Shown here in pieces: positions 1 through 64,000 of a stretch of 64,000 nucleotides of DNA; the first letter of the stretch is position 1; each line of letters opens with the position of its first letter. The stretch is taken from IMG/VR virus record IMGVR_UViG_3300026097_001055, positions 50,891 to 114,890 of that record, one strand, 5' to 3'. This stretch comes from a virus. A program made the translations under genes and the position numbers. The notes under the pieces were generated by a model. The model was not told the DNA's origin. It worked only from the letters and a program-made list of their open reading frames with translations, and ran no database searches.

Positions 1-387
1 GAACAAACTTCAGGTATATTAGAGTTAATACCTTACCCTAAGAATAATCCTTTTGCTGCACAAACTTATCCTCTTCTGGCTACTGGTCCAGACAGATATC
101 AAATACTTTTTTCTAAAGAAGAAAACAAATATAGATTTAATCAATTCTGGGATATAACTGAAGACAGAGGAGAGTTTACAGCTGCTGAAGAAAACATATG
201 GTTTACACAGGCTAACGGATATATTAAAGAATTAAATCCTTTAAACTTAGATTATAACAAACCTGTATTAGAAAGAAAACGTTTTAGACATTACATAAAT
301 TTCTTACATTTGTCTAGAGAAGTTTCAGGTGATACAAACATGTTATTAAAAATAGTAAATACTAAAAAAACTTATTCTCCAAGATAA
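1..387 (+). CDS. C-terminal end of a crAss-like tail (muzzle/stabilisation-type) structural protein, partial
   Basis: The frame is open from the first base of the window to a TAA at 385-387, so the N-terminal part lies outside. The 128 visible residues include FNQFWDITEDRGEF and the ending DYNKPVLERKRFRHY...TYSPR. This matches my recollection of the C-terminus of a large conserved crAss-like structural protein of the tail/muzzle region; that assignment is from memory and not checked. The stop overlaps the next start by one base (TAATG), which suggests translational coupling with the cargo-protein genes. I am confident that it is coding, and moderately confident that it is a tail-region structural protein. 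Confidence 0.7.
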   Translation, partial: EQTSGILELIPYPKNNPFAAQTYPLLATGPDRYQILFSKEENKYRFNQFWDITEDRGEFTAAEENIWFTQANGYIKELNPLNLDYNKPVLERKRFRHYINFLHLSREVSGDTNMLLKIVNTKKTYSPR

Positions 388-3300
388 TGTATAATAAGAA
401 AGCTATATCAGATGCATTAGCTAAGCTTAATAAAGCTAAAGCACCAAAACAGGAACCGGATATTATTTATTCTGAAAGAGGTCAGTGGGATCATCCTGGT
501 GAAGTAACTAGAGTACCAAGTTCTAATATAACTATGCAAGGAGTAGATACTCCACTATTAGGTATAGATAATTTAGGTAATCAACAAATGATGTACCCAG
601 GAGCTGAATATAATTTCCCCGGTGCTGATTATGTAGATGAATATCCTATAGCTAAATACGGTGGTCTTGTAACAGGATTAACTAATACAAAGGGTAACCT
701 TCTGATGAACAAGAAGGGAAAAAGAATGATGGCTAAATCAGGTAGCTTATCTGCTACTAATGAGTTATTTTTAGGTAACCCTCTTGTTAGTAAAAGAAAA
801 AAATCAGTATTTGTTCCTGGTCATGATTTTCAAAAAGGTGGTGATTCACAAAAAATTAATAAATTAAAACAAGAATTTGCTGACAGTCTTTATAATCAAT
901 TTAATAACCCTAGTACAAGAAGTAGAAGATTAAGAAAAAAAGTAACTCCTAAAGATCCTTTATATAAATCTTTATGGAACCTTTCTAATAGGGATGGGTA
1001 TGAAAGAGAGGTTATGGAAAATTATCAACCTTCTGAAATATATTATGATCCTCTTAATACAGACTTTACTTTTCCAGTATTTAAAGATAGATATGAAATA
1101 CCAAAACCTGTAATTTCAAACAAAGTAGACAGGCTACCTGCTAAAAGTATAGAAACACCTGAAATATCAAAAGAAATAATACCTTCTGAAAGAGCAACCA
1201 TGGATTTAAAAACTTATACAGATCCTTGGTCAGGTAAACAAGAAGTAATGAATAGATCTCAACATCTCCAAAGACAAAGAGCTCATTATAAAGGAGAAGA
1301 GAAACCTGAAGTTTTTGAAAGAGGTTTTGAAGATAGAATATCAGGAAGACAAGCTTTACCTGAACAAATTATAAATTATAAACAATCAAGACCTCAAGAA
1401 TATCCAGAGTTTAATAAAAACTTGTCTAAAATGATAGGTGTTATAGGTATGCCGAAAAAATCTATTAACTCTAACTTAAGCTTAAATGATTTTCAAGAAG
1501 GAGGTGTTATAGAATTAGAGCTAACTCCAGAAGAAATAGAACAATATAAAAAAGAAGGTTATGTAGTTGAAGAATATCAAGATGGTGGAAAAATAATTTC
1601 AGAACATGGATGGGATTATAAAAAAGAAAATGATGAGTATTTTACTAGAAAAACAGGATCTGATAAATGGATTTCTCCTAAAGGAGAAGCTCTTAAAGCT
1701 ATACAACAAAAAATATTTAATGATGTAGATTATACAGAGTCAGATAAAAAAAGTGATTATATAAATAATGTGCAACAGCTTATAAGTAATGGTTATACAT
1801 TAGAAGATTTAGTTAAACAAAGAGTAGGTACTAAACAAGGATTACTTGAATTGTTTCCACAACTTGCCGATGGTAGCACAACACCTGTAGAAAAATCACC
1901 AGTAACTCCAAAAAAAGACGTTAATGTAGTAAAAGAAAAACCTATTCTTGATACAAGACCTTCAATGCTAAACTTAGGTCTAGCAGATTATAATAGACCT
2001 AAAATGTTTAATACTAATATTGATGAAATAAAAGCTAGAGCTAAAGCAGATGCTATTGTTAATGTAGAAAAGGAAAATGCTATTTTAAAAAGACCTACAA
2101 AAATGCCTTATATGCCTTCATGGCAAGATTATGCTGCTAGGATTAATCAAGGTTTAACTAAACCAGAATATACAGAAGCTGAACTTACAGATGAGGAGAT
2201 AGCAGAACTACAAGCTCAAGGTCATATAGTAGAAGAGGTAACTGAACCTGAACCTTGGTTAAACAGTTTACAAAATAATGTAAGTCAACAAAGCATCTAT
2301 AATACAGATAATGTTACTTTAGATCCTTTTGGAAGAAAACCTAAGTATGGACCTACTGAAGAACAAATGTTAAAGCTACAAGAGTTTATGAAGACTCCTG
2401 AAGAAAAAGGTTTAAAATCATGGGAGCCTCAAACTATAAGATTAAAATCTTGGGATGAAACTGAACTAGGCCATGCTACAAATGAATTATCTAAGATTTT
2501 TGAAAAAGCAGAAGAGGTTTTAGCAGGTATCAGTACAGAAGGTTTGGGTAACGTGATAGAACAAATTCAACAGGGAAGTAGTGATCCTGAATCATTAGGA
2601 GAGGTGAAAGTATTAAAAGAAGAAGAACCTGTAAAGGAGACAGAACCTGTGTACAACATACAAGATTTAGATCCTTTTAAATTTGTAGGTGAAAGAAATG
2701 GAGAAATTATTCAAACGTATACTATACCTTTAATTAACGAACCTAATACATCAGTTATGTATAGAAACAGAGGTGATGAATCAGATATAATGGGTAAAAA
2801 ACTAGCTTATACTTATGCACCTTTTAAACCTTATAAAGAAACATTAAATAAAAAATATGGAAGTTTAAGTGCTAACGATAACTCTTATGTAATAGCTCTT
2901 ACAGCTGATGGGATTAAAGGAGGTAAGCTAAAAGATTTTAAAGATACAGATACTCCGTTATCACCTACTTATGTTACCAAAAATGTAACTGAGCTTGTAA
3001 TTGAACCTGATAATAAATATTTTGACGGAATTAAACAAAAAGGATTAGGTTTAAGAACATCAAAAGATACTGTTAAATATATACCTGTAGGTACTTCAGA
3101 TAGTCAAAGTGGAAGTTTCAAAAATTGGAGTGGTGGACATTTATTAGTAGAAAACCCAAAAACTAAAGTTATGGTTGTACTTCATGGTAGATCTGATCAA
3201 TTAAAAGAAATGTTTAATAAGTATTTAGAAACTGAAGGTATTGAATCTGCAAACATTTATGAAACTGATCATAAAGCATATTCTTTAATAACTAATCCAA

Positions 3301-3404
3301 AAGATGGAATACATAAAGGAATTAAAAATAGACAACTAGACAATTATAATACAGAAAGATCAGGAGCCGGTAACTTTATTTACTTACAGGAAATCAATGA
3401 ATAA
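387..3404 (+). CDS. Large virion/cargo-type protein with GG boxes and LTxEEI repeats (1005 aa)
   Basis: Inferred virion protein of the crAss-like ejected-cargo class; I do not recognise an enzymatic domain with certainty. The N-terminal 150 residues hold YPGAEYNFPGADYVDEYP and KYGGLVTG. Short glycine-glycine boxes (FQKGGDS, FQEGGVI, YQDGGKI) punctuate the protein. Two copies of a roughly 20-residue motif, LTPEEIEQYKKEGYVVEE near residue 377 and LTDEEIAELQAQGHIVEE near 598, flank a middle section. A compact globular domain near residues 755-1005 contains NWSGGHLLVENP, DHKAY and a D-N-Y...GAGNFIYL ending; it may be an enzyme, but I cannot name it. The start is the ATG that overlaps the upstream stop by one base. 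It is the first of seven collinear giant genes ending in the virion RNA polymerase region. Confidence 0.75.
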   Translation: MYNKKAISDALAKLNKAKAPKQEPDIIYSERGQWDHPGEVTRVPSSNITMQGVDTPLLGIDNLGNQQMMYPGAEYNFPGADYVDEYPIAKYGGLVTGLTNTKGNLLMNKKGKRMMAKSGSLSATNELFLGNPLVSKRKKSVFVPGHDFQKGGDSQKINKLKQEFADSLYNQFNNPSTRSRRLRKKVTPKDPLYKSLWNLSNRDGYEREVMENYQPSEIYYDPLNTDFTFPVFKDRYEIPKPVISNKVDRLPAKSIETPEISKEIIPSERATMDLKTYTDPWSGKQEVMNRSQHLQRQRAHYKGEEKPEVFERGFEDRISGRQALPEQIINYKQSRPQEYPEFNKNLSKMIGVIGMPKKSINSNLSLNDFQEGGVIELELTPEEIEQYKKEGYVVEEYQDGGKIISEHGWDYKKENDEYFTRKTGSDKWISPKGEALKAIQQKIFNDVDYTESDKKSDYINNVQQLISNGYTLEDLVKQRVGTKQGLLELFPQLADGSTTPVEKSPVTPKKDVNVVKEKPILDTRPSMLNLGLADYNRPKMFNTNIDEIKARAKADAIVNVEKENAILKRPTKMPYMPSWQDYAARINQGLTKPEYTEAELTDEEIAELQAQGHIVEEVTEPEPWLNSLQNNVSQQSIYNTDNVTLDPFGRKPKYGPTEEQMLKLQEFMKTPEEKGLKSWEPQTIRLKSWDETELGHATNELSKIFEKAEEVLAGISTEGLGNVIEQIQQGSSDPESLGEVKVLKEEEPVKETEPVYNIQDLDPFKFVGERNGEIIQTYTIPLINEPNTSVMYRNRGDESDIMGKKLAYTYAPFKPYKETLNKKYGSLSANDNSYVIALTADGIKGGKLKDFKDTDTPLSPTYVTKNVTELVIEPDNKYFDGIKQKGLGLRTSKDTVKYIPVGTSDSQSGSFKNWSGGHLLVENPKTKVMVVLHGRSDQLKEMFNKYLETEGIESANIYETDHKAYSLITNPKDGIHKGIKNRQLDNYNTERSGAGNFIYLQEINE

Positions 3405-3462
3405 ACTTTTAAAGTTTAATTGTTATAAATAAATTTAGTATATTTAATTAAAGACTATAAGC
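3405..3462 (+). promoter_or_regulatory. AT-rich intergenic spacer with palindrome before the second cargo gene
   Basis: Directly after the stop lies the palindrome AAACTTTTAAAGTTT, followed by an AT-rich stretch and TATAAGC just before the ATG at 3463. A related arrangement (AAACT...AGTTT right after the stop, TATAAAA before the start) recurs at 9972-10038. The two could be transcript-processing hairpins combined with late promoter elements. The sequence shows the repeats; the role is inference. Confidence 0.3.
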
Positions 3463-6400
3463 ATGTCACAAAAGAAAAGAGTTAGAATATATAAAGCTGG
3501 AGGTCAGCAAGGAGCTTATATAAATCCAACAGCTAAATGGATGATGCAGATGGGTGGAGCACCTCAAGAAATGATGGATACTCAGATGCAAGAAATTCAA
3601 TCTATGCAGCAACCTGGAATGATGGATCCTAATATACAACAACCACAAGACATTGATTCTCAACAGTTAATGCAAGTTGTTATGGATCAAAGGGAACAGG
3701 GTGCAGAATTTAAAGAAATTATAAACATGCTTATAGATACTGTACCTGGAATAGATAATCAATTACTTATGCAAGTTGTTCAGGAGGTACAGATGATGGA
3801 ACAACAACAAGGATTAGGTGAACAACCTCCTATTGAAGACCAAGAACTTGATGAAAAAGAATTGTTAAGAAAAGGAGGTTATGTAGCAGAAAAATATAAT
3901 GAAAGCGGATCAATTACTGATCCACCTCCCGGAATTTTAGGAGAAGTTAATTCTGAAGGATACTTTCCTTACAGCCCTCCAGGATATAATTTAAGAAAAG
4001 GAGTTTCTTATCAAGAAGATCCTGAAAATTGGGAATTTTGGAAAAAAAATAACAAAGTTTATAGAAAAGATTTAAGTTCTGGTAATTATACTAAATTGCG
4101 CCCTCCTACAAAAGATGATTTAAAGTTTTTAGAAGATTTTTCTATATGGGCTAATAGTAAAGAAAGAGATTCTGATAAAGTTCAACAAAGATATGATAAA
4201 GAAGTAAGGCCTCTTCTTAAATCTTTAGATAGACCTATAAAACCTGTTAATAATCCAAAAGATGCAGATATAGAGAAAATGGTTTCTGATGGTACGTTTT
4301 GTGATGATTGTAGTTATCGCTATTCTGCATATGACATGTATGATTTTGAAAAAATGCCTGTGCCAGAAGATTATCCAGAAGATAAAAAATCTAAACCTGG
4401 ATATAGGTATCATCGAGAGTGGAATCCGTTTACTCATCAATATGAAGCTATGAGTCCTACACAGCACAGAATGTTAGAACGAGAAGCTCTTAAAATTCAA
4501 AATCAAGGAATAACACCCACAGCTGATAATATGCCTGTTATTGAAAACCGAGAGTTGTTAGATGCAGTAACTAGAAAAAATGTAGGAATTAGACCTTGGT
4601 CAGGTTCAATTGGTTTTGGACGAGAAGAGGAAGATATCATAAATGAAGAAAATAAAAAATCTAGTAAGTTTCAAAATCACCAAGAGTTGTTAAATGAAAT
4701 AAATAAAGAATCTAATAAGCCGTTTGGAAAATTAAAAAAAGGAGGTAATCCTAAGCAACTTCGTAAAAAGTTTGTTAAAGAATATGTTAAAGGAGGTATT
4801 GCTCAAAATGCTAAAGCTTCAGAAGTTGCTAGAGATTCAGCTTTTAGTCTTTTAGATTTTGTTGGTAGAACTAATAAAGAAAGTCTACTTAAAACTAAAG
4901 CAGAAAAATTAGCCGAGTCAATATTTCCTGAGCAAAGCATGCCTGCTATGTATAGAGGTGGCATACGTAAAGCTCAACCAGGGCTTAATGTGCATTCTGA
5001 TAAAGATGCAAATGAAGCAGCTGAAGAAACTTATACTAAAGCTCAAATGGAAGCTTATGTTAAAGATCAAATAGAGAATAGTCAAAAAGCATATCAAGAA
5101 CAATTTCAAAAACAATTTCAAGGTTATCCTAGAGGGTATGGTTACGGCTATGGTGTTCCTGGTGGGTATGGATATCCTTATGGTCCAGGCATGCCTTCAC
5201 CTAGCAGCGGATTTCATGATGTAGGAGGTAAAGGTTATCCTTTGTTTTATAATGCAGGTCCTGGTATGGGATATGCAGGTGTAAGATATCCTCAACTAGG
5301 TAATCTTATGAACATGTTTTCAAAAGATCCAGATAAAGTAACTTATAGTAGTAACTTATCTGCAGAAGAATTGAAAAATGTTTTAGGTGATGATTTTCAA
5401 GGATATGATAGAGAAGTTCTTGATTATGATAAAAGATTTTTACGGAAACCTTTTGAAAAACATGTTAGATACACAATCAATAGAGGAAAAGGTAAAGCGG
5501 ATGCAACTAAAGATGAAAAGTTTTGGGAAGATCATTATATAGATCCTACAACAGGAAAAATAATTAGTCATTCTAGTTACGGAAATGAAGATGCAACTAC
5601 AAATAATCTACAAGATAATACACAAGATGAAAGAAGTGGTTTTATTAGTAATTTGTTTAACCGAGATAATGAAAGCTCAGACAAAAAAAGATTTAACCCT
5701 TTTAATAGAGTTGATAGAATACTAAGAAGAGCTGAAAGACAAGGTAATAATGACCCTATGTTAAATTATACTTCACCTAATAAATCTATAAAGCCTGATT
5801 TAAAACCTAATGAATCTTCTTCAAGTGGTTCTCAATATGATTCCAGACAAGAACTGACACCTGATGAAGGTAAAGGAACTTGGGAAGGTAAACAACAATT
5901 TATGGAAGGTTTAATAGGAAGTCAATTACAATTACCTAAAACAAGTAATAATAAAAAAGAAAGTAGCACTGACTTACCTGAAGGTTTTCCTATAGATACT
6001 CGTGGTCCCCGTGAAATGGCTTATGGTGGTGTACCTAAATATTATCCAGGTGGTCCAACACCTTTATATACATCTAACCCTTTAGAAGAAGAAAATCAAG
6101 CTATATTAAATGCTGGAAAAAGAAACAATTATGGTCAAGTAGAGATTCCTGATTATTCTAAGGCTTATACTTTGCTAACTCAAAAAGATTATTTTTCTCC
6201 AGAAAAAAGTATAGACAGACAAGCTGAATTATTACCTGGTTATGGTACTGTTAAAATAATGTCTGATAAAGGTACTGATAAAGGTACTGATAAAGGTACT
6301 GATAAAGGTACTGATACTAAAAATCCGTACATAGATGAAAAAACTGAAGAAGGTCAATCTTATATAGATCCTTCAGCTATATATAATTTTGGTGTGCAGG

Positions 6401-6675
6401 CATTTACTAATATGGATAGATATAATCAGAAAACACAAAACGATATACTATCTCTAGGTCAAAGTACTAATCAACCTATAGATTTTACAAGAAGTCAAAA
6501 CCCTTATGGTCCTACAGGACAGTTATTAGATAACAGATTAATAGATAATCAAGGTATTTTGGCTAAACGTGGAGGAGCTATGGGTAAATATAAAGCAGGT
6601 GGTACTTACATGTTAGAACAAGATGTTATAAATAAAATTAAAGCCGCTGGCGGTATCATTAAATTTTTAGACTAA
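3463..6675 (+). CDS. Large virion/cargo-type protein, Met/Gln-rich with a Gly/Tyr patch (1070 aa)
   Basis: Inferred virion cargo protein. It opens with a basic segment, VRIYKAGGQQGAY, then a Met/Gln-rich tract. One three-helix UBA-like module (QLMQVVMDQREQGAEFKEII onward, residues about 66-113) is related to the three modules in the next protein. A CDDC pair lies near residue 275. Residues about 553-605 are strongly Gly/Tyr/Pro-rich (YGYGYGVPGGYGYPYG). Four perfect DKGT repeats lie near residue 935. GG boxes recur (RKGGYV, RGGIRKAQPG, YGGVPKYYPGG, KYKAGGTY). The TAA stop overlaps the next ATG (TAATG). No catalytic motif is recognised. Low-complexity linkers joined to small helical modules suggest a flexible protein packed in the capsid or tail rather than a lattice component. 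Confidence 0.75.
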   Translation: MSQKKRVRIYKAGGQQGAYINPTAKWMMQMGGAPQEMMDTQMQEIQSMQQPGMMDPNIQQPQDIDSQQLMQVVMDQREQGAEFKEIINMLIDTVPGIDNQLLMQVVQEVQMMEQQQGLGEQPPIEDQELDEKELLRKGGYVAEKYNESGSITDPPPGILGEVNSEGYFPYSPPGYNLRKGVSYQEDPENWEFWKKNNKVYRKDLSSGNYTKLRPPTKDDLKFLEDFSIWANSKERDSDKVQQRYDKEVRPLLKSLDRPIKPVNNPKDADIEKMVSDGTFCDDCSYRYSAYDMYDFEKMPVPEDYPEDKKSKPGYRYHREWNPFTHQYEAMSPTQHRMLEREALKIQNQGITPTADNMPVIENRELLDAVTRKNVGIRPWSGSIGFGREEEDIINEENKKSSKFQNHQELLNEINKESNKPFGKLKKGGNPKQLRKKFVKEYVKGGIAQNAKASEVARDSAFSLLDFVGRTNKESLLKTKAEKLAESIFPEQSMPAMYRGGIRKAQPGLNVHSDKDANEAAEETYTKAQMEAYVKDQIENSQKAYQEQFQKQFQGYPRGYGYGYGVPGGYGYPYGPGMPSPSSGFHDVGGKGYPLFYNAGPGMGYAGVRYPQLGNLMNMFSKDPDKVTYSSNLSAEELKNVLGDDFQGYDREVLDYDKRFLRKPFEKHVRYTINRGKGKADATKDEKFWEDHYIDPTTGKIISHSSYGNEDATTNNLQDNTQDERSGFISNLFNRDNESSDKKRFNPFNRVDRILRRAERQGNNDPMLNYTSPNKSIKPDLKPNESSSSGSQYDSRQELTPDEGKGTWEGKQQFMEGLIGSQLQLPKTSNNKKESSTDLPEGFPIDTRGPREMAYGGVPKYYPGGPTPLYTSNPLEEENQAILNAGKRNNYGQVEIPDYSKAYTLLTQKDYFSPEKSIDRQAELLPGYGTVKIMSDKGTDKGTDKGTDKGTDTKNPYIDEKTEEGQSYIDPSAIYNFGVQAFTNMDRYNQKTQNDILSLGQSTNQPIDFTRSQNPYGPTGQLLDNRLIDNQGILAKRGGAMGKYKAGGTYMLEQDVINKIKAAGGIIKFLD
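6265..6312 (+). repeat. Tandem repeat, 4 x 12 bp (DKGT x4)
   Basis: Four identical in-frame copies of GATAAAGGTACT lie inside the second cargo gene, encoding DKGTDKGTDKGTDKGT. Perfect identity at DNA level points to recent slippage. It sits in a linker-like segment just upstream of the C-terminal region. Confidence 0.95.
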
Positions 6676-9600
6676 TGGCTAAGAGAAAAGTTCAAATAGT
6701 AGATTTACCTAAAGCACAAACAGGTCAACAAGTAGGTTATGGTCTTTATAATAGACTTGCTACTATGGGGGGTTTAAGTAATCAAAGAAGAGGTACTACA
6801 ACATCTGTTAATAAAAGTATGGGTCGTGTAGCTGAAGGAGAAGAACCTAATCTAGAAGCAGAAGGTGGAGAAACTGTAATGGTGCCTGGATTATATGGTG
6901 GCGTTCCTACACATTTTAATATCACAGGACCAAGACATGCTCAAGGTGGTGTTGCTATGAATCTTCCTGAAGATAGTTTTATATTTTCTGACTTTGTTCA
7001 GATGAGATTAAAAGATCCAGATGTGTTGAATTATTTTGGTAAAACGGCAAAAAAAAGAGGAAAAGGAAAAGGTTACACTCCTGCAGATATTGCCAAGCAA
7101 TATGATATAAATAAATACATAGAGATACTTAATGACCCTAACTCAGATGATATAGATAAAAAAACTGCTGAGATAATGATTAAAAATTATAATCTTAAGT
7201 TGGGTGCTTTAGGTTTAGTACAAGAATCTCAAAAAGGATTTGAAGATGGTATACCCGAAGTAAGCATGCCTTATATGGATCATATGAGAATTACTGAAAA
7301 AGATTTAGGTGTACAGTCAAAAGAATCTAAAGAACTTACTGTAATCATAGAGCAAATGTTACAAGAAGGTTTGCCTATAGAAGAAATTATAGCTAAGCTT
7401 ATTACTGAAGAGATACCACCAGAAGTTATTATAGATGCATTAGTAGGTACAGAAATGAGTGAAGAAGAAGCTATTCAATTAGTAGAAGGTATTATATCTG
7501 AATTAATGAATGAAACTTCTATGAATCAAGAGCAAATGCCTCAACAACAAATGCAACAAGAAATGCCACAACAAATGATGGATCCTAATATGATGTCTCA
7601 AGAACCTATGTCACCAGAAATGATGTTACATGGGGGTAGAGTACAGCCAAAATTAAGAAAATTAAAAAGAGCACAACAAGGAGGAATGTCTCCAGAAATG
7701 ATGCAGCAACAAGGTCCGCCACAAGGACAAGCACAAGGACAAGATCCTATGGCTGAGGTAATAACAATGATTGAACAGATGTTACAACAAGGTGTTGAAC
7801 TACCTGCTGTTATATTTGAATTAATTAATATGCAAGTACCTGAACAAATAGTTGCAGAAGTTTTAATGCAATTAGGTGTACCAGAACAAGAAATTCAACA
7901 AGCTTTTGAAATAGCTATGTCTCATCCTGAGATGCAACAAAGTCAAGAACCTGTTATGGACCCTGCTATGATGCAAGGTCAAGGGGTGAGTCCTGATATG
8001 ATGCCTGCTATGGATCCATCAATGATGCAAATGGGGGGTATGCAACAAGAACCTACATTAGAGGAAATGATTGCAGAAGCTTTACAACAAGGTGCTGAAC
8101 CACAAAAAATAATAGAGGCTCTGGTAAAACAAGGTTTAGATCCACAACGTGCTCAACAAAGCGTTCAACAAGTTGCTCAAATGATGATGGGTCAACAACC
8201 TCAAGCAGTTATGCAAAAAGGAGGAAGTCTTAAAAAATATAAAAAAGCTGGACAAGTTCCTAAAAAATACAGAACTGATAAAAGATATAATATAACAGAT
8301 CCTGACTTTACATATGCAGGTTTAAAAAAAGGAGATTATATTAATTTAGGTGATGGTAAATTTCAAAAAATAAATGTTGATATATCTGATGATTTTACAT
8401 ATGATAAAACTTTAGAAGGTGGTGTTAGAGATGACATTGAATCAGCCTTATTTCAGCTAGCTTATTTTAAAGAGTTAAGTAAAAATCCTGAGTTAAAAAG
8501 AGCTTTTCATAAGGCTTACATAGATATCATTAAAGACAAAGAACTGTTTACATCTAAAAAGGGAACTACCTCTAAGTTTTTTGGAGATAAAGAATTAGAA
8601 AAAGTTACCCCTGATGAGCTTATAGATATCTATACTAAACATATAGAAACAAATGCTAATCTTTATTTAACAGGTTTAGATGCTACTGATTTTACTCAAA
8701 ATGGTAAGTTAGCAGCAAACGTACCTAAAGAAAAGAAAGAGCTTTATAAAAAGATGGCAGGTGATAAAGACAACCCTACTCTTCAAGATATATATGAAGC
8801 AAAAGGTTTATCACCTAAAGGTATAGATATAGCTAAATCACAAGCTGGTCAATGGGCTTATCAAAAAATAGCAGCGGAGCCTGAGAAATATATAGAAGAT
8901 CCTGAACTAGTAGAGATAGCAAAAGCTACTATTAAGCCAGATCCTTCTATGGGTGCAGAAGATGAAACAGGAACAAAATATGAGCATAAATCAATTTCAC
9001 CTATTGATGGTTATTTAGGTAATACAACTATAGGTCATTTAGGTACTACTACTTTACTAGGTGATGCCTTTATTGATGAAGAACTAGAAGAAGAAATAGA
9101 AGAAGTAGAAGAAATAGAAGAAGATGATGATTACATTCCTTATCAAGCTCCTAGACCATGGGTAGATTTAGGTATGAGTAGTGCACATAAAAGACAATAT
9201 GCGGATGCGTTAAGTAGAAGAAATTTACCACCATTAGTGTTAGGTCAACCTGATGTAAACATGCGAGCTCCTGATTATGTATTAAAAGACTGGAGAGGTA
9301 TGCAGTTTGACGCAGCTAGTGATTATAAACAAGGTTTTGAATCAATGGCTGCTAATACTGCTAACCCTGCAGTAGCTAGAGCTAACATGGTTGCTGGAAT
9401 GGGTAAGTTAGCAGATACAGCAGGTAAATTTAGAAGTGATACTTTAGATTATAATGTTGCTGTACAAAATCAATTCAGTCCAATGATTGAAGATGTATAT
9501 AATAAGATGAATATCCAAAGAGGTACTTTATGGGATAAGAACTTAGGAGACATGAATCAAAGAAGACAAGAACAGTGGTTAGCTAAACAAAAGTCACAAA

Positions 9601-9971
9601 CAGATGCTATTAACGTACTCAATGCTAGTGATCAAGATAAAGCTTATAGAGCAGCTTTAATGTATAATAATCCTCAACAAGCTATAACTCCAGATGGTTT
9701 ATTGTATTATCATAACCCAAAAGCTATTACACCAGATGCTACTCCAGGAAGTGATATAGCAAGTAGTTATAAAAAATACTTTAATCTTACAGGTAAAGAA
9801 GATTTAGCTGTAAAATTAGCAGAACTTGAAAGAGGTAAAGGACACTTTGATAAAAACCGTGCTCAAGATCCAGATGATGCAGATTATATGGAATATTTGG
9901 CAAGTAAACAATCTAAAAAAGGAGGAGAACATGGAGTACATGCTTCAGACTTATTTCCTTTCTGGTATTAA
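6675..9971 (+). CDS. Conserved crAss-like virion protein with three UBA-like repeats (1098 aa)
   Basis: Inferred conserved virion protein. Residues about 57-105 carry EAEGGETVMVP, GPRHAQGGVAMNLPEDSFIFSD, a pattern I associate with conserved phage structural proteins. Three related three-helix modules follow: near residue 220 (IIEQMLQEGLPIEEIIAKLI), near 358 (MIEQMLQQGVELPAVIFELI) and near 462 (MIAEALQQGAEPQKIIEALV). They are separated by Met/Gln-rich linkers (QEMPQQMMDPNMM and similar) and GG boxes (HGGRVQ, QKGGSLKKYKKAG). An acidic ELEEEIEEVEEIEEDDD stretch near residue 805 precedes a C-terminal domain of about 290 residues. The ATG overlaps the preceding stop. The function of the modules is unknown; an adaptor or packaging role is inference. 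Confidence 0.78.
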   Translation: MAKRKVQIVDLPKAQTGQQVGYGLYNRLATMGGLSNQRRGTTTSVNKSMGRVAEGEEPNLEAEGGETVMVPGLYGGVPTHFNITGPRHAQGGVAMNLPEDSFIFSDFVQMRLKDPDVLNYFGKTAKKRGKGKGYTPADIAKQYDINKYIEILNDPNSDDIDKKTAEIMIKNYNLKLGALGLVQESQKGFEDGIPEVSMPYMDHMRITEKDLGVQSKESKELTVIIEQMLQEGLPIEEIIAKLITEEIPPEVIIDALVGTEMSEEEAIQLVEGIISELMNETSMNQEQMPQQQMQQEMPQQMMDPNMMSQEPMSPEMMLHGGRVQPKLRKLKRAQQGGMSPEMMQQQGPPQGQAQGQDPMAEVITMIEQMLQQGVELPAVIFELINMQVPEQIVAEVLMQLGVPEQEIQQAFEIAMSHPEMQQSQEPVMDPAMMQGQGVSPDMMPAMDPSMMQMGGMQQEPTLEEMIAEALQQGAEPQKIIEALVKQGLDPQRAQQSVQQVAQMMMGQQPQAVMQKGGSLKKYKKAGQVPKKYRTDKRYNITDPDFTYAGLKKGDYINLGDGKFQKINVDISDDFTYDKTLEGGVRDDIESALFQLAYFKELSKNPELKRAFHKAYIDIIKDKELFTSKKGTTSKFFGDKELEKVTPDELIDIYTKHIETNANLYLTGLDATDFTQNGKLAANVPKEKKELYKKMAGDKDNPTLQDIYEAKGLSPKGIDIAKSQAGQWAYQKIAAEPEKYIEDPELVEIAKATIKPDPSMGAEDETGTKYEHKSISPIDGYLGNTTIGHLGTTTLLGDAFIDEELEEEIEEVEEIEEDDDYIPYQAPRPWVDLGMSSAHKRQYADALSRRNLPPLVLGQPDVNMRAPDYVLKDWRGMQFDAASDYKQGFESMAANTANPAVARANMVAGMGKLADTAGKFRSDTLDYNVAVQNQFSPMIEDVYNKMNIQRGTLWDKNLGDMNQRRQEQWLAKQKSQTDAINVLNASDQDKAYRAALMYNNPQQAITPDGLLYYHNPKAITPDATPGSDIASSYKKYFNLTGKEDLAVKLAELERGKGHFDKNRAQDPDDADYMEYLASKQSKKGGEHGVHASDLFPFWY

Positions 9972-10038
9972 TAAACTTTAATAGTTTAGTAAACTTAAAA
10001 TATTTGCATACATTTACAGTATAAAATAAAAAATAAAC
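9972..10038 (+). promoter_or_regulatory. AT-rich spacer with hairpin-forming repeats
   Basis: After the TAA at 9971 there are overlapping inverted repeats (AAACTTTAATAGTTT, then AGTTTAGTAAACT), followed by ATATTTGCATACATTTACAGTATAAAA about 15 bp before the ATG. It resembles the spacer at 3405-3462. A late promoter or processing site is possible but unproven. Confidence 0.3.
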
Positions 10039-13000
10039 ATGGCAACGTACATACAAGGTCTAACTCAATATTTACCTCAGATACAGCCTTTTCAAAGGGA
10101 CTTTAATTTTTTTGCAAATGTAATGCAAAAAAAACAAACTGAATATGATTCGGGTCATCAAGCTATGAATAAGCTTTATGGCTCCATTTTTTATTCTGAT
10201 GTAAGTAGAGCAGACAACCAAGAAAAGAAAGAAGAGATTTTAAAGTCTATAGATTATAATTTAAGAAAAGTATCAGGCTTGGACTTATCTTTAGATGAAA
10301 ACGTTAGACAAGCTAAACAAGTTTTTAAACCTTTCTATGAAGATCAAAACTTAATGAAAGATATATCTTATACTAAAACTTATCAAAATGCTGTACAAAA
10401 AGGTCTTTCAGCTAAAGACTGTGTAGGTAAAGATTGTCCAGATGTTTATTGGGATGGTGGTCTTAGACTACTTAATCATCAAATGAAAAACTTTAAAAAT
10501 GCTTCTGCTGATAGAGCTATGCAAATGCGTAATCCTACTTATGTTAATAAATTTAATATGATGAAGGAAGCAGCTAAAGCAGCTAAAGAAAATAATTTTG
10601 AAATAGTTTTTGAAGGTCCTAAGAATGGTTATATGGTTAAGGAAAAAAATGGTCCTAATGCTATAGCTCCATTATCTGATTTTCTATACCAAATGTTTGG
10701 AGATGACGCTAGAGCCATAGATTACTATGGTGCTAAAGCACAGCTTAATTTTTATGAAAATCCTGAAGAAACTATTAATCAGTATGAGCTTCAAAAAATG
10801 AGAAGCCGTGCTAAGGACGCAGAGGATTACAAGAATATGATTGAGGAAAAAAGTAAAAGACAAACTTTTGAAAAAAATAAAAGAGTAATCACCACTGCTG
10901 AAAATAATACTCGTTCAGAATTACATGAAGTAAAAGATAGAAGAAAAACTTTTCAAGATTATGCTACTGAAATGGGTGAGGCTTTTAAAGCATCTCCTGC
11001 TAAACAAGCATATGATGAAACATTACAAGAGGAAAATGTTAAACAAAGAACTTACGAAAATATAAAAGGTCTTAGTGACAATGTTAGGAATATAAATTAT
11101 TTTGATGAAGAAGGTAACCCTGTTGCTGAAGATGTTATTGTTGGAGTAGTTGCTCAAGGAATGATGATAGATGACATTAGTAATTCAGCTAAAGTAATTG
11201 CTAATAACACCTATGAGCAAACAGTTAAAGGTCCTGATCCATATGCTATGGCTAGATATAAGAATCAACTTCAAGTAGGTTTAGCTAATTACAAAAATGA
11301 ATTAAAAAAAGATTATGCTAGATTTGAAGCAAATAATGAACTTGTAAATGATTTAATAGGAGGTAAAGGTAAAAGCAAAAAAGAAGGTAAAAAAACTACA
11401 GATCCAGTAGAGTTAACTAAACAAGAAGAAGCTAAAATAAGAAAAGAAGCTAGTGATAAACTAAAAGAAGAACAAGGAAATGTTGCAGATGAAGACTTAA
11501 AAATAGCAGAGGATAATGCTGTAGAACAAGCAAGAGCTGACAAAAAAAATAAAAGTAAATTAGAAAAAGCTCAAGAATTTAAAGATAAAGAAAAAGAAAT
11601 TATAGAAGCTTTTGAATCAGGTGATCTTACAAAAGAACAAGCTAATAAATTGAATGAAGTTATGCAAGAGACTTTTGAGGATATAGGTGAAGATGAGGAA
11701 GGTAACTTAATACTATTAGCTCCTACAACTATAGACAAAAAAGATGCAATAAACACTTATGAAAAAAAAGATATACCTAAAAATATTACAAATATAAGTG
11801 CTTTAGAAGCTATGTCTTCTGATGAAGACGAAATAAGTTATACAGATGAAGAGGGTACTTTGCAAAATATTGAGTTAACTTTTTCTGATATGAAAAATGC
11901 TATTGATAATCAAAGTATACAAAATGCAGGAATCATATTAAAATTTAATAAAAATCTAAATGAAAATACAAATTATATAGGTTCTGTTATAGGAAAAACT
12001 GTATATGACTCTTTAAAATCCGAAGATCCTTCTGTTGTAGCTGCTGCTAATCAAGTATTAAGAGGTGTAGGTGTTGACCCAAATGCTTATACAAATAATG
12101 CTGATGATTTAGAAGATGCTATTGTTGATGTTATTAATAATAATCCTGAAAAGTTTAATGATTATTTTTTAGGAAATGTTGTTATTTCAGACAGGGCTGA
12201 AGAAATGTTTAATAAATATAGAGATGAAACTCCAACGGATATAATAAATAAATATATAAATAAAACCTCAACGGAGGTAATAAAAACTAATACTTACAAA
12301 GGGGTAACTTTACCAAAAAATCATAACCCATTTACTTTATTAACAGTAGGTAAAAAATTAGGAATATCTAATGAGACAGTTACTAGATTAAAAATTCAAG
12401 AAGATTTAAAACAAAAAGTTTCAACTCTTTATGAAAATTACGATAATAAAATAAATGATGCTCTTGAATACGGAGCCTTATCAAGGCACAATAAAAATAC
12501 TAATGAAGCAAAAAATACTTATGATGCTTTAGATGAAAGTCCAAATACTTATTTAATGGATAATTATCCTACGATGACTCAGTATATAAAAGCTGGTGAA
12601 AAACTAGTAAAACAAACTGTACCTAGTACTTTCAAAAGTCAATTTAGTAGATTTCTTAGAGATGAAAGTAAAAACAATTATGAAAATTTAAAAAAATATC
12701 ATGAAGATAATCCCGATGTTTTATCTGGAGTTTCGTCTACAAGTGTAAATATTCAATATTTTGAAAAGATAAGTGATTTTAAAGAAACATATAAAGAATC
12801 TTTTAATGAAGACTTTAATTTTAGTTTTGCAGAAATTATACGTTTAGATAAAGCTGGTTTATTGTCAGCAGGAATACCATCTTGGATTGGTCCAGCTGGA
12901 GCACCTCGAGAAAAAGAACCAAGACCTATATTTAAAAAAAATAAAGAAACTGATGACTATGAACTTACACCTGAAGCTATAGCTGGAGGAATTAAATTTG

Positions 13001-14025
13001 ATAATGAAACAAAAAAATTAGATTTGTCTAATATATTTATATCGGCATCTTTAAAAAATATAATACCTTCTTTAGAACAAAACAAAAAAAGACAAATTAA
13101 TATAGTTGAAGATCTTCAAGAAGTAAAAGGTTTTACATCTAAAGGTATGTATTCAGGAACAGATGCCGATAGTGATTTTGGATTTCATTCTTTTGGTATG
13201 ACAGCTACTACTAATTTATCTAATTATAATATAGATGAAATAGATAATTTACGTGATGCTTTAAATTTAGGAAAAAAACTTTTTAATCAAAAGTCAAATG
13301 GAATTCCTATTATTCCAGATTTAAATGATGATAAAAAAATAGGAAATACAAGAGCTGTAGTACAAGTCAAAGATGAAGATGTTTATAGAAATGGCACAAA
13401 AGAAGAACAGGAGACTTATTTAGATCTTTATGAAGACTTAACTTCATTAGAGTTTTCTGAAACTATGGATAAATTAGATACAAATGCTCCTAAAATTAAA
13501 CAAACATTAATAACAGAATCAGGTGCATATGGATATGGATTTTTAGAAATTGAGTTAGATGATAAAGGAGACTCTTATAAAAAGTATAAAGTAATTTCTG
13601 AAGACTTGTATAAAAGTTTATCTAAAGATAAAAAGAAAAAAATAAAAGACGATGGAATAAAAATTTTACCAAAAATACGTATACACATACCTCAAAATGA
13701 ATATCAACCTTTTATCAAAGCAAATAAAAGTATTGCTTTTAATACATTTAAAGCTAATGATAAAATAGGAGATTTAGATACTTTTGATGCTGAAATAAAA
13801 ATAGAAAACATAAATTCTGAAAAAATTACTTACTCTACTTTATATAATAAATACTATAGAGATTCTAATACAGATGAAATAAAATTAAAAGTTGTAGAAA
13901 TAGAAGGTAGCGAATATCCTGCTAATGCTGAAGAAGATTATATGAGTATAATAACTAAATTAATTTTAACAGGTCAGGCTTTAAGTAAACAAAGTTTAAA
14001 AGAAGTTAATAGTGATGATCAATAA
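10039..14025 (+). CDS. Conserved crAss-like virion protein, cargo type (1328 aa)
   Basis: The N-terminus (MATYIQGLTQYLPQIQPFQR followed by DFNFFANVMQKKQTEYD) matches what I recall of a conserved crAss-like virion protein placed a few genes upstream of the RNA polymerase; this is from memory. The first 300 residues look helical, with a conserved-looking CVGKDCPDVYWDGG segment near residue 130. A highly charged, probably coiled-coil stretch spans about 440-560 (TKQEEAKIRKEASDKLKEEQ). The C-terminal half is Lys/Asp/Asn-rich with no recognised catalytic motif. It is separated by 67 bp from the previous gene and 22 bp from the next. Likely packaged or ejected with the polymerase; exact role unknown. 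Confidence 0.75.
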   Translation: MATYIQGLTQYLPQIQPFQRDFNFFANVMQKKQTEYDSGHQAMNKLYGSIFYSDVSRADNQEKKEEILKSIDYNLRKVSGLDLSLDENVRQAKQVFKPFYEDQNLMKDISYTKTYQNAVQKGLSAKDCVGKDCPDVYWDGGLRLLNHQMKNFKNASADRAMQMRNPTYVNKFNMMKEAAKAAKENNFEIVFEGPKNGYMVKEKNGPNAIAPLSDFLYQMFGDDARAIDYYGAKAQLNFYENPEETINQYELQKMRSRAKDAEDYKNMIEEKSKRQTFEKNKRVITTAENNTRSELHEVKDRRKTFQDYATEMGEAFKASPAKQAYDETLQEENVKQRTYENIKGLSDNVRNINYFDEEGNPVAEDVIVGVVAQGMMIDDISNSAKVIANNTYEQTVKGPDPYAMARYKNQLQVGLANYKNELKKDYARFEANNELVNDLIGGKGKSKKEGKKTTDPVELTKQEEAKIRKEASDKLKEEQGNVADEDLKIAEDNAVEQARADKKNKSKLEKAQEFKDKEKEIIEAFESGDLTKEQANKLNEVMQETFEDIGEDEEGNLILLAPTTIDKKDAINTYEKKDIPKNITNISALEAMSSDEDEISYTDEEGTLQNIELTFSDMKNAIDNQSIQNAGIILKFNKNLNENTNYIGSVIGKTVYDSLKSEDPSVVAAANQVLRGVGVDPNAYTNNADDLEDAIVDVINNNPEKFNDYFLGNVVISDRAEEMFNKYRDETPTDIINKYINKTSTEVIKTNTYKGVTLPKNHNPFTLLTVGKKLGISNETVTRLKIQEDLKQKVSTLYENYDNKINDALEYGALSRHNKNTNEAKNTYDALDESPNTYLMDNYPTMTQYIKAGEKLVKQTVPSTFKSQFSRFLRDESKNNYENLKKYHEDNPDVLSGVSSTSVNIQYFEKISDFKETYKESFNEDFNFSFAEIIRLDKAGLLSAGIPSWIGPAGAPREKEPRPIFKKNKETDDYELTPEAIAGGIKFDNETKKLDLSNIFISASLKNIIPSLEQNKKRQINIVEDLQEVKGFTSKGMYSGTDADSDFGFHSFGMTATTNLSNYNIDEIDNLRDALNLGKKLFNQKSNGIPIIPDLNDDKKIGNTRAVVQVKDEDVYRNGTKEEQETYLDLYEDLTSLEFSETMDKLDTNAPKIKQTLITESGAYGYGFLEIELDDKGDSYKKYKVISEDLYKSLSKDKKKKIKDDGIKILPKIRIHIPQNEYQPFIKANKSIAFNTFKANDKIGDLDTFDAEIKIENINSEKITYSTLYNKYYRDSNTDEIKLKVVEIEGSEYPANAEEDYMSIITKLILTGQALSKQSLKEVNSDDQ

Positions 14026-14047
14026 TGATATTATTATTTAAAAAATA

Positions 14048-17000
14048 ATGGAAGAAAATCAAAATATTAATCCAGAACAGATAACTAATCCTGAACTCAT
14101 TAATGATGAATTAACAGCTGATGAATTAACAGTTGACGAATTAACAACTGATCAATCAACAACTGATGAATCAACAATAAGTTCAGAACCCGTAATATCT
14201 CCGAAATACACTCAGCAAGAAGCTTTTTTAAGAGCTGCAGCAAATCGTGAAAGTATTGAAATTGATAAAAATATATTATCTAATGTAGCTAATGAAGCAA
14301 ATAAAAACGTTAATCAGTATGCAGCAATGGCTAAGCATGGTGTTAACTATGGAAGTGCTAACAGAGGAGGTTTAAATTTACAAAGATATTATAACAGAGA
14401 TGAGTTTCAAAAATTAGGATTTAACCCATTTATAGATAATGAATCTTATTATCAAGCTAATACTACAGCATGGGATGATTTTAGAGCAGCTTATCAACAA
14501 AGTTGGAACTTAGCTAAGCAAGGATTTTTTAGTTATTATAGTGGGCAAACTGAATATGAGAAAGCAGATGCTTATGAAAAATATGCAAACATAGGAACCT
14601 CCCAAAGAGAAGGTGCTAGTAGGATATTCAATAATGTAGTATTAAATGCGGGATACACAGTAGGGTTGTTATCAAGTATTATAGTTGAAGAAGTAGCTAT
14701 AGGTCTTTTAACAGGTGGTATAGGTAATATAGGTAAACTAGGTGTAACTGCAGCTAAAGTAGGAACAGGTGTTAAAAAAGCAAATGCTTTAAAAAGAACT
14801 GTAAATGCTGTAAAAGAATTAAAAAATTTATCTAATGTAGATAAAGCAAGAAGTTTATGGCAGGGTACTAAAAACTTAGGAACAGCCACAGTAAAAGCTT
14901 CTACTAACTTTATTCCAGGTGCAAAAACAGCTGAGTTAATTTATAATTGGAAACATTTAGGAAAACTAGGTAAAAGTGCAGGTCAAGCATCTTTTGCTTC
15001 TTTTGGTGCAAAAGCTGCTCATACATTTGGTACCTTTTACAGAGAAGGAAGAGAAGTTTTGTTAGCATATGATGAGGCACAATTAGAATCAGGAATGATT
15101 TATAATTCAATTATGGATGAGCTAACTATGCAATATAAACAAGACAATAATGGTAATTTACCTTCTAAAGAAGATTTAAATGCTTTTCATGATATTGCAT
15201 ATGATAGATCTATGAAAGGATTTACTAAAAATATGGCTATCATATATGGAACTAACAAGATTTCATTTGGAAATATGTTTAATAAGTTAGCACCTTCTTT
15301 AGCAAGAAAAACTGCTAAAGGTTTTCAAAATTCTGGTGGTAAGATCGTAAAAGGTTTTGATGGTAGATCTGCTAGAGCTGTATATAATAAAGGTATTTTA
15401 AACATTAAAGGTTCTGCGGCTGAAGCGTGGAAAGGGGTTAAGAATTATAAATCTACATTAAAAGCCATTCCTGGTTTTATTGGTAAGAATGCATGGACTT
15501 ACACAAGAGCAAATGTAGGAGAGGGTATTCAAGAATATTTTCAAGAGGTAATACAACATGCTGAGCAAACATCAGCTAAAGATCTTTATGCTAAATATAA
15601 AAGCGGAGTAAGAGGTGTTGCTTTAAATCAAGCTATGGAAGACATGTCTTTTGCTGAAAATTATGGAAAAGCTGCATCACATTTTTGGAGTGGTGAAGGG
15701 TTAGAAATATTTGGAACAGGTGCTATGATGGGGTTCATAGCAGGTCCTTATTCTAAATTTGTTGGTAAAGTAGGTCAAGCTAGATCAGAACTTTGGCAAT
15801 ACAGAAATAAAAAAACAAGAGATGCCCGCAAAGCTCATATGCAAAAAGAATATGATATCTTAGATAAAAAAGTTGAAAATTTTAATAAATTATCACTAGA
15901 TGAAAAAAAGAACTTATATAAGTATGTTGAGTTAATGGGTAATCAAGCTCAGTATGATGAAGAAATGAAGGATGCTGTTGACCAAAATGATGATAAGAAA
16001 TTTTATGATGTTCAAGATGAAGCTTTAAGTGAATACCTTTTAAGTGCTTTACAATTAGGAATGCTTGATAATTTTGAATCAGGTTTAAAAGACATGCTTA
16101 ATTTGTCAGAACAAGAATTTACAGAAGCTTTTGCTGATCAACTAGGATTAGATCCAGAACAAAGCTTGAACCTTAAAAAAAGAGCAACTGATATTTTAGG
16201 TTCAGTAACAAATATAAAAGAAGGATACGAAACACTTAATAACATTTTTCCTGAAATATATGATTTTACAAATGAAAATCCTGAACTTTTTGATGGGGTA
16301 AGTATAGATACTCTTAATGATATGCGTAATAAATACATATCAACACTTATACTTAATCAAAGACAACTTAATAGAAATTTAGATAGATATCAAAAATTAC
16401 AACAATCATTAATAGGTGTTGATAATCCTTTTAGGGATGTAGGTGCTGTATCTTTAAGTTCTTTAAGTAATCTTGTATCTAATACTACTTTAGCTAAAGA
16501 ATTAAAACTACTTGAAACAGAAATAAACACTATTAAACAAGGTAGGGAGTCTGCTCAACAAATGGTTGGTACTCAGAAACAAGTAAATGAAGCTACTAAA
16601 GAATTAAAGAAAAAAGAAAGACTTTATAAGAAATTGAGTGAGATTTATGAAGTAATGCAAAAATTTGAAACTCAATCAAAAAAGTATTCACAAATTACAG
16701 GAGTACAGAATATAGAACAATCAGGAAGAGTTAATTTACTTAAAGGCACATACCTTAATTATTTAGTTAATAAGTCTAAATCAGTTTCTGCAAAAGTTAC
16801 CGGTGTAAAAAAAGTAGAAGGTAAGCCAGCTTTACTAACTATAGAATACACAGAAGGAGAAGGTAAAGATAAAACTAAAGTAACTAAAGAAATAGAATTT
16901 GTAAAAGACAATATTTTAGAATTACAGATTGATGCTGGTACAGAAAGTATGACTATTTCTAAATCAGCACAAGCTAAAATAAAATCTTATCTTAAAGAAA

Positions 17001-18985
17001 TAGCTAAAGAAGCTAACACAACTGTAGATGAGTCTAAATTTGAATCATTCATTAGAAAGTTTTTAGATGCTAGACTTTTAAAAATTGAAGAGATTGATAT
17101 AGCTAATGTAATTGAACAATTACTTTTACCAGAGGTATACAGTGAATATATAGCTAAACAGTTAGCTAGAGCTAAAGATCTGAATAAATACTTTGATGCT
17201 ATATTAAAATATGATTTAGAAACATTTACTGAAGCTGCTATTACTAATCAATTTTTAGCTCAATTGGTTAATGACCATAATATATTCCTTACAGCTGATG
17301 ATGTTGTAGAATTACTTACAGGACAGATTCCAGCAGATTTAAGATTGTTTGATATTAAGACATTAGAACAAGTAAACCCTGGAACAGAAAGATATATAAA
17401 AGCATTAGCTGATATTAAAGAACATGTAGAGTCAACTGATGAATTTAAAAAAGAAAGAAAAGCTAAAGAAGAAGCTGAGAAGGCCGCTAAAGCTAAAACA
17501 GAAGAAGAAGTAGTAGCAGAAGAAGAAGAGGAAGCACCAGCATCTACTGAAGAGATTACTGTAAAAATGATTACAGATGATGTACCTAATAACTTAAATA
17601 ATATACCAAAAGAATTAAAAGATCTTATTCTTAAAAGAATTACAGAGTTTAATGAAGAACTTACAAAAAGTATTGATCAAATTACAGAACCTGAACTGAA
17701 AAAACTTTTAGCAGCTCAAAAACTTACAATAGATACATTGTCTAAAGATAATGAACAAATGTTAAGAGATGCAATAGATGAATACAACAATAAAGCATCA
17801 GAAAAAACAGCTCAATCCACAGAAGAGAAAAAAGAAGAGTCTGCTGCAAAACCAAAAGCTTCTGAATCAACAGCTACTAAACCATCTCAAGTAAGCATTG
17901 CTGATTTTACTGGAGAAGGTTATGAACAGGCTCATGAGTATTTAAAAAGATTACTTGACGGAGGTTATGCATTGTTTAAAATTAAATCTACAAATGATTT
18001 AATGAAAATTATTGGTAATCAATTATTTCATTTAGCTACAGTGCAAGTAGATGGATCTTCAGCAAGTAGAACAAAAATTTTACTTACACAGGAACAACTT
18101 GCTAAGTTTATACCTAATATATTAAAAGCAGAAAGTCAGAATACTTCTTTTGCTATTACATTTGATAATGTTAATACTATTTTAGATTCTACAATTACTA
18201 CAACAACTCAGGGAAGTGTAATAGATGACTTTAAGTTTTATATGTACCCTACTGAAAAGTCAGGTATTTATCAATATCCTATAATAGTAGATGATAAAAC
18301 TTATTATGTAGAATCAGAAGAGATTGCTGATTTCTGGTCAAAAGATAGTAAAACAGCTCTTTATTCATTAGATGTTACTAACTTAACTGAGTTTAATAAA
18401 ACAGAAGCTACTGATACTAAAGCTTTAGATGAATTAGAAAACGAATTAATTACTTTACTAAATAATCTTACTATAGATAATTATTATGATACTGTAAAGG
18501 CAACTCAAAAACTTATAATTGATTATAACTTGAACTCAAAAAATAAAGAAAAAGTTAAAGAAACAGATGCTTTAGAAGCGTTAGATCTAAAGTTAGAACA
18601 ATTAAAGAAAACAATAACTATAGATAACTTTAAAGTCTCTAAAGATAAAGTTTATCAAAAAACTGGTATTTCTAAAACTTATACCGTAAAATCTATTAAT
18701 AAAAAAGATAAAAAAGTTACCTTTGAATCTATAGGAGATGGTAAATTTATGACTTTAGCCGAAGAAAATTTATATCAAATGAGAGAAGTTAAAATTGATG
18801 AAGAGGGTACAACAGCTGATGATGTTGTAGAAACACCTATGTCAGAAGAAGCAAATGAAAAATTTGAAGGTACTAAGAATACAACAGATACTTTAACAGC
18901 TGACCAAATAAAGGAGGCGGTTGATTCAGTAACTGGAGAAGAAAACCTTGAAGATTTAATGGATGGTCTAGAAGAAATATGTTAA
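14048..18985 (+). CDS. Giant virion protein with hydrophobic, possibly membrane-interacting segments (1645 aa)
   Basis: Inferred ejected virion protein. Residues 20-44 are five tandem pentapeptide repeats (DELTA, DELTV, DELTT, DQSTT, DESTI). Residues about 198-228 form a long hydrophobic stretch (YTVGLLSSIIVEEVAIGLL then Gly-rich), and a second hydrophobic Gly-rich segment lies near 551-572 (GTGAMMGFIAGPYSKFVG). These are features expected of proteins that insert in membranes during DNA ejection, but that role is inference. Residues about 800-890 are helical and Lys/Gln-rich, and about 1135-1175 are a charged Lys/Glu stretch. The C-terminus is acidic. It ends 3 bp before the RNA polymerase gene, so the two are almost certainly co-translated. 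No catalytic motif recognised. Confidence 0.72.
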   Translation: MEENQNINPEQITNPELINDELTADELTVDELTTDQSTTDESTISSEPVISPKYTQQEAFLRAAANRESIEIDKNILSNVANEANKNVNQYAAMAKHGVNYGSANRGGLNLQRYYNRDEFQKLGFNPFIDNESYYQANTTAWDDFRAAYQQSWNLAKQGFFSYYSGQTEYEKADAYEKYANIGTSQREGASRIFNNVVLNAGYTVGLLSSIIVEEVAIGLLTGGIGNIGKLGVTAAKVGTGVKKANALKRTVNAVKELKNLSNVDKARSLWQGTKNLGTATVKASTNFIPGAKTAELIYNWKHLGKLGKSAGQASFASFGAKAAHTFGTFYREGREVLLAYDEAQLESGMIYNSIMDELTMQYKQDNNGNLPSKEDLNAFHDIAYDRSMKGFTKNMAIIYGTNKISFGNMFNKLAPSLARKTAKGFQNSGGKIVKGFDGRSARAVYNKGILNIKGSAAEAWKGVKNYKSTLKAIPGFIGKNAWTYTRANVGEGIQEYFQEVIQHAEQTSAKDLYAKYKSGVRGVALNQAMEDMSFAENYGKAASHFWSGEGLEIFGTGAMMGFIAGPYSKFVGKVGQARSELWQYRNKKTRDARKAHMQKEYDILDKKVENFNKLSLDEKKNLYKYVELMGNQAQYDEEMKDAVDQNDDKKFYDVQDEALSEYLLSALQLGMLDNFESGLKDMLNLSEQEFTEAFADQLGLDPEQSLNLKKRATDILGSVTNIKEGYETLNNIFPEIYDFTNENPELFDGVSIDTLNDMRNKYISTLILNQRQLNRNLDRYQKLQQSLIGVDNPFRDVGAVSLSSLSNLVSNTTLAKELKLLETEINTIKQGRESAQQMVGTQKQVNEATKELKKKERLYKKLSEIYEVMQKFETQSKKYSQITGVQNIEQSGRVNLLKGTYLNYLVNKSKSVSAKVTGVKKVEGKPALLTIEYTEGEGKDKTKVTKEIEFVKDNILELQIDAGTESMTISKSAQAKIKSYLKEIAKEANTTVDESKFESFIRKFLDARLLKIEEIDIANVIEQLLLPEVYSEYIAKQLARAKDLNKYFDAILKYDLETFTEAAITNQFLAQLVNDHNIFLTADDVVELLTGQIPADLRLFDIKTLEQVNPGTERYIKALADIKEHVESTDEFKKERKAKEEAEKAAKAKTEEEVVAEEEEEAPASTEEITVKMITDDVPNNLNNIPKELKDLILKRITEFNEELTKSIDQITEPELKKLLAAQKLTIDTLSKDNEQMLRDAIDEYNNKASEKTAQSTEEKKEESAAKPKASESTATKPSQVSIADFTGEGYEQAHEYLKRLLDGGYALFKIKSTNDLMKIIGNQLFHLATVQVDGSSASRTKILLTQEQLAKFIPNILKAESQNTSFAITFDNVNTILDSTITTTTQGSVIDDFKFYMYPTEKSGIYQYPIIVDDKTYYVESEEIADFWSKDSKTALYSLDVTNLTEFNKTEATDTKALDELENELITLLNNLTIDNYYDTVKATQKLIIDYNLNSKNKEKVKETDALEALDLKLEQLKKTITIDNFKVSKDKVYQKTGISKTYTVKSINKKDKKVTFESIGDGKFMTLAEENLYQMREVKIDEEGTTADDVVETPMSEEANEKFEGTKNTTDTLTADQIKEAVDSVTGEENLEDLMDGLEEIC
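14105..14179 (+). repeat. Degenerate tandem repeat, 5 x 15 bp (DELTx)
   Basis: Five in-frame 15-bp units near the N-terminus of the 1645-aa protein encode DELTA, DELTV, DELTT, DQSTT and DESTI. The first two are nearly identical and the later ones diverge, so this is an older expansion than the DKGT repeat. Confidence 0.9.
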
Positions 18986-18988
18986 GAT

Positions 18989-21900
18989 ATGAAATGTAGT
19001 TTAAATGTAGAAGCACAGTTAGGATTTACTAAGATTTTTTCTAGTGGTTTATTAAATATAGCAAAAGATCCTGCTAAATTAGAAGACTTTAGTTTAGAAA
19101 CTTATGTTAATTATTTAGTCAATGCCTTAGAATCTAAAGGCAAAGATCGTGAAGTAATACTTAATTATGTAAGCATTATACCATCTATAGTTGGTCAGCT
19201 TATTCCATTGACACAATTTAAACCTTTAAGACCAGGTTTAAGAGCTACAGAGTCCGCAGAATTATTAGATCTTATTTCAGATGCTCAAGGTATAGAAGAG
19301 TTAAATGAAATTTTTTTTGAGAAGCCTTCTAAAGACCAACTTAAAAAAGATTTAAAAACTAACAGAGATAACAAAAGAGTAGATCAAGCTAATGCTGATG
19401 AGGAAGTTAACGAAAATCCTCCATCAGATCCTGAGTCAGAAAAAGAAATGGCTGCAGAAATAACTCTTAATGCTGTACCTGATTCTGTTTTAGCATCTAC
19501 TCAACAAGTAATTGATGAAGATGGAAACATAAAACCTGAATATGTTTTTTATAATACTTTTCTAGCTGATTTATCTGATATGCTTGCCGGTGATACTAGT
19601 GCAGAAACATTGGCTAAAATGAGTTTTACTGATACTGAAGGTAAAACAGTTAAAGGTATTACTGTTAGAATGGCTTTCTTATCACAAGTAGTTACTAACA
19701 TTAATAAAAGAAAACAAAACGGGATTGATACAAATCCTGAAACAAGTAGGGTAATGCCTGTGGTTATATTCACAAACAAAAAAGGTGAACCTATTTATTT
19801 TAAGAAAGAAGACAACGGTATGTATACAGTTTATACTGAAGAGGAAGCTCGTGAAGAAAATGATGCATTACCTGTATATTTTGCTGTTAGAGCTATAGAA
19901 AAGAAAAAGGGTAGATGGGTTTCTAAAACTAAAATACAAACACCTTTAGATATATTACAAACAAGTAAAGGTGGTAAAAGAGCTTTAGAAAAATATAAAG
20001 AGGAAGACCCTGATGGTTACAATGCAGATCTAGAAAGAATAGATATGCAACAACAACAGGAATTTCTTATGTTACATTTAGCAAAAGAAAAACTAAAATC
20101 TACAAAACTCAGTAAAGTTAGAAACTTATTAAATAACCATTTTAAAGGAGGTACATACTTTTTACAAGGTACTCTTACTAAAAGAGGTACAGGTAAATCT
20201 AGAAATTTTAATGTTACTGATGCTAAAGCTGCACCGGAATTAAAAGCAGATGACGTTAAAAACATGAAAGTTTTCATAAATGATAATTTACAAGAAATCA
20301 TAGATGAACAGAAGCTAGCAGGATTTAAAGTAATGGAACGTAAAGGTGTTTACATTACTCAGATGAAAAAAAAACCTAAACTCAAAACTAAAGATGGTTC
20401 TGAGTTTAATGATGTTTATGAAATACAATTAAAGTTTAAAAAAACAGTTAATGGTAAAATAAAGTATACTACAAAAACAATAGGTGTTTTACAAGCTACA
20501 GAATTTAATACAGCTAATACTTCTTCTATAGAATTTGCTGGAATAAGTAAAGGTTACATAGCTGTAGAAAGAACAGCAGAAACTAGAACTTCATCAATTA
20601 AATGGGAGTCATCAGATGTTCCATTTAATCCAGCATTAGGAGGAGCAAAGGTTAGATCTACAGGTATTAATCCTGGTGAAATATATATCCCAGCCGGAAA
20701 TACAAATATTCCATTACAAATGGATTCTATATCTAATGAAGATATAAATACTATTAACTCTTTACTTTTTGATAAGGATTTAAAAACACAAGCTAGTGTT
20801 AAGAGTAGAGTTAAAGAACTAAGTAATGAAGATAGATTTAAAGCTTTAGCTACAATTTTAACATTAGGTGATAGAAATGAAGAAGGTGCACAAAGTCATA
20901 TTTCCGGAATACAATATTATCCAAAAACAGGAAAGGTTATTGTAGATGGAGTTACTATAAAACTTGATGATCCTGCATCTGTAAAAAGAGGTAAAGAATT
21001 AGTAAAAAGTTTACTTACTGAAACAGTAACTACTAAAGCAGGTAAAGACTCAGGATACACTAGAATTAAATATAAAATATCAAATACAGTTTTAAAAACG
21101 GGTGGTAATATAGAAACCTATAGTATTGAAAACGGGATTCTTAAAAGAGTTAATGTTAATGTTTTAGATTTCATAAAAGACAATTCTATAATCAGAGTAG
21201 TGCCTTTAAATAATGAAATTAAATATGTTAATGGTTATGTTAGATTTAGTCTTAGTGAAACAGCAGTTGCTGAGAAAGAAGGTATGCCTACTGAGGCTGA
21301 AGAAGAAGTAATAGAAAAAGTTACTCCTAAAAAACCTGTAGCTAGAAGAAAAACTACACCTGTTAAGAAAGATATTAAAGTAACACCTCCTAAGTTTTCA
21401 GAAACTAAGCCTGTTGATTTAACTGATAGAGGAAATGTAGGTGAACAAAGAACATTAGATGATGATTTACCAACCATAGATGACCTGTTAAATAAAGCTA
21501 AGAATAGCCCAGAGTTATTAGATTCAGATCCTGTGTCTGATGCACAAGCTAAGGCATGGTTAGAAGGCCCTGGAAAAGCTTTATTCAATAATACTGGAAT
21601 ATCTTTTAACAGAGCTTTTGATGTGGTTAATTCAAACGCTTTTGGTACATTCAGAGATGGTGTAATTTCATTATGGAAAGGTTCTGATTATACAGTAGCT
21701 TATCACGAAGCATGGCATGCTTTTTCACAACACTTTGTAACAGTTGGTGATAAAATAAAACTATATAATTATGTAGCTAAAACAGATTCAGGTAAAAAAG
21801 CATTAGCTGAATATGCTAAAGAAAAACAAATTGATGTAGACTCTTTAACTGATATTCAAAAATACTTTGCTGTAGAAGAACTTATTGCTGAAGACTTCAG

Positions 21901-24900
21901 AATTTATATGATGTCTGGAGGTAGTAAAATAATCAAAGGTGCTCCTGAAAGAAATACAATATTTAGAAGAATCTTAAATTTCCTAAAGAATTTATTTGTA
22001 GGTAAAGATGGAAATCAGATGCTTACTGAGATGTATAATAACTTAAGAAAAGGAGAGCTTAATACTTATTTACCAAGTCAGTCTAATAGAATATTCGGAA
22101 AGACATTAAATAAGTTTAAGCCTGTTCCTGGTAATACTCATGAATTTACACCACAAGATTTAATACATGCTAATGAGACAATTGGTGGATATCTTTCAGA
22201 AGTTATTTCAGACAAAACTATAGAAAAGGGAGCTTCTATATTTAGCTTATTGGTTCTTGACCCTAGTACAAACTTACCTAAAATTTATAAAAATGTACAA
22301 CAAAAATTAGAAGCTAAACTTTTAGAATTACAAGCAGAAGAAGAACTTACTTCCAATGAAGAAAATGCTATAAAGCTTATTTCAGCTATACTTGATAACT
22401 GGGGTAATTCTAAAATAGGTATGGTAGCTAATCATTTAGAATCTATCAAATATTTAGATATTACTAAAGTTGATTTTGATGAAGATGCTTTTAGAATTAC
22501 TGAAGAAGATCAAGAAACTATGCGCTTTGATGCTGCAGGTAATGACTTATCTTCTGTAGATGTAGCATCTAAAGGAGTCAAGTTAATGTTGTCTTTAATC
22601 CCTAACAGAGATAATGAAGGAGATGTATTTAGAAATGAGTTAGGAGCTGTTGAATTAGTTCCTTTTGCTAGAGTCTGGTCTGTTGTTAAAGACAAAGTTA
22701 TTGGTAAAAACTCTCCTGAAGAAATGATAGATGCTTTAAAAGAATTAAGATTTAGTTTTCCTTGGGTTATAGATATTATAAACACATTACAACCGGTTGA
22801 AAATATTAATAATTCTTCTAACTTACAGCAATTACTTTACTTAAGAAATAGTTTTTTCCATAGCTTTAATTTAGCTGAAAGAGACCTACACCAGGTAAAC
22901 ATAAATGAAGAAAAGACTATAGTAATTGATGAAGAAGGTGGTAAAACTGTAAATAAAAGTCACACAATAAGAACTGGTGTAGTAAGTGGTGTAAGTAAAT
23001 ATGCTATTACTGAATTTAGAAGTATGTTTGCTTCAGCAGGACCTAGTGAATTTATATTATCTACAACAGAAGGTAACGCTTTAAATGTAACAGCAGTATT
23101 AGATAGATGGACTAAAGCTCCTAACACACCTGAAGAAAAGTTAGCCTTTTTAAGACATTTAGGTTTAGTAATGGTTGATGTACCTGCGGTCAGAGAAGCT
23201 ATTAAGAATATTGAAGTAGGCTTTTTATGGAGTAGTTTAGATGAGTATAATAAAAATTATGTAATAGGTGGAGAAGCTAATGCTAATTTTATTATGGATC
23301 CTCTTACCTTATTAACTTTAGGTAAAAAAGAAATATATAAGATACAAGGTTCTACTAAAACAATGCCTAAAGTTACCGTAACTAGTCAAAGTAGTACCAT
23401 CAATGCTTTAGCTGAAATGCATGTAAAGTATTCAGGTAATTATGCTAACGTTGCTCTTACAACAGCTGATGGAAAGCAAAAGTATAACACAACACTTATG
23501 TCTTCATTAGATGTAATGGTTAAGGAATTAAATAATGTTGAGTCATATGCTGAGTTAGTTAACCTTCCTCATATGAGCCATTTAAAAATGGACAAGTTCT
23601 TTATGGCAAGTGCTAATCCTATTCTAAAATCTTTATTTGAATATGATGAGATTGCTGGTACTTTTGGTAAAAGAAGAAAAGGAATAGTATTTACAGTTGA
23701 TGACCTTACAGGAGTACAAACAGTAGTAAATGAATTATATGCAGACTTTTCTAGAAGTGTGGTAACTGCTAAAATGGATAGATTTACTAGAATACAATCT
23801 GACATATATAGTGGGTTAATGCAAGGTAAGTTTAGTACTACTACTCACTCCGATAAGAGTACAGCCTTAACCTATTATCTAAATAGCATAGAAGGTTCTT
23901 CACCTAAAGCTAAACACTTGTATGTTAATCCAACAGGATTTAGAATAAATGATAATACAGCAGGTATTGAAGAAGCTTTTGCTTTGTTAGAACCTTATAT
24001 TAATGGAGAGCTTGAAAGAATAAATAAAGTAAAAGCTTTCACTAATGGTGAAATAGAATTAGATAGAATTCCTGGAGTTACTATTCCTAATAGTAAAGGT
24101 AAAATGACTGGAGATAAGTTTAAATTTATCTCTGGTATATTTACTAATTCTACACTAGAAGATCTTTCTCAATACAATGATATGAGTGAGGTACCTGATG
24201 AATTAGCTCAGACAATGATAGAAGAATATTCTATGTATGTAGACACTAAAGTTGATGAAATAAAGGATATGTTAGATGGAACTTTATTTGTTGATGCTAA
24301 TATGATAGATCTTCTTAATTCTATGGGTGAAGGTCTTGAAGGAGTTAACCCTAAACAAAAAAGAGAAGCTGCAGAACATGCTGTGTTATACGGATATGTT
24401 ACAAATTATTTCTTTCATCAAGCTGCTACAGTATCCTTACTTTATGGTGATCTTACTGAATACAATATGGCTAAACATGATTTTAATAAACGTAATGCAG
24501 CAGTAGCAGCTACTGGAATACGTATGTTTAGAACAGACAGTGAAGCACTTACTTGGGTAAATGCTGAATACAAATCAACCTCTGATAAATTATCATACGC
24601 TCAAAAACAAGGAGTAGCTGATTATAGAATAGGGGAAGTGTTAAGAACAGCTGTTATTAAAGATCTTTTAAAAGATTCTGTTTCTATGGGTAGTCCTGAA
24701 ATGAAAAAACAGTTAATAGCTAAATATAAAGAAAGAGGCCTTAACCAAACGCAAGCTATAGAAGCAGCAGATAAGCTTATAAACTATTATAAAGGTATGG
24801 AGGTTGCTGATGCTCAAGGTTATATAAGCTTTGATCATTATAGAAAATTAAGAATGCTTAGTGATAGATGGTCTCCTTCATTAGATGCTATCTATTATAA

Positions 24901-27900
24901 AACAATAAATGCTCCAGAAACTGTTACTGAGGAAGAAATGTTACAAGCGTTTCCTCCATTAAAATACCAGTATGATGGGCCATTAGCTACTAAATCTTAC
25001 AATGCTCATGCTTTCCATAAGTATTCATTAGTCCCTTTAATTCCTACAGTGATAGAAGGAACTGATCTAGAAGTTTTACATAATACAATGATTGAACAAG
25101 GACTTACTTATACTACACATAAGACAGGTTCTAAGATTAGTGATGTTGTAGGTGAAACAAATGAGTTAGATGATTGGCATGGTTATTTAAGTACACCTGT
25201 GGATGATAGACCAGCTAGTTTTAATTTTACACCTAATGGTGTTTATCTAAAATATCTAAAAAATCAGTTAGATATCAACACTGTTAAAAAAGGCAAGGTT
25301 ATATTTTCTACTCAGATGCGTAAGCTTATCATAGACGGTATGTATAATATAGGTGAACCTATAAATGAACTAAGCCGTGAAAAAGTAGACAACTATGAAA
25401 AATCTTTAGAGTTGTTTATGGGCATGCGTTTACTAGATCTTCAACTAGAATTAGGAATGGATCCGGAAAATCCTAATTCTAAACCTGATAATGAAAAGCT
25501 TTTAAAATTAATTATTGATGAACTTGATGCTCAAGATATTGCTGAGCACAATCTAGATTACATTAAGCTGGACAGTCAAGGTAACTTTACTTATGACTTT
25601 TCTATAGGTTTGAATTCTTTACAGATAGAGCATTCTTTACTAGCTATTGTAAACAATAGATTAGTTAGACAAAAAGTATTAGGGGAGCCTCTAGTACAGA
25701 TGTCAAATGCAATGATGAGTAAAAGAAAAGCTACAGCAGATGAGTTGGAAACTTATGGTGATAGTGATTTAAAATTTTATCAACCTAATTATTTTGAAGA
25801 TGGTAGAACTTTAGGAGCTGAATCTAAGATATCTATAGGTCAAGGAAACTTCAAGCAGTTGTTTAACTTAATTGACTATAGAGATGGTCAAAAAGTAGGA
25901 GTTGTAGAAAAAGTAGAAAAGGATCTTGAAACAGGTAAGGAAAGAGTAATATACAATGAGAAAAAATCTTTAGAAAGACTTAATGATTTAATACAAGATG
26001 AGACTTGGAGAAAACAAGAAGGTAATATAGAATTAATATCTTTAGCTGGTGTACGTATTCCTGTACAAGGTCATAACTCAATGGTTAATTTTATTGTAAA
26101 AGAATTTTTACCAACCTCTGCCGGTTCTATTATTATACCACCTTTTGAAATTGTTGCTCAATCAGGATCGGATTTTGATATTGATAAGTTGTCTATACTT
26201 ATGCCTCATATTACTAGGCAAGGTAACTCTGTAAAAGCTCTTAGAGCTGACCTATCTATAACAAAAGCATCTGATATTATAGCTAAAAGAGCTGCAATTA
26301 AGACGAAATTAGTAACAGCTAAGAAATCTTTACAGGAAAAAAGAAGTGCCTTTGATATAGCTGCAAAAAAAGCATTCAAAGCTAAGTTAACGGCTGAACA
26401 ATTTCAAGAATTAAACTTAATTAAAAACGAGTATAGAGATTTAATAAAAGAGCAAACAGATTTATTAAAAGATGCTACAGAAGAAACTATAGAATTAATA
26501 GAAGAAAAGATTCTAGAATTAAATACGGCCCAATCTGAAGCAATAAAAGCTTTTGGTAGAAGTATCAATGAAGCCAGAGTAGTAGAGTTTGAAACTAACT
26601 CTAATGAAGCTAAAGAAGTAAATAAAGTATTAGAAACAATCAACTCATATAAATATGATTTAGCTACTCTTAATACTAAAGCTTTTGAAAATGAAATGTT
26701 ATTTAGTATAACAGACATACTAGCATTACCTCAAACATTTTTGTCTTTAATTACACCTAACAGTACTGATATGTTTACAGGTCCTGGTAGTCTAGTGGAA
26801 GAACTAAAAAAGTTTAGAGATTATAAATCAGAAAAAACCGTTCATGAAAAAGACCCGTATAATGATTTACAAAAAACTACCCCTGCTACTAATATTTTAG
26901 AGCCTGCCTACAACATGTCTATTCATGAGCAAAATTCTGTAGGTAAGGATGTATTAGGTACTGCAGCTGTAGCAAACACTTTTAACACTTTATTTGCTAG
27001 AATGGGCTTTACTATACCTAAGTCATATGAAGTGTTTACACCAAAAGGGTCTTACACTAGAGAAGTAGAAATATTTTTAAAAGCAAATGAAGTAACTATA
27101 GAAGGTGAAGAACGTATATCTTTAGCAAGTTTATATAATCAAAAAGGAGTTAAAATAGCAGACATTATAAATCAAATTATAAATGGATATGTTGACGTTG
27201 CTAAAGATGCTTGGATTTTTGATGTTCAAGGAAATAAACAATTAGCACCTGTTTTATTATTTCTTGTTCAATCAGGGGTACCTGTTGAGCAAGCTGTTTA
27301 TTTCTTATCTAACCCTGCTGTAAAAGAATACGCCCGATTAGTAAAAAAATACAGTTCTCCATTTACTCAAATTAAATCAGAAGATGATACTACTGCTAAC
27401 GAAAGAGCTAAAACAGAAATACTCAAGGAATTTGGAGTAAAGAAAACAGCAAATGCTGCAATTTTCGGCTTAGCTAAAAAGAAAAGAAATGAACTTAAAG
27501 AAAGAGGTATCACAGAGTTTAAAGAAACCTATTTAAAAAAATTAACATCTACTGAAGTATATGATAGACAAAATTTTAACATCTTTCTACACTTTTTAGA
27601 ATTACAAGATCATAGTAAGCATGTAACAAGTATAGTAACTAACTTTAATAATGATACTACTAGACAAACTGAATTGTATGGTCTGCAGCAAAAAGAAACA
27701 GAACAAAGAGCTGTACTATCTGAAAATCCATTCTTTTCTGAAACAGAATATGCCAAGCTACTTCAATCCCCTATAGGTAGTTTTTTTCAGGTTAATAATT
27801 TCCAGAATCAGTTATGGTCAGATTTATTTAATTTTTCAGCAGATACTGATATTAATGATATAATAAGTGATTTTTTAGCAGACTATGAACAAAGACAAAC

Positions 27901-29626
27901 TGCTATAAGCATGTTTGGTGATATTGAAAGATTTGCACCTGCTTTTAAGAAAGACTTTCTTACAGCTATGTTTATAGGTGAATTAAAGCAACTTGACTTT
28001 TTACAGAAGAAAGAGTATAAAGGGATACCTATATCAAATACAGATACTGTTGATTTAGTAGCTGTAAGTAAAGATGAAAACGGAAATGTTAGTATAAACA
28101 TTAATGAAGAAAATCTAAAAACTATATTTAATAAAAAACTTTACACCTATCAAAAAAGTAATACTAGTGAGTTAGCAGGTTTAACTTTTCAAAAACAAAA
28201 ATTGGCTACATTACATGCTAATACTTTTTCAGCAAAATTTGGATCAAGCTTTGAAGAGTTTGTAAAGTTTAACATAGAACGTGAGTTAATTAAATTAAAT
28301 ACACCTGTTAAAGAGTATGCAAAAACTGAAAATTACAAAATTAGAAATGCTAAAATAAGAAGCAAAAGAGCTAAAAGAACAGGAGAATCAAATGCAGCTT
28401 ATAACACACGTTTACAAGTAATTACATATAGAGAATATTTAAGAGACACGGCTCTTAACAATATACATAACTTATATGCTATGTTTGGAAGTAAAAGTAC
28501 AGCTGTGTCTACAAGACTTTATAATCTTCAGCAAAAATACCCTAGTTTAGCAAAATCATTTAATTTGTTTGGTGATCTAATACCTGATGTAAGTAAGCCA
28601 TCAAGAGCTACTAGAAATCCTCAGAATTATTATAACATTAAACTTAAAGATAACCGTGTAGAAAAAACTATGTTCTCAGTATATGCTGCTAACATCTTAG
28701 ACTTAATGAACCCTGAAACAATTCCTACTATAAAAGGTGAGTTAACAACAGCTGAACAAAAACAAGAAATAGCTGACTTCTTTAAAGACATTGCTACAAT
28801 AGCTGTATTACAATCAGGATATGATACTAGTAATCCACTATCTTTAATAAAAGCTGTTCCTGAAGAAGCCATTATAAAATTAGTTCAACAAGGTTTAAAT
28901 AAGCATTTTAATACTTTAAATCTGAATAACTTTTTAAATGATTTTATTCAGCAAAACTCTAAAGATGCTAGAAATTCTAGAAGAAGAATGAAAGCATACA
29001 TACCTTTAGATGTAGCAACAGAAAAATCTACAAAGACAAAAAGCTTAACAGAAACTTTAAAAGCTGCAATAAATAAAATTTACCCTGGTTGGATAAATAA
29101 TAAAAATAATGAACTTTCTTTAGTTTCTGAATTTAAAGCGCTTCAGCTATTATCTCAAGAGGAATCCTCAATGAAAGATAGAATTAGTTCTGGAAAAGAA
29201 GCTAAAAAATTAATTAGTGAAATTAAAAAAGGTAAAAATCCTTTTACAAAAGATACTAATGCTAAAGAAGTCCTGCCTAATTTATTTTACAATTACATTT
29301 CAGGAGAGTTAGCTAAAGATGGCATATCTGAAAAAGATATGTTTTTGAATTTATTTAATACTACACGAACACCTACTCAATCATCTACTAGTGTTAAAAA
29401 AGGAATTCCATTAAATTATGAGGGTGTTATTGAGGAAGAAGAATTAGATACTCCAGGTGAAACTATTAAAGATCCTATAACAGAGCTTAAAGAAATATTT
29501 AGTAATTTAGATGCCGCTACTAAAAAGAAATTAGGAGGGGTTACTAAAATAGTTAAGAACTATAAAGCTTTACCATTTGAGATGACTCCACAAGATTATA
29601 TAGAACAAGAAATTAATAAGTGTTAA
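18989..29626 (+). CDS. Virion DNA-dependent RNA polymerase giant protein with zincin-like domain (3545 aa)
   Basis: Predicted single-chain RNA polymerase of the crAss-like/YonO type. Such polymerases are packaged and injected to transcribe early phage genes, as shown for phi14:2 gp66. The decisive motif is GSDFDIDKL, with the three catalytic aspartates at D2395, D2397 and D2399. It is preceded by GVRIPVQGHNSMVNF and FLPTSAGSIIIPPFE, the expected double-psi beta-barrel context. Upstream, near residues 880-980, VAYHEAWHAFSQHF gives an HExxH motif (H906, E907, H910), with VEELIAEDFR downstream as a possible third ligand; this suggests a zincin-like metalloprotease domain fused ahead of the polymerase core. 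At 3545 residues it is much longer than phi14:2 gp66 (about 2180). The first 850 residues are unassigned. It starts 3 bp after the previous stop; the next gene overlaps its last codons. Confidence 0.85.
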   Translation: MKCSLNVEAQLGFTKIFSSGLLNIAKDPAKLEDFSLETYVNYLVNALESKGKDREVILNYVSIIPSIVGQLIPLTQFKPLRPGLRATESAELLDLISDAQGIEELNEIFFEKPSKDQLKKDLKTNRDNKRVDQANADEEVNENPPSDPESEKEMAAEITLNAVPDSVLASTQQVIDEDGNIKPEYVFYNTFLADLSDMLAGDTSAETLAKMSFTDTEGKTVKGITVRMAFLSQVVTNINKRKQNGIDTNPETSRVMPVVIFTNKKGEPIYFKKEDNGMYTVYTEEEAREENDALPVYFAVRAIEKKKGRWVSKTKIQTPLDILQTSKGGKRALEKYKEEDPDGYNADLERIDMQQQQEFLMLHLAKEKLKSTKLSKVRNLLNNHFKGGTYFLQGTLTKRGTGKSRNFNVTDAKAAPELKADDVKNMKVFINDNLQEIIDEQKLAGFKVMERKGVYITQMKKKPKLKTKDGSEFNDVYEIQLKFKKTVNGKIKYTTKTIGVLQATEFNTANTSSIEFAGISKGYIAVERTAETRTSSIKWESSDVPFNPALGGAKVRSTGINPGEIYIPAGNTNIPLQMDSISNEDINTINSLLFDKDLKTQASVKSRVKELSNEDRFKALATILTLGDRNEEGAQSHISGIQYYPKTGKVIVDGVTIKLDDPASVKRGKELVKSLLTETVTTKAGKDSGYTRIKYKISNTVLKTGGNIETYSIENGILKRVNVNVLDFIKDNSIIRVVPLNNEIKYVNGYVRFSLSETAVAEKEGMPTEAEEEVIEKVTPKKPVARRKTTPVKKDIKVTPPKFSETKPVDLTDRGNVGEQRTLDDDLPTIDDLLNKAKNSPELLDSDPVSDAQAKAWLEGPGKALFNNTGISFNRAFDVVNSNAFGTFRDGVISLWKGSDYTVAYHEAWHAFSQHFVTVGDKIKLYNYVAKTDSGKKALAEYAKEKQIDVDSLTDIQKYFAVEELIAEDFRIYMMSGGSKIIKGAPERNTIFRRILNFLKNLFVGKDGNQMLTEMYNNLRKGELNTYLPSQSNRIFGKTLNKFKPVPGNTHEFTPQDLIHANETIGGYLSEVISDKTIEKGASIFSLLVLDPSTNLPKIYKNVQQKLEAKLLELQAEEELTSNEENAIKLISAILDNWGNSKIGMVANHLESIKYLDITKVDFDEDAFRITEEDQETMRFDAAGNDLSSVDVASKGVKLMLSLIPNRDNEGDVFRNELGAVELVPFARVWSVVKDKVIGKNSPEEMIDALKELRFSFPWVIDIINTLQPVENINNSSNLQQLLYLRNSFFHSFNLAERDLHQVNINEEKTIVIDEEGGKTVNKSHTIRTGVVSGVSKYAITEFRSMFASAGPSEFILSTTEGNALNVTAVLDRWTKAPNTPEEKLAFLRHLGLVMVDVPAVREAIKNIEVGFLWSSLDEYNKNYVIGGEANANFIMDPLTLLTLGKKEIYKIQGSTKTMPKVTVTSQSSTINALAEMHVKYSGNYANVALTTADGKQKYNTTLMSSLDVMVKELNNVESYAELVNLPHMSHLKMDKFFMASANPILKSLFEYDEIAGTFGKRRKGIVFTVDDLTGVQTVVNELYADFSRSVVTAKMDRFTRIQSDIYSGLMQGKFSTTTHSDKSTALTYYLNSIEGSSPKAKHLYVNPTGFRINDNTAGIEEAFALLEPYINGELERINKVKAFTNGEIELDRIPGVTIPNSKGKMTGDKFKFISGIFTNSTLEDLSQYNDMSEVPDELAQTMIEEYSMYVDTKVDEIKDMLDGTLFVDANMIDLLNSMGEGLEGVNPKQKREAAEHAVLYGYVTNYFFHQAATVSLLYGDLTEYNMAKHDFNKRNAAVAATGIRMFRTDSEALTWVNAEYKSTSDKLSYAQKQGVADYRIGEVLRTAVIKDLLKDSVSMGSPEMKKQLIAKYKERGLNQTQAIEAADKLINYYKGMEVADAQGYISFDHYRKLRMLSDRWSPSLDAIYYKTINAPETVTEEEMLQAFPPLKYQYDGPLATKSYNAHAFHKYSLVPLIPTVIEGTDLEVLHNTMIEQGLTYTTHKTGSKISDVVGETNELDDWHGYLSTPVDDRPASFNFTPNGVYLKYLKNQLDINTVKKGKVIFSTQMRKLIIDGMYNIGEPINELSREKVDNYEKSLELFMGMRLLDLQLELGMDPENPNSKPDNEKLLKLIIDELDAQDIAEHNLDYIKLDSQGNFTYDFSIGLNSLQIEHSLLAIVNNRLVRQKVLGEPLVQMSNAMMSKRKATADELETYGDSDLKFYQPNYFEDGRTLGAESKISIGQGNFKQLFNLIDYRDGQKVGVVEKVEKDLETGKERVIYNEKKSLERLNDLIQDETWRKQEGNIELISLAGVRIPVQGHNSMVNFIVKEFLPTSAGSIIIPPFEIVAQSGSDFDIDKLSILMPHITRQGNSVKALRADLSITKASDIIAKRAAIKTKLVTAKKSLQEKRSAFDIAAKKAFKAKLTAEQFQELNLIKNEYRDLIKEQTDLLKDATEETIELIEEKILELNTAQSEAIKAFGRSINEARVVEFETNSNEAKEVNKVLETINSYKYDLATLNTKAFENEMLFSITDILALPQTFLSLITPNSTDMFTGPGSLVEELKKFRDYKSEKTVHEKDPYNDLQKTTPATNILEPAYNMSIHEQNSVGKDVLGTAAVANTFNTLFARMGFTIPKSYEVFTPKGSYTREVEIFLKANEVTIEGEERISLASLYNQKGVKIADIINQIINGYVDVAKDAWIFDVQGNKQLAPVLLFLVQSGVPVEQAVYFLSNPAVKEYARLVKKYSSPFTQIKSEDDTTANERAKTEILKEFGVKKTANAAIFGLAKKKRNELKERGITEFKETYLKKLTSTEVYDRQNFNIFLHFLELQDHSKHVTSIVTNFNNDTTRQTELYGLQQKETEQRAVLSENPFFSETEYAKLLQSPIGSFFQVNNFQNQLWSDLFNFSADTDINDIISDFLADYEQRQTAISMFGDIERFAPAFKKDFLTAMFIGELKQLDFLQKKEYKGIPISNTDTVDLVAVSKDENGNVSININEENLKTIFNKKLYTYQKSNTSELAGLTFQKQKLATLHANTFSAKFGSSFEEFVKFNIERELIKLNTPVKEYAKTENYKIRNAKIRSKRAKRTGESNAAYNTRLQVITYREYLRDTALNNIHNLYAMFGSKSTAVSTRLYNLQQKYPSLAKSFNLFGDLIPDVSKPSRATRNPQNYYNIKLKDNRVEKTMFSVYAANILDLMNPETIPTIKGELTTAEQKQEIADFFKDIATIAVLQSGYDTSNPLSLIKAVPEEAIIKLVQQGLNKHFNTLNLNNFLNDFIQQNSKDARNSRRRMKAYIPLDVATEKSTKTKSLTETLKAAINKIYPGWINNKNNELSLVSEFKALQLLSQEESSMKDRISSGKEAKKLISEIKKGKNPFTKDTNAKEVLPNLFYNYISGELAKDGISEKDMFLNLFNTTRTPTQSSTSVKKGIPLNYEGVIEEEELDTPGETIKDPITELKEIFSNLDAATKKKLGGVTKIVKNYKALPFEMTPQDYIEQEINKC

Positions 29627-29628
29627 TT

Positions 29629-32600
29629 ATGAGTGAACGTTGTATTTTAAAAAGTAATCCTCAGTACCAAAATATAGTAAAGATTTTTGGTGATAATGTA
29701 GCTTCAACTTTAGTAATTGAGTTTAATAAAAATATTGCAAGTACAGAAATGTTTTATCCAAAAGTAAAAACATTAACTAATTGGATATCAAAAAACAAAA
29801 CTGAACAAATAGCTAGAGTTAAAGATTTGCTTATAGCTGAACCAGGCATGACTGAAAAGGCTATATTTAATTTACTTTCAGGAGTTATAACTAAATTTGA
29901 AAATAGTTATATGGTTACTAGAGGTAACCTTTTTGGAGGAGGTCTTGTCAACAAAGCTTATAATGAAAAATATACTTATGGTGCTAACATAAGATTAATG
30001 AGAAAACTTGCTGAAGAATTCCCTCAGCATTTTGAAATTATAGATGGTGCTAAAAATAGCTTTACACATATTGTAAAGATTAATCCTATAAAACCAGATG
30101 TAAGTGGTGTCTCACAGCAATCAATTGGACCAGATGGGCAAACTAAATTGTTTGATTATAACGTAGATCCTACAACAAAAGGAGCTCAAACAAAAACTAG
30201 TCAAAGACTACAAAATTTATTTGAAAACAAACCAAAAGTTGCCGCAGTTGATATTGTAGACAAAATAAAAAAAAATAATCCAGAACTAAGACATCTTATA
30301 AATAAACTAGAAGGTTTAATTCCTGCTGGAACAGAAATAATACTAGAGGATTCAACAGGTTACACTACTCCTTTTGGTACAGCTAATGCTAAATATAATA
30401 AAGTAACTCAAGAGATATCTATTGCTAAAAATGCTTTGTTTGCTCAAAGCCCTGAAGCTGTAATACTTCATGAACTTATTCATAGAATAACTTCTGAGCA
30501 ATTAATATTGGATACTAAAGCAACTCTAAAGTTTGATGAGCTATTAACTCAAGTAAGAGAAAAGATAGGAACAAATAGATTTGATTATGCTCTACAGAAC
30601 AAAGATGAGTTTCTAGTAGCCGTATTAATGGATAAAGAATTTGGTGCAGCATTGTCTAAGTTAGAAGGTGTAGATAAAAAAATAAGCTTATTTGAAGAAA
30701 TTATAAACTTTATACTCAGGGTCATAAACATTGAAAAAACAGATAATGCTTATGACCAAGCTGTAAGTTTAGTAAATAGTATCCTAGAAACCATTAATCC
30801 TGTTGTGTCTAATCAACCTGTAAGTGGTATAAAACAAGGAGTGTCAGAACTATTTGAATCTAATCCTGAATTAGCTAATGAAGTATATTCAGCTTTAGGG
30901 TTTGATAGTGTTACTATTCCAAAATATAATATTAATAAAAAATTAAGCAATAAAGATGGAACTAAAAGACTAGCGCAAACTAACGGACTAAACATTACAC
31001 TTAATCCTGTTACATCTATACAAGAATTTTTTGATTATTTTACAGGAAAAGAAGGTGGAATATCTTCTCAACAAAAAAATAAAGTATTAGATGTTTTAAA
31101 AACAAAAGGATATTCTTTAGATAAAATAAAAAAGATACTTGACACAAAACTAAAAATAAATACTTTTTTAGTTTTGCACGAACAAGACCACATTGTTAAT
31201 AATGATAAAGATGTATATTGGAAATCAGGTAAAGATTTATTAACTTCTGATAAAATTAATATAGAAGCTAGAGCTACAATAAATGCTTTAAAGCAACTAG
31301 AAACTCAAATAACCCCACAACAAAAACAAAAAGCTCAACAACTATACTCTCAATATCTTGATACTATATTTCCTGATAGTAAAGTAAAGGATATTGTTTA
31401 TCATGGTACAGGTTCTTCAGAAACTATTGAAAACTTTAACAGAAGAACTTATTTTAGTATTTTAGAAACAGCTTCGGAATATGCTTCTTGGGATGCTAAA
31501 AATAGATTAGAGTATGCTGCTTCTCAAGATCCTAGTTTAACAAAAGATTGGAAATTTAAAGCTAACGTTATCCCAGCTATAATCAATCTTAAGGATCCTA
31601 AAATGTTAAACAAGAGACCTTATAAAGAAACAGAAAAAAATTATCCTGGACATGATGGAATATACTCAGAAAATACTGTAAATCCTTTACAGGGTTCAGA
31701 ATTACAAATAGTTGTTTTTGACCCTAAGAATACTTATATTTTAGGTTCTAAACAAGATATACAAGGATTTAAAGAGTTTGTTGGTACTGAAACTACACCG
31801 TCTTTAACAGAAGAAATAATAGATAATCCTGAAACTATATTTGTAGTAGAAGCTGATCAAGCAGGTAATGTATATACTGAAGAAACAGGGGTTACTAAAC
31901 TAGAAGCTTATCCTAATGTGGTAACTATTATAACAGCTAAGAATTTTAATAGTACAGAAAGTTTAACGGCTGCAGAACAAGACAGTTTAAAAGAAGATTT
32001 AGAAAACTCCTTAGACCTTTTAGAGCAAATAGTTACTGATGATACTGATGTAAAATTTGTAAGCAAGAATATGGGCCAAGGATTAGATGCTATAAACAGC
32101 AACTTCAAAGATTACCTTAAAGCCCGTCTAGAAAATGAACATGGTGTTAAGTCTAAAGAATCTTCTGTAGATCAAGTTAATCAAATAGAAGAAGAAGATA
32201 CTATAATTGCAGATCCTAAAGAAACCGAAAATAAACAAGAGACATTAGAAGAAAAACTTAATCCTAAAAAACAAGAAACTAGAAGATCTACAGCTTTTCT
32301 AATGGATGCTGTAAAAATGTTAATGGATAACTTAGGAATGCCTGAAAGCAGCGTACAGTTCATATCAGCAAATGAGGCAATGTCTATTACCAGAAATGCT
32401 AAAAACTCTTATAATGGACAACCTGCGTTCTTCTACAATGGTGTTGTATACTTTGTAGATGGTCAGATTGATTTTAAAACAGCATTGCACGAGGTTTCTC
32501 ACCCTTTTGTAAAAAGTATACGTTATCAAAATGAAACATTGTTTAACGAGCTTTATGACACTGTAGCAACATCTGAGTTAGGTAAACAAGTTATTGCTCA

Positions 32601-35600
32601 AGCTTTAGCTGACTATAATGCAAACTTAAATACAGCAGCTGATAGAAAAGAAGAAATTAATGATGATGTTAGAGAAGAAGTTATAGTAAGATTCTTAACA
32701 GAAGCTCTGGAACAAATTGTTTCAGAAGAAGGTTTGCAAACAACAGGTTCAGTAAAAGAACAAACACTTATTCAAAAGATCATTCAGAAAATAATGTTTG
32801 CTCTTAAAAAAATGTTTAGACAGGTGTTTGGTAGAACTTTAAAAATAGAAAAGCTTAAACCTACAACCAGTATAGAAGAACTTGCTAATTTATTAGTGTC
32901 TGAAAAGTTTCAAGTAAACATGGATATAGTTTCACAAACAGATGTAGTAGATTATATAAACAATGTAAATAAGATTAATGAGCAATTAAGAGATACAATA
33001 ATCAACACTAAAGATAAAGGTAAGATTGCATTACTTACAGCTATAGGAGATACTGCTCAAATGTATAAAAGTTTATTAAATACTCTAAAAGAAAATGATG
33101 ATATTGAAGGGTTAAAAATGGTATTAGAGGAAAATTATGATGGACAAACACGTATCACAGATTTACAAAAAGCAGCTAGAGAAATTAATGTAGATAAATT
33201 AACTGTATTAACTAAACTAGCTGAGGAAGAAAATGCAATAACTGAAGTTACAAGAGTTGGTCAAAATATAGTAACTATACTAGCCGGTCAAGAAATTGCT
33301 TTAGATAACATCAAAGTAAGATTAAATTATCTAAAAAATCAAAAAATAACTGATGATAAAAAATTAATCACGGAACTTAATACTTATAGAAATCATGTAA
33401 AACATGTACAAGAATTTGTAGATAATTTTGTTAAAATTGCTGATGAAATAGGCATAGAAGAAAATGATGAGATCCGAATAGAAATGGGTACTCTTTTCCT
33501 AAAAACTAAAAATAGATTAAAGGATATTAATAACATACATGAAGACATTGTACTTCCTGTTTTAAAAGATACTTGGGATATGTTTATGGGAGGTACCATA
33601 GCTGAACTTAAAGAGCAAAAGAAAAAGCTTGAAAAACTTCTTAAAACAGATGGTGCTTATAAAGCAGGAGTAGAAAGAAGCTTAAAAAATGTTAATGCTA
33701 GATTGGAAAAAACTGATATTGGTTTAGATGCTTTTAAAGAATATGCTTATGGTAAACGAGGTGATATAAATCCTATTTCATCATGGATGGAAAGTTATAT
33801 AGCTCAACAAGATCCTACAATATCTAGTTTTGCTGCATATGTAAAAATGGAATTGTCAGAAGCTCAAAATGCTGAGTATGCTAGATTTAATACCTTACGT
33901 AACAAACTAGATAAATTAGAAAAACAATTAGGTTTAAATCCATCTGATATAAATGCATATGCTAATGAATTTTTAACTGAAGATACTGTTAAAGTAAAAA
34001 ATGATCAAGATGAACTTGTAGACTTTGAAGTATATGCTATTCTTAATCCTTTTAAGAATACGGAAAATACTATGAGAGCAATGTATTCACGTATTCAAGA
34101 CATAAGAGATGCTGCTGAAAACCAAACACCCGGTGCTTTAAAAGAATTAGAAGAGCTAGAAGCTAAACTAAAATTACATAAAGCTCTTTTCTGGAATAAT
34201 GAAATGGTAGATGAGTATTATTTTACAGACATGCTTTTGTTAAATGCAGAAGGTGTGAATGGAGCTGCCTTATTAGAGCTTATATCAGAAAAACAAAAAG
34301 AAATTAGACATTTACATTCTCAAAGAAATTTTGCAGAAGATGAACTTGAGGTTAAAAAACTTTATGATGAAATCAAGCAGAAAAGATATGAAATTAGAGA
34401 ATTCTATTCTGATTACAATAATGGTGTAAAAAAAGATGAGCAAGGTTTAAAAGATGCTAAAGCTTTAAGAGAATGGAGAGAATCTAAAAATAAATACTAT
34501 GAGCTCAAACTTAAAAAAAATGATTTTGAAAAAGCCTTATTTGGATTTGAGCAAATTACTATAGCTAAGCTACAAGCTGAAGGTTATACTCAAGATGAAA
34601 TTACTGACGAGCTTGCTGATGCTAGAGAACAATGGATAAAAGAAAACACCAGAGTAGTAATTAATCAAGATTTTTATGATACTAAATCAAATATCCTTAC
34701 TGAGCTTAATGCAGTTAATGAAGAAATAGAAGAGTTCTTACAGAAAGATAAAACCTTATCAGATGTAGCATCATCTACAGTATTATATAATGGTAAGCTA
34801 TATCAAGTTACTTATTCAGAAGGTGTGTACACACTATCTAAAGAAAATGAACAAGATATAGAAATAGAAGCAGAAGCTGATACATTATTATCAGTACTAA
34901 ACATGAAGATACCTACAAAAAAAGCTTTTGATACTCAACGTGAATATATATTCCAATCTTTAATGGGTAAAAAAGATGAAAATGGAGAGTACAGAGTCAC
35001 TGAATTATCTGAAGAGCACATAGCTCTTATTAAAAAGATGCAAGAAGAGATTGAAGCAAATAAAAATCTTTTAGTTAATAACTCAGGTCTTAGCCAGAGT
35101 GAATCAAGAGAGCTACAAGATTTTTTTGAAAAAAGAAAATTAGCTCAAAAACTTACTACAAAAGAAAATAATAGATTCAAAAGTCTCTTAGCTAAAAAGA
35201 ATGACTTTAAAATACCAACAACTCTAAAAAATAAGCTTAGCATTTACACTAAAATGTTAGCTGAATTGCAGTCTAAAGAAGCTACTAGTTATTATTTAGA
35301 TACTGTAAATGACACATTTTATGACTTGCTTAACTTACATGATTTGTTAGATGGTCAAGACTTTGACTTAACTGTAGCTGAAACAATACTTTCTATACCT
35401 GTTGCTGAAGCTCTTATGGAATCAGATCCTAAGTTTAAAGAATGGTTTGAAAAAAATCATTTTATAGCAGAAGTATACATAGATGAAGAAACCGGTTATG
35501 AACAAAGATATCAACGTATAGAACCTTGGAATAAGATTGTTCCTAATGATCCGTCATACTATGAAAGTTTTGAACTAACTAATCCAGATGGTAGTACACA

Positions 35601-37884
35601 AACTATACAAGGATTACCTTCTATAGATTTCTATAATAGAGAGTTAAAAAATGAGTATAAATTAGGTTATGATCCAAAAACTGGAAAAGTTGATAATTCA
35701 GAATTTAAAGACCAAAGTGGTAATTATAAACCTAAAGATAAAACTCAGATGGAAAAAATGCGCTCTAAATATGGAGAGTATTTTCAACAATCTGAACAAG
35801 CTTGGGATCATTATCTTAATCTAGATTACTATAAAGTAATGGAAGAAGCAGGTCCTAAAGCTGAAATTCTTAAAACTCTTATAGAATATCATGAAGGTTC
35901 TCAAGAAGGTTTAGATCCTAATCAAATGATAGGAATGTATTTACCTAGATTTAGAGCAGATTTGTACCAAAACTTAACAGCAGATGATAAAGCAAACTTT
36001 ACTGATAGAATGGCTCAGATCTGGGAAAATACTCGTTCTCAGTTTAGACCACGTGTAGAAGACTACGAAGAGGGTTTTAACTTTGTAGAGTCTGTATATG
36101 CAGCTGATAAAATTGTGTATAGAACAGATAGTGAAAAAATACCTATTCAAGGTAAATATCTTTTAGATAAAGGACAAGTAAGTAGAGACATATTTGCATC
36201 TTTAGGAGCTTATGCATTATCTGCCGCTGAAAATAAAAAACTAAAAAAATCTAATCACATGGGTAGATTTTTACAAGATATTGCAAAAGCTAATACTCCA
36301 GCTACTATAACTAAAACTTTAAAAAAATCATCAATAACTGGTCAACTAGCACAAAATGCAGCTAATAAACTGAAAAGTAGTAAAGTTATTTTATCAGGTT
36401 CTGAAAACTTTAGAAGTGATACTATTGATGCAATGATAGAAACTAACTTTGAGGGTAGACAAATGAATACTGATTCTCCAATATGGCAACAAATAGTTAA
36501 GTTTACAAAACCTTTAACATCTATAGGTTCTTTTAGTTTCTTTGCTTTTGACTTACAATCAGCTGCTAAAAACTACTTAGGAGCACATGCTATGGTAGGA
36601 TTAGAATCCATTAATTCTAGATACTTTAGTTATAGATCTCACGTTCAAGCATTACCTTGGGCTCATTCAGCTATGGCCAATTTAGGAATGGAAATTTATG
36701 AAACAGAAGCTAACAGTTTAAAAGTACAAATGCTAATGGCATTTGATGCTTTTCAAGGGAGGTTTGAACAAAAGTTTGCTACTAACCCTGGTAGAAAGCT
36801 GACTAGAGATTTAGTAAACATGAATTGGACTAGTAACACTAGACAATACTTAGAGATAACCACAAATGTTGAAACTCTTGCTTCTATGTTACATCATGTA
36901 AAAGTGGAGCAGACTTTAGATAATGGAGAAGTAAAAACTATTAAATACGTAAATGCATTTGAACTAGATGAAACAACTAAAACATTAAAATTAAAAAAAG
37001 GTATAGATCCTAAATATGATGTTAATGGTGAAGAGTTTAATAAAGTAAAACTTGCAGCACAAGAACATAACAATTTTGCTCAAGGGGTTTATGCTAAGTT
37101 TGATAAAACCAGGTTAGAGAGAACCGTAATGGGTGCAATGAGTGTTAGAATGAAAAAGTTCTTTGTAAAAATGGCTATTAATAGATTTGCCTTAGAAGAA
37201 AGAACCAACCTTGCTACAGGAAGAGTAGAATCAGGATTTTATATAAAAACTGCTAAAACAATTAAACGTTTAGCGCAATCAGGATTAAGAGATTTAGCTT
37301 ATTTAGAAGCTGATGAAAAAAAAGCTTTAATACAAACTCTTGTAGACTTATTTAAAGGGTATGTTCTTTATGAGTTAATATTGTTAGGTTTATTTTTAGG
37401 ATTTGATTTTGATGATAAAGATAAATATAACAAAATGAAAGAACGTTCAGGGGCTTTACCTACACCCTTTACATCAGAAGAAGATTCTGAAGAATTCAAA
37501 GCAGGAGGTTGGATTTTAAACAATTTAACTTTACTTTTATTAAATACACATGAAGAGATAACTTTTTTCAATCCTATGGATTCTCCAATGTATGCTACAC
37601 TATCTAATTGGGGACCTGTAACAGAAAGTTCTGCAGTAGTAAATGGACTTAGTATTATTAAAGATATAAAAGATTTAGCTACTTTTCAAGGACTGGACGT
37701 TTACCAAAAAGATGTAGGTGCATTAAATGTACAGAAAAAAAATGAATACAAAATTTGGATGAAATTGTATAAACTAATAGGTCTTAAAGGTAAAATGATT
37801 GATCCTGTAACTTCTGCTAGAAATAAAATGAGCATGAGAAGACTCAGTAGAAGTGGTAAAAAAGAAGAAGAAGAAGAATTATAA
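29629..37884 (+). CDS. Giant virion protein with three HExxH motifs and an ADP-ribosyltransferase-like domain (2751 aa)
   Basis: Likely ejected multidomain protein encoded immediately after the RNA polymerase. I use the ATG at 29629; a GTG at 29620 would add three residues. Features, numbered from that ATG: HELIH at 281-285 followed by NKDEFLVAVL; HEQDH at 517-521 with IEARATINAL downstream; a predicted ADP-ribosyltransferase fold at about 585-715 (DIVYHGTGSSE, YFSILETASEYAS, IVVFDPKNTYIL), like the ART domains of polyvalent phage proteins; HEVSH at 954-958 with REEVIVRFLTEALE downstream. Residues about 1130-1900 are long charged helices, probably coiled coil. The C-terminal 650 residues contain hydrophobic segments (YVLYELILLGLFLGF) and a basic, then poly-Glu tail. 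ART and zincin assignments are motif-based. Targets could be host proteins or the virion proteins themselves. It ends at the bidirectional terminator. Confidence 0.8.
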   Translation: MSERCILKSNPQYQNIVKIFGDNVASTLVIEFNKNIASTEMFYPKVKTLTNWISKNKTEQIARVKDLLIAEPGMTEKAIFNLLSGVITKFENSYMVTRGNLFGGGLVNKAYNEKYTYGANIRLMRKLAEEFPQHFEIIDGAKNSFTHIVKINPIKPDVSGVSQQSIGPDGQTKLFDYNVDPTTKGAQTKTSQRLQNLFENKPKVAAVDIVDKIKKNNPELRHLINKLEGLIPAGTEIILEDSTGYTTPFGTANAKYNKVTQEISIAKNALFAQSPEAVILHELIHRITSEQLILDTKATLKFDELLTQVREKIGTNRFDYALQNKDEFLVAVLMDKEFGAALSKLEGVDKKISLFEEIINFILRVINIEKTDNAYDQAVSLVNSILETINPVVSNQPVSGIKQGVSELFESNPELANEVYSALGFDSVTIPKYNINKKLSNKDGTKRLAQTNGLNITLNPVTSIQEFFDYFTGKEGGISSQQKNKVLDVLKTKGYSLDKIKKILDTKLKINTFLVLHEQDHIVNNDKDVYWKSGKDLLTSDKINIEARATINALKQLETQITPQQKQKAQQLYSQYLDTIFPDSKVKDIVYHGTGSSETIENFNRRTYFSILETASEYASWDAKNRLEYAASQDPSLTKDWKFKANVIPAIINLKDPKMLNKRPYKETEKNYPGHDGIYSENTVNPLQGSELQIVVFDPKNTYILGSKQDIQGFKEFVGTETTPSLTEEIIDNPETIFVVEADQAGNVYTEETGVTKLEAYPNVVTIITAKNFNSTESLTAAEQDSLKEDLENSLDLLEQIVTDDTDVKFVSKNMGQGLDAINSNFKDYLKARLENEHGVKSKESSVDQVNQIEEEDTIIADPKETENKQETLEEKLNPKKQETRRSTAFLMDAVKMLMDNLGMPESSVQFISANEAMSITRNAKNSYNGQPAFFYNGVVYFVDGQIDFKTALHEVSHPFVKSIRYQNETLFNELYDTVATSELGKQVIAQALADYNANLNTAADRKEEINDDVREEVIVRFLTEALEQIVSEEGLQTTGSVKEQTLIQKIIQKIMFALKKMFRQVFGRTLKIEKLKPTTSIEELANLLVSEKFQVNMDIVSQTDVVDYINNVNKINEQLRDTIINTKDKGKIALLTAIGDTAQMYKSLLNTLKENDDIEGLKMVLEENYDGQTRITDLQKAAREINVDKLTVLTKLAEEENAITEVTRVGQNIVTILAGQEIALDNIKVRLNYLKNQKITDDKKLITELNTYRNHVKHVQEFVDNFVKIADEIGIEENDEIRIEMGTLFLKTKNRLKDINNIHEDIVLPVLKDTWDMFMGGTIAELKEQKKKLEKLLKTDGAYKAGVERSLKNVNARLEKTDIGLDAFKEYAYGKRGDINPISSWMESYIAQQDPTISSFAAYVKMELSEAQNAEYARFNTLRNKLDKLEKQLGLNPSDINAYANEFLTEDTVKVKNDQDELVDFEVYAILNPFKNTENTMRAMYSRIQDIRDAAENQTPGALKELEELEAKLKLHKALFWNNEMVDEYYFTDMLLLNAEGVNGAALLELISEKQKEIRHLHSQRNFAEDELEVKKLYDEIKQKRYEIREFYSDYNNGVKKDEQGLKDAKALREWRESKNKYYELKLKKNDFEKALFGFEQITIAKLQAEGYTQDEITDELADAREQWIKENTRVVINQDFYDTKSNILTELNAVNEEIEEFLQKDKTLSDVASSTVLYNGKLYQVTYSEGVYTLSKENEQDIEIEAEADTLLSVLNMKIPTKKAFDTQREYIFQSLMGKKDENGEYRVTELSEEHIALIKKMQEEIEANKNLLVNNSGLSQSESRELQDFFEKRKLAQKLTTKENNRFKSLLAKKNDFKIPTTLKNKLSIYTKMLAELQSKEATSYYLDTVNDTFYDLLNLHDLLDGQDFDLTVAETILSIPVAEALMESDPKFKEWFEKNHFIAEVYIDEETGYEQRYQRIEPWNKIVPNDPSYYESFELTNPDGSTQTIQGLPSIDFYNRELKNEYKLGYDPKTGKVDNSEFKDQSGNYKPKDKTQMEKMRSKYGEYFQQSEQAWDHYLNLDYYKVMEEAGPKAEILKTLIEYHEGSQEGLDPNQMIGMYLPRFRADLYQNLTADDKANFTDRMAQIWENTRSQFRPRVEDYEEGFNFVESVYAADKIVYRTDSEKIPIQGKYLLDKGQVSRDIFASLGAYALSAAENKKLKKSNHMGRFLQDIAKANTPATITKTLKKSSITGQLAQNAANKLKSSKVILSGSENFRSDTIDAMIETNFEGRQMNTDSPIWQQIVKFTKPLTSIGSFSFFAFDLQSAAKNYLGAHAMVGLESINSRYFSYRSHVQALPWAHSAMANLGMEIYETEANSLKVQMLMAFDAFQGRFEQKFATNPGRKLTRDLVNMNWTSNTRQYLEITTNVETLASMLHHVKVEQTLDNGEVKTIKYVNAFELDETTKTLKLKKGIDPKYDVNGEEFNKVKLAAQEHNNFAQGVYAKFDKTRLERTVMGAMSVRMKKFFVKMAINRFALEERTNLATGRVESGFYIKTAKTIKRLAQSGLRDLAYLEADEKKALIQTLVDLFKGYVLYELILLGLFLGFDFDDKDKYNKMKERSGALPTPFTSEEDSEEFKAGGWILNNLTLLLLNTHEEITFFNPMDSPMYATLSNWGPVTESSAVVNGLSIIKDIKDLATFQGLDVYQKDVGALNVQKKNEYKIWMKLYKLIGLKGKMIDPVTSARNKMSMRRLSRSGKKEEEEEL

Positions 37885-37910
37885 GACTTTTTCAAAGAAT
37901 AATTCATAAG

Positions 37911-37948
37911 AAAAAAAAAGGGGAAGCAAATTAATGCCTCCCCTTTTC
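37911..37948. terminator. Bidirectional intrinsic terminator between convergent arms
   Basis: AAAGGGGAAGC and GCCTCCCCTTT form a strong stem with a short AT-rich loop and one internal mismatch. The minus-strand transcript gets a long T-run and the plus-strand transcript gets CCCCTTTTCT, so it can stop both the virion-gene transcript and the replication-arm transcript. Confidence 0.85.
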
Positions 37949-37990
37949 TGATAATCAACTAAACCTTAAACCTATGACAATTTAAGCTCT

Positions 37991-38362
37991 TTATAAAAAC
38001 TGACCTATGTCAGGTTTTCTGTAATCAGGACCTTTCATAATTTTACCATCTTCTCTATAGATAGGTTTACCATCAGATCCTAATTTACTCATATTACTTT
38101 CATGTACTTCTGTAAATACTTTTTCAATTATATCTTGCATACCATGAGCAACAATTGTTCCACATAATATATATAATTGATCTGCTAATGCATCTGCTGT
38201 TTCTACTAAATCACCTTGTTCTACAGCATCAAAATATTCTGTATTTTCTTCAGCCATTAGCTCATATCTAAGCTTATGATTAACAGATAATGTAGGTTTT
38301 TTAGATACAGGATGTGAAAAAGCATCATGAAATTCTTCTAATTTATTTAATTGTTCTTTCAT
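37991..38362 (-). CDS. MazG/PRA-PH-like nucleotide pyrophosphohydrolase (123 aa)
   Basis: Predicted all-alpha NTP pyrophosphatase (phosphoribosyl-ATP pyrophosphohydrolase-like/MazG superfamily), which hydrolyses nucleoside triphosphates to monophosphates and pyrophosphate and could clean or rebalance the nucleotide pool. The metal-binding pattern is visible as ELMAEENTEYFDAVEQGD (an E-x-x-E type helix) followed by ETADALADQLYILCG (E-x-x-D type). The C-terminal segment (SNMSKLGSDGKPIYREDGK, then KGPDYRKPDI) is typical of phage members. Length fits the single-domain family. It is the last gene of the minus arm, separated from the upstream gene by a terminator-like hairpin and followed by the bidirectional terminator. 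Confidence 0.82.
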   Translation of the reverse strand: MKEQLNKLEEFHDAFSHPVSKKPTLSVNHKLRYELMAEENTEYFDAVEQGDLVETADALADQLYILCGTIVAHGMQDIIEKVFTEVHESNMSKLGSDGKPIYREDGKIMKGPDYRKPDIGQFL

Positions 38363-38375
38363 ATTGTAAATTTAA

Positions 38376-38401
38376 GAAAAGTGGGGAAATAAATCCCCAC
38401 T
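38376..38401 (-). terminator. Intrinsic terminator
   Basis: On the minus strand AGTGGGG-ATTTATTT-CCCCACT forms a perfect 7-bp stem followed by TTTTCTT. It lies just after the stop of the DUF932-like gene and before the MazG-like gene. Confidence 0.8.
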
Positions 38402-38404
38402 ATA

Positions 38405-39601
38405 TTATAAAAAATCTAGTTCTTCATCATCATCTTCATCATCTTCTTCAACTGAAGCTAGTGATAAATCATTTTCTATGACTTTTTCAGTTGTTGAAAC
38501 TTCCTCCTCCTCTTCAGGATTTTCATCATGTTTCTCTTCTTCTTCTTCATCTATATCCAAAGAAAAATTAGTCTCTACATCTTTGCTATTAACATCAGAT
38601 AATTCTTGAGAAACTTCATCTTCAGTAGTTTCATCTAATAAATGATTTTCTAATTCTGTTTTTTCTTCAACTTTTTTTATATATTCTTCATCTTCAGCAG
38701 CTTGTTGAGCCATTAATTCTAAATCTTCATCATCAATATTCTGATTAATAAATTCTTCTTTAGAGTTTTCTATTTCAGCAATACTATCTTCAAGATCTAT
38801 TTGCATGGGATCTTTTTCAGTTTCTGCTTGATCTTCTTCCTCTTTAGTGTCTATAACTAAAGGTTTGGATACAGTAATTGGAGCAAGTAAATTAAATTCA
38901 TTAGTAATTATATAATGACACATTCTTTGTTCTTCTAACCATGTTTTAGGATGATTATTTTGAATAGAAAAAATTAAATGATTATAAAATGCCCATAAAG
39001 TATCAGCTCCTCCATTATAAAAGAAACCTGGTTTAATCATTTGACCTTTTACTATATTAGCCGTAGTTGATTCTAAAATACTATAATCAGCATAAAGTAT
39101 ACCTAAAAGTTCAGCTTGTTTTCTTTTAGACAACTCTATTTCTTTCATTTTATTTTTATCATCTAAAAGCTGAGTATAATAAATAGAAGCATTCTTAATT
39201 TGATTAATTATCTGTTCTTTAGCTTCAATATCTGCAGTACCTGTATGCTTTCTACTCCACGAACCTTGATCACCTAATATCATAAATGATTCATTAACGT
39301 TGGAGATAGCACCTATTACAGCTTTAAATTTAACCATTTTATTATAACTGTTGGTCCAACCAAAAGCCATTGATAATTCAGGGTCTTCTTTATGTGTTAA
39401 TTTGTATATACCTGTTGCAATTGCACCATCATGTGTTGATCTATAAGATTCTTCTTCAATAAAAAACCCATGATTATTTAATTCTTCTTTTACAGTATCA
39501 ATCACAAATTTGTGACTGATAACTGTATAAGTACTTCCGTGTTGAGGTAAAGCAACACCTTCTAAATAGCTTTTAGCTACTAAACCAATTTTTGCTGGCA
39601 T
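38405..39601 (-). CDS. DUF932-like protein with long acidic tail (398 aa)
   Basis: The first 240 residues resemble DUF932 phage/plasmid proteins: AFGWTNSYNKMVKFKAVIG, ISNVNESFMILGDQGSW and RKHTGTADIEAKEQI correspond to the N-S-Y-D.../G...NG.../R-K-H-x-G blocks of that family. Biochemical function of the family is not established to my knowledge. Residues about 245-398 are extremely acidic (runs of Glu and Asp, e.g. DIDEEEEEKHDENPEEEEE) and probably disordered, as in DNA-mimicking or nucleic-acid-binding partner proteins; that is inference. It lies 4 bp downstream of the DNA polymerase 3' exon, so it is probably co-transcribed with replication genes. Confidence 0.6.
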   Translation of the reverse strand: MPAKIGLVAKSYLEGVALPQHGSTYTVISHKFVIDTVKEELNNHGFFIEEESYRSTHDGAIATGIYKLTHKEDPELSMAFGWTNSYNKMVKFKAVIGAISNVNESFMILGDQGSWSRKHTGTADIEAKEQIINQIKNASIYYTQLLDDKNKMKEIELSKRKQAELLGILYADYSILESTTANIVKGQMIKPGFFYNGGADTLWAFYNHLIFSIQNNHPKTWLEEQRMCHYIITNEFNLLAPITVSKPLVIDTKEEEDQAETEKDPMQIDLEDSIAEIENSKEEFINQNIDDEDLELMAQQAAEDEEYIKKVEEKTELENHLLDETTEDEVSQELSDVNSKDVETNFSLDIDEEEEEKHDENPEEEEEVSTTEKVIENDLSLASVEEDDEDDDEELDFL

Positions 39602-39605
39602 ATTT

Positions 39606-40410
39606 TTAAAAATTTAATGATTGTTGTTTTATTCTTGGAGATAATTTATCTATCTCTTTATTTATCTTATTTATATAAAACTGAAAATTAACGTCATATT
39701 GATCAAATGGTTTTTCTACATGTTTAATATGTATTGATTGTAACCAAGATCCTGCTTCTACTTGTGATTTTCTATCATCTGAGTAATTATGTTTAATTAA
39801 TTTTACTCCTTTTTTACTAACATAATACCTGATAGTTTTTTGCAAAGGATCTTGAACTAATTCAGAACCTTTGATATATTCAGCACGATATGACCAATTT
39901 CCGTTAATCTTTTTTCCCGCACAATAATCAAATATATTGACATTAGTTTTTAAATATGTGGCTGGCTCTATGCCATGTACAAAGTAATTATAAATAGCTT
40001 CAGGTATTACTTTAAAACTCTTGTTTTTATGAAGAGGTAAATCATAATAATCAAAACTACCTTTACATTTTGTTGCACCATAATAGTACTTACCACTTTC
40101 CTCTTTATATAGGTAATGCGGATTTTCAGTTTTTATCTCATCATATACTTCTTTATCTACTTCTTTATAATTATGAACTGCAATATAGTTATTAACATCA
40201 CGCAGGATAATTTTAGAATAAGTATCATGTTCTAATTGTAAATTGGTTAATTGTTCCCATTCTTTACATATTTCATAATATGATTCTTCATATTCCCTTG
40301 GTATTTTTGTTTCTAAACCATCTGTGTTCTGCATTATAGGTATAGCACCAGGAATTCTTTCCATAATCATTTCATATAACAGTGCTAGTGATAGCTGACC
40401 GTTAATTGTG
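39606..40410 (-). CDS. DNA polymerase family B, 3' exon (motif C and thumb)
   Basis: This is the C-terminal part of the replicative polymerase. TINGQLSLALLYEMI leads to PIMQNTDGLE, the motif C equivalent (NTD in place of the usual DTD), then KIILRDVNNYIAV. No ATG exists at its head: the open frame begins only with a TTG at 40424 inside the intron, which argues that it is an exon and not an independent gene. Joining base 41517 to base 40410 recreates ...EFTMRI-TINGQLSL in frame. The total coding length of the two exons is 1187 + 805 = 1992 nt, exactly 664 codons (663 aa plus stop). See the intron entry for the splice-site evidence. Confidence 0.85.
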
Positions 40411-40429
40411 CATTTAATCCCCAAAATTT

Positions 40430-40558
40430 CTAAAGGGGGCGGATCATATCTTCTTGATATTTAAAATTTTTATTACCTGTGTGTTTACGCAAACCTTTAC
40501 ATACTTTTGCAATAGCTGATTCATCTAGCTTATAATAAGCTGCGGCTTCTTTTATTTA
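40430..40558 (-). pseudogene. Readthrough remainder of the homing endonuclease (last NUMOD1-like module)
   Basis: In frame after the TAA, 41 codons encode IKEAAAYYKLDESAIAKVCK followed by GLRKHTGNKNFKY, a typical terminal NUMOD1-like DNA-binding module, before overlapping the intron P8/P7 3' strands. The TAA replaces a residue between LYN and IKEAA; a single base change from TCA (Ser) or CAA (Gln) would explain it. Confidence 0.7.
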
Positions 40559-41359
40559 ATTATACAATTGCTTATCATTTACACACACTACAGGAGAAAT
40601 ATGATTATTGATATAAATTGGAAATTCACCATCCTTTTTACATAATATCCATTTTTTCGCTGATTTTCTAATACCCATTACACAACTGTTTATTAATTGT
40701 TTAGAACAACCAATGCTTTTTGCAGCGTGTTCCTGAGTAAGAAAATAACGTATTTCATTTGTATTCAAATTCTTTCCTTTTAGTCTATGTTTACTCTTAA
40801 TTAATTTTTCAAAATTCTTATCAAAAGACATGAGCCACTTACTTAAAATAAGTGATCCATATAAAGCTGAAGGAGTTACTTGTAAATATACTGCTGCTGA
40901 ACTAATTGAAGTAAACTCAATAATTTCTGAAGTAAATATATTATACAAATAACATCTTTTAACATGAGCTGTTGTTGGTAATAGTATATGATTTGTTAAA
41001 TCATTATATTTAGCAATTAACATCTCTTCTTTTGATAATGCATTTTCTAAATCATTATAAGAATCTACAATAGTCATTATTATTTGATTACCTGCTTTCA
41101 ATTCTTTATTTATCCAATTACTTTTATGGGTATTGTTAAAATAAGATTTTGACGTGTGGTGAGATAATCTTCTTAAAGGATCTGAAGTAATACCTACATA
41201 ACGCACTTGTTTATCTTCCGTTGAAGAAAGTGTGTATACGTATATTTTATTTATCAAGCACGGTGTTTCCCAGACTATATATTTATTTAAGTCAAGTACT
41301 CTCTTGCGAGATGATCTCTGAACTCTTCCCTGTTCGGGATTCAGCTGCTGATTGTCCAT
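40556..41359 (-). CDS. GIY-YIG homing endonuclease, intron-encoded, with premature TAA (267 aa)
   Basis: Endonuclease that would spread the host intron by cutting intronless polymerase alleles. The GIY-YIG core is KIYVYTLSS...VRYVGITSDPLRRLSHH near residues 38-70. NUMOD1-like DNA-binding modules follow: YNIFTSEIIEFTSISSAAVY, then EIRYFLTQEHAAKSIGCSKQ, and CVNDKQLYN at the end. Residues 1-35 are read from the catalytic core of the intron, so the true start may instead be a TTG at about 41254-41256, directly ahead of the nuclease domain. After the TAA at 40556-40558 the same frame continues as IKEAAAYYKLDESAIAKVCK and GLRKHTGNKNFKYQ to a TAG at 40430-40432, which completes the third module. The visible form is therefore probably a nonsense-truncated protein. 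Confidence 0.82.
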   Translation of the reverse strand: MDNQQLNPEQGRVQRSSRKRVLDLNKYIVWETPCLINKIYVYTLSSTEDKQVRYVGITSDPLRRLSHHTSKSYFNNTHKSNWINKELKAGNQIIMTIVDSYNDLENALSKEEMLIAKYNDLTNHILLPTTAHVKRCYLYNIFTSEIIEFTSISSAAVYLQVTPSALYGSLILSKWLMSFDKNFEKLIKSKHRLKGKNLNTNEIRYFLTQEHAAKSIGCSKQLINSCVMGIRKSAKKWILCKKDGEFPIYINNHISPVVCVNDKQLYN

Positions 41360-41516
41360 TTTGTGTTATTTATTATAAATTTACAATAAACATTACACTC
41401 ATACAAACATTTTTTAAGCATTCAAGCTTAGTCATATTTCATACTTACTTTGTAGCATGTTTGTCTTTAGGATATTCCAGCAATTAACCGTGTTTATTGA
41501 GAACCACTTTTATTTA

Positions 41517-42703
41517 ATCCTCATTGTGAACTCTGGATCATATAAAAAACAGTTCTTATCATTACTCAAACCATAAGTACTGTTTAATATAATCTTGTAT
41601 ACGTAGTTTCTTATATCTTTTTTGCTGATCTTTTTTCTTTCATCAAAAAACCATTCATATAGTGTGCAAAATTCTTTATTAGGTAAATGAGCAGGAGACC
41701 ATCTGTTTCTAATAGCAAGATTAGGATAAAAACTAGTTACATCACTAGACATTATTATCATCTTATCATCAGATTTGTAGATACCTCTTTCATTAGCTCC
41801 ATGAATACCACCTAAACCAAAATCAGTTTTTGCACCTTTGTATCTCAATGAATACTTAAATCCATCTTTTGTTCTTTCAGGGTCAATGATGACCTCAGAA
41901 AACTTTCTTTTAAGTTTTTGAAACGTTGCTGTTTCAAAATTTAGATATTCTAAAAGAATGTTTTTTACAACAATTTCTTGTCTAAATGTTCTTAATTGTT
42001 TGAGCTCATACTTAGATGTTCCCAACTCTTTACTTAGAAAATGTAAGAATAACTCTTTAGAAATTTTGGGCTCAGATGCACTGTATAAATCAATATTATA
42101 CTCTTTACTTAATGTATTTCTTAAAGATATTTGTTTCTTACTAAGCTTCATTATAGCTTTAGTAGATTCAACATCATTTACACAATATGTAATAATCATA
42201 TCTATTTCTTCAATAGTATTGATGTCTTTACTGTGGGGAATAGGCATATCTAATATATTATGCCAATCCATAGAATATTGAATCCATTTTAACGAACTTC
42301 TCTTAGCAGGATTATCCCAATGGTTTAGTTTAAATACATCCACTTGTTTTATCTGAAGATCCCTAGGACTGTATTGTAACCATTCACCACTATCCTGTCT
42401 ACTTATTACATCTTGAGCTACTTTATAAATTTGATTAGCAGCTTCTTCACCACTCATAAAAGTTAATTCAGTAGCATTTCTAAGTATAAATTCAGTAATT
42501 TGAGAATCAAAACCTAAACCATTATAAGATACATGCCATTCACGCATTAACACGTTTTGTTGCAAAAAGGCTATCAATTCTTGCACATTATTGCGTAATT
42601 TGTGAATAACAAATATCTCTTTATGATCAGATCGGGCATCTATAAATACAGCTACAAAACAATTTTTTAATGTTTCATAATCATGTACCCAATCTCTTCT
42701 CAT
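41517..42703 (-). CDS. DNA polymerase family B, 5' exon (exonuclease, motifs A and B)
   Basis: Replicative DNA polymerase. The 3'-5' exonuclease motifs are DYETL (residues 9-13, Exo I), HVSYNGLGFDSQI (Exo II) and YCVNDVESTK (Exo III). Polymerase motif A is SSDVTSFYPNLAIRN and motif B is YKIILNSTYGLSND (Kx3NSxYG), followed by FLYDPEFTMRI where the intron begins after the second base of the Ile codon. Unspliced, translation would run two codons into the intron to a TAA at 41510, giving a protein without motif C. With the 3' exon it makes 663 aa, a compact family B enzyme. The start overlaps the upstream 128-aa gene by one base. Confidence 0.9.
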
Positions 42704-43089
42704 TACTTACTCTCTTCTTTTGGTAAATCTTCTAAGTATTCTTTCCAATCAAAAGATGGATTAATACATAAAGAACTAATTAAAAGCTCTACGTCTTCTA
42801 TATTCTCCACATAATATTCCATAAATACTTCTAATTGTCTACGCTCTTGCTTCATTTTACCAGCATTAGCTCCTTTAGATATTTGTACAGGAGCTCCTGC
42901 TTCATCTAATGTAGGTAGCATATGCAACGCTGTCTTAGTGTCCTTAGAAATTACTACTAGAACTTTAGAGCTCCTATCAAAGATACACTCAATAAAAGGT
43001 GCCTCTTTTGTTATAGGTATTAACCTAAAAGTTTTGTGATCACTCCAAGTGGTGTGAATAAGCATCATAGAATTTTCTGATGTTTTCAT
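42703..43089 (-). CDS. Conserved hypothetical protein upstream of DNA polymerase (128 aa)
   Basis: I do not recognise a domain. The protein has a compact N-terminal beta-rich half (KTFRLIPITKEAPFIECIFD, VLVVISKDTKTALHMLP), a basic linker (KGANAGKMKQERRQ) and an acidic helical end. It overlaps the polymerase start by one base, so it is translationally coupled and may serve the replisome. It is preceded by a candidate Bacteroidota-type promoter at 43116-43148. Confidence 0.75.
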   Translation of the reverse strand: MKTSENSMMLIHTTWSDHKTFRLIPITKEAPFIECIFDRSSKVLVVISKDTKTALHMLPTLDEAGAPVQISKGANAGKMKQERRQLEVFMEYYVENIEDVELLISSLCINPSFDWKEYLEDLPKEESK

Positions 43090-43115
43090 AATGTTTTGAT
43101 TTTTAATATTTGTAA

Positions 43116-43148
43116 CAAAGTTAATGTATTATTTTTTTCTTTTGCAAA
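43116..43148 (-). promoter_or_regulatory. Candidate Bacteroidota-type promoter (TTTG-N21-TAnnTTTG)
   Basis: On the minus strand TTTG (43145-43148) is followed 21 nt later by TAACTTTG (43116-43123), matching the -33 TTTG and -7 TAnnTTTG pattern of Bacteroidota housekeeping promoters. The ATG of the 128-aa gene lies 26 nt downstream. It would transcribe the polymerase gene. AT-rich sequence can match by chance. Confidence 0.45.
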
Positions 43149-43675
43149 ACATTTAACTGTATTGTTTCTTTTTCAATGTCAGGTTTATTACAGAGTTCAC
43201 CTACATCCATTAATAGTTCTTTATCTACACCTAATAACTTAGCATAGAGGCTAAAATATTTCCCAGGATACAGGTAACTTTCCATGTACACGTAATTACT
43301 ACTATACTTATCAAAAAAGTTTAAAATTTTGCGCTTTGTCTCACTATCCATTTTACTATAAGTACCGTTCATAAAATGGATAAAATCATGTTTATAATCA
43401 GAAAAGTCAAATATATATATTAGTTCATCAGTCATTTCTATTTTTTCAATCAGTCTGTTATGTTTCACTAACATATTTTTTTCAAAAAGAATAAATTCTT
43501 TTTCTTCTTTTTTTTTATAAAAACATATAAATTTTGTATCCTCAGAAGTATACTTACCTTCCCATTGCACATAAGTGTCAATAGGAACAGCAAGAGCACC
43601 TCTTCTTATCTCCAGGAGCGGATACAAAAACATCCTGGATTTTTGAAAATAATCTGTATAAAGCGCATCTATCAT
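43121..43675 (-). CDS. Hypothetical protein (184 aa)
   Basis: No recognised domain. It shows alternating hydrophobic strands in the first 110 residues (RGALAVPIDTYVQWEGKY, KFICFYKKKEEKEFILFEK) and an aromatic-rich second half (SSNYVYMESYLYPGKYFSLY). It sits 9 bp downstream of the PD-(D/E)XK nuclease gene in the replication arm, and its last codons overlap the candidate promoter of the next gene. Probably a conserved crAss-like replication-arm protein, function unknown. Confidence 0.7.
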   Translation of the reverse strand: MIDALYTDYFQKSRMFLYPLLEIRRGALAVPIDTYVQWEGKYTSEDTKFICFYKKKEEKEFILFEKNMLVKHNRLIEKIEMTDELIYIFDFSDYKHDFIHFMNGTYSKMDSETKRKILNFFDKYSSNYVYMESYLYPGKYFSLYAKLLGVDKELLMDVGELCNKPDIEKETIQLNVLQKKKIIH

Positions 43676-43684
43676 AATAAAAAT

Positions 43685-44686
43685 TTACAAGGTTAAACTA
43701 TAACTTGCAAGCTCATAAGGTAAACCATATTGTTTATTATCATAATGAAATCGTGCTGCTGTAAGTGCATTTGAAAGGTTGCGTAACCAATCTTTCATAG
43801 TACTTTGGCTAACTTGATAAGGATAAATTAAATTAAACGAATCAATTACTATAAAAGTAAACACAACTTTAAAATTGTTTAGTTCAGGAAACTGTTCTTT
43901 GACATAATGCCTAGCTAAAGTATAATAGATTGCAGCTTGCAAATCATATCTATAAAACTCTAAAGTATCCTTAAACTTTAATAATGGTTTACTTGTTGTC
44001 TTTAAATCATTTACAAAGATAGTTTTAGATTCTTTATCTATCACAATGTTATCCACTATACCTTTTAAACCAAAAGAGACACCCTGCATATCCATTTTAA
44101 GTTTTAGCTCATTATAAGTATTTGGACTATTCAGACACATCAAATTCATAACCTGTTCATCAGCTTTAAGGTATTCAATAGACTCTTCTGCTTTAATTTT
44201 AGTAGCTGAATCTATGATAGCCCGACTACCTTTAGCTTTTAAAAAATCAAAATAGTCTTTATTTTCTTGAGTAAGTACTTTCTTTAATCTTTGTTCATCA
44301 GTTTTTAAAGACTGATGAAGATTTATAGAAACTAAGATACTAAGAATTTCTTGACTAAAATCAGATAAGTTTAAAGTTTCATCATCTTGTTCAGAATAAA
44401 CTTGAAAAGTTTTAAGTACTATATCTAAGTTATTACCTTTAGGTAATTTACTAGGAGACATTATAAACTTTTCATCGTATTTTTCAGGTTCTAGTAAAAG
44501 GCAGTGTAATAAACTACCTTCTACTAAGTGTGCATCTGTTTTCTCTTCTCTATCATCTAAGATATAATGCTTATAAAAAGCTTTAGGTGAAAACAAAAGT
44601 TTATTTAATCCAGAATAACTAAAATAAAATTTTTTATCATAAAAATCTCTCATTTCCTGAGAATTAGAGTCTATTACTTCAATCAT
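43685..44686 (-). CDS. PD-(D/E)XK nuclease (RecB/Cas4-like, 333 aa)
   Basis: Predicted DNA nuclease of the PD-(D/E)XK superfamily, for recombination or host-DNA processing. The active-site signature is GLKGIVDNIVIDKESKTIFV followed by NDLKTTSKP: the Asp of the GxxD strand and D-x-K on the next strand. A downstream YRYDLQAAIYY provides the usual motif with Gln. The N-terminal SYSGLNKLLFSPKAFYKHYI and LVEGSLLHCLLLEPEKYDE (an H near the nuclease core) fit the DUF3799/Cas4-like subgroup. I chose the ATG at 44686 rather than a TTG at 44695; it overlaps the upstream gene by 8 bp. Confidence 0.8.
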   Translation of the reverse strand: MIEVIDSNSQEMRDFYDKKFYFSYSGLNKLLFSPKAFYKHYILDDREEKTDAHLVEGSLLHCLLLEPEKYDEKFIMSPSKLPKGNNLDIVLKTFQVYSEQDDETLNLSDFSQEILSILVSINLHQSLKTDEQRLKKVLTQENKDYFDFLKAKGSRAIIDSATKIKAEESIEYLKADEQVMNLMCLNSPNTYNELKLKMDMQGVSFGLKGIVDNIVIDKESKTIFVNDLKTTSKPLLKFKDTLEFYRYDLQAAIYYTLARHYVKEQFPELNNFKVVFTFIVIDSFNLIYPYQVSQSTMKDWLRNLSNALTAARFHYDNKQYGLPYELASYSLTL

Positions 44687-45680
44687 TACTTTCAATATTT
44701 ATAATGTATACATCTCCATAAGCTTTTATAAAATCAGGACTATCCATTACTAAAACTTTAGGTCTAATAATATCACGATTATCGTTTCTATATATACTAG
44801 TTGTTGTTTCAGGTTTAATAATATTTTCTGCTAATATGTCCATGTTTTCTTTTGTAAGTACTTTTTTATTAGCCAATTCATTAATTATTTTATTAAAGGG
44901 CATATTTATATATCTTGGAAGCATATCAAAATAATTTAATAAACCTTTAAAGTTTACATGATTTTTCTTAGGAGATTGTTCAAATATATATCTATATTTA
45001 TAAAATAAAATAAGTAAATAAGCTGCACTTTTATTATAGGCACTATTAGCCATTAATTCCATAGCTAAAACTAAATTATCTTCATCACTACTATTAATCA
45101 TTCCTTCTAATTGTTTATAAAAATCATAATCAATTATAACTCCGTCTTCTTGTACATTTTCTATTAATTTATCAAAATAACATAAAGTTTTATCAATAAT
45201 ATTCTCAAATTCTTCTGTATTATTTATAATAAAAACTTTATGCATATTAGATTCTAAATCACCCTTATAATAATTTTTAATATACTGTAAAGTTGACCAA
45301 TCAGTGCTTACTGATTTATAAGGATAGTTTTCTAAAAAAGAGATATCTTCAAATAAATTTTTAATGGTTTTAAGATCATCAACATTTATAAAGTACAAAT
45401 ATTTATCTTCCGTGTAATTATTTATTAAACTTTCAGGAGAGCTTATAACAATGTCAGATTTTTCTATTTTTGTAGTTAAACCTATATTTTCATTTTTTAC
45501 ATACTCTCTTAATTTTATTCTAGGTAAGTTGATTCCTTTTGTTATAAATATTTTTTCATTTTGTTTGGGTTTAAAATCTTTAAAATTTTTTTCTAATTTA
45601 GAAAATTCCAGAAAAGAATTAGATTCAACAGAAATGTTCATATCATCTCTAGTTAAATGAATTACATTTTTTTTTATCAT
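44679..45680 (-). CDS. Conserved hypothetical protein of the replication arm (333 aa)
   Basis: I cannot name a family. The N-terminal half is mixed alpha/beta with Lys/Asn bias. Residues about 190-245 form a well-ordered helical block (DEDNLVLAMELMANSAYNKS then AAYLLILFYKYRYIF), the best-conserved-looking part. The C-terminus returns to short strands (PKVLVMDSPDF, VYIINIES). It is followed by the nuclease gene with an 8-bp overlap, so the products may act together in DNA processing; that is inference from context. Confidence 0.7.
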   Translation of the reverse strand: MIKKNVIHLTRDDMNISVESNSFLEFSKLEKNFKDFKPKQNEKIFITKGINLPRIKLREYVKNENIGLTTKIEKSDIVISSPESLINNYTEDKYLYFINVDDLKTIKNLFEDISFLENYPYKSVSTDWSTLQYIKNYYKGDLESNMHKVFIINNTEEFENIIDKTLCYFDKLIENVQEDGVIIDYDFYKQLEGMINSSDEDNLVLAMELMANSAYNKSAAYLLILFYKYRYIFEQSPKKNHVNFKGLLNYFDMLPRYINMPFNKIINELANKKVLTKENMDILAENIIKPETTTSIYRNDNRDIIRPKVLVMDSPDFIKAYGDVYIINIESND

Positions 45681-45698
45681 AATAATTTTAATTATTTA

Positions 45699-45728
45699 CA
45701 AAAAGGAGAGTTTTATCTCTCCTTTTTG
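45699..45728 (-). terminator. Intrinsic terminator after the MoxR-type ATPase gene
   Basis: AAAAAGGAGAG-TTTTAT-CTCTCCTTTTT forms a perfect 11-bp stem, and the minus-strand transcript ends in CTCTCCTTTTTGT. It lies between the AAA ATPase stop (45761) and the next gene start (45680). The mirror form could also stop plus-strand transcripts. Confidence 0.85.
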
Positions 45729-45760
45729 TTTATTTAATGGTATTATTACAGGGAACAGAA

Positions 45761-46933
45761 TTATCTCATAGCCATCTTAGCTACATCAACATTATTCAAT
45801 AACTTACTAAATTTAAGTTTGTTTCCTGCTATTAATTCTTTAATAATGTAATACTTTAAATCATCATTAAAAGCTTCACAATTTGTAACAAGTTTAGTAA
45901 TTCTTGTAATTATATCATTACTTATAGAACCTTTGTCCGCAAGATTAAGAGCATAATTAACTATACGAGTAGCTATTACACTACTAATATCAGCTCTGTA
46001 AGTACCTGCTACATTAACACAGCTATTAAGTTCTCCTATTACATAAGATTCACTAGTATTAGTAAGTATTTCTTTTGGAGAAATAATCTTATCAAGTTTG
46101 TTGTTAATAAATGAAGTAAACATAGTAGAACCTTCTGGCCCAATTGCGCCTTCACCTAACATTTGTATCAATGCAAGTTCTTTTTCAAAGTCTTTAACTG
46201 TTTTGATAGAATTAAAAAATGTAATATAAGCTCTAGAGTTATAACGTTCAGTTACTAATTCTGGATTCATCAATAGGAAGTTAACACAACGAGTATCTAC
46301 TTCATCTTTTTCAGCCCATCTGGCCCATACATCAATATCAAATTTCATGTATAAATTCATAAATCTAGACTGCTGAGCTGTATCTAATGTAGTAACATTA
46401 TATTGCCCATTGTCAGGATTTGAACTGAGAATAATGGTAGAACCTTTAGGAAGCTTCCAAGAAACAAACTCTTGTCTATCACACAATTCCATTATAGCTT
46501 GCATAAACATATGATTAGCTCTACTGAAATCATCTAACAATAATACAACTGGTTTATTTTTATTAGCAATCCATTGAGGTTGAGCATAACCCATTCTATG
46601 CTTACCAGTAGGAGCCCATTTAGCTTTTGCGTATAAGGGTAACATATTTTCAGAAACATATTTTTCATTACCTTCTTTAGTTACACTAAATTCTTTTACT
46701 GGAAAGCCTGCAAGCTCACCAACTTCTTCTAACTCTGATAAGTTTAACTTAACAAAATCCATATCTAATTCAGCAGCTAATTCCATTATAGCTGAAGTTT
46801 TACCAATTCCGGACTCACCTTCAACATTTACTGCTATAGGTTTTTTACCTTCTTGTTGTATCTCTATGTTATTTTTTATAAGATGTGTTAATACATCCTT
46901 AAGCTCTTCAGCATTTAATTCAATTTGTTTCAT
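45761..46933 (-). CDS. MoxR-type AAA+ ATPase (390 aa)
   Basis: AAA+ ATPase of the MoxR/dynein-like group. Walker A is GESGIGKT at residues 39-46, Walker B is VVLLLDDFSRA near residue 130, sensor 1 is TIILSSNPDNG, and an arginine in QQSRFMNLYMKFD follows. It is encoded 1 bp from a protein with an HExxH motif and a VWA-like domain. MoxR-VWA pairs are known to act as chaperone systems that insert metals or assemble complexes, so the two phage products probably form one unit. No substrate is evident. A strong terminator follows the gene, so the pair belongs to the upstream accessory operon and not to the polymerase operon. Confidence 0.85.
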   Translation of the reverse strand: MKQIELNAEELKDVLTHLIKNNIEIQQEGKKPIAVNVEGESGIGKTSAIMELAAELDMDFVKLNLSELEEVGELAGFPVKEFSVTKEGNEKYVSENMLPLYAKAKWAPTGKHRMGYAQPQWIANKNKPVVLLLDDFSRANHMFMQAIMELCDRQEFVSWKLPKGSTIILSSNPDNGQYNVTTLDTAQQSRFMNLYMKFDIDVWARWAEKDEVDTRCVNFLLMNPELVTERYNSRAYITFFNSIKTVKDFEKELALIQMLGEGAIGPEGSTMFTSFINNKLDKIISPKEILTNTSESYVIGELNSCVNVAGTYRADISSVIATRIVNYALNLADKGSISNDIITRITKLVTNCEAFNDDLKYYIIKELIAGNKLKFSKLLNNVDVAKMAMR

Positions 46934-46934
46934 T

Positions 46935-48137
46935 TTATAAATCTAGTTTTATAACCTTTCCAGGTAAATCATTATTAATTCTTGAACGTTCAGATAACAC
47001 CCATAAAACAGGGTTTCTAGGTTTTACAGAATAGCTACATTCACCATCTGTGAAATAGATAAGACTATTAAATCTTTGCCTTTGTTCATTAAAGTATTCT
47101 AATACTGGATCAAACATTGTACCGCCACGTCCATGAACAGCTATTTTAAAATCACCTTTGTATTCTTCAATACTTCTAATTTGAGTATCACATTGAATAA
47201 TTGTTACATCTACACCTGTTTTATAGATATGATGTATTTCATTCATAAACTCTCCCAATTCATTATCAGATACGGAGCCTGATGTATCTATAGCAAGTAA
47301 AAGATTTTGTTTACGTTTAACTTTAATACCTGCGGCATCTTCAAACTTAATATTTTCTTTTCTTCTTGTTTTCTTTACATACACTTTGCTACTAGTACCT
47401 ATAAATCTTCTAATGTAACCTTTCCAATCAAATTTAGGAGGTTCTATATTAGCAAGCTCTATTAAATAGTCTTTAATATGACCAGGTACAGTACCTCTTT
47501 TCTTTGTAGTTAAATCTGCAGATTGTTTAATGATTCTATCTAACTGTGATTTCATTACTCTTTCTTCAGCTTCTCCTACATCCTCAAACTCTTCCCATGT
47601 GCTATGATCAGGCAATTGATTACCAGAATCACCTTGTGCTTGACCTTTCATTTGTTCACTAATATCATCAAATGCAGGACATCCTGATGAACCTGTTTGC
47701 TGTTTCTTTTGCTCAGCCTTCATAAGTTCATCATAGTAATACTTAGTTCCTGCATTTGGTTGCAAGTTTAACTCCGGATAAGTAGAAGGTAATTGTGCAC
47801 CGTCAGGTAAATACTGACTATTAATCATTTGATTAATTTCAATATCCATAGCAATGTTAGCAATTAATCTATTCTGAAACTTAAACCATTGACCTAAATG
47901 AAAGAAAGATATGTGCATGCATTCATGTTGTATAAGACCTTGCCTGTGATCAGGACTAAGACTTATAAAAAACTCTTCATTTATAGCTAATTGGTAATTT
48001 AATCCCTGCTTACTAACACCTGCTGTAGGCAAATCTTTTCTCCACACTTTATTTAGCATAATTAAAAAGAATCCCCAAAAAGGTTCTCTAAGCATAAGAT
48101 CTTTACAAGCTTTAGCTAAAACTGTGTCTTTATTCAT
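46935..48137 (-). CDS. DUF2201-type metallopeptidase/VWA-like protein, partner of MoxR ATPase (400 aa)
   Basis: Two-part protein. The N-terminal region carries LIQHECMHISFFHLGQW near residue 90, an HExxH zinc-binding site as in the DUF2201 N-terminal putative metallopeptidase domain. The C-terminal region contains NLLLAIDTSGSVSDNELGEF near residue 270, the D-x-S-x-S MIDAS of VWA-like domains, and LIYFTDGECSY further on. A Lys/Gln/Gly-rich linker joins them. The architecture is the known partner of MoxR ATPases, encoded 1 bp downstream. Function in the phage is unknown; the conserved metal ligands suggest it is active. Confidence 0.85.
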   Translation of the reverse strand: MNKDTVLAKACKDLMLREPFWGFFLIMLNKVWRKDLPTAGVSKQGLNYQLAINEEFFISLSPDHRQGLIQHECMHISFFHLGQWFKFQNRLIANIAMDIEINQMINSQYLPDGAQLPSTYPELNLQPNAGTKYYYDELMKAEQKKQQTGSSGCPAFDDISEQMKGQAQGDSGNQLPDHSTWEEFEDVGEAEERVMKSQLDRIIKQSADLTTKKRGTVPGHIKDYLIELANIEPPKFDWKGYIRRFIGTSSKVYVKKTRRKENIKFEDAAGIKVKRKQNLLLAIDTSGSVSDNELGEFMNEIHHIYKTGVDVTIIQCDTQIRSIEEYKGDFKIAVHGRGGTMFDPVLEYFNEQRQRFNSLIYFTDGECSYSVKPRNPVLWVLSERSRINNDLPGKVIKLDL

Positions 48138-48537
48138 AATTTTTTAATTTAAAATGTATATCAAAATCTTTTATAGTAAAAGAGTAACCCGTAGTAATCA
48201 AAAGATCTTTAAGATATTTCTCCAAAAAATATTCATATAACTTAAAACTATTTTTAGAACATTTATATTTTTTTAAAAACATTAAAAGAGAAGCGTAATC
48301 TATAAAATACTGAGGATATTCATTAAACTCCTCAAATTTTTCTTCAAAAAAACTATAGAGTTTTTTAAACTTATGTTTTTTTAACTTAGATTCTTTATAT
48401 ATTATAAGTAATTCACCTAAGTTCTTTTCAAAATCTAATTTATTTAATATTTCAAAAACTACTTCATGATTACTGTTATCTTCTGAAGACAACATTTTAA
48501 TAAGGTTTTTCACCTCTTCAATTTTTAATTTCATCAT
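48130..48537 (-). CDS. Hypothetical protein (135 aa)
   Basis: Lys/Phe/Leu-rich, probably all-helical protein (KHKFKKLYSFFEEKFEEFNE, YFIDYASLLMFLKKYKCSK). No domain recognised. The start ATG overlaps the upstream stop (ATGA) and the end overlaps the VWA gene by 8 bp, so it is within a tightly coupled operon. Confidence 0.65.
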   Translation of the reverse strand: MMKLKIEEVKNLIKMLSSEDNSNHEVVFEILNKLDFEKNLGELLIIYKESKLKKHKFKKLYSFFEEKFEEFNEYPQYFIDYASLLMFLKKYKCSKNSFKLYEYFLEKYLKDLLITTGYSFTIKDFDIHFKLKNYE

Positions 48538-48734
48538 TCCTTTATTTTAAAAGTTTTAATCATTAATTCTTTGTTAGTTTTAAATAATTCTACAGCTTTT
48601 AAAAATCCAGATTCATAAGCTTCTTTTACTTCTTCATATCTCTCAAATTTAGAAATATGATCACCCTTTTCCATTATATATTTTGAAGTAGCATATTCAT
48701 CTGCTAATCCCCAATAATTAATATAATCTTCCAT
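48534..48734 (-). CDS. Small hypothetical protein (66 aa)
   Basis: Short acidic/aromatic protein beginning MEDYINYWGLADEYATSKYI and ending in a Lys-rich helix. It overlaps both neighbours by 1-4 bp (TAATG and ATGA junctions), which supports real translation. Function unknown; similar small soluble proteins are common in phage accessory blocks. Confidence 0.65.
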   Translation of the reverse strand: MEDYINYWGLADEYATSKYIMEKGDHISKFERYEEVKEAYESGFLKAVELFKTNKELMIKTFKIKE

Positions 48735-49081
48735 TAATCTTCTATTTTTAAAGTTTTAATTGCCCATAACTGAGGCTTACCACTTGCAATCATATCAACC
48801 CATTCTTTAGCAGTAGGTATGTAACCATTGCAATCTTCTTTTACATGTTGTTCACCAACATATCTTGTATATACTCTTTTACCATCAGAATTTTTAAAAT
48901 GTTTTCCAAATATTTTCTCGCATTCAAATATACCTTCTGAGTGATGTCTAAACATCCTGTGTTTGCTATGGGCTATCCAGGCTTTAGTTTCATCGAACCA
49001 CTCCTCAATTGCTATGTAATCTTCCCATTTTCCTCCCCATCTTCTTGCGGCAGATTTAGCATGTTCTATTGGGTGCGCCAT
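48734..49081 (-). CDS. Hypothetical phage protein (115 aa)
   Basis: Compact Trp/His-rich protein (SAARRWGGKWEDYIAIEEWF, HSKHRMFRHHSEGIFECEKIF, IPTAKEWVDMIASGKPQLWA). The pattern resembles a protein family I have seen widely in phages of diverse hosts, but its function is not known to me. The cluster of His residues with one Cys could bind metal, which is inference. One-base overlap with the next gene. Confidence 0.75.
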   Translation of the reverse strand: MAHPIEHAKSAARRWGGKWEDYIAIEEWFDETKAWIAHSKHRMFRHHSEGIFECEKIFGKHFKNSDGKRVYTRYVGEQHVKEDCNGYIPTAKEWVDMIASGKPQLWAIKTLKIED

Positions 49082-49087
49082 ATTTAT

Positions 49088-49516
49088 TTAATTTTTAAGT
49101 TTATTAAAAATTTTATCTTCATGAGTGTAACAATCTGTTTCTATTCTTCTAACATTATTTTCAATTTCATATTCACCTGAAGGTACTAACATGTTAACTG
49201 TACCAAAACCTCCATCATTATTCCACCAATCTTCAATATCATTTAATAAAAGTTCAGTAACTAATTCATCTATATCTGATTGTAAATGTAATATTATCTC
49301 TGAATGGACACTTGGCATAATATAATTTAAAGTATATGAATTGTCCCAAGGATCATCAATTACCTCACTTAATTCATAAGGTTCATTTACATTTTCTTGA
49401 GTAAAAGCTATTCTTTCTATACATCCATCATCACCACCACCTTCATATAAAATTTGAATACCTGTTATACCATATTCGTGTAATTTAAACATCAAACTTG
49501 TTAATTTTTTTTCCAT
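49088..49516 (-). CDS. DUF6878-like hypothetical protein (142 aa)
   Basis: Starts MEKKLTSLMFKLHEYGITGI, then YEGGGDDGCIERIAF and DDIEDWWNNDGGFGTVN with an acidic C-terminal half. The GGGDDG-I and GGFGTV blocks resemble the DUF6878 family of phage and plasmid proteins (tentative). I chose the ATG at 49516, 4 bp after the RuvC stop, over an ATG at 49543 that would overlap the resolvase gene by 23 bp. Confidence 0.65.
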   Translation of the reverse strand: MEKKLTSLMFKLHEYGITGIQILYEGGGDDGCIERIAFTQENVNEPYELSEVIDDPWDNSYTLNYIMPSVHSEIILHLQSDIDELVTELLLNDIEDWWNNDGGFGTVNMLVPSGEYEIENNVRRIETDCYTHEDKIFNKLKN

Positions 49517-49520
49517 AATT

Positions 49521-50009
49521 TTATAAATTTTTACGTTTAGCATATTCAGCTATAAGTATTGCATCTACTAATCCGTCATGTGGTTTTTTTGCTCTTTCTG
49601 TAAATGTTAAGTCTATTGCTGGATAAATTCTTTGACATGCTACAAGAGCCATACCTTTAGTATCTCTTTTACCTGACTTCTTAAGCTCAGGAACACCTTG
49701 AAACATTTCTTTTTGCCATGCTTTAGCCTTTACTTTATGATAAGGAGTTTTAAGGGCTACACATAAAGCTTCAAGTAGACCTACTTGATAACCCATAGAA
49801 AAAGCTGTAGCTTTACTACTTCCAAATATAACACCTAAGTCTTCAAATACTATTGCAGCATTAGGTTTATTAAGTATTTGCAATAAAGAAGGAATATCTA
49901 TAATTTTACCAATTACAGGCATTTTAGCTTTTTCTATTAAACCATCTGGATACATAATGGCTATACCACCATTAAGACCTATGTCTACACCTATATATGT
50001 TTTATTCAT
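49521..50009 (-). CDS. RuvC-like Holliday junction resolvase (162 aa)
   Basis: RNase H-fold nuclease predicted to resolve branched DNA during replication and packaging. Acidic active-site residues are visible in YIGVDIGLNGGIA (D9), IVFEDLG and the C-terminal PHDGLVDAILIAEYAKR. SSKATAFSMGYQVGLLEA is the usual helix of phage RuvC-like enzymes. Length is normal. It lies in the accessory block rather than with the core replisome genes. Confidence 0.85.
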   Translation of the reverse strand: MNKTYIGVDIGLNGGIAIMYPDGLIEKAKMPVIGKIIDIPSLLQILNKPNAAIVFEDLGVIFGSSKATAFSMGYQVGLLEALCVALKTPYHKVKAKAWQKEMFQGVPELKKSGKRDTKGMALVACQRIYPAIDLTFTERAKKPHDGLVDAILIAEYAKRKNL

Positions 50010-50051
50010 TTGTGTTTCTTTGTTGAGTTATTAGTAAATGTTTTCATATTG

Positions 50052-50597
50052 TTATCCTTTTAAATTTTCTAAATAATCTGCTAACATTGTGCAAGATTTA
50101 TAATCTTTATCAAAGTCAGGTTCTATTTTTCTTATTTCTTCTAACAAATCTTTTTTATATCCTTTCTCATAAAATCTATGTTCAATGTCAAATACTAAAT
50201 CACTTATCTGTTGATCGGCACTTACAGAGATTCTTAAATCATACCATTCCCATTTTGTTTTATAATCCCAAATTTTTATACCTTTGGTAAGTTTAGTTTT
50301 TAATCTACTTAAACGATAATTACGCATCCTAACAATGCTATTATCATTACCAAACAAATGCAAAAATCTTAGAAACCATCTAGGACACCATTTCGGTTTG
50401 GCTTTATGGTCCATAAAGATAACTAATGGTTCTATGGCTTTAAATATATCTTCATCTTCATCCCACGGAACTGAACCTAAATATTTATACTTTTCATTAA
50501 ATGTTTTTGGGAAGAACACTGCTCGTATATGATCCAATGTGATATCCATTGTACGAACTGGACTTGTTTTTGATTTTTTACCTTTAAATATTTTCAT
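50052..50597 (-). CDS. Hypothetical phage protein (181 aa)
   Basis: No function known. A central block, KPKWCPRWFLRFLHLFGNDN then SIVRMRNYRLSRLKTKLTKG and KIWDYKTKWEWYDLRISVS, has a dense Trp/Arg pattern that recurs in phages as I recall. I use the ATG at 50597, which overlaps the upstream TGA (ATGA), instead of the ATG at 50606. Confidence 0.7.
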   Translation of the reverse strand: MKIFKGKKSKTSPVRTMDITLDHIRAVFFPKTFNEKYKYLGSVPWDEDEDIFKAIEPLVIFMDHKAKPKWCPRWFLRFLHLFGNDNSIVRMRNYRLSRLKTKLTKGIKIWDYKTKWEWYDLRISVSADQQISDLVFDIEHRFYEKGYKKDLLEEIRKIEPDFDKDYKSCTMLADYLENLKG

Positions 50598-50866
50598 ACT
50601 TTCCATTTTGCATAGCTATTATGGTTTCCACATTGATCACAGGTATAAAAATCATCTTCTACTACTTCTGCTTGTAAATAGTCTAAGCATGTTTTAAATA
50701 TCTCTTTTAAAAGATGTGAAGAATTTATGCCTTTTTCTAACATTTCTAATATAAATTCTTTTTGATCCTCTTTAGATATATCTTCATAGTCTACACCATT
50801 TACTGTAAGAGTTTCACCAAAGCAATGTTCTCCTGTTTCAAATTCTTTTATTTCATTTATTTTCAT
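50594..50866 (-). CDS. Small hypothetical protein with C-terminal CxxC (90 aa)
   Basis: Acidic N-terminal two thirds (EFILEMLEKGINSSHLLKEI) and a C-terminal FYTCDQCGNHNSYAKW. Only one CxxC pair is present, so a zinc site would need a partner chain or His ligands. It overlaps the upstream gene by 14 bp and couples to the next by ATGA. Function unknown. Confidence 0.65.
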   Translation of the reverse strand: MKINEIKEFETGEHCFGETLTVNGVDYEDISKEDQKEFILEMLEKGINSSHLLKEIFKTCLDYLQAEVVEDDFYTCDQCGNHNSYAKWKV

Positions 50867-51203
50867 TTTCTATATCTTTAAAATTATAATCATGTGGTAA
50901 CTCTTCTATTAAATAACCTTTTTTGTATGCTCGGTCTATTATATCTTGTAATACCATTCCTGCATATCCGGTAGAATGACCGTAATATCTTTTATCACAA
51001 TGATATTCTGAACCTGAATAGCCATGGAATATATAGTGAGTATCTGTTTCTGTAACTGACTTTATTCCTGAGTTCATTTTCCAAGAATCTCCATCTAAGT
51101 ATCCTCCTTTCCAGGAAGCAAATACTTTATATACTGGTGTAGTTTTATCTAAGCTTAAGTCCGTTATTTTAACAATGACCCAACCATGTGGAGTTTCTTT
51201 CAT
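50853..51203 (-). CDS. Hypothetical phage protein (116 aa)
   Basis: Beta-rich N-terminus (HGWVIVKITDLSLDKTTPVY, VFASWKGGYLDGDSWKMNSG), then YIFHGYSGSEYHCDKRYYG and TGYAGMVLQDII. The pattern resembles small soluble phage proteins of unknown role. No catalytic residues can be assigned. Confidence 0.72.
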   Translation of the reverse strand: MKETPHGWVIVKITDLSLDKTTPVYKVFASWKGGYLDGDSWKMNSGIKSVTETDTHYIFHGYSGSEYHCDKRYYGHSTGYAGMVLQDIIDRAYKKGYLIEELPHDYNFKDIENENK

Positions 51204-51215
51204 TATATTTGTTTT

Positions 51216-51821
51216 TTAATCTTTAAACAAATCTTCTTTAGATGTTTTTTTATTAAAATAATTTTTAGCATCATCTAAAGATAAAGATTTTAAAAAATTA
51301 TCTATTTCTTCTTCTGAATTAAAGGCTAAAAGAAAACCATCAGCATCAATATATTCATTAGAACTTGATTCAAGTTTATACTTATTCTGAAATATCAACA
51401 TATATTCCCCGTTTAAAATCTTAAACCTTGCTTTTAGGTTAACTGAAAAATCAAAATTCCAACTTCCATAGTGAAAAGCACATTCAATATTCATTTTATC
51501 TATCTCAATTTCTTTATCTAAATCAGAAACATCATTTTCTTCTGCTGTTTTTTTCCACTTTGCATATGTTAGCTTTGCGTCATTTATCACAGACTTAAAT
51601 TTATCAAGACTTTTTTCTCTAACTATTAAAGAAACTTCACTTCTATCTCTTGATGGAACCTCAATATAAAAATCTATCCCTTCTTCTGATTCAGAAACAC
51701 TTATACTATTAGTAGGTTCTTTAAAGTAAGATAGATCATAAGAGTTAATCTTTTCTTGTCCAACACTCATTGTTGTTATTGAAGTAAACAACATAACTAC
51801 CATTAATTTTAAACTTTTCAT
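51216..51821 (-). CDS. Predicted exported protein with signal peptide (201 aa)
   Basis: MKSLKLMVVMLFTSITTMSVGQE is a clear Sec signal peptide: basic start, hydrophobic core, short polar region before GQE, a form typical of Bacteroidota. No lipobox Cys is present, so a periplasmic or secreted location is predicted. The mature part is acidic with alternating strands (IDFYIEVPSRDRSEVSLIVR, WNFDFSVNLKARFKIL) and no recognised domain. Exported phage early proteins may act at the envelope, for example in superinfection exclusion; that is inference. Confidence 0.7.
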   Translation of the reverse strand: MKSLKLMVVMLFTSITTMSVGQEKINSYDLSYFKEPTNSISVSESEEGIDFYIEVPSRDRSEVSLIVREKSLDKFKSVINDAKLTYAKWKKTAEENDVSDLDKEIEIDKMNIECAFHYGSWNFDFSVNLKARFKILNGEYMLIFQNKYKLESSSNEYIDADGFLLAFNSEEEIDNFLKSLSLDDAKNYFNKKTSKEDLFKD

Positions 51822-51858
51822 ATTTTATTTTTTTTAATAATTTAATTTGCCTACTCTA

Positions 51859-52251
51859 TTATAGATTTTCAGCATCCTCTTTTTTTAAATGTTTTTTCAC
51901 ACATTCCCATGTAGATTCAAAAGAATAACATATAGGATTTCCATCTTTATCTTTTGCACCATATGCCTTCATAGGATCTGCATCTATTAGTTTTCCAGTT
52001 TCAGGATCATATACTGGTAGTTTACTCCAATCTTTTTCACCCCATTCATTTTCATATATAAACCAATGAATCCAGTTAACACCTTCTTCATTAAAATGTG
52101 AATTTAATACCGCATCTAACATTTTACTAGTGTTTTCTTCTAGTTTAAATTTGCCTTCCAAAAAGTCAAAGCCCATAGAGTATAACTCCCTAAAATCTTC
52201 TGTTAGTTTTTTATATGGCATTAATATACCTAAGAAATCTTCGTATTCCAT
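51859..52251 (-). CDS. Hypothetical phage protein (130 aa)
   Basis: N-terminal helices (EDFLGILMPYKKLTEDFREL, SKMLDAVLNSHF) are followed by WIHWFIYENEWGEK and a C-terminal GNPICYSFESTWECVKKHL. The YEN(D/E)xG...C...LWE-like pattern is widespread among phage and bacterial accessory proteins, to my knowledge without assigned function. Confidence 0.72.
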   Translation of the reverse strand: MEYEDFLGILMPYKKLTEDFRELYSMGFDFLEGKFKLEENTSKMLDAVLNSHFNEEGVNWIHWFIYENEWGEKDWSKLPVYDPETGKLIDADPMKAYGAKDKDGNPICYSFESTWECVKKHLKKEDAENL

Positions 52252-52262
52252 CTTATTCTGAT

Positions 52263-52790
52263 TTAAATTAATAATTCGTTAATGGTTTTAGGTTTATAAT
52301 TTATAAGATGGGCATCAACATTGTGATACCTACTTTTTGTTAATATTTTTATGTTTCCGTTATCACCATATTTATCTGTTATGGTAACTTCTTCTAATTT
52401 ATTTTCATGATGTATGTGAGCGTGTATATTACCTCTACAAAAACTTATTTCATTTGGGTGTATAGGTGCATGAGTTAAAATGTAACCTTTATACTTTACC
52501 ATCCCTGCAACACTATCAACATATTTTAATAATTCCTTTATGTCTTGGTGTCTATCATGGTTACCTAATACAACAATCTTTCTACCTTTAAGTCTATCTA
52601 ATTGGTAGTAGTGTTTTTCAGTTTGCATTGTAACGTCTCCTAGAATATAGATTAAGTCTTTTTTATTAACAACTTTATTCCACTCATTAATCATATGTTC
52701 ATCATGATAAAATTCATCTTGAAAACCTCTATGTTTAGCCATCCATTTATGACCAAAATGCAAACAACCTATAAATCTTACTGTACTCAT
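52263..52790 (-). CDS. Calcineurin-like metallophosphoesterase (175 aa)
   Basis: Binuclear-metal phosphoesterase fold. Blocks seen: FIGCLHFGHKWM (residues 6-17, with Gly-Cys where most members have an Asp before the x-H), LIYILGDVTM, IVVLGNHDRHQD, GYILTHAPIH and GNIHAHIHH. All later metal ligands are present; only the first Asp is replaced. Substrate unknown; phage members may act on nucleotides or RNA 2',3'-cyclic ends. It lies in the accessory block, 11 bp from the upstream gene. Confidence 0.85.
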   Translation of the reverse strand: MSTVRFIGCLHFGHKWMAKHRGFQDEFYHDEHMINEWNKVVNKKDLIYILGDVTMQTEKHYYQLDRLKGRKIVVLGNHDRHQDIKELLKYVDSVAGMVKYKGYILTHAPIHPNEISFCRGNIHAHIHHENKLEEVTITDKYGDNGNIKILTKSRYHNVDAHLINYKPKTINELLI

Positions 52791-52800
52791 TTTTTAGTTT

Positions 52801-53199
52801 TTACGATAACCACCCTTCTTCTTGTAACTTACTAAGGAATGCTTTAAAATGCATTTTACCTTTAACACATAAATAATCAGTTTCCTCTAATACTAAAATA
52901 GAATCTGGGTCACCTTCTAATATTCCATTAAACCAAGAATTGTTATCCCATTCTTTTTCTTTCCATGTATCTCTGTTTCCACTCCGTTTATCAGTTAATG
53001 TTATTGTTATGTCTTTATAGAAGTCATTGGTTTCATTCTTTTTTAATCTAGATGCTACAAAACAATAAGAAGATACTTCATAAACACATTCTTCTAAAAA
53101 TGTTAAATCTACATGTTCTTTTTCCATAAGATTTGAAGAATCTTTAACTGAGTCTTCTCTAACATACCATGTACCATTAATTTCTATTCTATTTTCCAT
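52801..53199 (-). CDS. Hypothetical protein (132 aa)
   Basis: Mixed strands with an acidic bias (IEINGTWYVREDSV, ITITLTDKRSGNRDTWKEKE, NNSWFNGILEGDPDSILVLE). No domain recognised. Tightly packed between the metallophosphoesterase and the next small gene, which supports a real gene. Confidence 0.68.
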   Translation of the reverse strand: MENRIEINGTWYVREDSVKDSSNLMEKEHVDLTFLEECVYEVSSYCFVASRLKKNETNDFYKDITITLTDKRSGNRDTWKEKEWDNNSWFNGILEGDPDSILVLEETDYLCVKGKMHFKAFLSKLQEEGWLS

Positions 53200-53211
53200 A
53201 ATAATTTTATT

Positions 53212-53595
53212 TTAGTTTTCTTCATCAAAATATTCAGGTTTATATTTATCTTTTTTCTTTATTTTTAATTCAGATTCAAACACATCAATATCTTGTTTTA
53301 ATCTTTCTATAAAGGTTTCCTCTCCATCATCACCTGATAGTAACCAATCAATACGATGGGCATATATTTCAGCCAACCGCAATATAGTATATGCTTTTTC
53401 AAATTGATTTATTACCTCTTTTGGGTACTCATAATGAGTAGCCTCTGGTATATGGGTAGGATCATAATGGTCTTTTTTTTCTTGTGATATTTCTTTTAAT
53501 GTTTTTTTTCGGCCAGAATCATAAATTTCACTTTCTATATCATTAGCTATGTCTCTAATTCTGTACTGGCAGTATTCAAATCTTCCTCCACTCAT
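53212..53595 (-). CDS. Hypothetical phage protein (127 aa)
   Basis: Starts MSGGRFEYCQYRIRDIANDI, a beginning I recognise from many small phage proteins of unknown function, and continues with a helical region (EKAYTILRLAEIYAHRIDWL, LSGDDGEETFIERL) and a Lys-rich tail. The frame is open further upstream to 53730, but that extension is low complexity and overlaps the 63-aa gene, so I use the ATG at 53595. Confidence 0.75.
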   Translation of the reverse strand: MSGGRFEYCQYRIRDIANDIESEIYDSGRKKTLKEISQEKKDHYDPTHIPEATHYEYPKEVINQFEKAYTILRLAEIYAHRIDWLLSGDDGEETFIERLKQDIDVFESELKIKKKDKYKPEYFDEEN

Positions 53596-53608
53596 AATTT
53601 TAAATTTT

Positions 53609-53800
53609 TTAATATACTTTTGATAAAATACATTTATCACATTCTTTAATCTCTCCGTTATATGTTTCTCGATATTCATGCAGAGTTTTGTAAGGAATAC
53701 CAAAGAGAGTTTTTTGTATTTTTGTAACACGTGTAACTAATCTACCCATGTTTGGATGATATCTATTCTCAAATTTACTTTTTCTTTTTACACTATACAT
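53609..53800 (-). CDS. Small basic hypothetical protein (63 aa)
   Basis: Basic small protein with KIQKTLFGIPYKTLHEYRET and a C-terminal ECDKCILSKVY. One CxxC pair. It fits exactly between its neighbours (13-bp overlap upstream, 13 bp before the next start), which supports it as a gene. Function unknown. Confidence 0.6.
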   Translation of the reverse strand: MYSVKRKSKFENRYHPNMGRLVTRVTKIQKTLFGIPYKTLHEYRETYNGEIKECDKCILSKVY

Positions 53801-54168
53801 TCTATGTTAATTTTTGAATCTAAAATCTTTACTTTTTTAATATCAGCATTATTTTTAATAGCTAATGTTTCAGAATATAATTCTTTAGCAATTTTAGTTG
53901 TTAATTTACTTATCCTCATATCTTTTTCAAGTATAAAAATTAGTTCATTTATTAAATCTGATGGATCACCTTCGGTACTAATACATTTATGTATATATAA
54001 GTAAACCATTTCATATTGTTCATTACTTTCATCTTCATAACTGGTTAAACTATCAAGATATTTATTAGCAATATCTAACCAACTGTGATGTTGGTCTAAT
54101 TCTTCTAACTCATCTCTAAGTATAATTATTAAACCTACAGCTCTAAGAAGCCTTTCTTTTATGCTCAT
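53788..54168 (-). CDS. Hypothetical protein (126 aa)
   Basis: Helical acidic protein (RLLRAVGLIIILRDELEELD, LINELIFILEKDMRISKLTT). The short hydrophobic stretch GLIIIL is too short for a membrane helix. No domain recognised. It is the last accessory gene before the replisome genes, separated from the primase by a hairpin. Confidence 0.65.
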   Translation of the reverse strand: MSIKERLLRAVGLIIILRDELEELDQHHSWLDIANKYLDSLTSYEDESNEQYEMVYLYIHKCISTEGDPSDLINELIFILEKDMRISKLTTKIAKELYSETLAIKNNADIKKVKILDSKINIECIV

Positions 54169-54188
54169 ATTTAATGTTTATATTAATT

Positions 54189-54215
54189 CTGCGAGATTTT
54201 GTTAGTATCTCGCAG
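54189..54215. terminator. Hairpin at the primase stop codon, possible terminator
   Basis: CTGCGAGAT...ATCTCGCAG is a perfect 9-bp inverted repeat overlapping the primase stop codon. On the plus strand it is followed by TTTTTATT; on the minus strand it is followed by AATTAATA, without a T-run. It may slow minus-strand transcription or stop antisense transcripts. Confidence 0.4.
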
Positions 54216-55179
54216 TTTTTATTACTTCTTTTAATAAGTTATAAATTTTATTTTTAACTTTCTTTATACCATGTTCTTTAACAGAATCTGATAAGTCTTT
54301 GGATAAATCTAAATTAATATTATCTAAACCGTAAATTTTATTATATTTTTCTGCAGATCTTTTACCTGGGCTATCATTATCAAATAATACTATAATTTTA
54401 GTATAAAAAGAAGTTAACTCTTGCATTATAGGTTTACTTATCATACTATTTTCACTATCAGGTGCAACAGCTTCAATATTTTTTATACCTAATCTTTTAA
54501 AAGTCATTAAATCTTTAAGACTAGATACTATTAAAAGATATTTAGTTTTAAAAGTTAATTGATCATACCCTTGTAAATAGTTTCTAACTTTAATAAACTT
54601 TTTATCTTTAATTTTAGGCTGGTATATTTTAATTAACTGACCTTTCTTGTTAAAATATCCGTATAAAAATAATTTAGACCTTTTAAAGGTCTCTAAAACA
54701 CCTTCTGGTGTATTTCTAGACATGACATAATATTCTAAAGGTGCTACTTCATATTTTTCTAGTATATCTGAAGTTATTTTAAATTGTAACCAATATTTAG
54801 CATCTTCTTTATTCCAATGTCTTATTTCATAATCAGTAACTCTAAATTTTTCATGGTGTACTAGTTTACGTTTTACTTTAGGTGTTTCAACATAATCTGC
54901 TTGTATCTTAGCAATTGCTTCCCCATAGTTTAAATTATATAGTTTCATTACCATGCTTACAGCATTACCTTGATAACCTGAACTAAAATCTTTAAATTTA
55001 TAACTCATTGTAGACTCATCTACATAAATACACATAGAAGGTACTTTATCACTACTATTAAAGACAGAAAGAATTTTTAGATCTTGACCAATTAAGTTTT
55101 CTTGTAAACTTAGATAATACTCAAAGATCCATTCGTCAGGTATATCTCCATAAAATTGTAAGTTTTCTACTGATATCAT
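54202..55179 (-). CDS. DnaG-type primase with TOPRIM domain (325 aa)
   Basis: Predicted DNA primase making RNA primers for lagging-strand synthesis. The N-terminal part has YKFKDFSSGYQGNAVSMVMK, the usual DnaG-like catalytic N-domain block, but I see no N-terminal CHC2 zinc finger. The TOPRIM part shows LLIVSSLKDLMTFKRLG (Ser where canonical TOPRIM has Glu), VAPDSEN and KIIVLFDNDSPGKRSAEKY (the D-x-D). Length fits short phage primases. It lies downstream of the SSB-like gene beyond a terminator and close to the helicase genes. Confidence 0.82.
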   Translation of the reverse strand: MISVENLQFYGDIPDEWIFEYYLSLQENLIGQDLKILSVFNSSDKVPSMCIYVDESTMSYKFKDFSSGYQGNAVSMVMKLYNLNYGEAIAKIQADYVETPKVKRKLVHHEKFRVTDYEIRHWNKEDAKYWLQFKITSDILEKYEVAPLEYYVMSRNTPEGVLETFKRSKLFLYGYFNKKGQLIKIYQPKIKDKKFIKVRNYLQGYDQLTFKTKYLLIVSSLKDLMTFKRLGIKNIEAVAPDSENSMISKPIMQELTSFYTKIIVLFDNDSPGKRSAEKYNKIYGLDNINLDLSKDLSDSVKEHGIKKVKNKIYNLLKEVIKTARY

Positions 55180-55193
55180 AAATCTTTAAATAT

Positions 55194-55226
55194 AAAAGAG
55201 GGCTAAATATAACCCTCTTTTTTTAA
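55194..55226 (-). terminator. Intrinsic terminator after the SSB-like gene
   Basis: AAAGAGGG-CTAAATATAA-CCCTCTTT is a perfect 8-bp stem. The minus transcript ends in CCCTCTTTTAT, the plus direction in a longer T-run. It would reduce primase expression relative to the abundant SSB, which is inference. Confidence 0.8.
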
Positions 55227-55241
55227 TGTTCAAAAAATAAA

Positions 55242-55925
55242 TTAATCTAAATCAAAGTCATCACCAGCTTTACTAAAATCTGTTCCATCAACTTCATCAT
55301 CATCAAATTTAGCTATTGGTTTTCTATCTAATTTAGTTAAATGTTTAGATTCATCATATTTCATTACTTTACCCGTTCCTTTAGGTGTGAAAGCATAAGA
55401 GCCTTTTCCTGATTTAGGCAACCATAAATTATGAGAAATATAACCTGATTTATTTTCATATTCTTTACCAGCTAAGCAAAAATCTAAAAATATTTCATTA
55501 AATGGACGATCATTATTAAAAGCCATAACAAAATCCTCTATAGTATTATGCTTATTATTTTGAGATTTAAACCAATCTTCTTGACCTAATGAAGCACAAA
55601 GATTTTTTAGAAAAATAAGAATACTTCTATCTCTTTCTATTTTAATACCTGTTTTAGTTTCTCCATCTGCAAATGCATACTGACTTGCTTTAACTTTACC
55701 AACTTGGCCTTTATGGTGTCCTAATTGAGGTTGTTCTTTATCAATCATAAAACCTTCAAAACCGTCAATAGGTTCTGTTTCTATATTCATCACTAGATGA
55801 TATGCATCTGGTATGAACTTAAAAGGTTCTAATACTACACTATTAATTTTTGCTGTTATGTTACCCGGTCCAACAACTTTGTTTATTCCACCACCTTCTG
55901 GTAAATTATCTATACTTAATCCCAT
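55242..55925 (-). CDS. Single-stranded DNA-binding-like protein (227 aa)
   Basis: Predicted SSB of crAss-like phages. The N-terminal beta-rich domain (VVGPGNITAKINSVVLEPFK, AYHLVMNIETEPIDGFEGFM) precedes RSILIFLKNLCASLGQEDWF. The protein ends with a strongly acidic tail (KFDDDEVDGTDFSKAGDDFD), the hallmark of SSBs that recruit partners. Location between the Sak4-like ATPase and the primase, with a strong terminator behind it, fits a highly expressed replication protein. The family assignment is from architecture and context. Confidence 0.75.
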   Translation of the reverse strand: MGLSIDNLPEGGGINKVVGPGNITAKINSVVLEPFKFIPDAYHLVMNIETEPIDGFEGFMIDKEQPQLGHHKGQVGKVKASQYAFADGETKTGIKIERDRSILIFLKNLCASLGQEDWFKSQNNKHNTIEDFVMAFNNDRPFNEIFLDFCLAGKEYENKSGYISHNLWLPKSGKGSYAFTPKGTGKVMKYDESKHLTKLDRKPIAKFDDDEVDGTDFSKAGDDFDLD

Positions 55926-55938
55926 TTTTTATTTTTTT

Positions 55939-56688
55939 TTAGTCAATGAATACTTTATCCCAGTGAGTAATTATCTCACCTTCTTCGTTAATTTCAGAAA
56001 TTACTATTTCTACATTCTTTAAGTGATCAGGTCTTGCACCGCAGCCTACATCATCTGTTGTTTTAAAACTTAGAATATTTTGATTACCTTTTCTATATAA
56101 GTAAGCAATTGCATCTGAGTTTGAAGTAGTTATACGCTTCAATTTCCCAGTTAAATCAAGTTCTTTTGTAGAAAAGTTTACACCATCTTTTTCTAGCATT
56201 GTGTCTTTAACATGTCCTAACAAAATCATGTGCGGAGCCAATGTAGTAATATAATCTATCACTTTAGTAAATGCTAATCTTAGCCAATAGTATCCTGAGC
56301 CTTCAGGCATACCTAATATATTTCCATATTTAGATTTACCACCTCCTTCATTAAACCAGTTTTTACCCATAGGGCTTTGAGAATAGAGTTTCTCTGCATA
56401 AGGTATGCACATTTCTTCTAAAGCAGTTACTGTATCAACAGCAATGTACTTATAAGGATACTCATTTTCTTTAATAGCTTTACCAACAAGTTTTAAATGT
56501 TTAATGTTTTCTATCTTAATTTTCATAGCTTCAACATAACTTGAACCCTGTTCAAAGTCTAGTAGTAAGCAATCATCAAGTGCAGCAACTAAACTTGTTT
56601 TACCCGTTTTGGGTTTAGAAAATATAATTAGATTACTTGGATTTTTAACTTCAGGTTTACTCCTGGCTTTTGGCAATACAATTTCCAT
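55939..56688 (-). CDS. RecA-like/Sak4-type AAA ATPase (249 aa)
   Basis: P-loop NTPase of the AAA_24/Sak4 group, which promotes single-strand annealing or assists SSB in phage recombination. Walker A is SKPKTGKTS at residues 24-32, Walker B-like YIAVDTVTALEEM and MILLGHVKD follow, with DAIAYLYRKGN toward the end. Immediate neighbours are the SSB-like protein and the DnaB-type helicase operon, typical for Sak4-like ATPases. Confidence 0.82.
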   Translation of the reverse strand: MEIVLPKARSKPEVKNPSNLIIFSKPKTGKTSLVAALDDCLLLDFEQGSSYVEAMKIKIENIKHLKLVGKAIKENEYPYKYIAVDTVTALEEMCIPYAEKLYSQSPMGKNWFNEGGGKSKYGNILGMPEGSGYYWLRLAFTKVIDYITTLAPHMILLGHVKDTMLEKDGVNFSTKELDLTGKLKRITTSNSDAIAYLYRKGNQNILSFKTTDDVGCGARPDHLKNVEIVISEINEEGEIITHWDKVFID

Positions 56689-57287
56689 TAGTCTGTTATT
56701 AATTTATTTAACCATTCTTTTTTACTTACAGGCCTTTTATGTAAAATAGCCATCAAGTCTCTTATTGTTAAATCAGATACAGGTAAATCATCAACTAATA
56801 AATCAGACATTTTTTTAGAAGATTTTTTAGTAACTGTAGACTTATCATCTAAATCATCAAAATTTAATTTAGATTGTTTACCAGTAATTTCTTCTAATTC
56901 TTCAAATTCACTGTTAACACTAGGATTAACTATTTCAATCTTTTCCAATTCTTTAATTGGTATAAGATATCTAAAGTTAGTACCTTCTGTTTTTTCATAT
57001 TCTTCATCAAAATAAACATTTGATCTTAACTTGTATAGTGTACGATTAGGATCTTCAGGTACTAAATCATAACTAACAAATTCAAGATAAATATCTTCTT
57101 GTCTTGAAAGCTCACTAGGAAAAAAGCTAACAAAATGTTCACTTTTTCCTCTAGGTATATATGCAGATTTTGGTATAAATAAAGGATTTTCTTCCTTTAG
57201 TATTTCAAATTTCCATTGATGTTCTTTTATAAGTTGTTCAGTTTTTTCTCTACGCTCTGCAGTAGTTAATTTTACACTTATTCCCAT
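56688..57287 (-). CDS. Replication-arm protein of unknown function (199 aa)
   Basis: An N-terminal beta-rich region (HQWKFEILKEENPLFIPKSA, YRYLIPI-like block) is joined by an acidic disordered linker to a short C-terminal helical domain (SDLTIRDLMAILHKRPVSKK then EWLNKLI). The tail arrangement looks like a protein-docking motif. It lies 2 bp after the helicase gene and overlaps the Sak4-like gene by one base, suggesting a replisome accessory role (inference). Confidence 0.7.
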   Translation of the reverse strand: MGISVKLTTAERREKTEQLIKEHQWKFEILKEENPLFIPKSAYIPRGKSEHFVSFFPSELSRQEDIYLEFVSYDLVPEDPNRTLYKLRSNVYFDEEYEKTEGTNFRYLIPIKELEKIEIVNPSVNSEFEELEEITGKQSKLNFDDLDDKSTVTKKSSKKMSDLLVDDLPVSDLTIRDLMAILHKRPVSKKEWLNKLITD

Positions 57288-57289
57288 AA

Positions 57290-58267
57290 TTATATTTTTA
57301 TACGTTTTTGTTGTGTTGCTGGTGTAGTCATTTCTACTATTCTCATTTTTTCAAATTCAGCTTTAAAAAAGCTCATTCTTGTATCACCATTTCTACACTT
57401 TAAAAAATGAAGAACTAATGTATTATCATCATCAATAATATATCTATCAGGTCCATAAAATCTAATTTTTTGTTTAGCTGGTTTATTAATACCTACAACT
57501 AAATCAGCATGTTGTAATAAAGCATCAGCTCCGAAGATATCAGATTCTAATATATAATTACCATATTTACCATCTTCTGATCTATCAGGATGATCTATAT
57601 TTCTATTTAATTGACTTAAAACAATGAAAGCTACAGGATACTTCTTTTTAAGTTCTGTAAGAGCTTCTCCTAAATTATTTAACATATCTTGTTTATCTTT
57701 CTCATAAGGAGCTTTTTTAAACAAAACAGAATGGTCAATAGTAATCAGAGTGTTTGTATAAACTTTTTGGTGCTCTGTATCTAAAGTATGATACGCTTCA
57801 AAATAATTTATAACTTCTTTTTTAAATTCATCAACAGTTTGTGGTGTATCTACTACGTCAATTTTTGAGTTTTTAACTTTCTTTTTTGAGTAGGTATAAC
57901 ATCTTTGTAAATCTTCTTCAGATAATTCTCCATCAGCACTACACAAGTGTTTGTAAGATCTATTTATTACACTTGAGTATTCTCTAATTGCTTGAACTCT
58001 GCCAAGCATTTCAAATTGAAACTGTAAAACTCTAAAATCTTGCTCAGAATTTAGAACAAAAGCTTCTCTAATAATTTGGTCAGCTATCAAAGTCTTCCCT
58101 GAAGCCGGCCTACCGCCTATCACAGTAATAGTGTTCCATTCAATACCATCAATAGACGCATCATTAAATTTAGCCCAAGGGGTTTTAATACTTTTTATCT
58201 CACCTTTTCTCCGCTTATCTAAATAAGATAATGCTTCAATAAAAGATTGTTTTTGTGGTTTCCACAT
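57290..58267 (-). CDS. DnaB-type replicative helicase, RecA-fold domain (325 aa)
   Basis: Replicative 5'-3' helicase core. Walker A is GRPASGKT at residues 52-59, then FRVLQFQFEML (the E after the strand), Walker B ITIDHSVLF, FIVLSQLNRNID and the C-terminal VLHFLKCRNGDTRMSFF (H4/DnaB motifs with the Arg finger region). The N-terminal scaffold domain of bacterial DnaB is missing, as in many phage helicases. It heads the helicase/Sak4/SSB group. Confidence 0.87.
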   Translation of the reverse strand: MWKPQKQSFIEALSYLDKRRKGEIKSIKTPWAKFNDASIDGIEWNTITVIGGRPASGKTLIADQIIREAFVLNSEQDFRVLQFQFEMLGRVQAIREYSSVINRSYKHLCSADGELSEEDLQRCYTYSKKKVKNSKIDVVDTPQTVDEFKKEVINYFEAYHTLDTEHQKVYTNTLITIDHSVLFKKAPYEKDKQDMLNNLGEALTELKKKYPVAFIVLSQLNRNIDHPDRSEDGKYGNYILESDIFGADALLQHADLVVGINKPAKQKIRFYGPDRYIIDDDNTLVLHFLKCRNGDTRMSFFKAEFEKMRIVEMTTPATQQKRIKI

Positions 58268-58270
58268 ATA

Positions 58271-58450
58271 CTAGGTTTTTAATAATTTAGTTTTATGTTT
58301 ATCTTGTAAATATCCAAGTATTCCAATAACTATTTCTATTCCTATAAATTGAATAATCGTAATGTTTATTACTAAATAATTAATTAATAAATAACTAAAA
58401 ATAGTTGAAATAATTGATAAAACTAATATTTCAACTCTGATTTTTATCAT
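58271..58450 (-). CDS. Small membrane protein (59 aa)
   Basis: Short gene between the helicase and the 194-aa gene. It begins MIKIRVEILVLSIISTIFSY, has a very hydrophobic middle with two probable membrane helices separated by a few polar residues (the second around IGIEIVIGILGYLQ), and ends DKHKTKLLKT. The ATG overlaps the upstream TGA (ATGA), a junction used by its neighbours. Holin-like topology is possible, but so is any small inner-membrane protein. Confidence 0.65.
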   Translation of the reverse strand: MIKIRVEILVLSIISTIFSYLLINYLVINITIIQFIGIEIVIGILGYLQDKHKTKLLKT

Positions 58451-59031
58451 ACTACTTTCTCCTTAAAATGTTTATCTTCATTATCTATACCATTAATAAA
58501 CATATCACAATAATTAGCTAAATCACTATCAAATGTTCTATCAGGATTTTGTTTTCTTATAAAATACTGAGAAGTTCTCATATATGCCCAGTTTTTAGAT
58601 TCATACTCATCTAAATACATTTTTGTAGCACCCAAAATTACCGACCAATCATAATCATAAGTTGTAAAAAACCATCTAAATAATGATTCTATAGTTTTTA
58701 TATTTGTTCTTGCCGGTTTACCACTAGGTAATTTTATGTTTGGAAATAATTCTCTATAATTTGCAATTTTAATAAAAAAATCCTCACCCATTATATCAGC
58801 GTTAGTTTCTTTTTTACTTTTTCTAAAAAAAGCTTCTAAACTATCTAACAATGCTATACATTTTGGTGTAAGCTTATTATCTTTAATCCAACCATCATTG
58901 CTTAAACGTTCATTTTCCAGTGTTATATTGATAAATTTAGCAGGAACTGTTCTATGTTTGATAGTATGTAAATAATAAAGTTGATTAGGAGTTAATTTGT
59001 TTTTTATAAGAACATTAAATATTTCATTCAT
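58447..59031 (-). CDS. Replication-arm protein, possible helicase loader or initiator (194 aa)
   Basis: N-terminal helices with a winged-helix feel (KNKLTPNQLYYLHTIKHRTV, ERLSNDGWIKDNKLTPKCIA), then FPNIKLPSGKPARTNIKTIE and a conserved-looking aromatic block (WAYMRTSQYFIRKQNPDRTF). A position immediately upstream of the DnaB-type helicase makes a loader or origin-binding role plausible, but I cannot assign a family; this is inference from context. Confidence 0.6.
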   Translation of the reverse strand: MNEIFNVLIKNKLTPNQLYYLHTIKHRTVPAKFINITLENERLSNDGWIKDNKLTPKCIALLDSLEAFFRKSKKETNADIMGEDFFIKIANYRELFPNIKLPSGKPARTNIKTIESLFRWFFTTYDYDWSVILGATKMYLDEYESKNWAYMRTSQYFIRKQNPDRTFDSDLANYCDMFINGIDNEDKHFKEKVV

Positions 59032-59037
59032 TTTATT

Positions 59038-59742
59038 TTACCATTTAAGTTCATAATTAAAATTTTCTTTTACTATTTTACTAACTTTATTAAAAACATC
59101 TTTAGAATCCCATACACCATCTGTATAATGAGCCATTGCTGGATGTGTAGTTATGAATTTATAATTATTATCACTAACTGCATCTTTCCACTCTAAAGCT
59201 TTTTTACCCATATAAATATAAACTGTTCCTGAATTGTTCCAATTAAGCATATCAAATAAATAAGCAAGAAAAGGTCTCCATATTAAATAATGCTGACCTA
59301 TTTTATTTACTGTTGTAGTTAAAGCAGTATTTAATAGTAAAATACCTTGTTTAGACCACCTATTTAAATCTGGGTCTGTACTAACATTTGCATCTTCATA
59401 TACTGTATGATTTATTTCATCTAAAAGATATTGTAAGCTTGGCTGTTTTTCTTTAGTTTTAGCACAGCAAAAGGCTACACCATTAGCTAAACCTAATTTA
59501 GGGTAAGGATCCTGTCCTATTATAACAACTTTAAGTTCATTGTAAGGACATTTTTCAAAAGCTCCAAATATATCTTTAAGTACTGGTGTAATTTTACGAC
59601 CATTTAAACTTTCATTATAAAGAAATTTTATAATGTCATCAAAGTCTTTACTATAAATAAAACCTCGTAAAGGAACATCCCAACCAGTTTTTTTTAGTTT
59701 TGTAATAAATTTTTTCTTAATTTTGTCAATAGTAATATTCAT
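59038..59742 (-). CDS. ung: Uracil-DNA glycosylase, family 1 (234 aa)
   Basis: Removes uracil from DNA. Catalytic motif VVIIGQDPYPKLGLANGVAF (GQDPYP at residues 76-81, water-activating Asp 78) and LLLNTALTTTVNKIGQHYLI are canonical. The leucine-loop region is THPAMAHYTDG, in place of the usual HPSPLS, a variant seen in phages. Full length. It is divergent from the small plus-strand gene at 59746, with only 3 bp between start codons, so their promoters must overlap the coding sequences. Confidence 0.93.
   Translation of the reverse strand: MNITIDKIKKKFITKLKKTGWDVPLRGFIYSKDFDDIIKFLYNESLNGRKITPVLKDIFGAFEKCPYNELKVVIIGQDPYPKLGLANGVAFCCAKTKEKQPSLQYLLDEINHTVYEDANVSTDPDLNRWSKQGILLLNTALTTTVNKIGQHYLIWRPFLAYLFDMLNWNNSGTVYIYMGKKALEWKDAVSDNNYKFITTHPAMAHYTDGVWDSKDVFNKVSKIVKENFNYELKW
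59718..59725 (+). promoter_or_regulatory. Candidate -7 element (TAnnTTTG) for the plus-strand gene
   Basis: TAATTTTG lies 20 bp before the ATG at 59746, inside the start of ung on the other strand. It matches the Bacteroidota -7 box; the upstream TTTG is 15 bp away, shorter than the usual 19-21, so the match is partial. Confidence 0.35.
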
Positions 59743-59745
59743 AAT

Positions 59746-60039
59746 ATGTCAGTTAAACTAAAAGAATTAAAAGATGATGCATTAATTAATGTGCAAGTTA
59801 ATAAAAGTTATTACTTTATGATTAAGTTAGAACTTTTTAATGCTGTTGAACATTTAGTTAATGAATCACCTGAAAAAGCTAAAGATATTGAAAATATCAT
59901 AACTAAAAAGTATGAGGAATTATCTACAGCAGAAAGAACTATTTATACTTTATCATTACTTGTTGCTGAAATAGAAAGAGTAGCAACTGAAAAAAATCTT
60001 TTTCAAGAAATAGATCCTAAAGACATTACTGAAGATTAA
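59746..60039 (+). CDS. Small hypothetical protein on the plus strand (97 aa)
   Basis: The only plus-strand gene in the replication arm. Highly helical and acidic: FMIKLELFNAVEHLVNESPE, KKYEELSTAERTIYTLSLLV, AEIERVATEKNLFQE. It overlaps the end of the convergent 123-aa gene by 14 bp. No domain recognised. Separate transcription suggests different timing from its neighbours. Confidence 0.75.
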   Translation: MSVKLKELKDDALINVQVNKSYYFMIKLELFNAVEHLVNESPEKAKDIENIITKKYEELSTAERTIYTLSLLVAEIERVATEKNLFQEIDPKDITED

Positions 60040-60397
60040 GGTTATATTCATAACCTATTTCTATACAAGCTTGTATAGCCAACATTAATTCTTCAATACT
60101 ACAGTCTGCAAAAGATTTTTTGCTATCTATTAAAGATAAACCACTATAATCTTTTACTAACTCTTTTACTTCTAAAAAAGTATAACCTGATTCCATAGCA
60201 ATTGTTCTAATACATGTATGTACTTTAGCTAATTGTGCTAAAGATTTTGAAGTATTAGTTTTATTTAAAAAAACTTCTACTTCATCACCTTCATTTAATC
60301 CTTCAATAAATAACTTATGTTTAAGTTTATCTTTTTTATTGACTGGAACAAGCTTGCCTTTTTTAAAAACAAGCTTAAAATCACTCCAGTATGTCAT
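60026..60397 (-). CDS. NinB-like recombination protein, tentative (123 aa)
   Basis: Basic N-terminus (KLVFKKGKLVPVNKKDKLKH) followed by a helical block: SLAQLAKVHTCIRTIAMESG, YTFLEVKELVKDYSGL, KSFADCSIEELMLAIQ, with a C-terminal ACIEIGYEYNLNL. The order and wording recall the C-terminal domain of lambda NinB/Orf-type recombination mediators. The match is partial and I cannot confirm it; otherwise a conserved hypothetical. Confidence 0.55.
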   Translation of the reverse strand: MTYWSDFKLVFKKGKLVPVNKKDKLKHKLFIEGLNEGDEVEVFLNKTNTSKSLAQLAKVHTCIRTIAMESGYTFLEVKELVKDYSGLSLIDSKKSFADCSIEELMLAIQACIEIGYEYNLNLQ

Positions 60398-60639
60398 TTT
60401 TTTATGTTTTTAAAAAAAGAAATTAATTCAGAAACTGATTCTACATTATCAATTTCACCCCAATAATCTACTGAAACTTTCCAGTTTTTTTGATTAGACT
60501 CATCACTCGTTGATGATACTAAATTAATTGAATCATTAAGAGGATATATATAATAGTGATATGCAAATTCATCACCGCTTTCTTCTACAGGTACTATAAT
60601 CTTAGTAAAATGTAGTTCTTTTAAATCATTTTCAGTCAT
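60394..60639 (-). CDS. Small hypothetical protein (81 aa)
   Basis: Acidic, strand-rich short protein (EFAYHYYIYPLNDSINLVSS, WKVSVDYWGEIDNVESVSEL) with a short C-terminal helix. Coupled by ATGA-type overlaps to both neighbours. No recognised domain. Confidence 0.65.
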   Translation of the reverse strand: MTENDLKELHFTKIIVPVEESGDEFAYHYYIYPLNDSINLVSSTSDESNQKNWKVSVDYWGEIDNVESVSELISFFKNIKK

Positions 60640-61099
60640 AATAGTTTTCTTTTAGTGACCTTATGTGGTCGTCCATAACAGGTTTATATATTTTATTAAA
60701 ATAATCAAAAACAATATTAATAATAAACTCAGATTCAAATGTATCATCTTTAAGTTTTTTATCTAAAAGTTTTCTATGTTTTTTTAATAATAATATACCT
60801 ATTAAATTATTATCTTCATCATCACTTTTTATAATCATATTTTTTAAAGTGTCAGCTTCATCTTTAGTTATTATTTTAACTTCTTTTAATAAAGTAATTT
60901 CTTCCTTTATAAGAATGCAATAAGCTTTATAGCTAGAAGAACTAATAACGTTTGTAAAAGATTCAAAACCAAAATTATAATTAGATTTGTTTTCTTTGTT
61001 ATAAATTTCCTGATAAAATAAATGTTTATCTAGAATTTTATCTAAAAATCTTTTATTTTTTATAAAAAATTTTAAAACTTTAGACTGATTAAACCCCAT
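60632..61099 (-). CDS. Hypothetical protein (155 aa)
   Basis: Lys/Phe/Asn-rich, mostly helical (VLKFFIKNKRFLDKILDKHL, TLLKEVKIITKDEADTLKNM, IGILLLKKHRKLLDKKLKDD). No domain recognised. Overlaps the upstream gene by 28 bp and the downstream gene by 8 bp. Confidence 0.65.
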   Translation of the reverse strand: MGFNQSKVLKFFIKNKRFLDKILDKHLFYQEIYNKENKSNYNFGFESFTNVISSSSYKAYCILIKEEITLLKEVKIITKDEADTLKNMIIKSDDEDNNLIGILLLKKHRKLLDKKLKDDTFESEFIINIVFDYFNKIYKPVMDDHIRSLKENYYD

Positions 61100-61464
61100 A
61101 ATAAATTAATTTGACGAGTTGGTTCTTTTTTAAACTTAGCAGGTTTTTTTCTTTTTTTGTTTTTAACGGGTAAATCTTTTTTGTTTAAAACCTTTGCTTT
61201 TTTCATTTCAAGCCTATAAGCATTAATATTATTTAATAATGATACAGCATGTATTGGCATCACTTTACTTAAGTTTATCTTATAATTTCTACTATCAATA
61301 CGAGAAACATATTTCAGTTCTACTAACTGTGATATAACACTATTATTAATTTTATTTTCTTTTACTAATTTATAAAAATCAGAAGTATTAATAGTTTTTC
61401 TTTTACTTAACTTTTCTAAAAAATCAGTATATTTTTCAATTGTAACTTTTCTTGATTTATTCAT
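61072..61464 (-). CDS. Hypothetical basic protein, possible winged helix (130 aa)
   Basis: Residues 1-90 look like a small helical DNA-binding unit (KRKTINTSDFYKLVKENKIN, NSVISQLVELKYVSRIDSRN), followed by a very basic linker (KNKKRKKPAKFKKEPTRQ) and a short hydrophobic end, INLLWGLISLKF, that could anchor or dock. Function unknown; DNA binding is inferred from charge and helix pattern. Confidence 0.62.
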   Translation of the reverse strand: MNKSRKVTIEKYTDFLEKLSKRKTINTSDFYKLVKENKINNSVISQLVELKYVSRIDSRNYKINLSKVMPIHAVSLLNNINAYRLEMKKAKVLNKKDLPVKNKKRKKPAKFKKEPTRQINLLWGLISLKF

Positions 61465-62000
61465 TTTTTTATTATTAGTTTTAACTTATTTATATAGTTA
61501 TTATCTTGAGCATAGCATCTCTTAAGGTACTCAAAATAATCTTCTTTATTAGAGTAATTTCCATATTTACTTTGCCATAAAGCATAATCTAAAACAGAAC
61601 TTTTCCAATCACTATAAACTGCATGTCCTTTATTTACAGCTATGCAAGTTGTAGGTCTTTGATAAGCCTTTTTCATTCCAAATAAATTATTATTTTCTTT
61701 AAATATATTAGATTTAAAATGACCTGTTTCTTGTATAGCCTGAGCTATAATAATATCAGGATGTTTTAAATTCAAACTATGTATATAGTCTTTTAAAGAT
61801 TTTAATGAAAAACTATCCTCAATTTCTACTGTATTACTTACAGCAACTTTATCAACTTCTACAACCTTTTTTTCAATTTTAGGTTCTTTAAAAAAGCTAA
61901 AGGAATAACCTAATATTAAAATAAAAAATGTAAATAAAATAAAATTAAGTTTTTTAAACTTAAAATATTTATGCTTTTCTAGTTTTTGTTTATAAATCAT
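61461..62000 (-). CDS. Membrane-anchored glucosaminidase-type endolysin (179 aa)
   Basis: Peptidoglycan hydrolase of the glucosaminidase family (PF01832-like). Residues about 18-37 (LNFILFTFFILILGYSFSFF) form an N-terminal membrane or signal anchor. After a spacer come HPDIIIAQAIQETGHFKSNI (catalytic Glu about residue 91), NNLFGMKKAYQ and GHAVYSDWKSSVLDYALW, the family blocks. No classical cleavage site is visible, so a signal-anchor-release type lysin is plausible. ATGA overlap with the next gene. No holin or spanin is certain nearby. Confidence 0.87.
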   Translation of the reverse strand: MIYKQKLEKHKYFKFKKLNFILFTFFILILGYSFSFFKEPKIEKKVVEVDKVAVSNTVEIEDSFSLKSLKDYIHSLNLKHPDIIIAQAIQETGHFKSNIFKENNNLFGMKKAYQRPTTCIAVNKGHAVYSDWKSSVLDYALWQSKYGNYSNKEDYFEYLKRCYAQDNNYINKLKLIIKK

Positions 62001-62011
62001 AATTTAAATAA

Positions 62012-62479
62012 TTAATTACTAATCTTTTTTAATGCGTTTTCAATTAAATTTACAAGAAAACTTTCTTTAGATATATTCTGATTTGAAGATAATTTACTAA
62101 TCTTATCATAAGATTCAGGCTTTAAAGTTTTAATATTAATACTTTTTGTTACAAATTTACTTTTATTAGAAAAATTAGAATCTGAAAAAGTATAAGGAAA
62201 TTTTTCTATTAATAGTTTTGTATTTCTAATAAAGTTCTTGTCTTTACATTCTATTAATAAAGTATAAGCATGAAACTTACAAGTACTTACAGTAGATCTG
62301 TCTATTGAGAATATACTTGCTAAGTCTTCTTCCGTATAATTAAATTTTTGATAAAGTAAAGCAATAACATAATTACGGGGATCTAAATATTCTATTTTTC
62401 TAGTTTTTTTAATACCGTAATGCATTTTAAACCAACTTATTACATCTTCATCAGTATAATCATAATTTTTTTTTTCCAT
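62012..62479 (-). CDS. HTH (DnaA domain IV-like) plus ribbon-helix-helix protein (155 aa)
   Basis: Predicted DNA-binding regulator with two DNA-binding parts. Residues about 20-75 (RNYVIALLYQKFNYTEEDLA then SIFSIDRSTVSTCKFHA) resemble the DnaA C-terminal helix-turn-helix. The last 45 residues (KSINIKTLKPESYDKISKLS, SKESFLVNLIENALKKI) have the strand-helix-helix pattern of ribbon-helix-helix proteins. I use the ATG at 62479; an upstream extension to 62533 overlaps the truncated ATPase relic. It may control replication initiation or early transcription (inference). Confidence 0.68.
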   Translation of the reverse strand: MEKKNYDYTDEDVISWFKMHYGIKKTRKIEYLDPRNYVIALLYQKFNYTEEDLASIFSIDRSTVSTCKFHAYTLLIECKDKNFIRNTKLLIEKFPYTFSDSNFSNKSKFVTKSINIKTLKPESYDKISKLSSNQNISKESFLVNLIENALKKISN

Positions 62480-62654
62480 AATAAAAGTATAAAAGGCCGG
62501 GACCATACAAAATAACATTTTTACCTGAATCAAAACCTATCTCTAAGGCTTTTAAAGTTTTATCCATAAACACAAACTGATCGGTTGTTTGTAAATTTTC
62601 AGTAATGTCTAATACTTCTTCTTTTTTTGTTTTTGCAGCCTTTTTAGTTGCCAT
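62460..62654 (-). pseudogene. Truncated N-terminus of an AAA-type ATPase (64 aa)
   Basis: MATKKAAKTKKEEVLDITEN opens a protein that reaches TLKALEIGFDSGKNVILYGP, the beta-strand and first half of a Walker A loop (expected GPxGxGKS), then breaks after GPG into LLYFYYGKKKL and stops inside the next gene. No further ATPase sequence follows in any frame. The simplest reading is a deletion that removed the body of an ATPase gene and joined its head to the HTH gene. A short regulatory peptide is an alternative. Confidence 0.6.
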
Positions 62655-62738
62655 TTTTTTGTAATTAAATTAATAAAATAAGATACAGTCATTTATTGAC
62701 TAATCATTCATATACATAAGTATTTATTATTTAGATCC

Positions 62739-63110
62739 TTAAGTAGGATCTTCAGTAGACTCATCATCTGATGAGGATGATCCTGGATTAAATCCTTTAA
62801 GCAAATCTAAAATCATAGATGATCCTATACCTGATTCTTTCCTAGCCATTTGATCACCTATAAATTTACCATAAGTAAATAACAAAAAGCTAAGCTCGTT
62901 TACATGTTTAACTTTTATAGATAAATTATAAAGATCATCTGTTATTTTAGGATGATCCTTTACTTTATTTGTTTCTAAAGTTTCTTTTAGAATTGTTAGT
63001 AATTCATCAGTTCTTTCATCTGTTATACCTAAAGCTTCTGTTATGTTTTCAGATTCAGGCTCAAACAATAAAACTTCTAAGAAAGAAGTTGTTTTTTTAA
63101 TTTTTTCCAT
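62739..63110 (-). CDS. Hypothetical protein with Ser/Asp-rich tail (123 aa)
   Basis: Helical acidic protein (TSFLEVLLFEPESENITEAL, RTDELLTILKETLETNKVKD, VNELSFLLFTYGKFIGDQMA) with a Gly/Ser/Asp tail (GSSSSDDESTEDPT). I use the ATG at 63110; the longer frame begins with GTG inside a terminator hairpin. No domain recognised. Confidence 0.65.
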   Translation of the reverse strand: MEKIKKTTSFLEVLLFEPESENITEALGITDERTDELLTILKETLETNKVKDHPKITDDLYNLSIKVKHVNELSFLLFTYGKFIGDQMARKESGIGSSMILDLLKGFNPGSSSSDDESTEDPT

Positions 63111-63122
63111 AGGGTATAAATA

Positions 63123-63156
63123 AAAATAGTGCACTAATTGAGCGCACTATTTGTTT
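63123..63156 (-). terminator. Intrinsic terminator downstream of the 89-aa gene
   Basis: AATAGTGC...GCACTATT is a perfect 8-bp stem with an 11-nt loop, and the minus transcript continues TTTTATTT. It lies between the 89-aa gene and the 123-aa gene. Confidence 0.75.
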
Positions 63157-63181
63157 ATTACTACAAGAGTATTATTACTCT

Positions 63182-63451
63182 TTATTCAATATGCAAAGGT
63201 ATATCATAATTTACATTTCCATACTTAACCTGTTCCTCATAATGTTCTTCTGGTACAAATCTTTCTGCATCCCAATAACCATAAGGAAAATTATTTTCTG
63301 ATAAAGGTTTTTCTTCTAATGAAAAAGCAATTTTATTACCTATTTTAAGCTTTACAACTTTGATAACTGTGTACTTTTCACCTGCTTTAACCCATTCCTT
63401 TTCAGATATTTGGTCAGGTCTATCTGCATCATTTATACAAACTACATGCAT
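63182..63451 (-). CDS. Conserved small phage protein (89 aa)
   Basis: MHVVCINDADRPDQISEKEW continues WVKAGEKYTVIKV and ends in PYGYWDAERFVP. This small beta-barrel-like pattern (CINDxxRP...W...G..YTV) is common in phages and Bacteroidota mobile elements as I recall; function not known. It overlaps the ClpS-like gene by 10 bp. Confidence 0.72.
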   Translation of the reverse strand: MHVVCINDADRPDQISEKEWVKAGEKYTVIKVVKLKIGNKIAFSLEEKPLSENNFPYGYWDAERFVPEEHYEEQVKYGNVNYDIPLHIE

Positions 63452-63687
63452 AACTCTTTAGTTTTTATATTAAGACCATAGTCAATTAATACTTTTGATA
63501 CTTCTGTTACATCAAAATAATCTCCTGAATAAATGTCACATTTACCTTTATGATGAGCTATTAGAGCACATTGTTCTGCTTGTTCATGTACATGATTACA
63601 TACTTTAACTAAACAAGCCATTATGAAATGAAAATTGTGTTTATCATCATTTTCAAGAATGAGTTGATACTTTTTATCATTATCCAT
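63442..63687 (-). CDS. clpS: ClpS-like protease adaptor (81 aa)
   Basis: Predicted ClpS-family adaptor. YQLILENDDKHNFHFIMACL then VKVCNHVHEQAEQCALIAHH and KGKCDIYSGDYFDV follow the ClpS core: NDD capping the first strand, the central helix with Cys/His, and the helix before the G-K-C turn. Host ClpS delivers N-degron substrates to ClpAP; a phage copy could redirect or block that. Length matches the ClpS core domain. Confidence 0.75.
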   Translation of the reverse strand: MDNDKKYQLILENDDKHNFHFIMACLVKVCNHVHEQAEQCALIAHHKGKCDIYSGDYFDVTEVSKVLIDYGLNIKTKELCM

Positions 63688-63704
63688 AATAATTAATTTT
63701 AAAT

Positions 63705-63744
63705 AAAGACTTTAATACTAATATAAGCTAATATTAAAGTCTTT
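63705..63744 (-). terminator. Intrinsic terminator after the SF2 helicase gene
   Basis: AAAGACTTTAATA...TATTAAAGTCTTT is a 13-bp inverted repeat overlapping the helicase stop, followed on the minus strand by ATTTAAAATT. Strong stem, modest T-run. Confidence 0.7.
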
Positions 63745-64000
63745 CCAAATTATTTTGTCACTATCTAAACCGGCTAGTGCTTCAGTAACCCATTGCTCAT
63801 CAATAGTCCCCTCATAACAAAGTATGTGTATAACTGCTTGATCATCAGGATTTAATCTGAGAAGCCTACCTATCCTTTGTGAACTCTTACGCTCATTGCC
63901 ATAAGAATGAAGAATCAAACCTTGCCTAAGATTAGGTATGTTTATACCTTCACTCAATTGCAATACACAACTTAATTCTTTTATCTGACCGGTTTTAAAC
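63718..64000 (-). CDS. SF2 (DEAD/DEAH-like) helicase, C-terminal part, partial
   Basis: The frame is open to the window edge, so the N-terminal motor is missing. Visible residues: KELSCVLQLSEGINIPNLRQ, then ILHSYGNERKSSQRIGRLLR, the helicase motif V region and motif VI (Q-R-x-G-R), and VIHILCYEGTIDEQWV. This is the second RecA-like domain of an SF2 DNA helicase, a standard crAss-like replication gene. The stop lies inside the terminator hairpin. Confidence 0.85.
   Translation of the reverse strand, partial: FKTGQIKELSCVLQLSEGINIPNLRQGLILHSYGNERKSSQRIGRLLRLNPDDQAVIHILCYEGTIDEQWVTEALAGLDSDKIIWKDFNISLY

Follow-up and report, generated by a model that had tools for sequence, protein, structure and literature searches.

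The split polymerase gene and its phage

The window, i.e., the whole 64,000-nucleotide stretch of viral DNA that was analysed, carries on its minus strand a DNA polymerase gene that is interrupted by a group I intron, and this intron encodes a GIY-YIG endonuclease (Table 1). Joined at 41517/40410, the two exons sum to exactly 664 codons including the stop, and they align with phrog_1252 profile positions 52-430 (exon 1) and 431-657 (exon 2), i.e., with the two halves of one family. These boundaries agree to the base with those of an earlier, sequence-only reading of this DNA, which had also claimed the 664-codon sum.

That reading had held that intact homologues with a different exon boundary would speak against it. 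Codon 396 is uninterrupted in all 69 polymerase relatives that were retrieved via exon 2 (28-66% identity over the aligned polymerase; homologue sequence around this codon, ...DPEFTMRITINGQLSL...), and this continuity fixes both splice sites and the phase 2 insertion to the base. The insertion is flanked by motif B (NSTYG) on one side and motif C (NTDG) on the other, as read off the sequence and as proposed earlier. In the motif A-C region, the spliced product is 47-51% identical to annotated phage polymerases, some of which are labelled family B or PolB; Pfam polymerase models match neither exon taken singly. By homology to known PolB, the predicted spliced product is a family B DNA polymerase.

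The portal protein matches 125 records, mostly of crAss-like phages (best match, Leptolyngbya phage Lbo-JY46, 30% identity), and the terminase is also nearest to crAss-like phages; the identity of both proteins to any isolate is low. Portal and terminase place the window phage near the crAss-like phages (Crassvirales-like). Two huge neighbouring frames on the plus strand, 3545 and 2754 aa long (window 18989-37884), lie in the block used by crAss-like phages for virion-associated proteins and RNA polymerase. In L094 (3961-7236; G000:C1:23961-27236), a 1091-aa frame for the large terminase subunit has further matches to primase and DnaC-like ATPase families within its first 410 residues, and might have an N-terminal extension. 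Also in L094, an Rfam abiF RNA is matched at the gathering score (37.1 vs 37) among structural genes (15319-15354), probably by chance.

Table 1. Features of the interrupted polymerase locus and of the three-intron polymerase gene of L070 (IMGVR_UViG_3300037488_003165)
Feature	Coordinates	Strand	Remarks
PolB exon 1	41517..42703	(-)	1187 nt; ends in phase 2 inside codon 396; phrog_1252 DNA polymerase, E 6e-83
PolB exon 2	39606..40410	(-)	805 nt including stop TAA; phrog_1252, E 1.3e-46
Group I intron	40411..41516	(-)	1106 nt; class IA-like; omega G; limits from 69 intronless homologues and five same-site copies
Exon 1 flank	41517..41537	(-)	21 nt; putative co-conversion footprint; 20/21 positions invariant in four diverged carriers
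P1	41498..41523	(-)	exon TGAGGAT (41523-41517) with guide GTTCTCA (41504-41498); U-G at splice site
P10 strand GTG	41505..41507	(-)	partner, exon 2 CAC (40410-40408)
P3	41487..41492; 41264-41259	(-)	5' CACGGT with 3' ACCGTG; pairing in the partial Rfam match
P4	41477..41482; 41351-41346	(-)	5' TGCTGG with 3' TCAGCA
P5	41355..41472	(-)	41472-41470 with 41357-41355; extended L5 rich in hairpins
P6 and P6a	41318..41344	(-)	CTGAA/TTCAG and TCCC/GGGA
P7	41312..41316; 40446-40442	(-)	5' GATCA with 3' TGATC; identical pair in L077
P7.1 and P7.2	41273..41311	(-)	P7.1, TCTC GCAA GAGA (41311-41300); P7.2, GACT/AGTC (41293-41273)
P8	41252..41258; 40459-40453	(-)	5' CTTGATA with 3' TATCAAG; endonuclease body in L8
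P9 hairpin	40419..40438	(-)	CCCC/GGGG; loop holds stop TAG of the intact frame (40432-40430)
GIY-YIG/NUMOD1 homing endonuclease frame	40556..41359	(-)	267 aa; TAA at 40558-40556; Pfam domains, intact orthologues
Severed C-terminal endonuclease part	40430..40555	(-)	I-HmuI_NUMOD-like in orthologues; then P8', P7' and P9 5' strand
L070 intron A	698-1864		GIY-YIG frame; partial Rfam match, 31.7 bits, E 1.5e-6
L070 intron B	2578-3781		inside NSTYG motif; GIY-YIG frame
L070 intron C	3844-4949		same intron as window 40411-41516

Structure of the intron RNA

The elements of a group I intron are present in complete order, i.e., P1, P10, P3, P4, P5, P6/P6a, P7, P7.1, P7.2, P3', P8, P8', P7', P9 and a terminal G. 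The structure was assessed on an alignment of six intron copies, those of the window and of five other contigs (see below), from which most of L8 was removed, leaving 58 pairs in 12 helices. Standard pairs occupy 98.6% of the pair cells, against 32-43% when the partners are slid by 1-3 columns; the helices P3, P4, P7, P8 and P9, which had been read as complementary and correctly ordered from the window copy, are thus borne out. The core P3-P4-P6-P7-P8, with its P3/P7 pseudoknot, is paired in all six copies, the only exception being a single mismatch in P8, found in five. In the window copy alone, T replaces A in the 5' strand of P8, by which the helix closes to seven pairs. The same change turns endonuclease codon 35, ATG and a possible start in the relatives, into TTG.

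The pairing of the exons with the intron, likewise predicted from the window copy, is preserved: P1 has 7/7 pairs in all six copies, P10 is kept, and the 3' end ...ATTAAATG, with G as its last base, is common to all six. In P1 of the L074 copy, C stands in place of an exon G and G in place of the guide U, so that a G-U pair becomes C-G and pairing is maintained; this is a single compensatory event, not a statistical test. The similarity of the six copies is too high for statistical covariation of the core to be obtained: over the whole alignment, one pair has changes on both sides, a value reached in 80 of 500 shuffles.

P7.1 and P7.2, the extra hairpins of class IA introns that had been recognised earlier, lie between P7 and P3' and are unchanged in the six copies (TCTC/GAGA and GACT/AGTC); on this basis the predicted RNA is a group I intron of class IA-like type. 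The P7 pair GATCA/TGATC, which had been considered a compensated departure from the usual pair, is real and not unique: an unrelated intron in L077 (8580-8894), which scores 52.5 bits and so above the Rfam gathering score, has the same pair, which makes it a variant rather than an oddity. L077 (8580-9686) and L078 (1417-2517, minus strand), which are unrelated viral contigs, each have three consecutive group I introns above the gathering score, and in L077 as few as 18 nt separate two of the Rfam matches.

The Rfam search that had been proposed for the window intron gave a mixed result. With Intron_gpI (RF00028), a 311-nt slice yields a weak match at 41495-41258 (18.4 bits, E 0.015), which spans only the P3-P3' part and falls below the gathering score of 50; reaching that score was not taken as part of the biological definition of a group I intron. 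A 7-kb search and a search of the whole record give no group I match. L070 intron A, which carries an endonuclease frame too, likewise stays below 50 (31.7 bits), and the 3' part of L070 intron B has no Rfam match. For the window intron, the insertion of about 790 nt in L8, which parts P7' and P8' from the remainder, is the likely cause of the weak or absent match. Annotation based on Rfam therefore overlooks introns with an open frame in P8, and the polymerase is reported as two broken genes.

The GIY-YIG endonuclease

The group I reading stood as first made, and the endonuclease, its truncation and the horizontal mobility of the intron are additions to it. In the window frame, GIY-YIG (PF01541, 38.4 bits) and NUMOD1 (PF07453, 36.6 bits) both score above the cut-off, and the intron endonuclease is the sole GIY-YIG match in the whole record of the window. 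An HNH_3 domain (56 bits) lies in a 203-codon open frame in L093 (5533-5670; G000:C1, minus strand), possibly a second mobile endonuclease of the window phage.

In five relatives, the frame is intact and encodes 309 aa; it begins in the P5/P4' region and extends into L9, where it stops. The window copy has an in-frame TAA at codon 268, where the relatives have TCA, with loss of the last 42 residues. These residues include the I-HmuI_NUMOD-like module (PF22083), which scores above the cut-off in the two intact copies tested (L070 residues 265-295, E 3.3e-7; L074 residues 266-294, E 8.5e-10).

As judged from codon statistics on ten of the fifteen copy pairs, the endonuclease is under purifying selection (dN/dS 0.21-0.31). 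The values for pairs involving the window copy (0.28-0.31) leave neutral decay of the endonuclease unsupported and suggest that, unless it is an error, the nonsense change happened recently. Recoding of the TAA was ruled out, as TAA also terminates the polymerase and the relatives carry TCA. Past the stop, codons 269-300 still look protein-constrained in comparison with the relatives (pS 0.19-0.33, pN 0.03-0.08), suggesting that the stop either arose recently or stems from faulty assembly.

Codons 1-34 of the endonuclease are at the same time ribozyme core, and have hardly any synonymous change (pS 0-0.05), so that selection at the protein level is unreadable there. Translation of the frame out of the ribozyme core at both ends (P5 through P3', and P8' to L9), with the RNA constraining the protein, is a tentative and rather doubtful proposal. 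If true, the window element would be a phage GIY-YIG intron with double-ended core creep, one stretch of DNA specifying both catalytic RNA and protein; GIY-YIG frames that overlap the intron core have already been published (PMC3073962).

Carriers, mobility and the exon 1 flank

The same intron occupies the same position in five other IMG/VR contigs (L070-L074); four different probes found no further carriers of it. In L070, PolB consists of four exons and three introns, each with a GIY-YIG frame, and the exon between introns B and C is only 62 nt long. The nucleotide identity of the five introns to the window copy is 86-89%, compared with a polymerase protein identity of 48-66%. At fourfold-degenerate sites among L070, L071 and L072, the endonuclease is 93-97% identical and the polymerase 42-46%; the intron has thus moved horizontally. 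In the polymerase tree, the carriers are scattered, and their distribution takes five changes, at least three of which are forced by well-supported branches. The endonuclease has no match in annotated phage records or in bacterial or archaeal genomes that would point to a donor or host; polymerase exon 2, searched in genome contigs for a host, also gave no match.

Upstream of the insertion, 20 of 21 exon 1 positions are invariant in four diverged carriers, a level reached by 7 of 1805 windows of the gene, all seven overlapping this flank. In intronless alleles, of which two equally diverged sets were compared, the same flank has 13/21 and 16/21 invariant positions. On the exon 2 side, the carriers have no comparable invariant tract past CAC, and L074 has the intron with a flank that is not common to the other carriers. 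Co-conversion by I-TevI is biased towards exon I, since the enzyme remains attached to exon II (PMC2988022), and the flank matches the expectation for putative co-conversion by an I-TevI-like GIY-YIG endonuclease. Seven of the 21 nucleotides may have been kept by P1 pairing instead. The footprint predicts where the endonuclease would cut.

Proposed mechanism and alternatives

Taken together, the window intron is very probably a mobile class IA-like PolB intron that splices and that homes through its GIY-YIG endonuclease with co-conversion of exon 1; the window copy is probably impaired in homing. From structure and conservation, we infer that the RNA would fold into the P3-P9 core with GTP bound in P7, that cleavage would follow the U of the P1 U-G pair, and that ligation of the exons would restore an intact polymerase, with ...ATGAGGAT + CACAATT as the junction in the mRNA. 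In a co-infecting phage whose polymerase gene lacks the intron, the endonuclease would cut on the exon 1 side of the insertion site, and repair from the donor would carry over the intron and some 20 nt of adjoining exon 1, as the footprint and the horizontal spread suggest. In the window phage, a recent nonsense codon would have taken away the C-terminal DNA-binding module, and the copy now resident there is probably still able to splice but impaired in homing.

Vertical inheritance from a common ancestor followed by many losses would agree with the presence of all carriers in one polymerase lineage and with the identical position and phase of the insertion. It is scarcely credible, however, given that L070 and L071 share 72 of 74 fourfold sites in the endonuclease against 47 of 106 in the polymerase, that the sister of the window phage in the polymerase tree is an intronless phage (L001; support 100/99), and that the exon 1 flank is invariant solely in carriers. 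In its simple form, vertical inheritance is excluded on these comparisons, by the fourfold divergence and the tree. Loss of splicing, with the polymerase made as two assembling polypeptides like the split gp43A/gp43B of T4-related phages, is also very improbable. Translation of exon 1 would end at a stop two codons beyond the junction, an in-frame TTG lies upstream in the case of exon 2, and the split PolB proteins of Aeromonas phage 25 co-purify and are active (PMC2988022). But exon 2 lacks an ATG start, none of the twelve helices is disrupted, and the core of the window copy is 94-97.5% identical to the other copies, compared with 82-85% for the endonuclease body; further, the sole P8 change of the window copy improves pairing, and the P1 and P10 pairings with the exons, which would be pointless without splicing, are preserved.

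The least improbable of these alternatives concerns the homing-impaired state alone, namely that the window phage has an intact endonuclease and the TAA arose in sequencing or assembly. The difference is one base, and the frame beyond the stop is open and looks constrained, consistent with an error. Against this, TAA is an ordinary stop in the window phage, and the locus has a second departure from all five relatives, the loss of the likely alternative start at codon 35. An error is thus considered unlikely, though a real chance of it is allowed for, and the intron as a mobile, splicing element with a recently truncated endonuclease is the preferred reading.

Comparison with known systems

The T4 td intron with I-TevI is similar in being a class IA-like group I intron with a GIY-YIG endonuclease and exon 1-biased co-conversion (PMC2988022), and in that its endonuclease frame overlaps the core (PMC3073962). 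It differs in its host gene, thymidylate synthase, and in the location of the frame, which is in the P6 loop in td and in P8 in the window intron. I-TevI has a zinc finger and a helix-turn-helix, whereas the endonuclease of the window type has NUMOD1 and I-HmuI_NUMOD-like modules.

The SPO1 polymerase belongs to family A. Introns of SPO1, Bastille and other Herelleviridae likewise reside in the phage DNA polymerase gene, with up to three in one gene (I-HmuI, I-BasI; PMC11878797), and the SPO1 intron, like that of the window, has its endonuclease in P8 (PMC3073962, Table 1). I-HmuI and I-BasI are, however, HNH nicking endonucleases, and that of the window is of the GIY-YIG type. PolB is also interrupted near mobile endonuclease genes in T4-related phages; according to the account of Petrov et al. 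(2010) given in PMC2988022, the split gp43 consists of separate polypeptides parted by seg genes or untranslated spacers, whereas the window intron keeps its splice-site pairing.

Both the kind of phage and the gene are the same in crAss-like phages of the Delta and Zeta groups, where PolB is among the core genes that are split by group I introns with endonuclease domains (Yutin et al., 2021; PMC7886860). Those introns are from human gut phages and were detected by their endonuclease domains, and the available part of that report mentions no splice sites, RNA fold or GIY-YIG. The window phage, in contrast, is of a distant lineage and its insertion site is mapped to the base; no split at this site is found in 924 matching annotated phage records at the sensitivity of that search. 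PolB introns of crAss-like phages were thus already reported in 2021. New are this particular intron, the site of its insertion and its endonuclease; together they provide a base-accurate case, with alleles both with and without the insertion, of group I intron transfer among divergent crAss-like phages.
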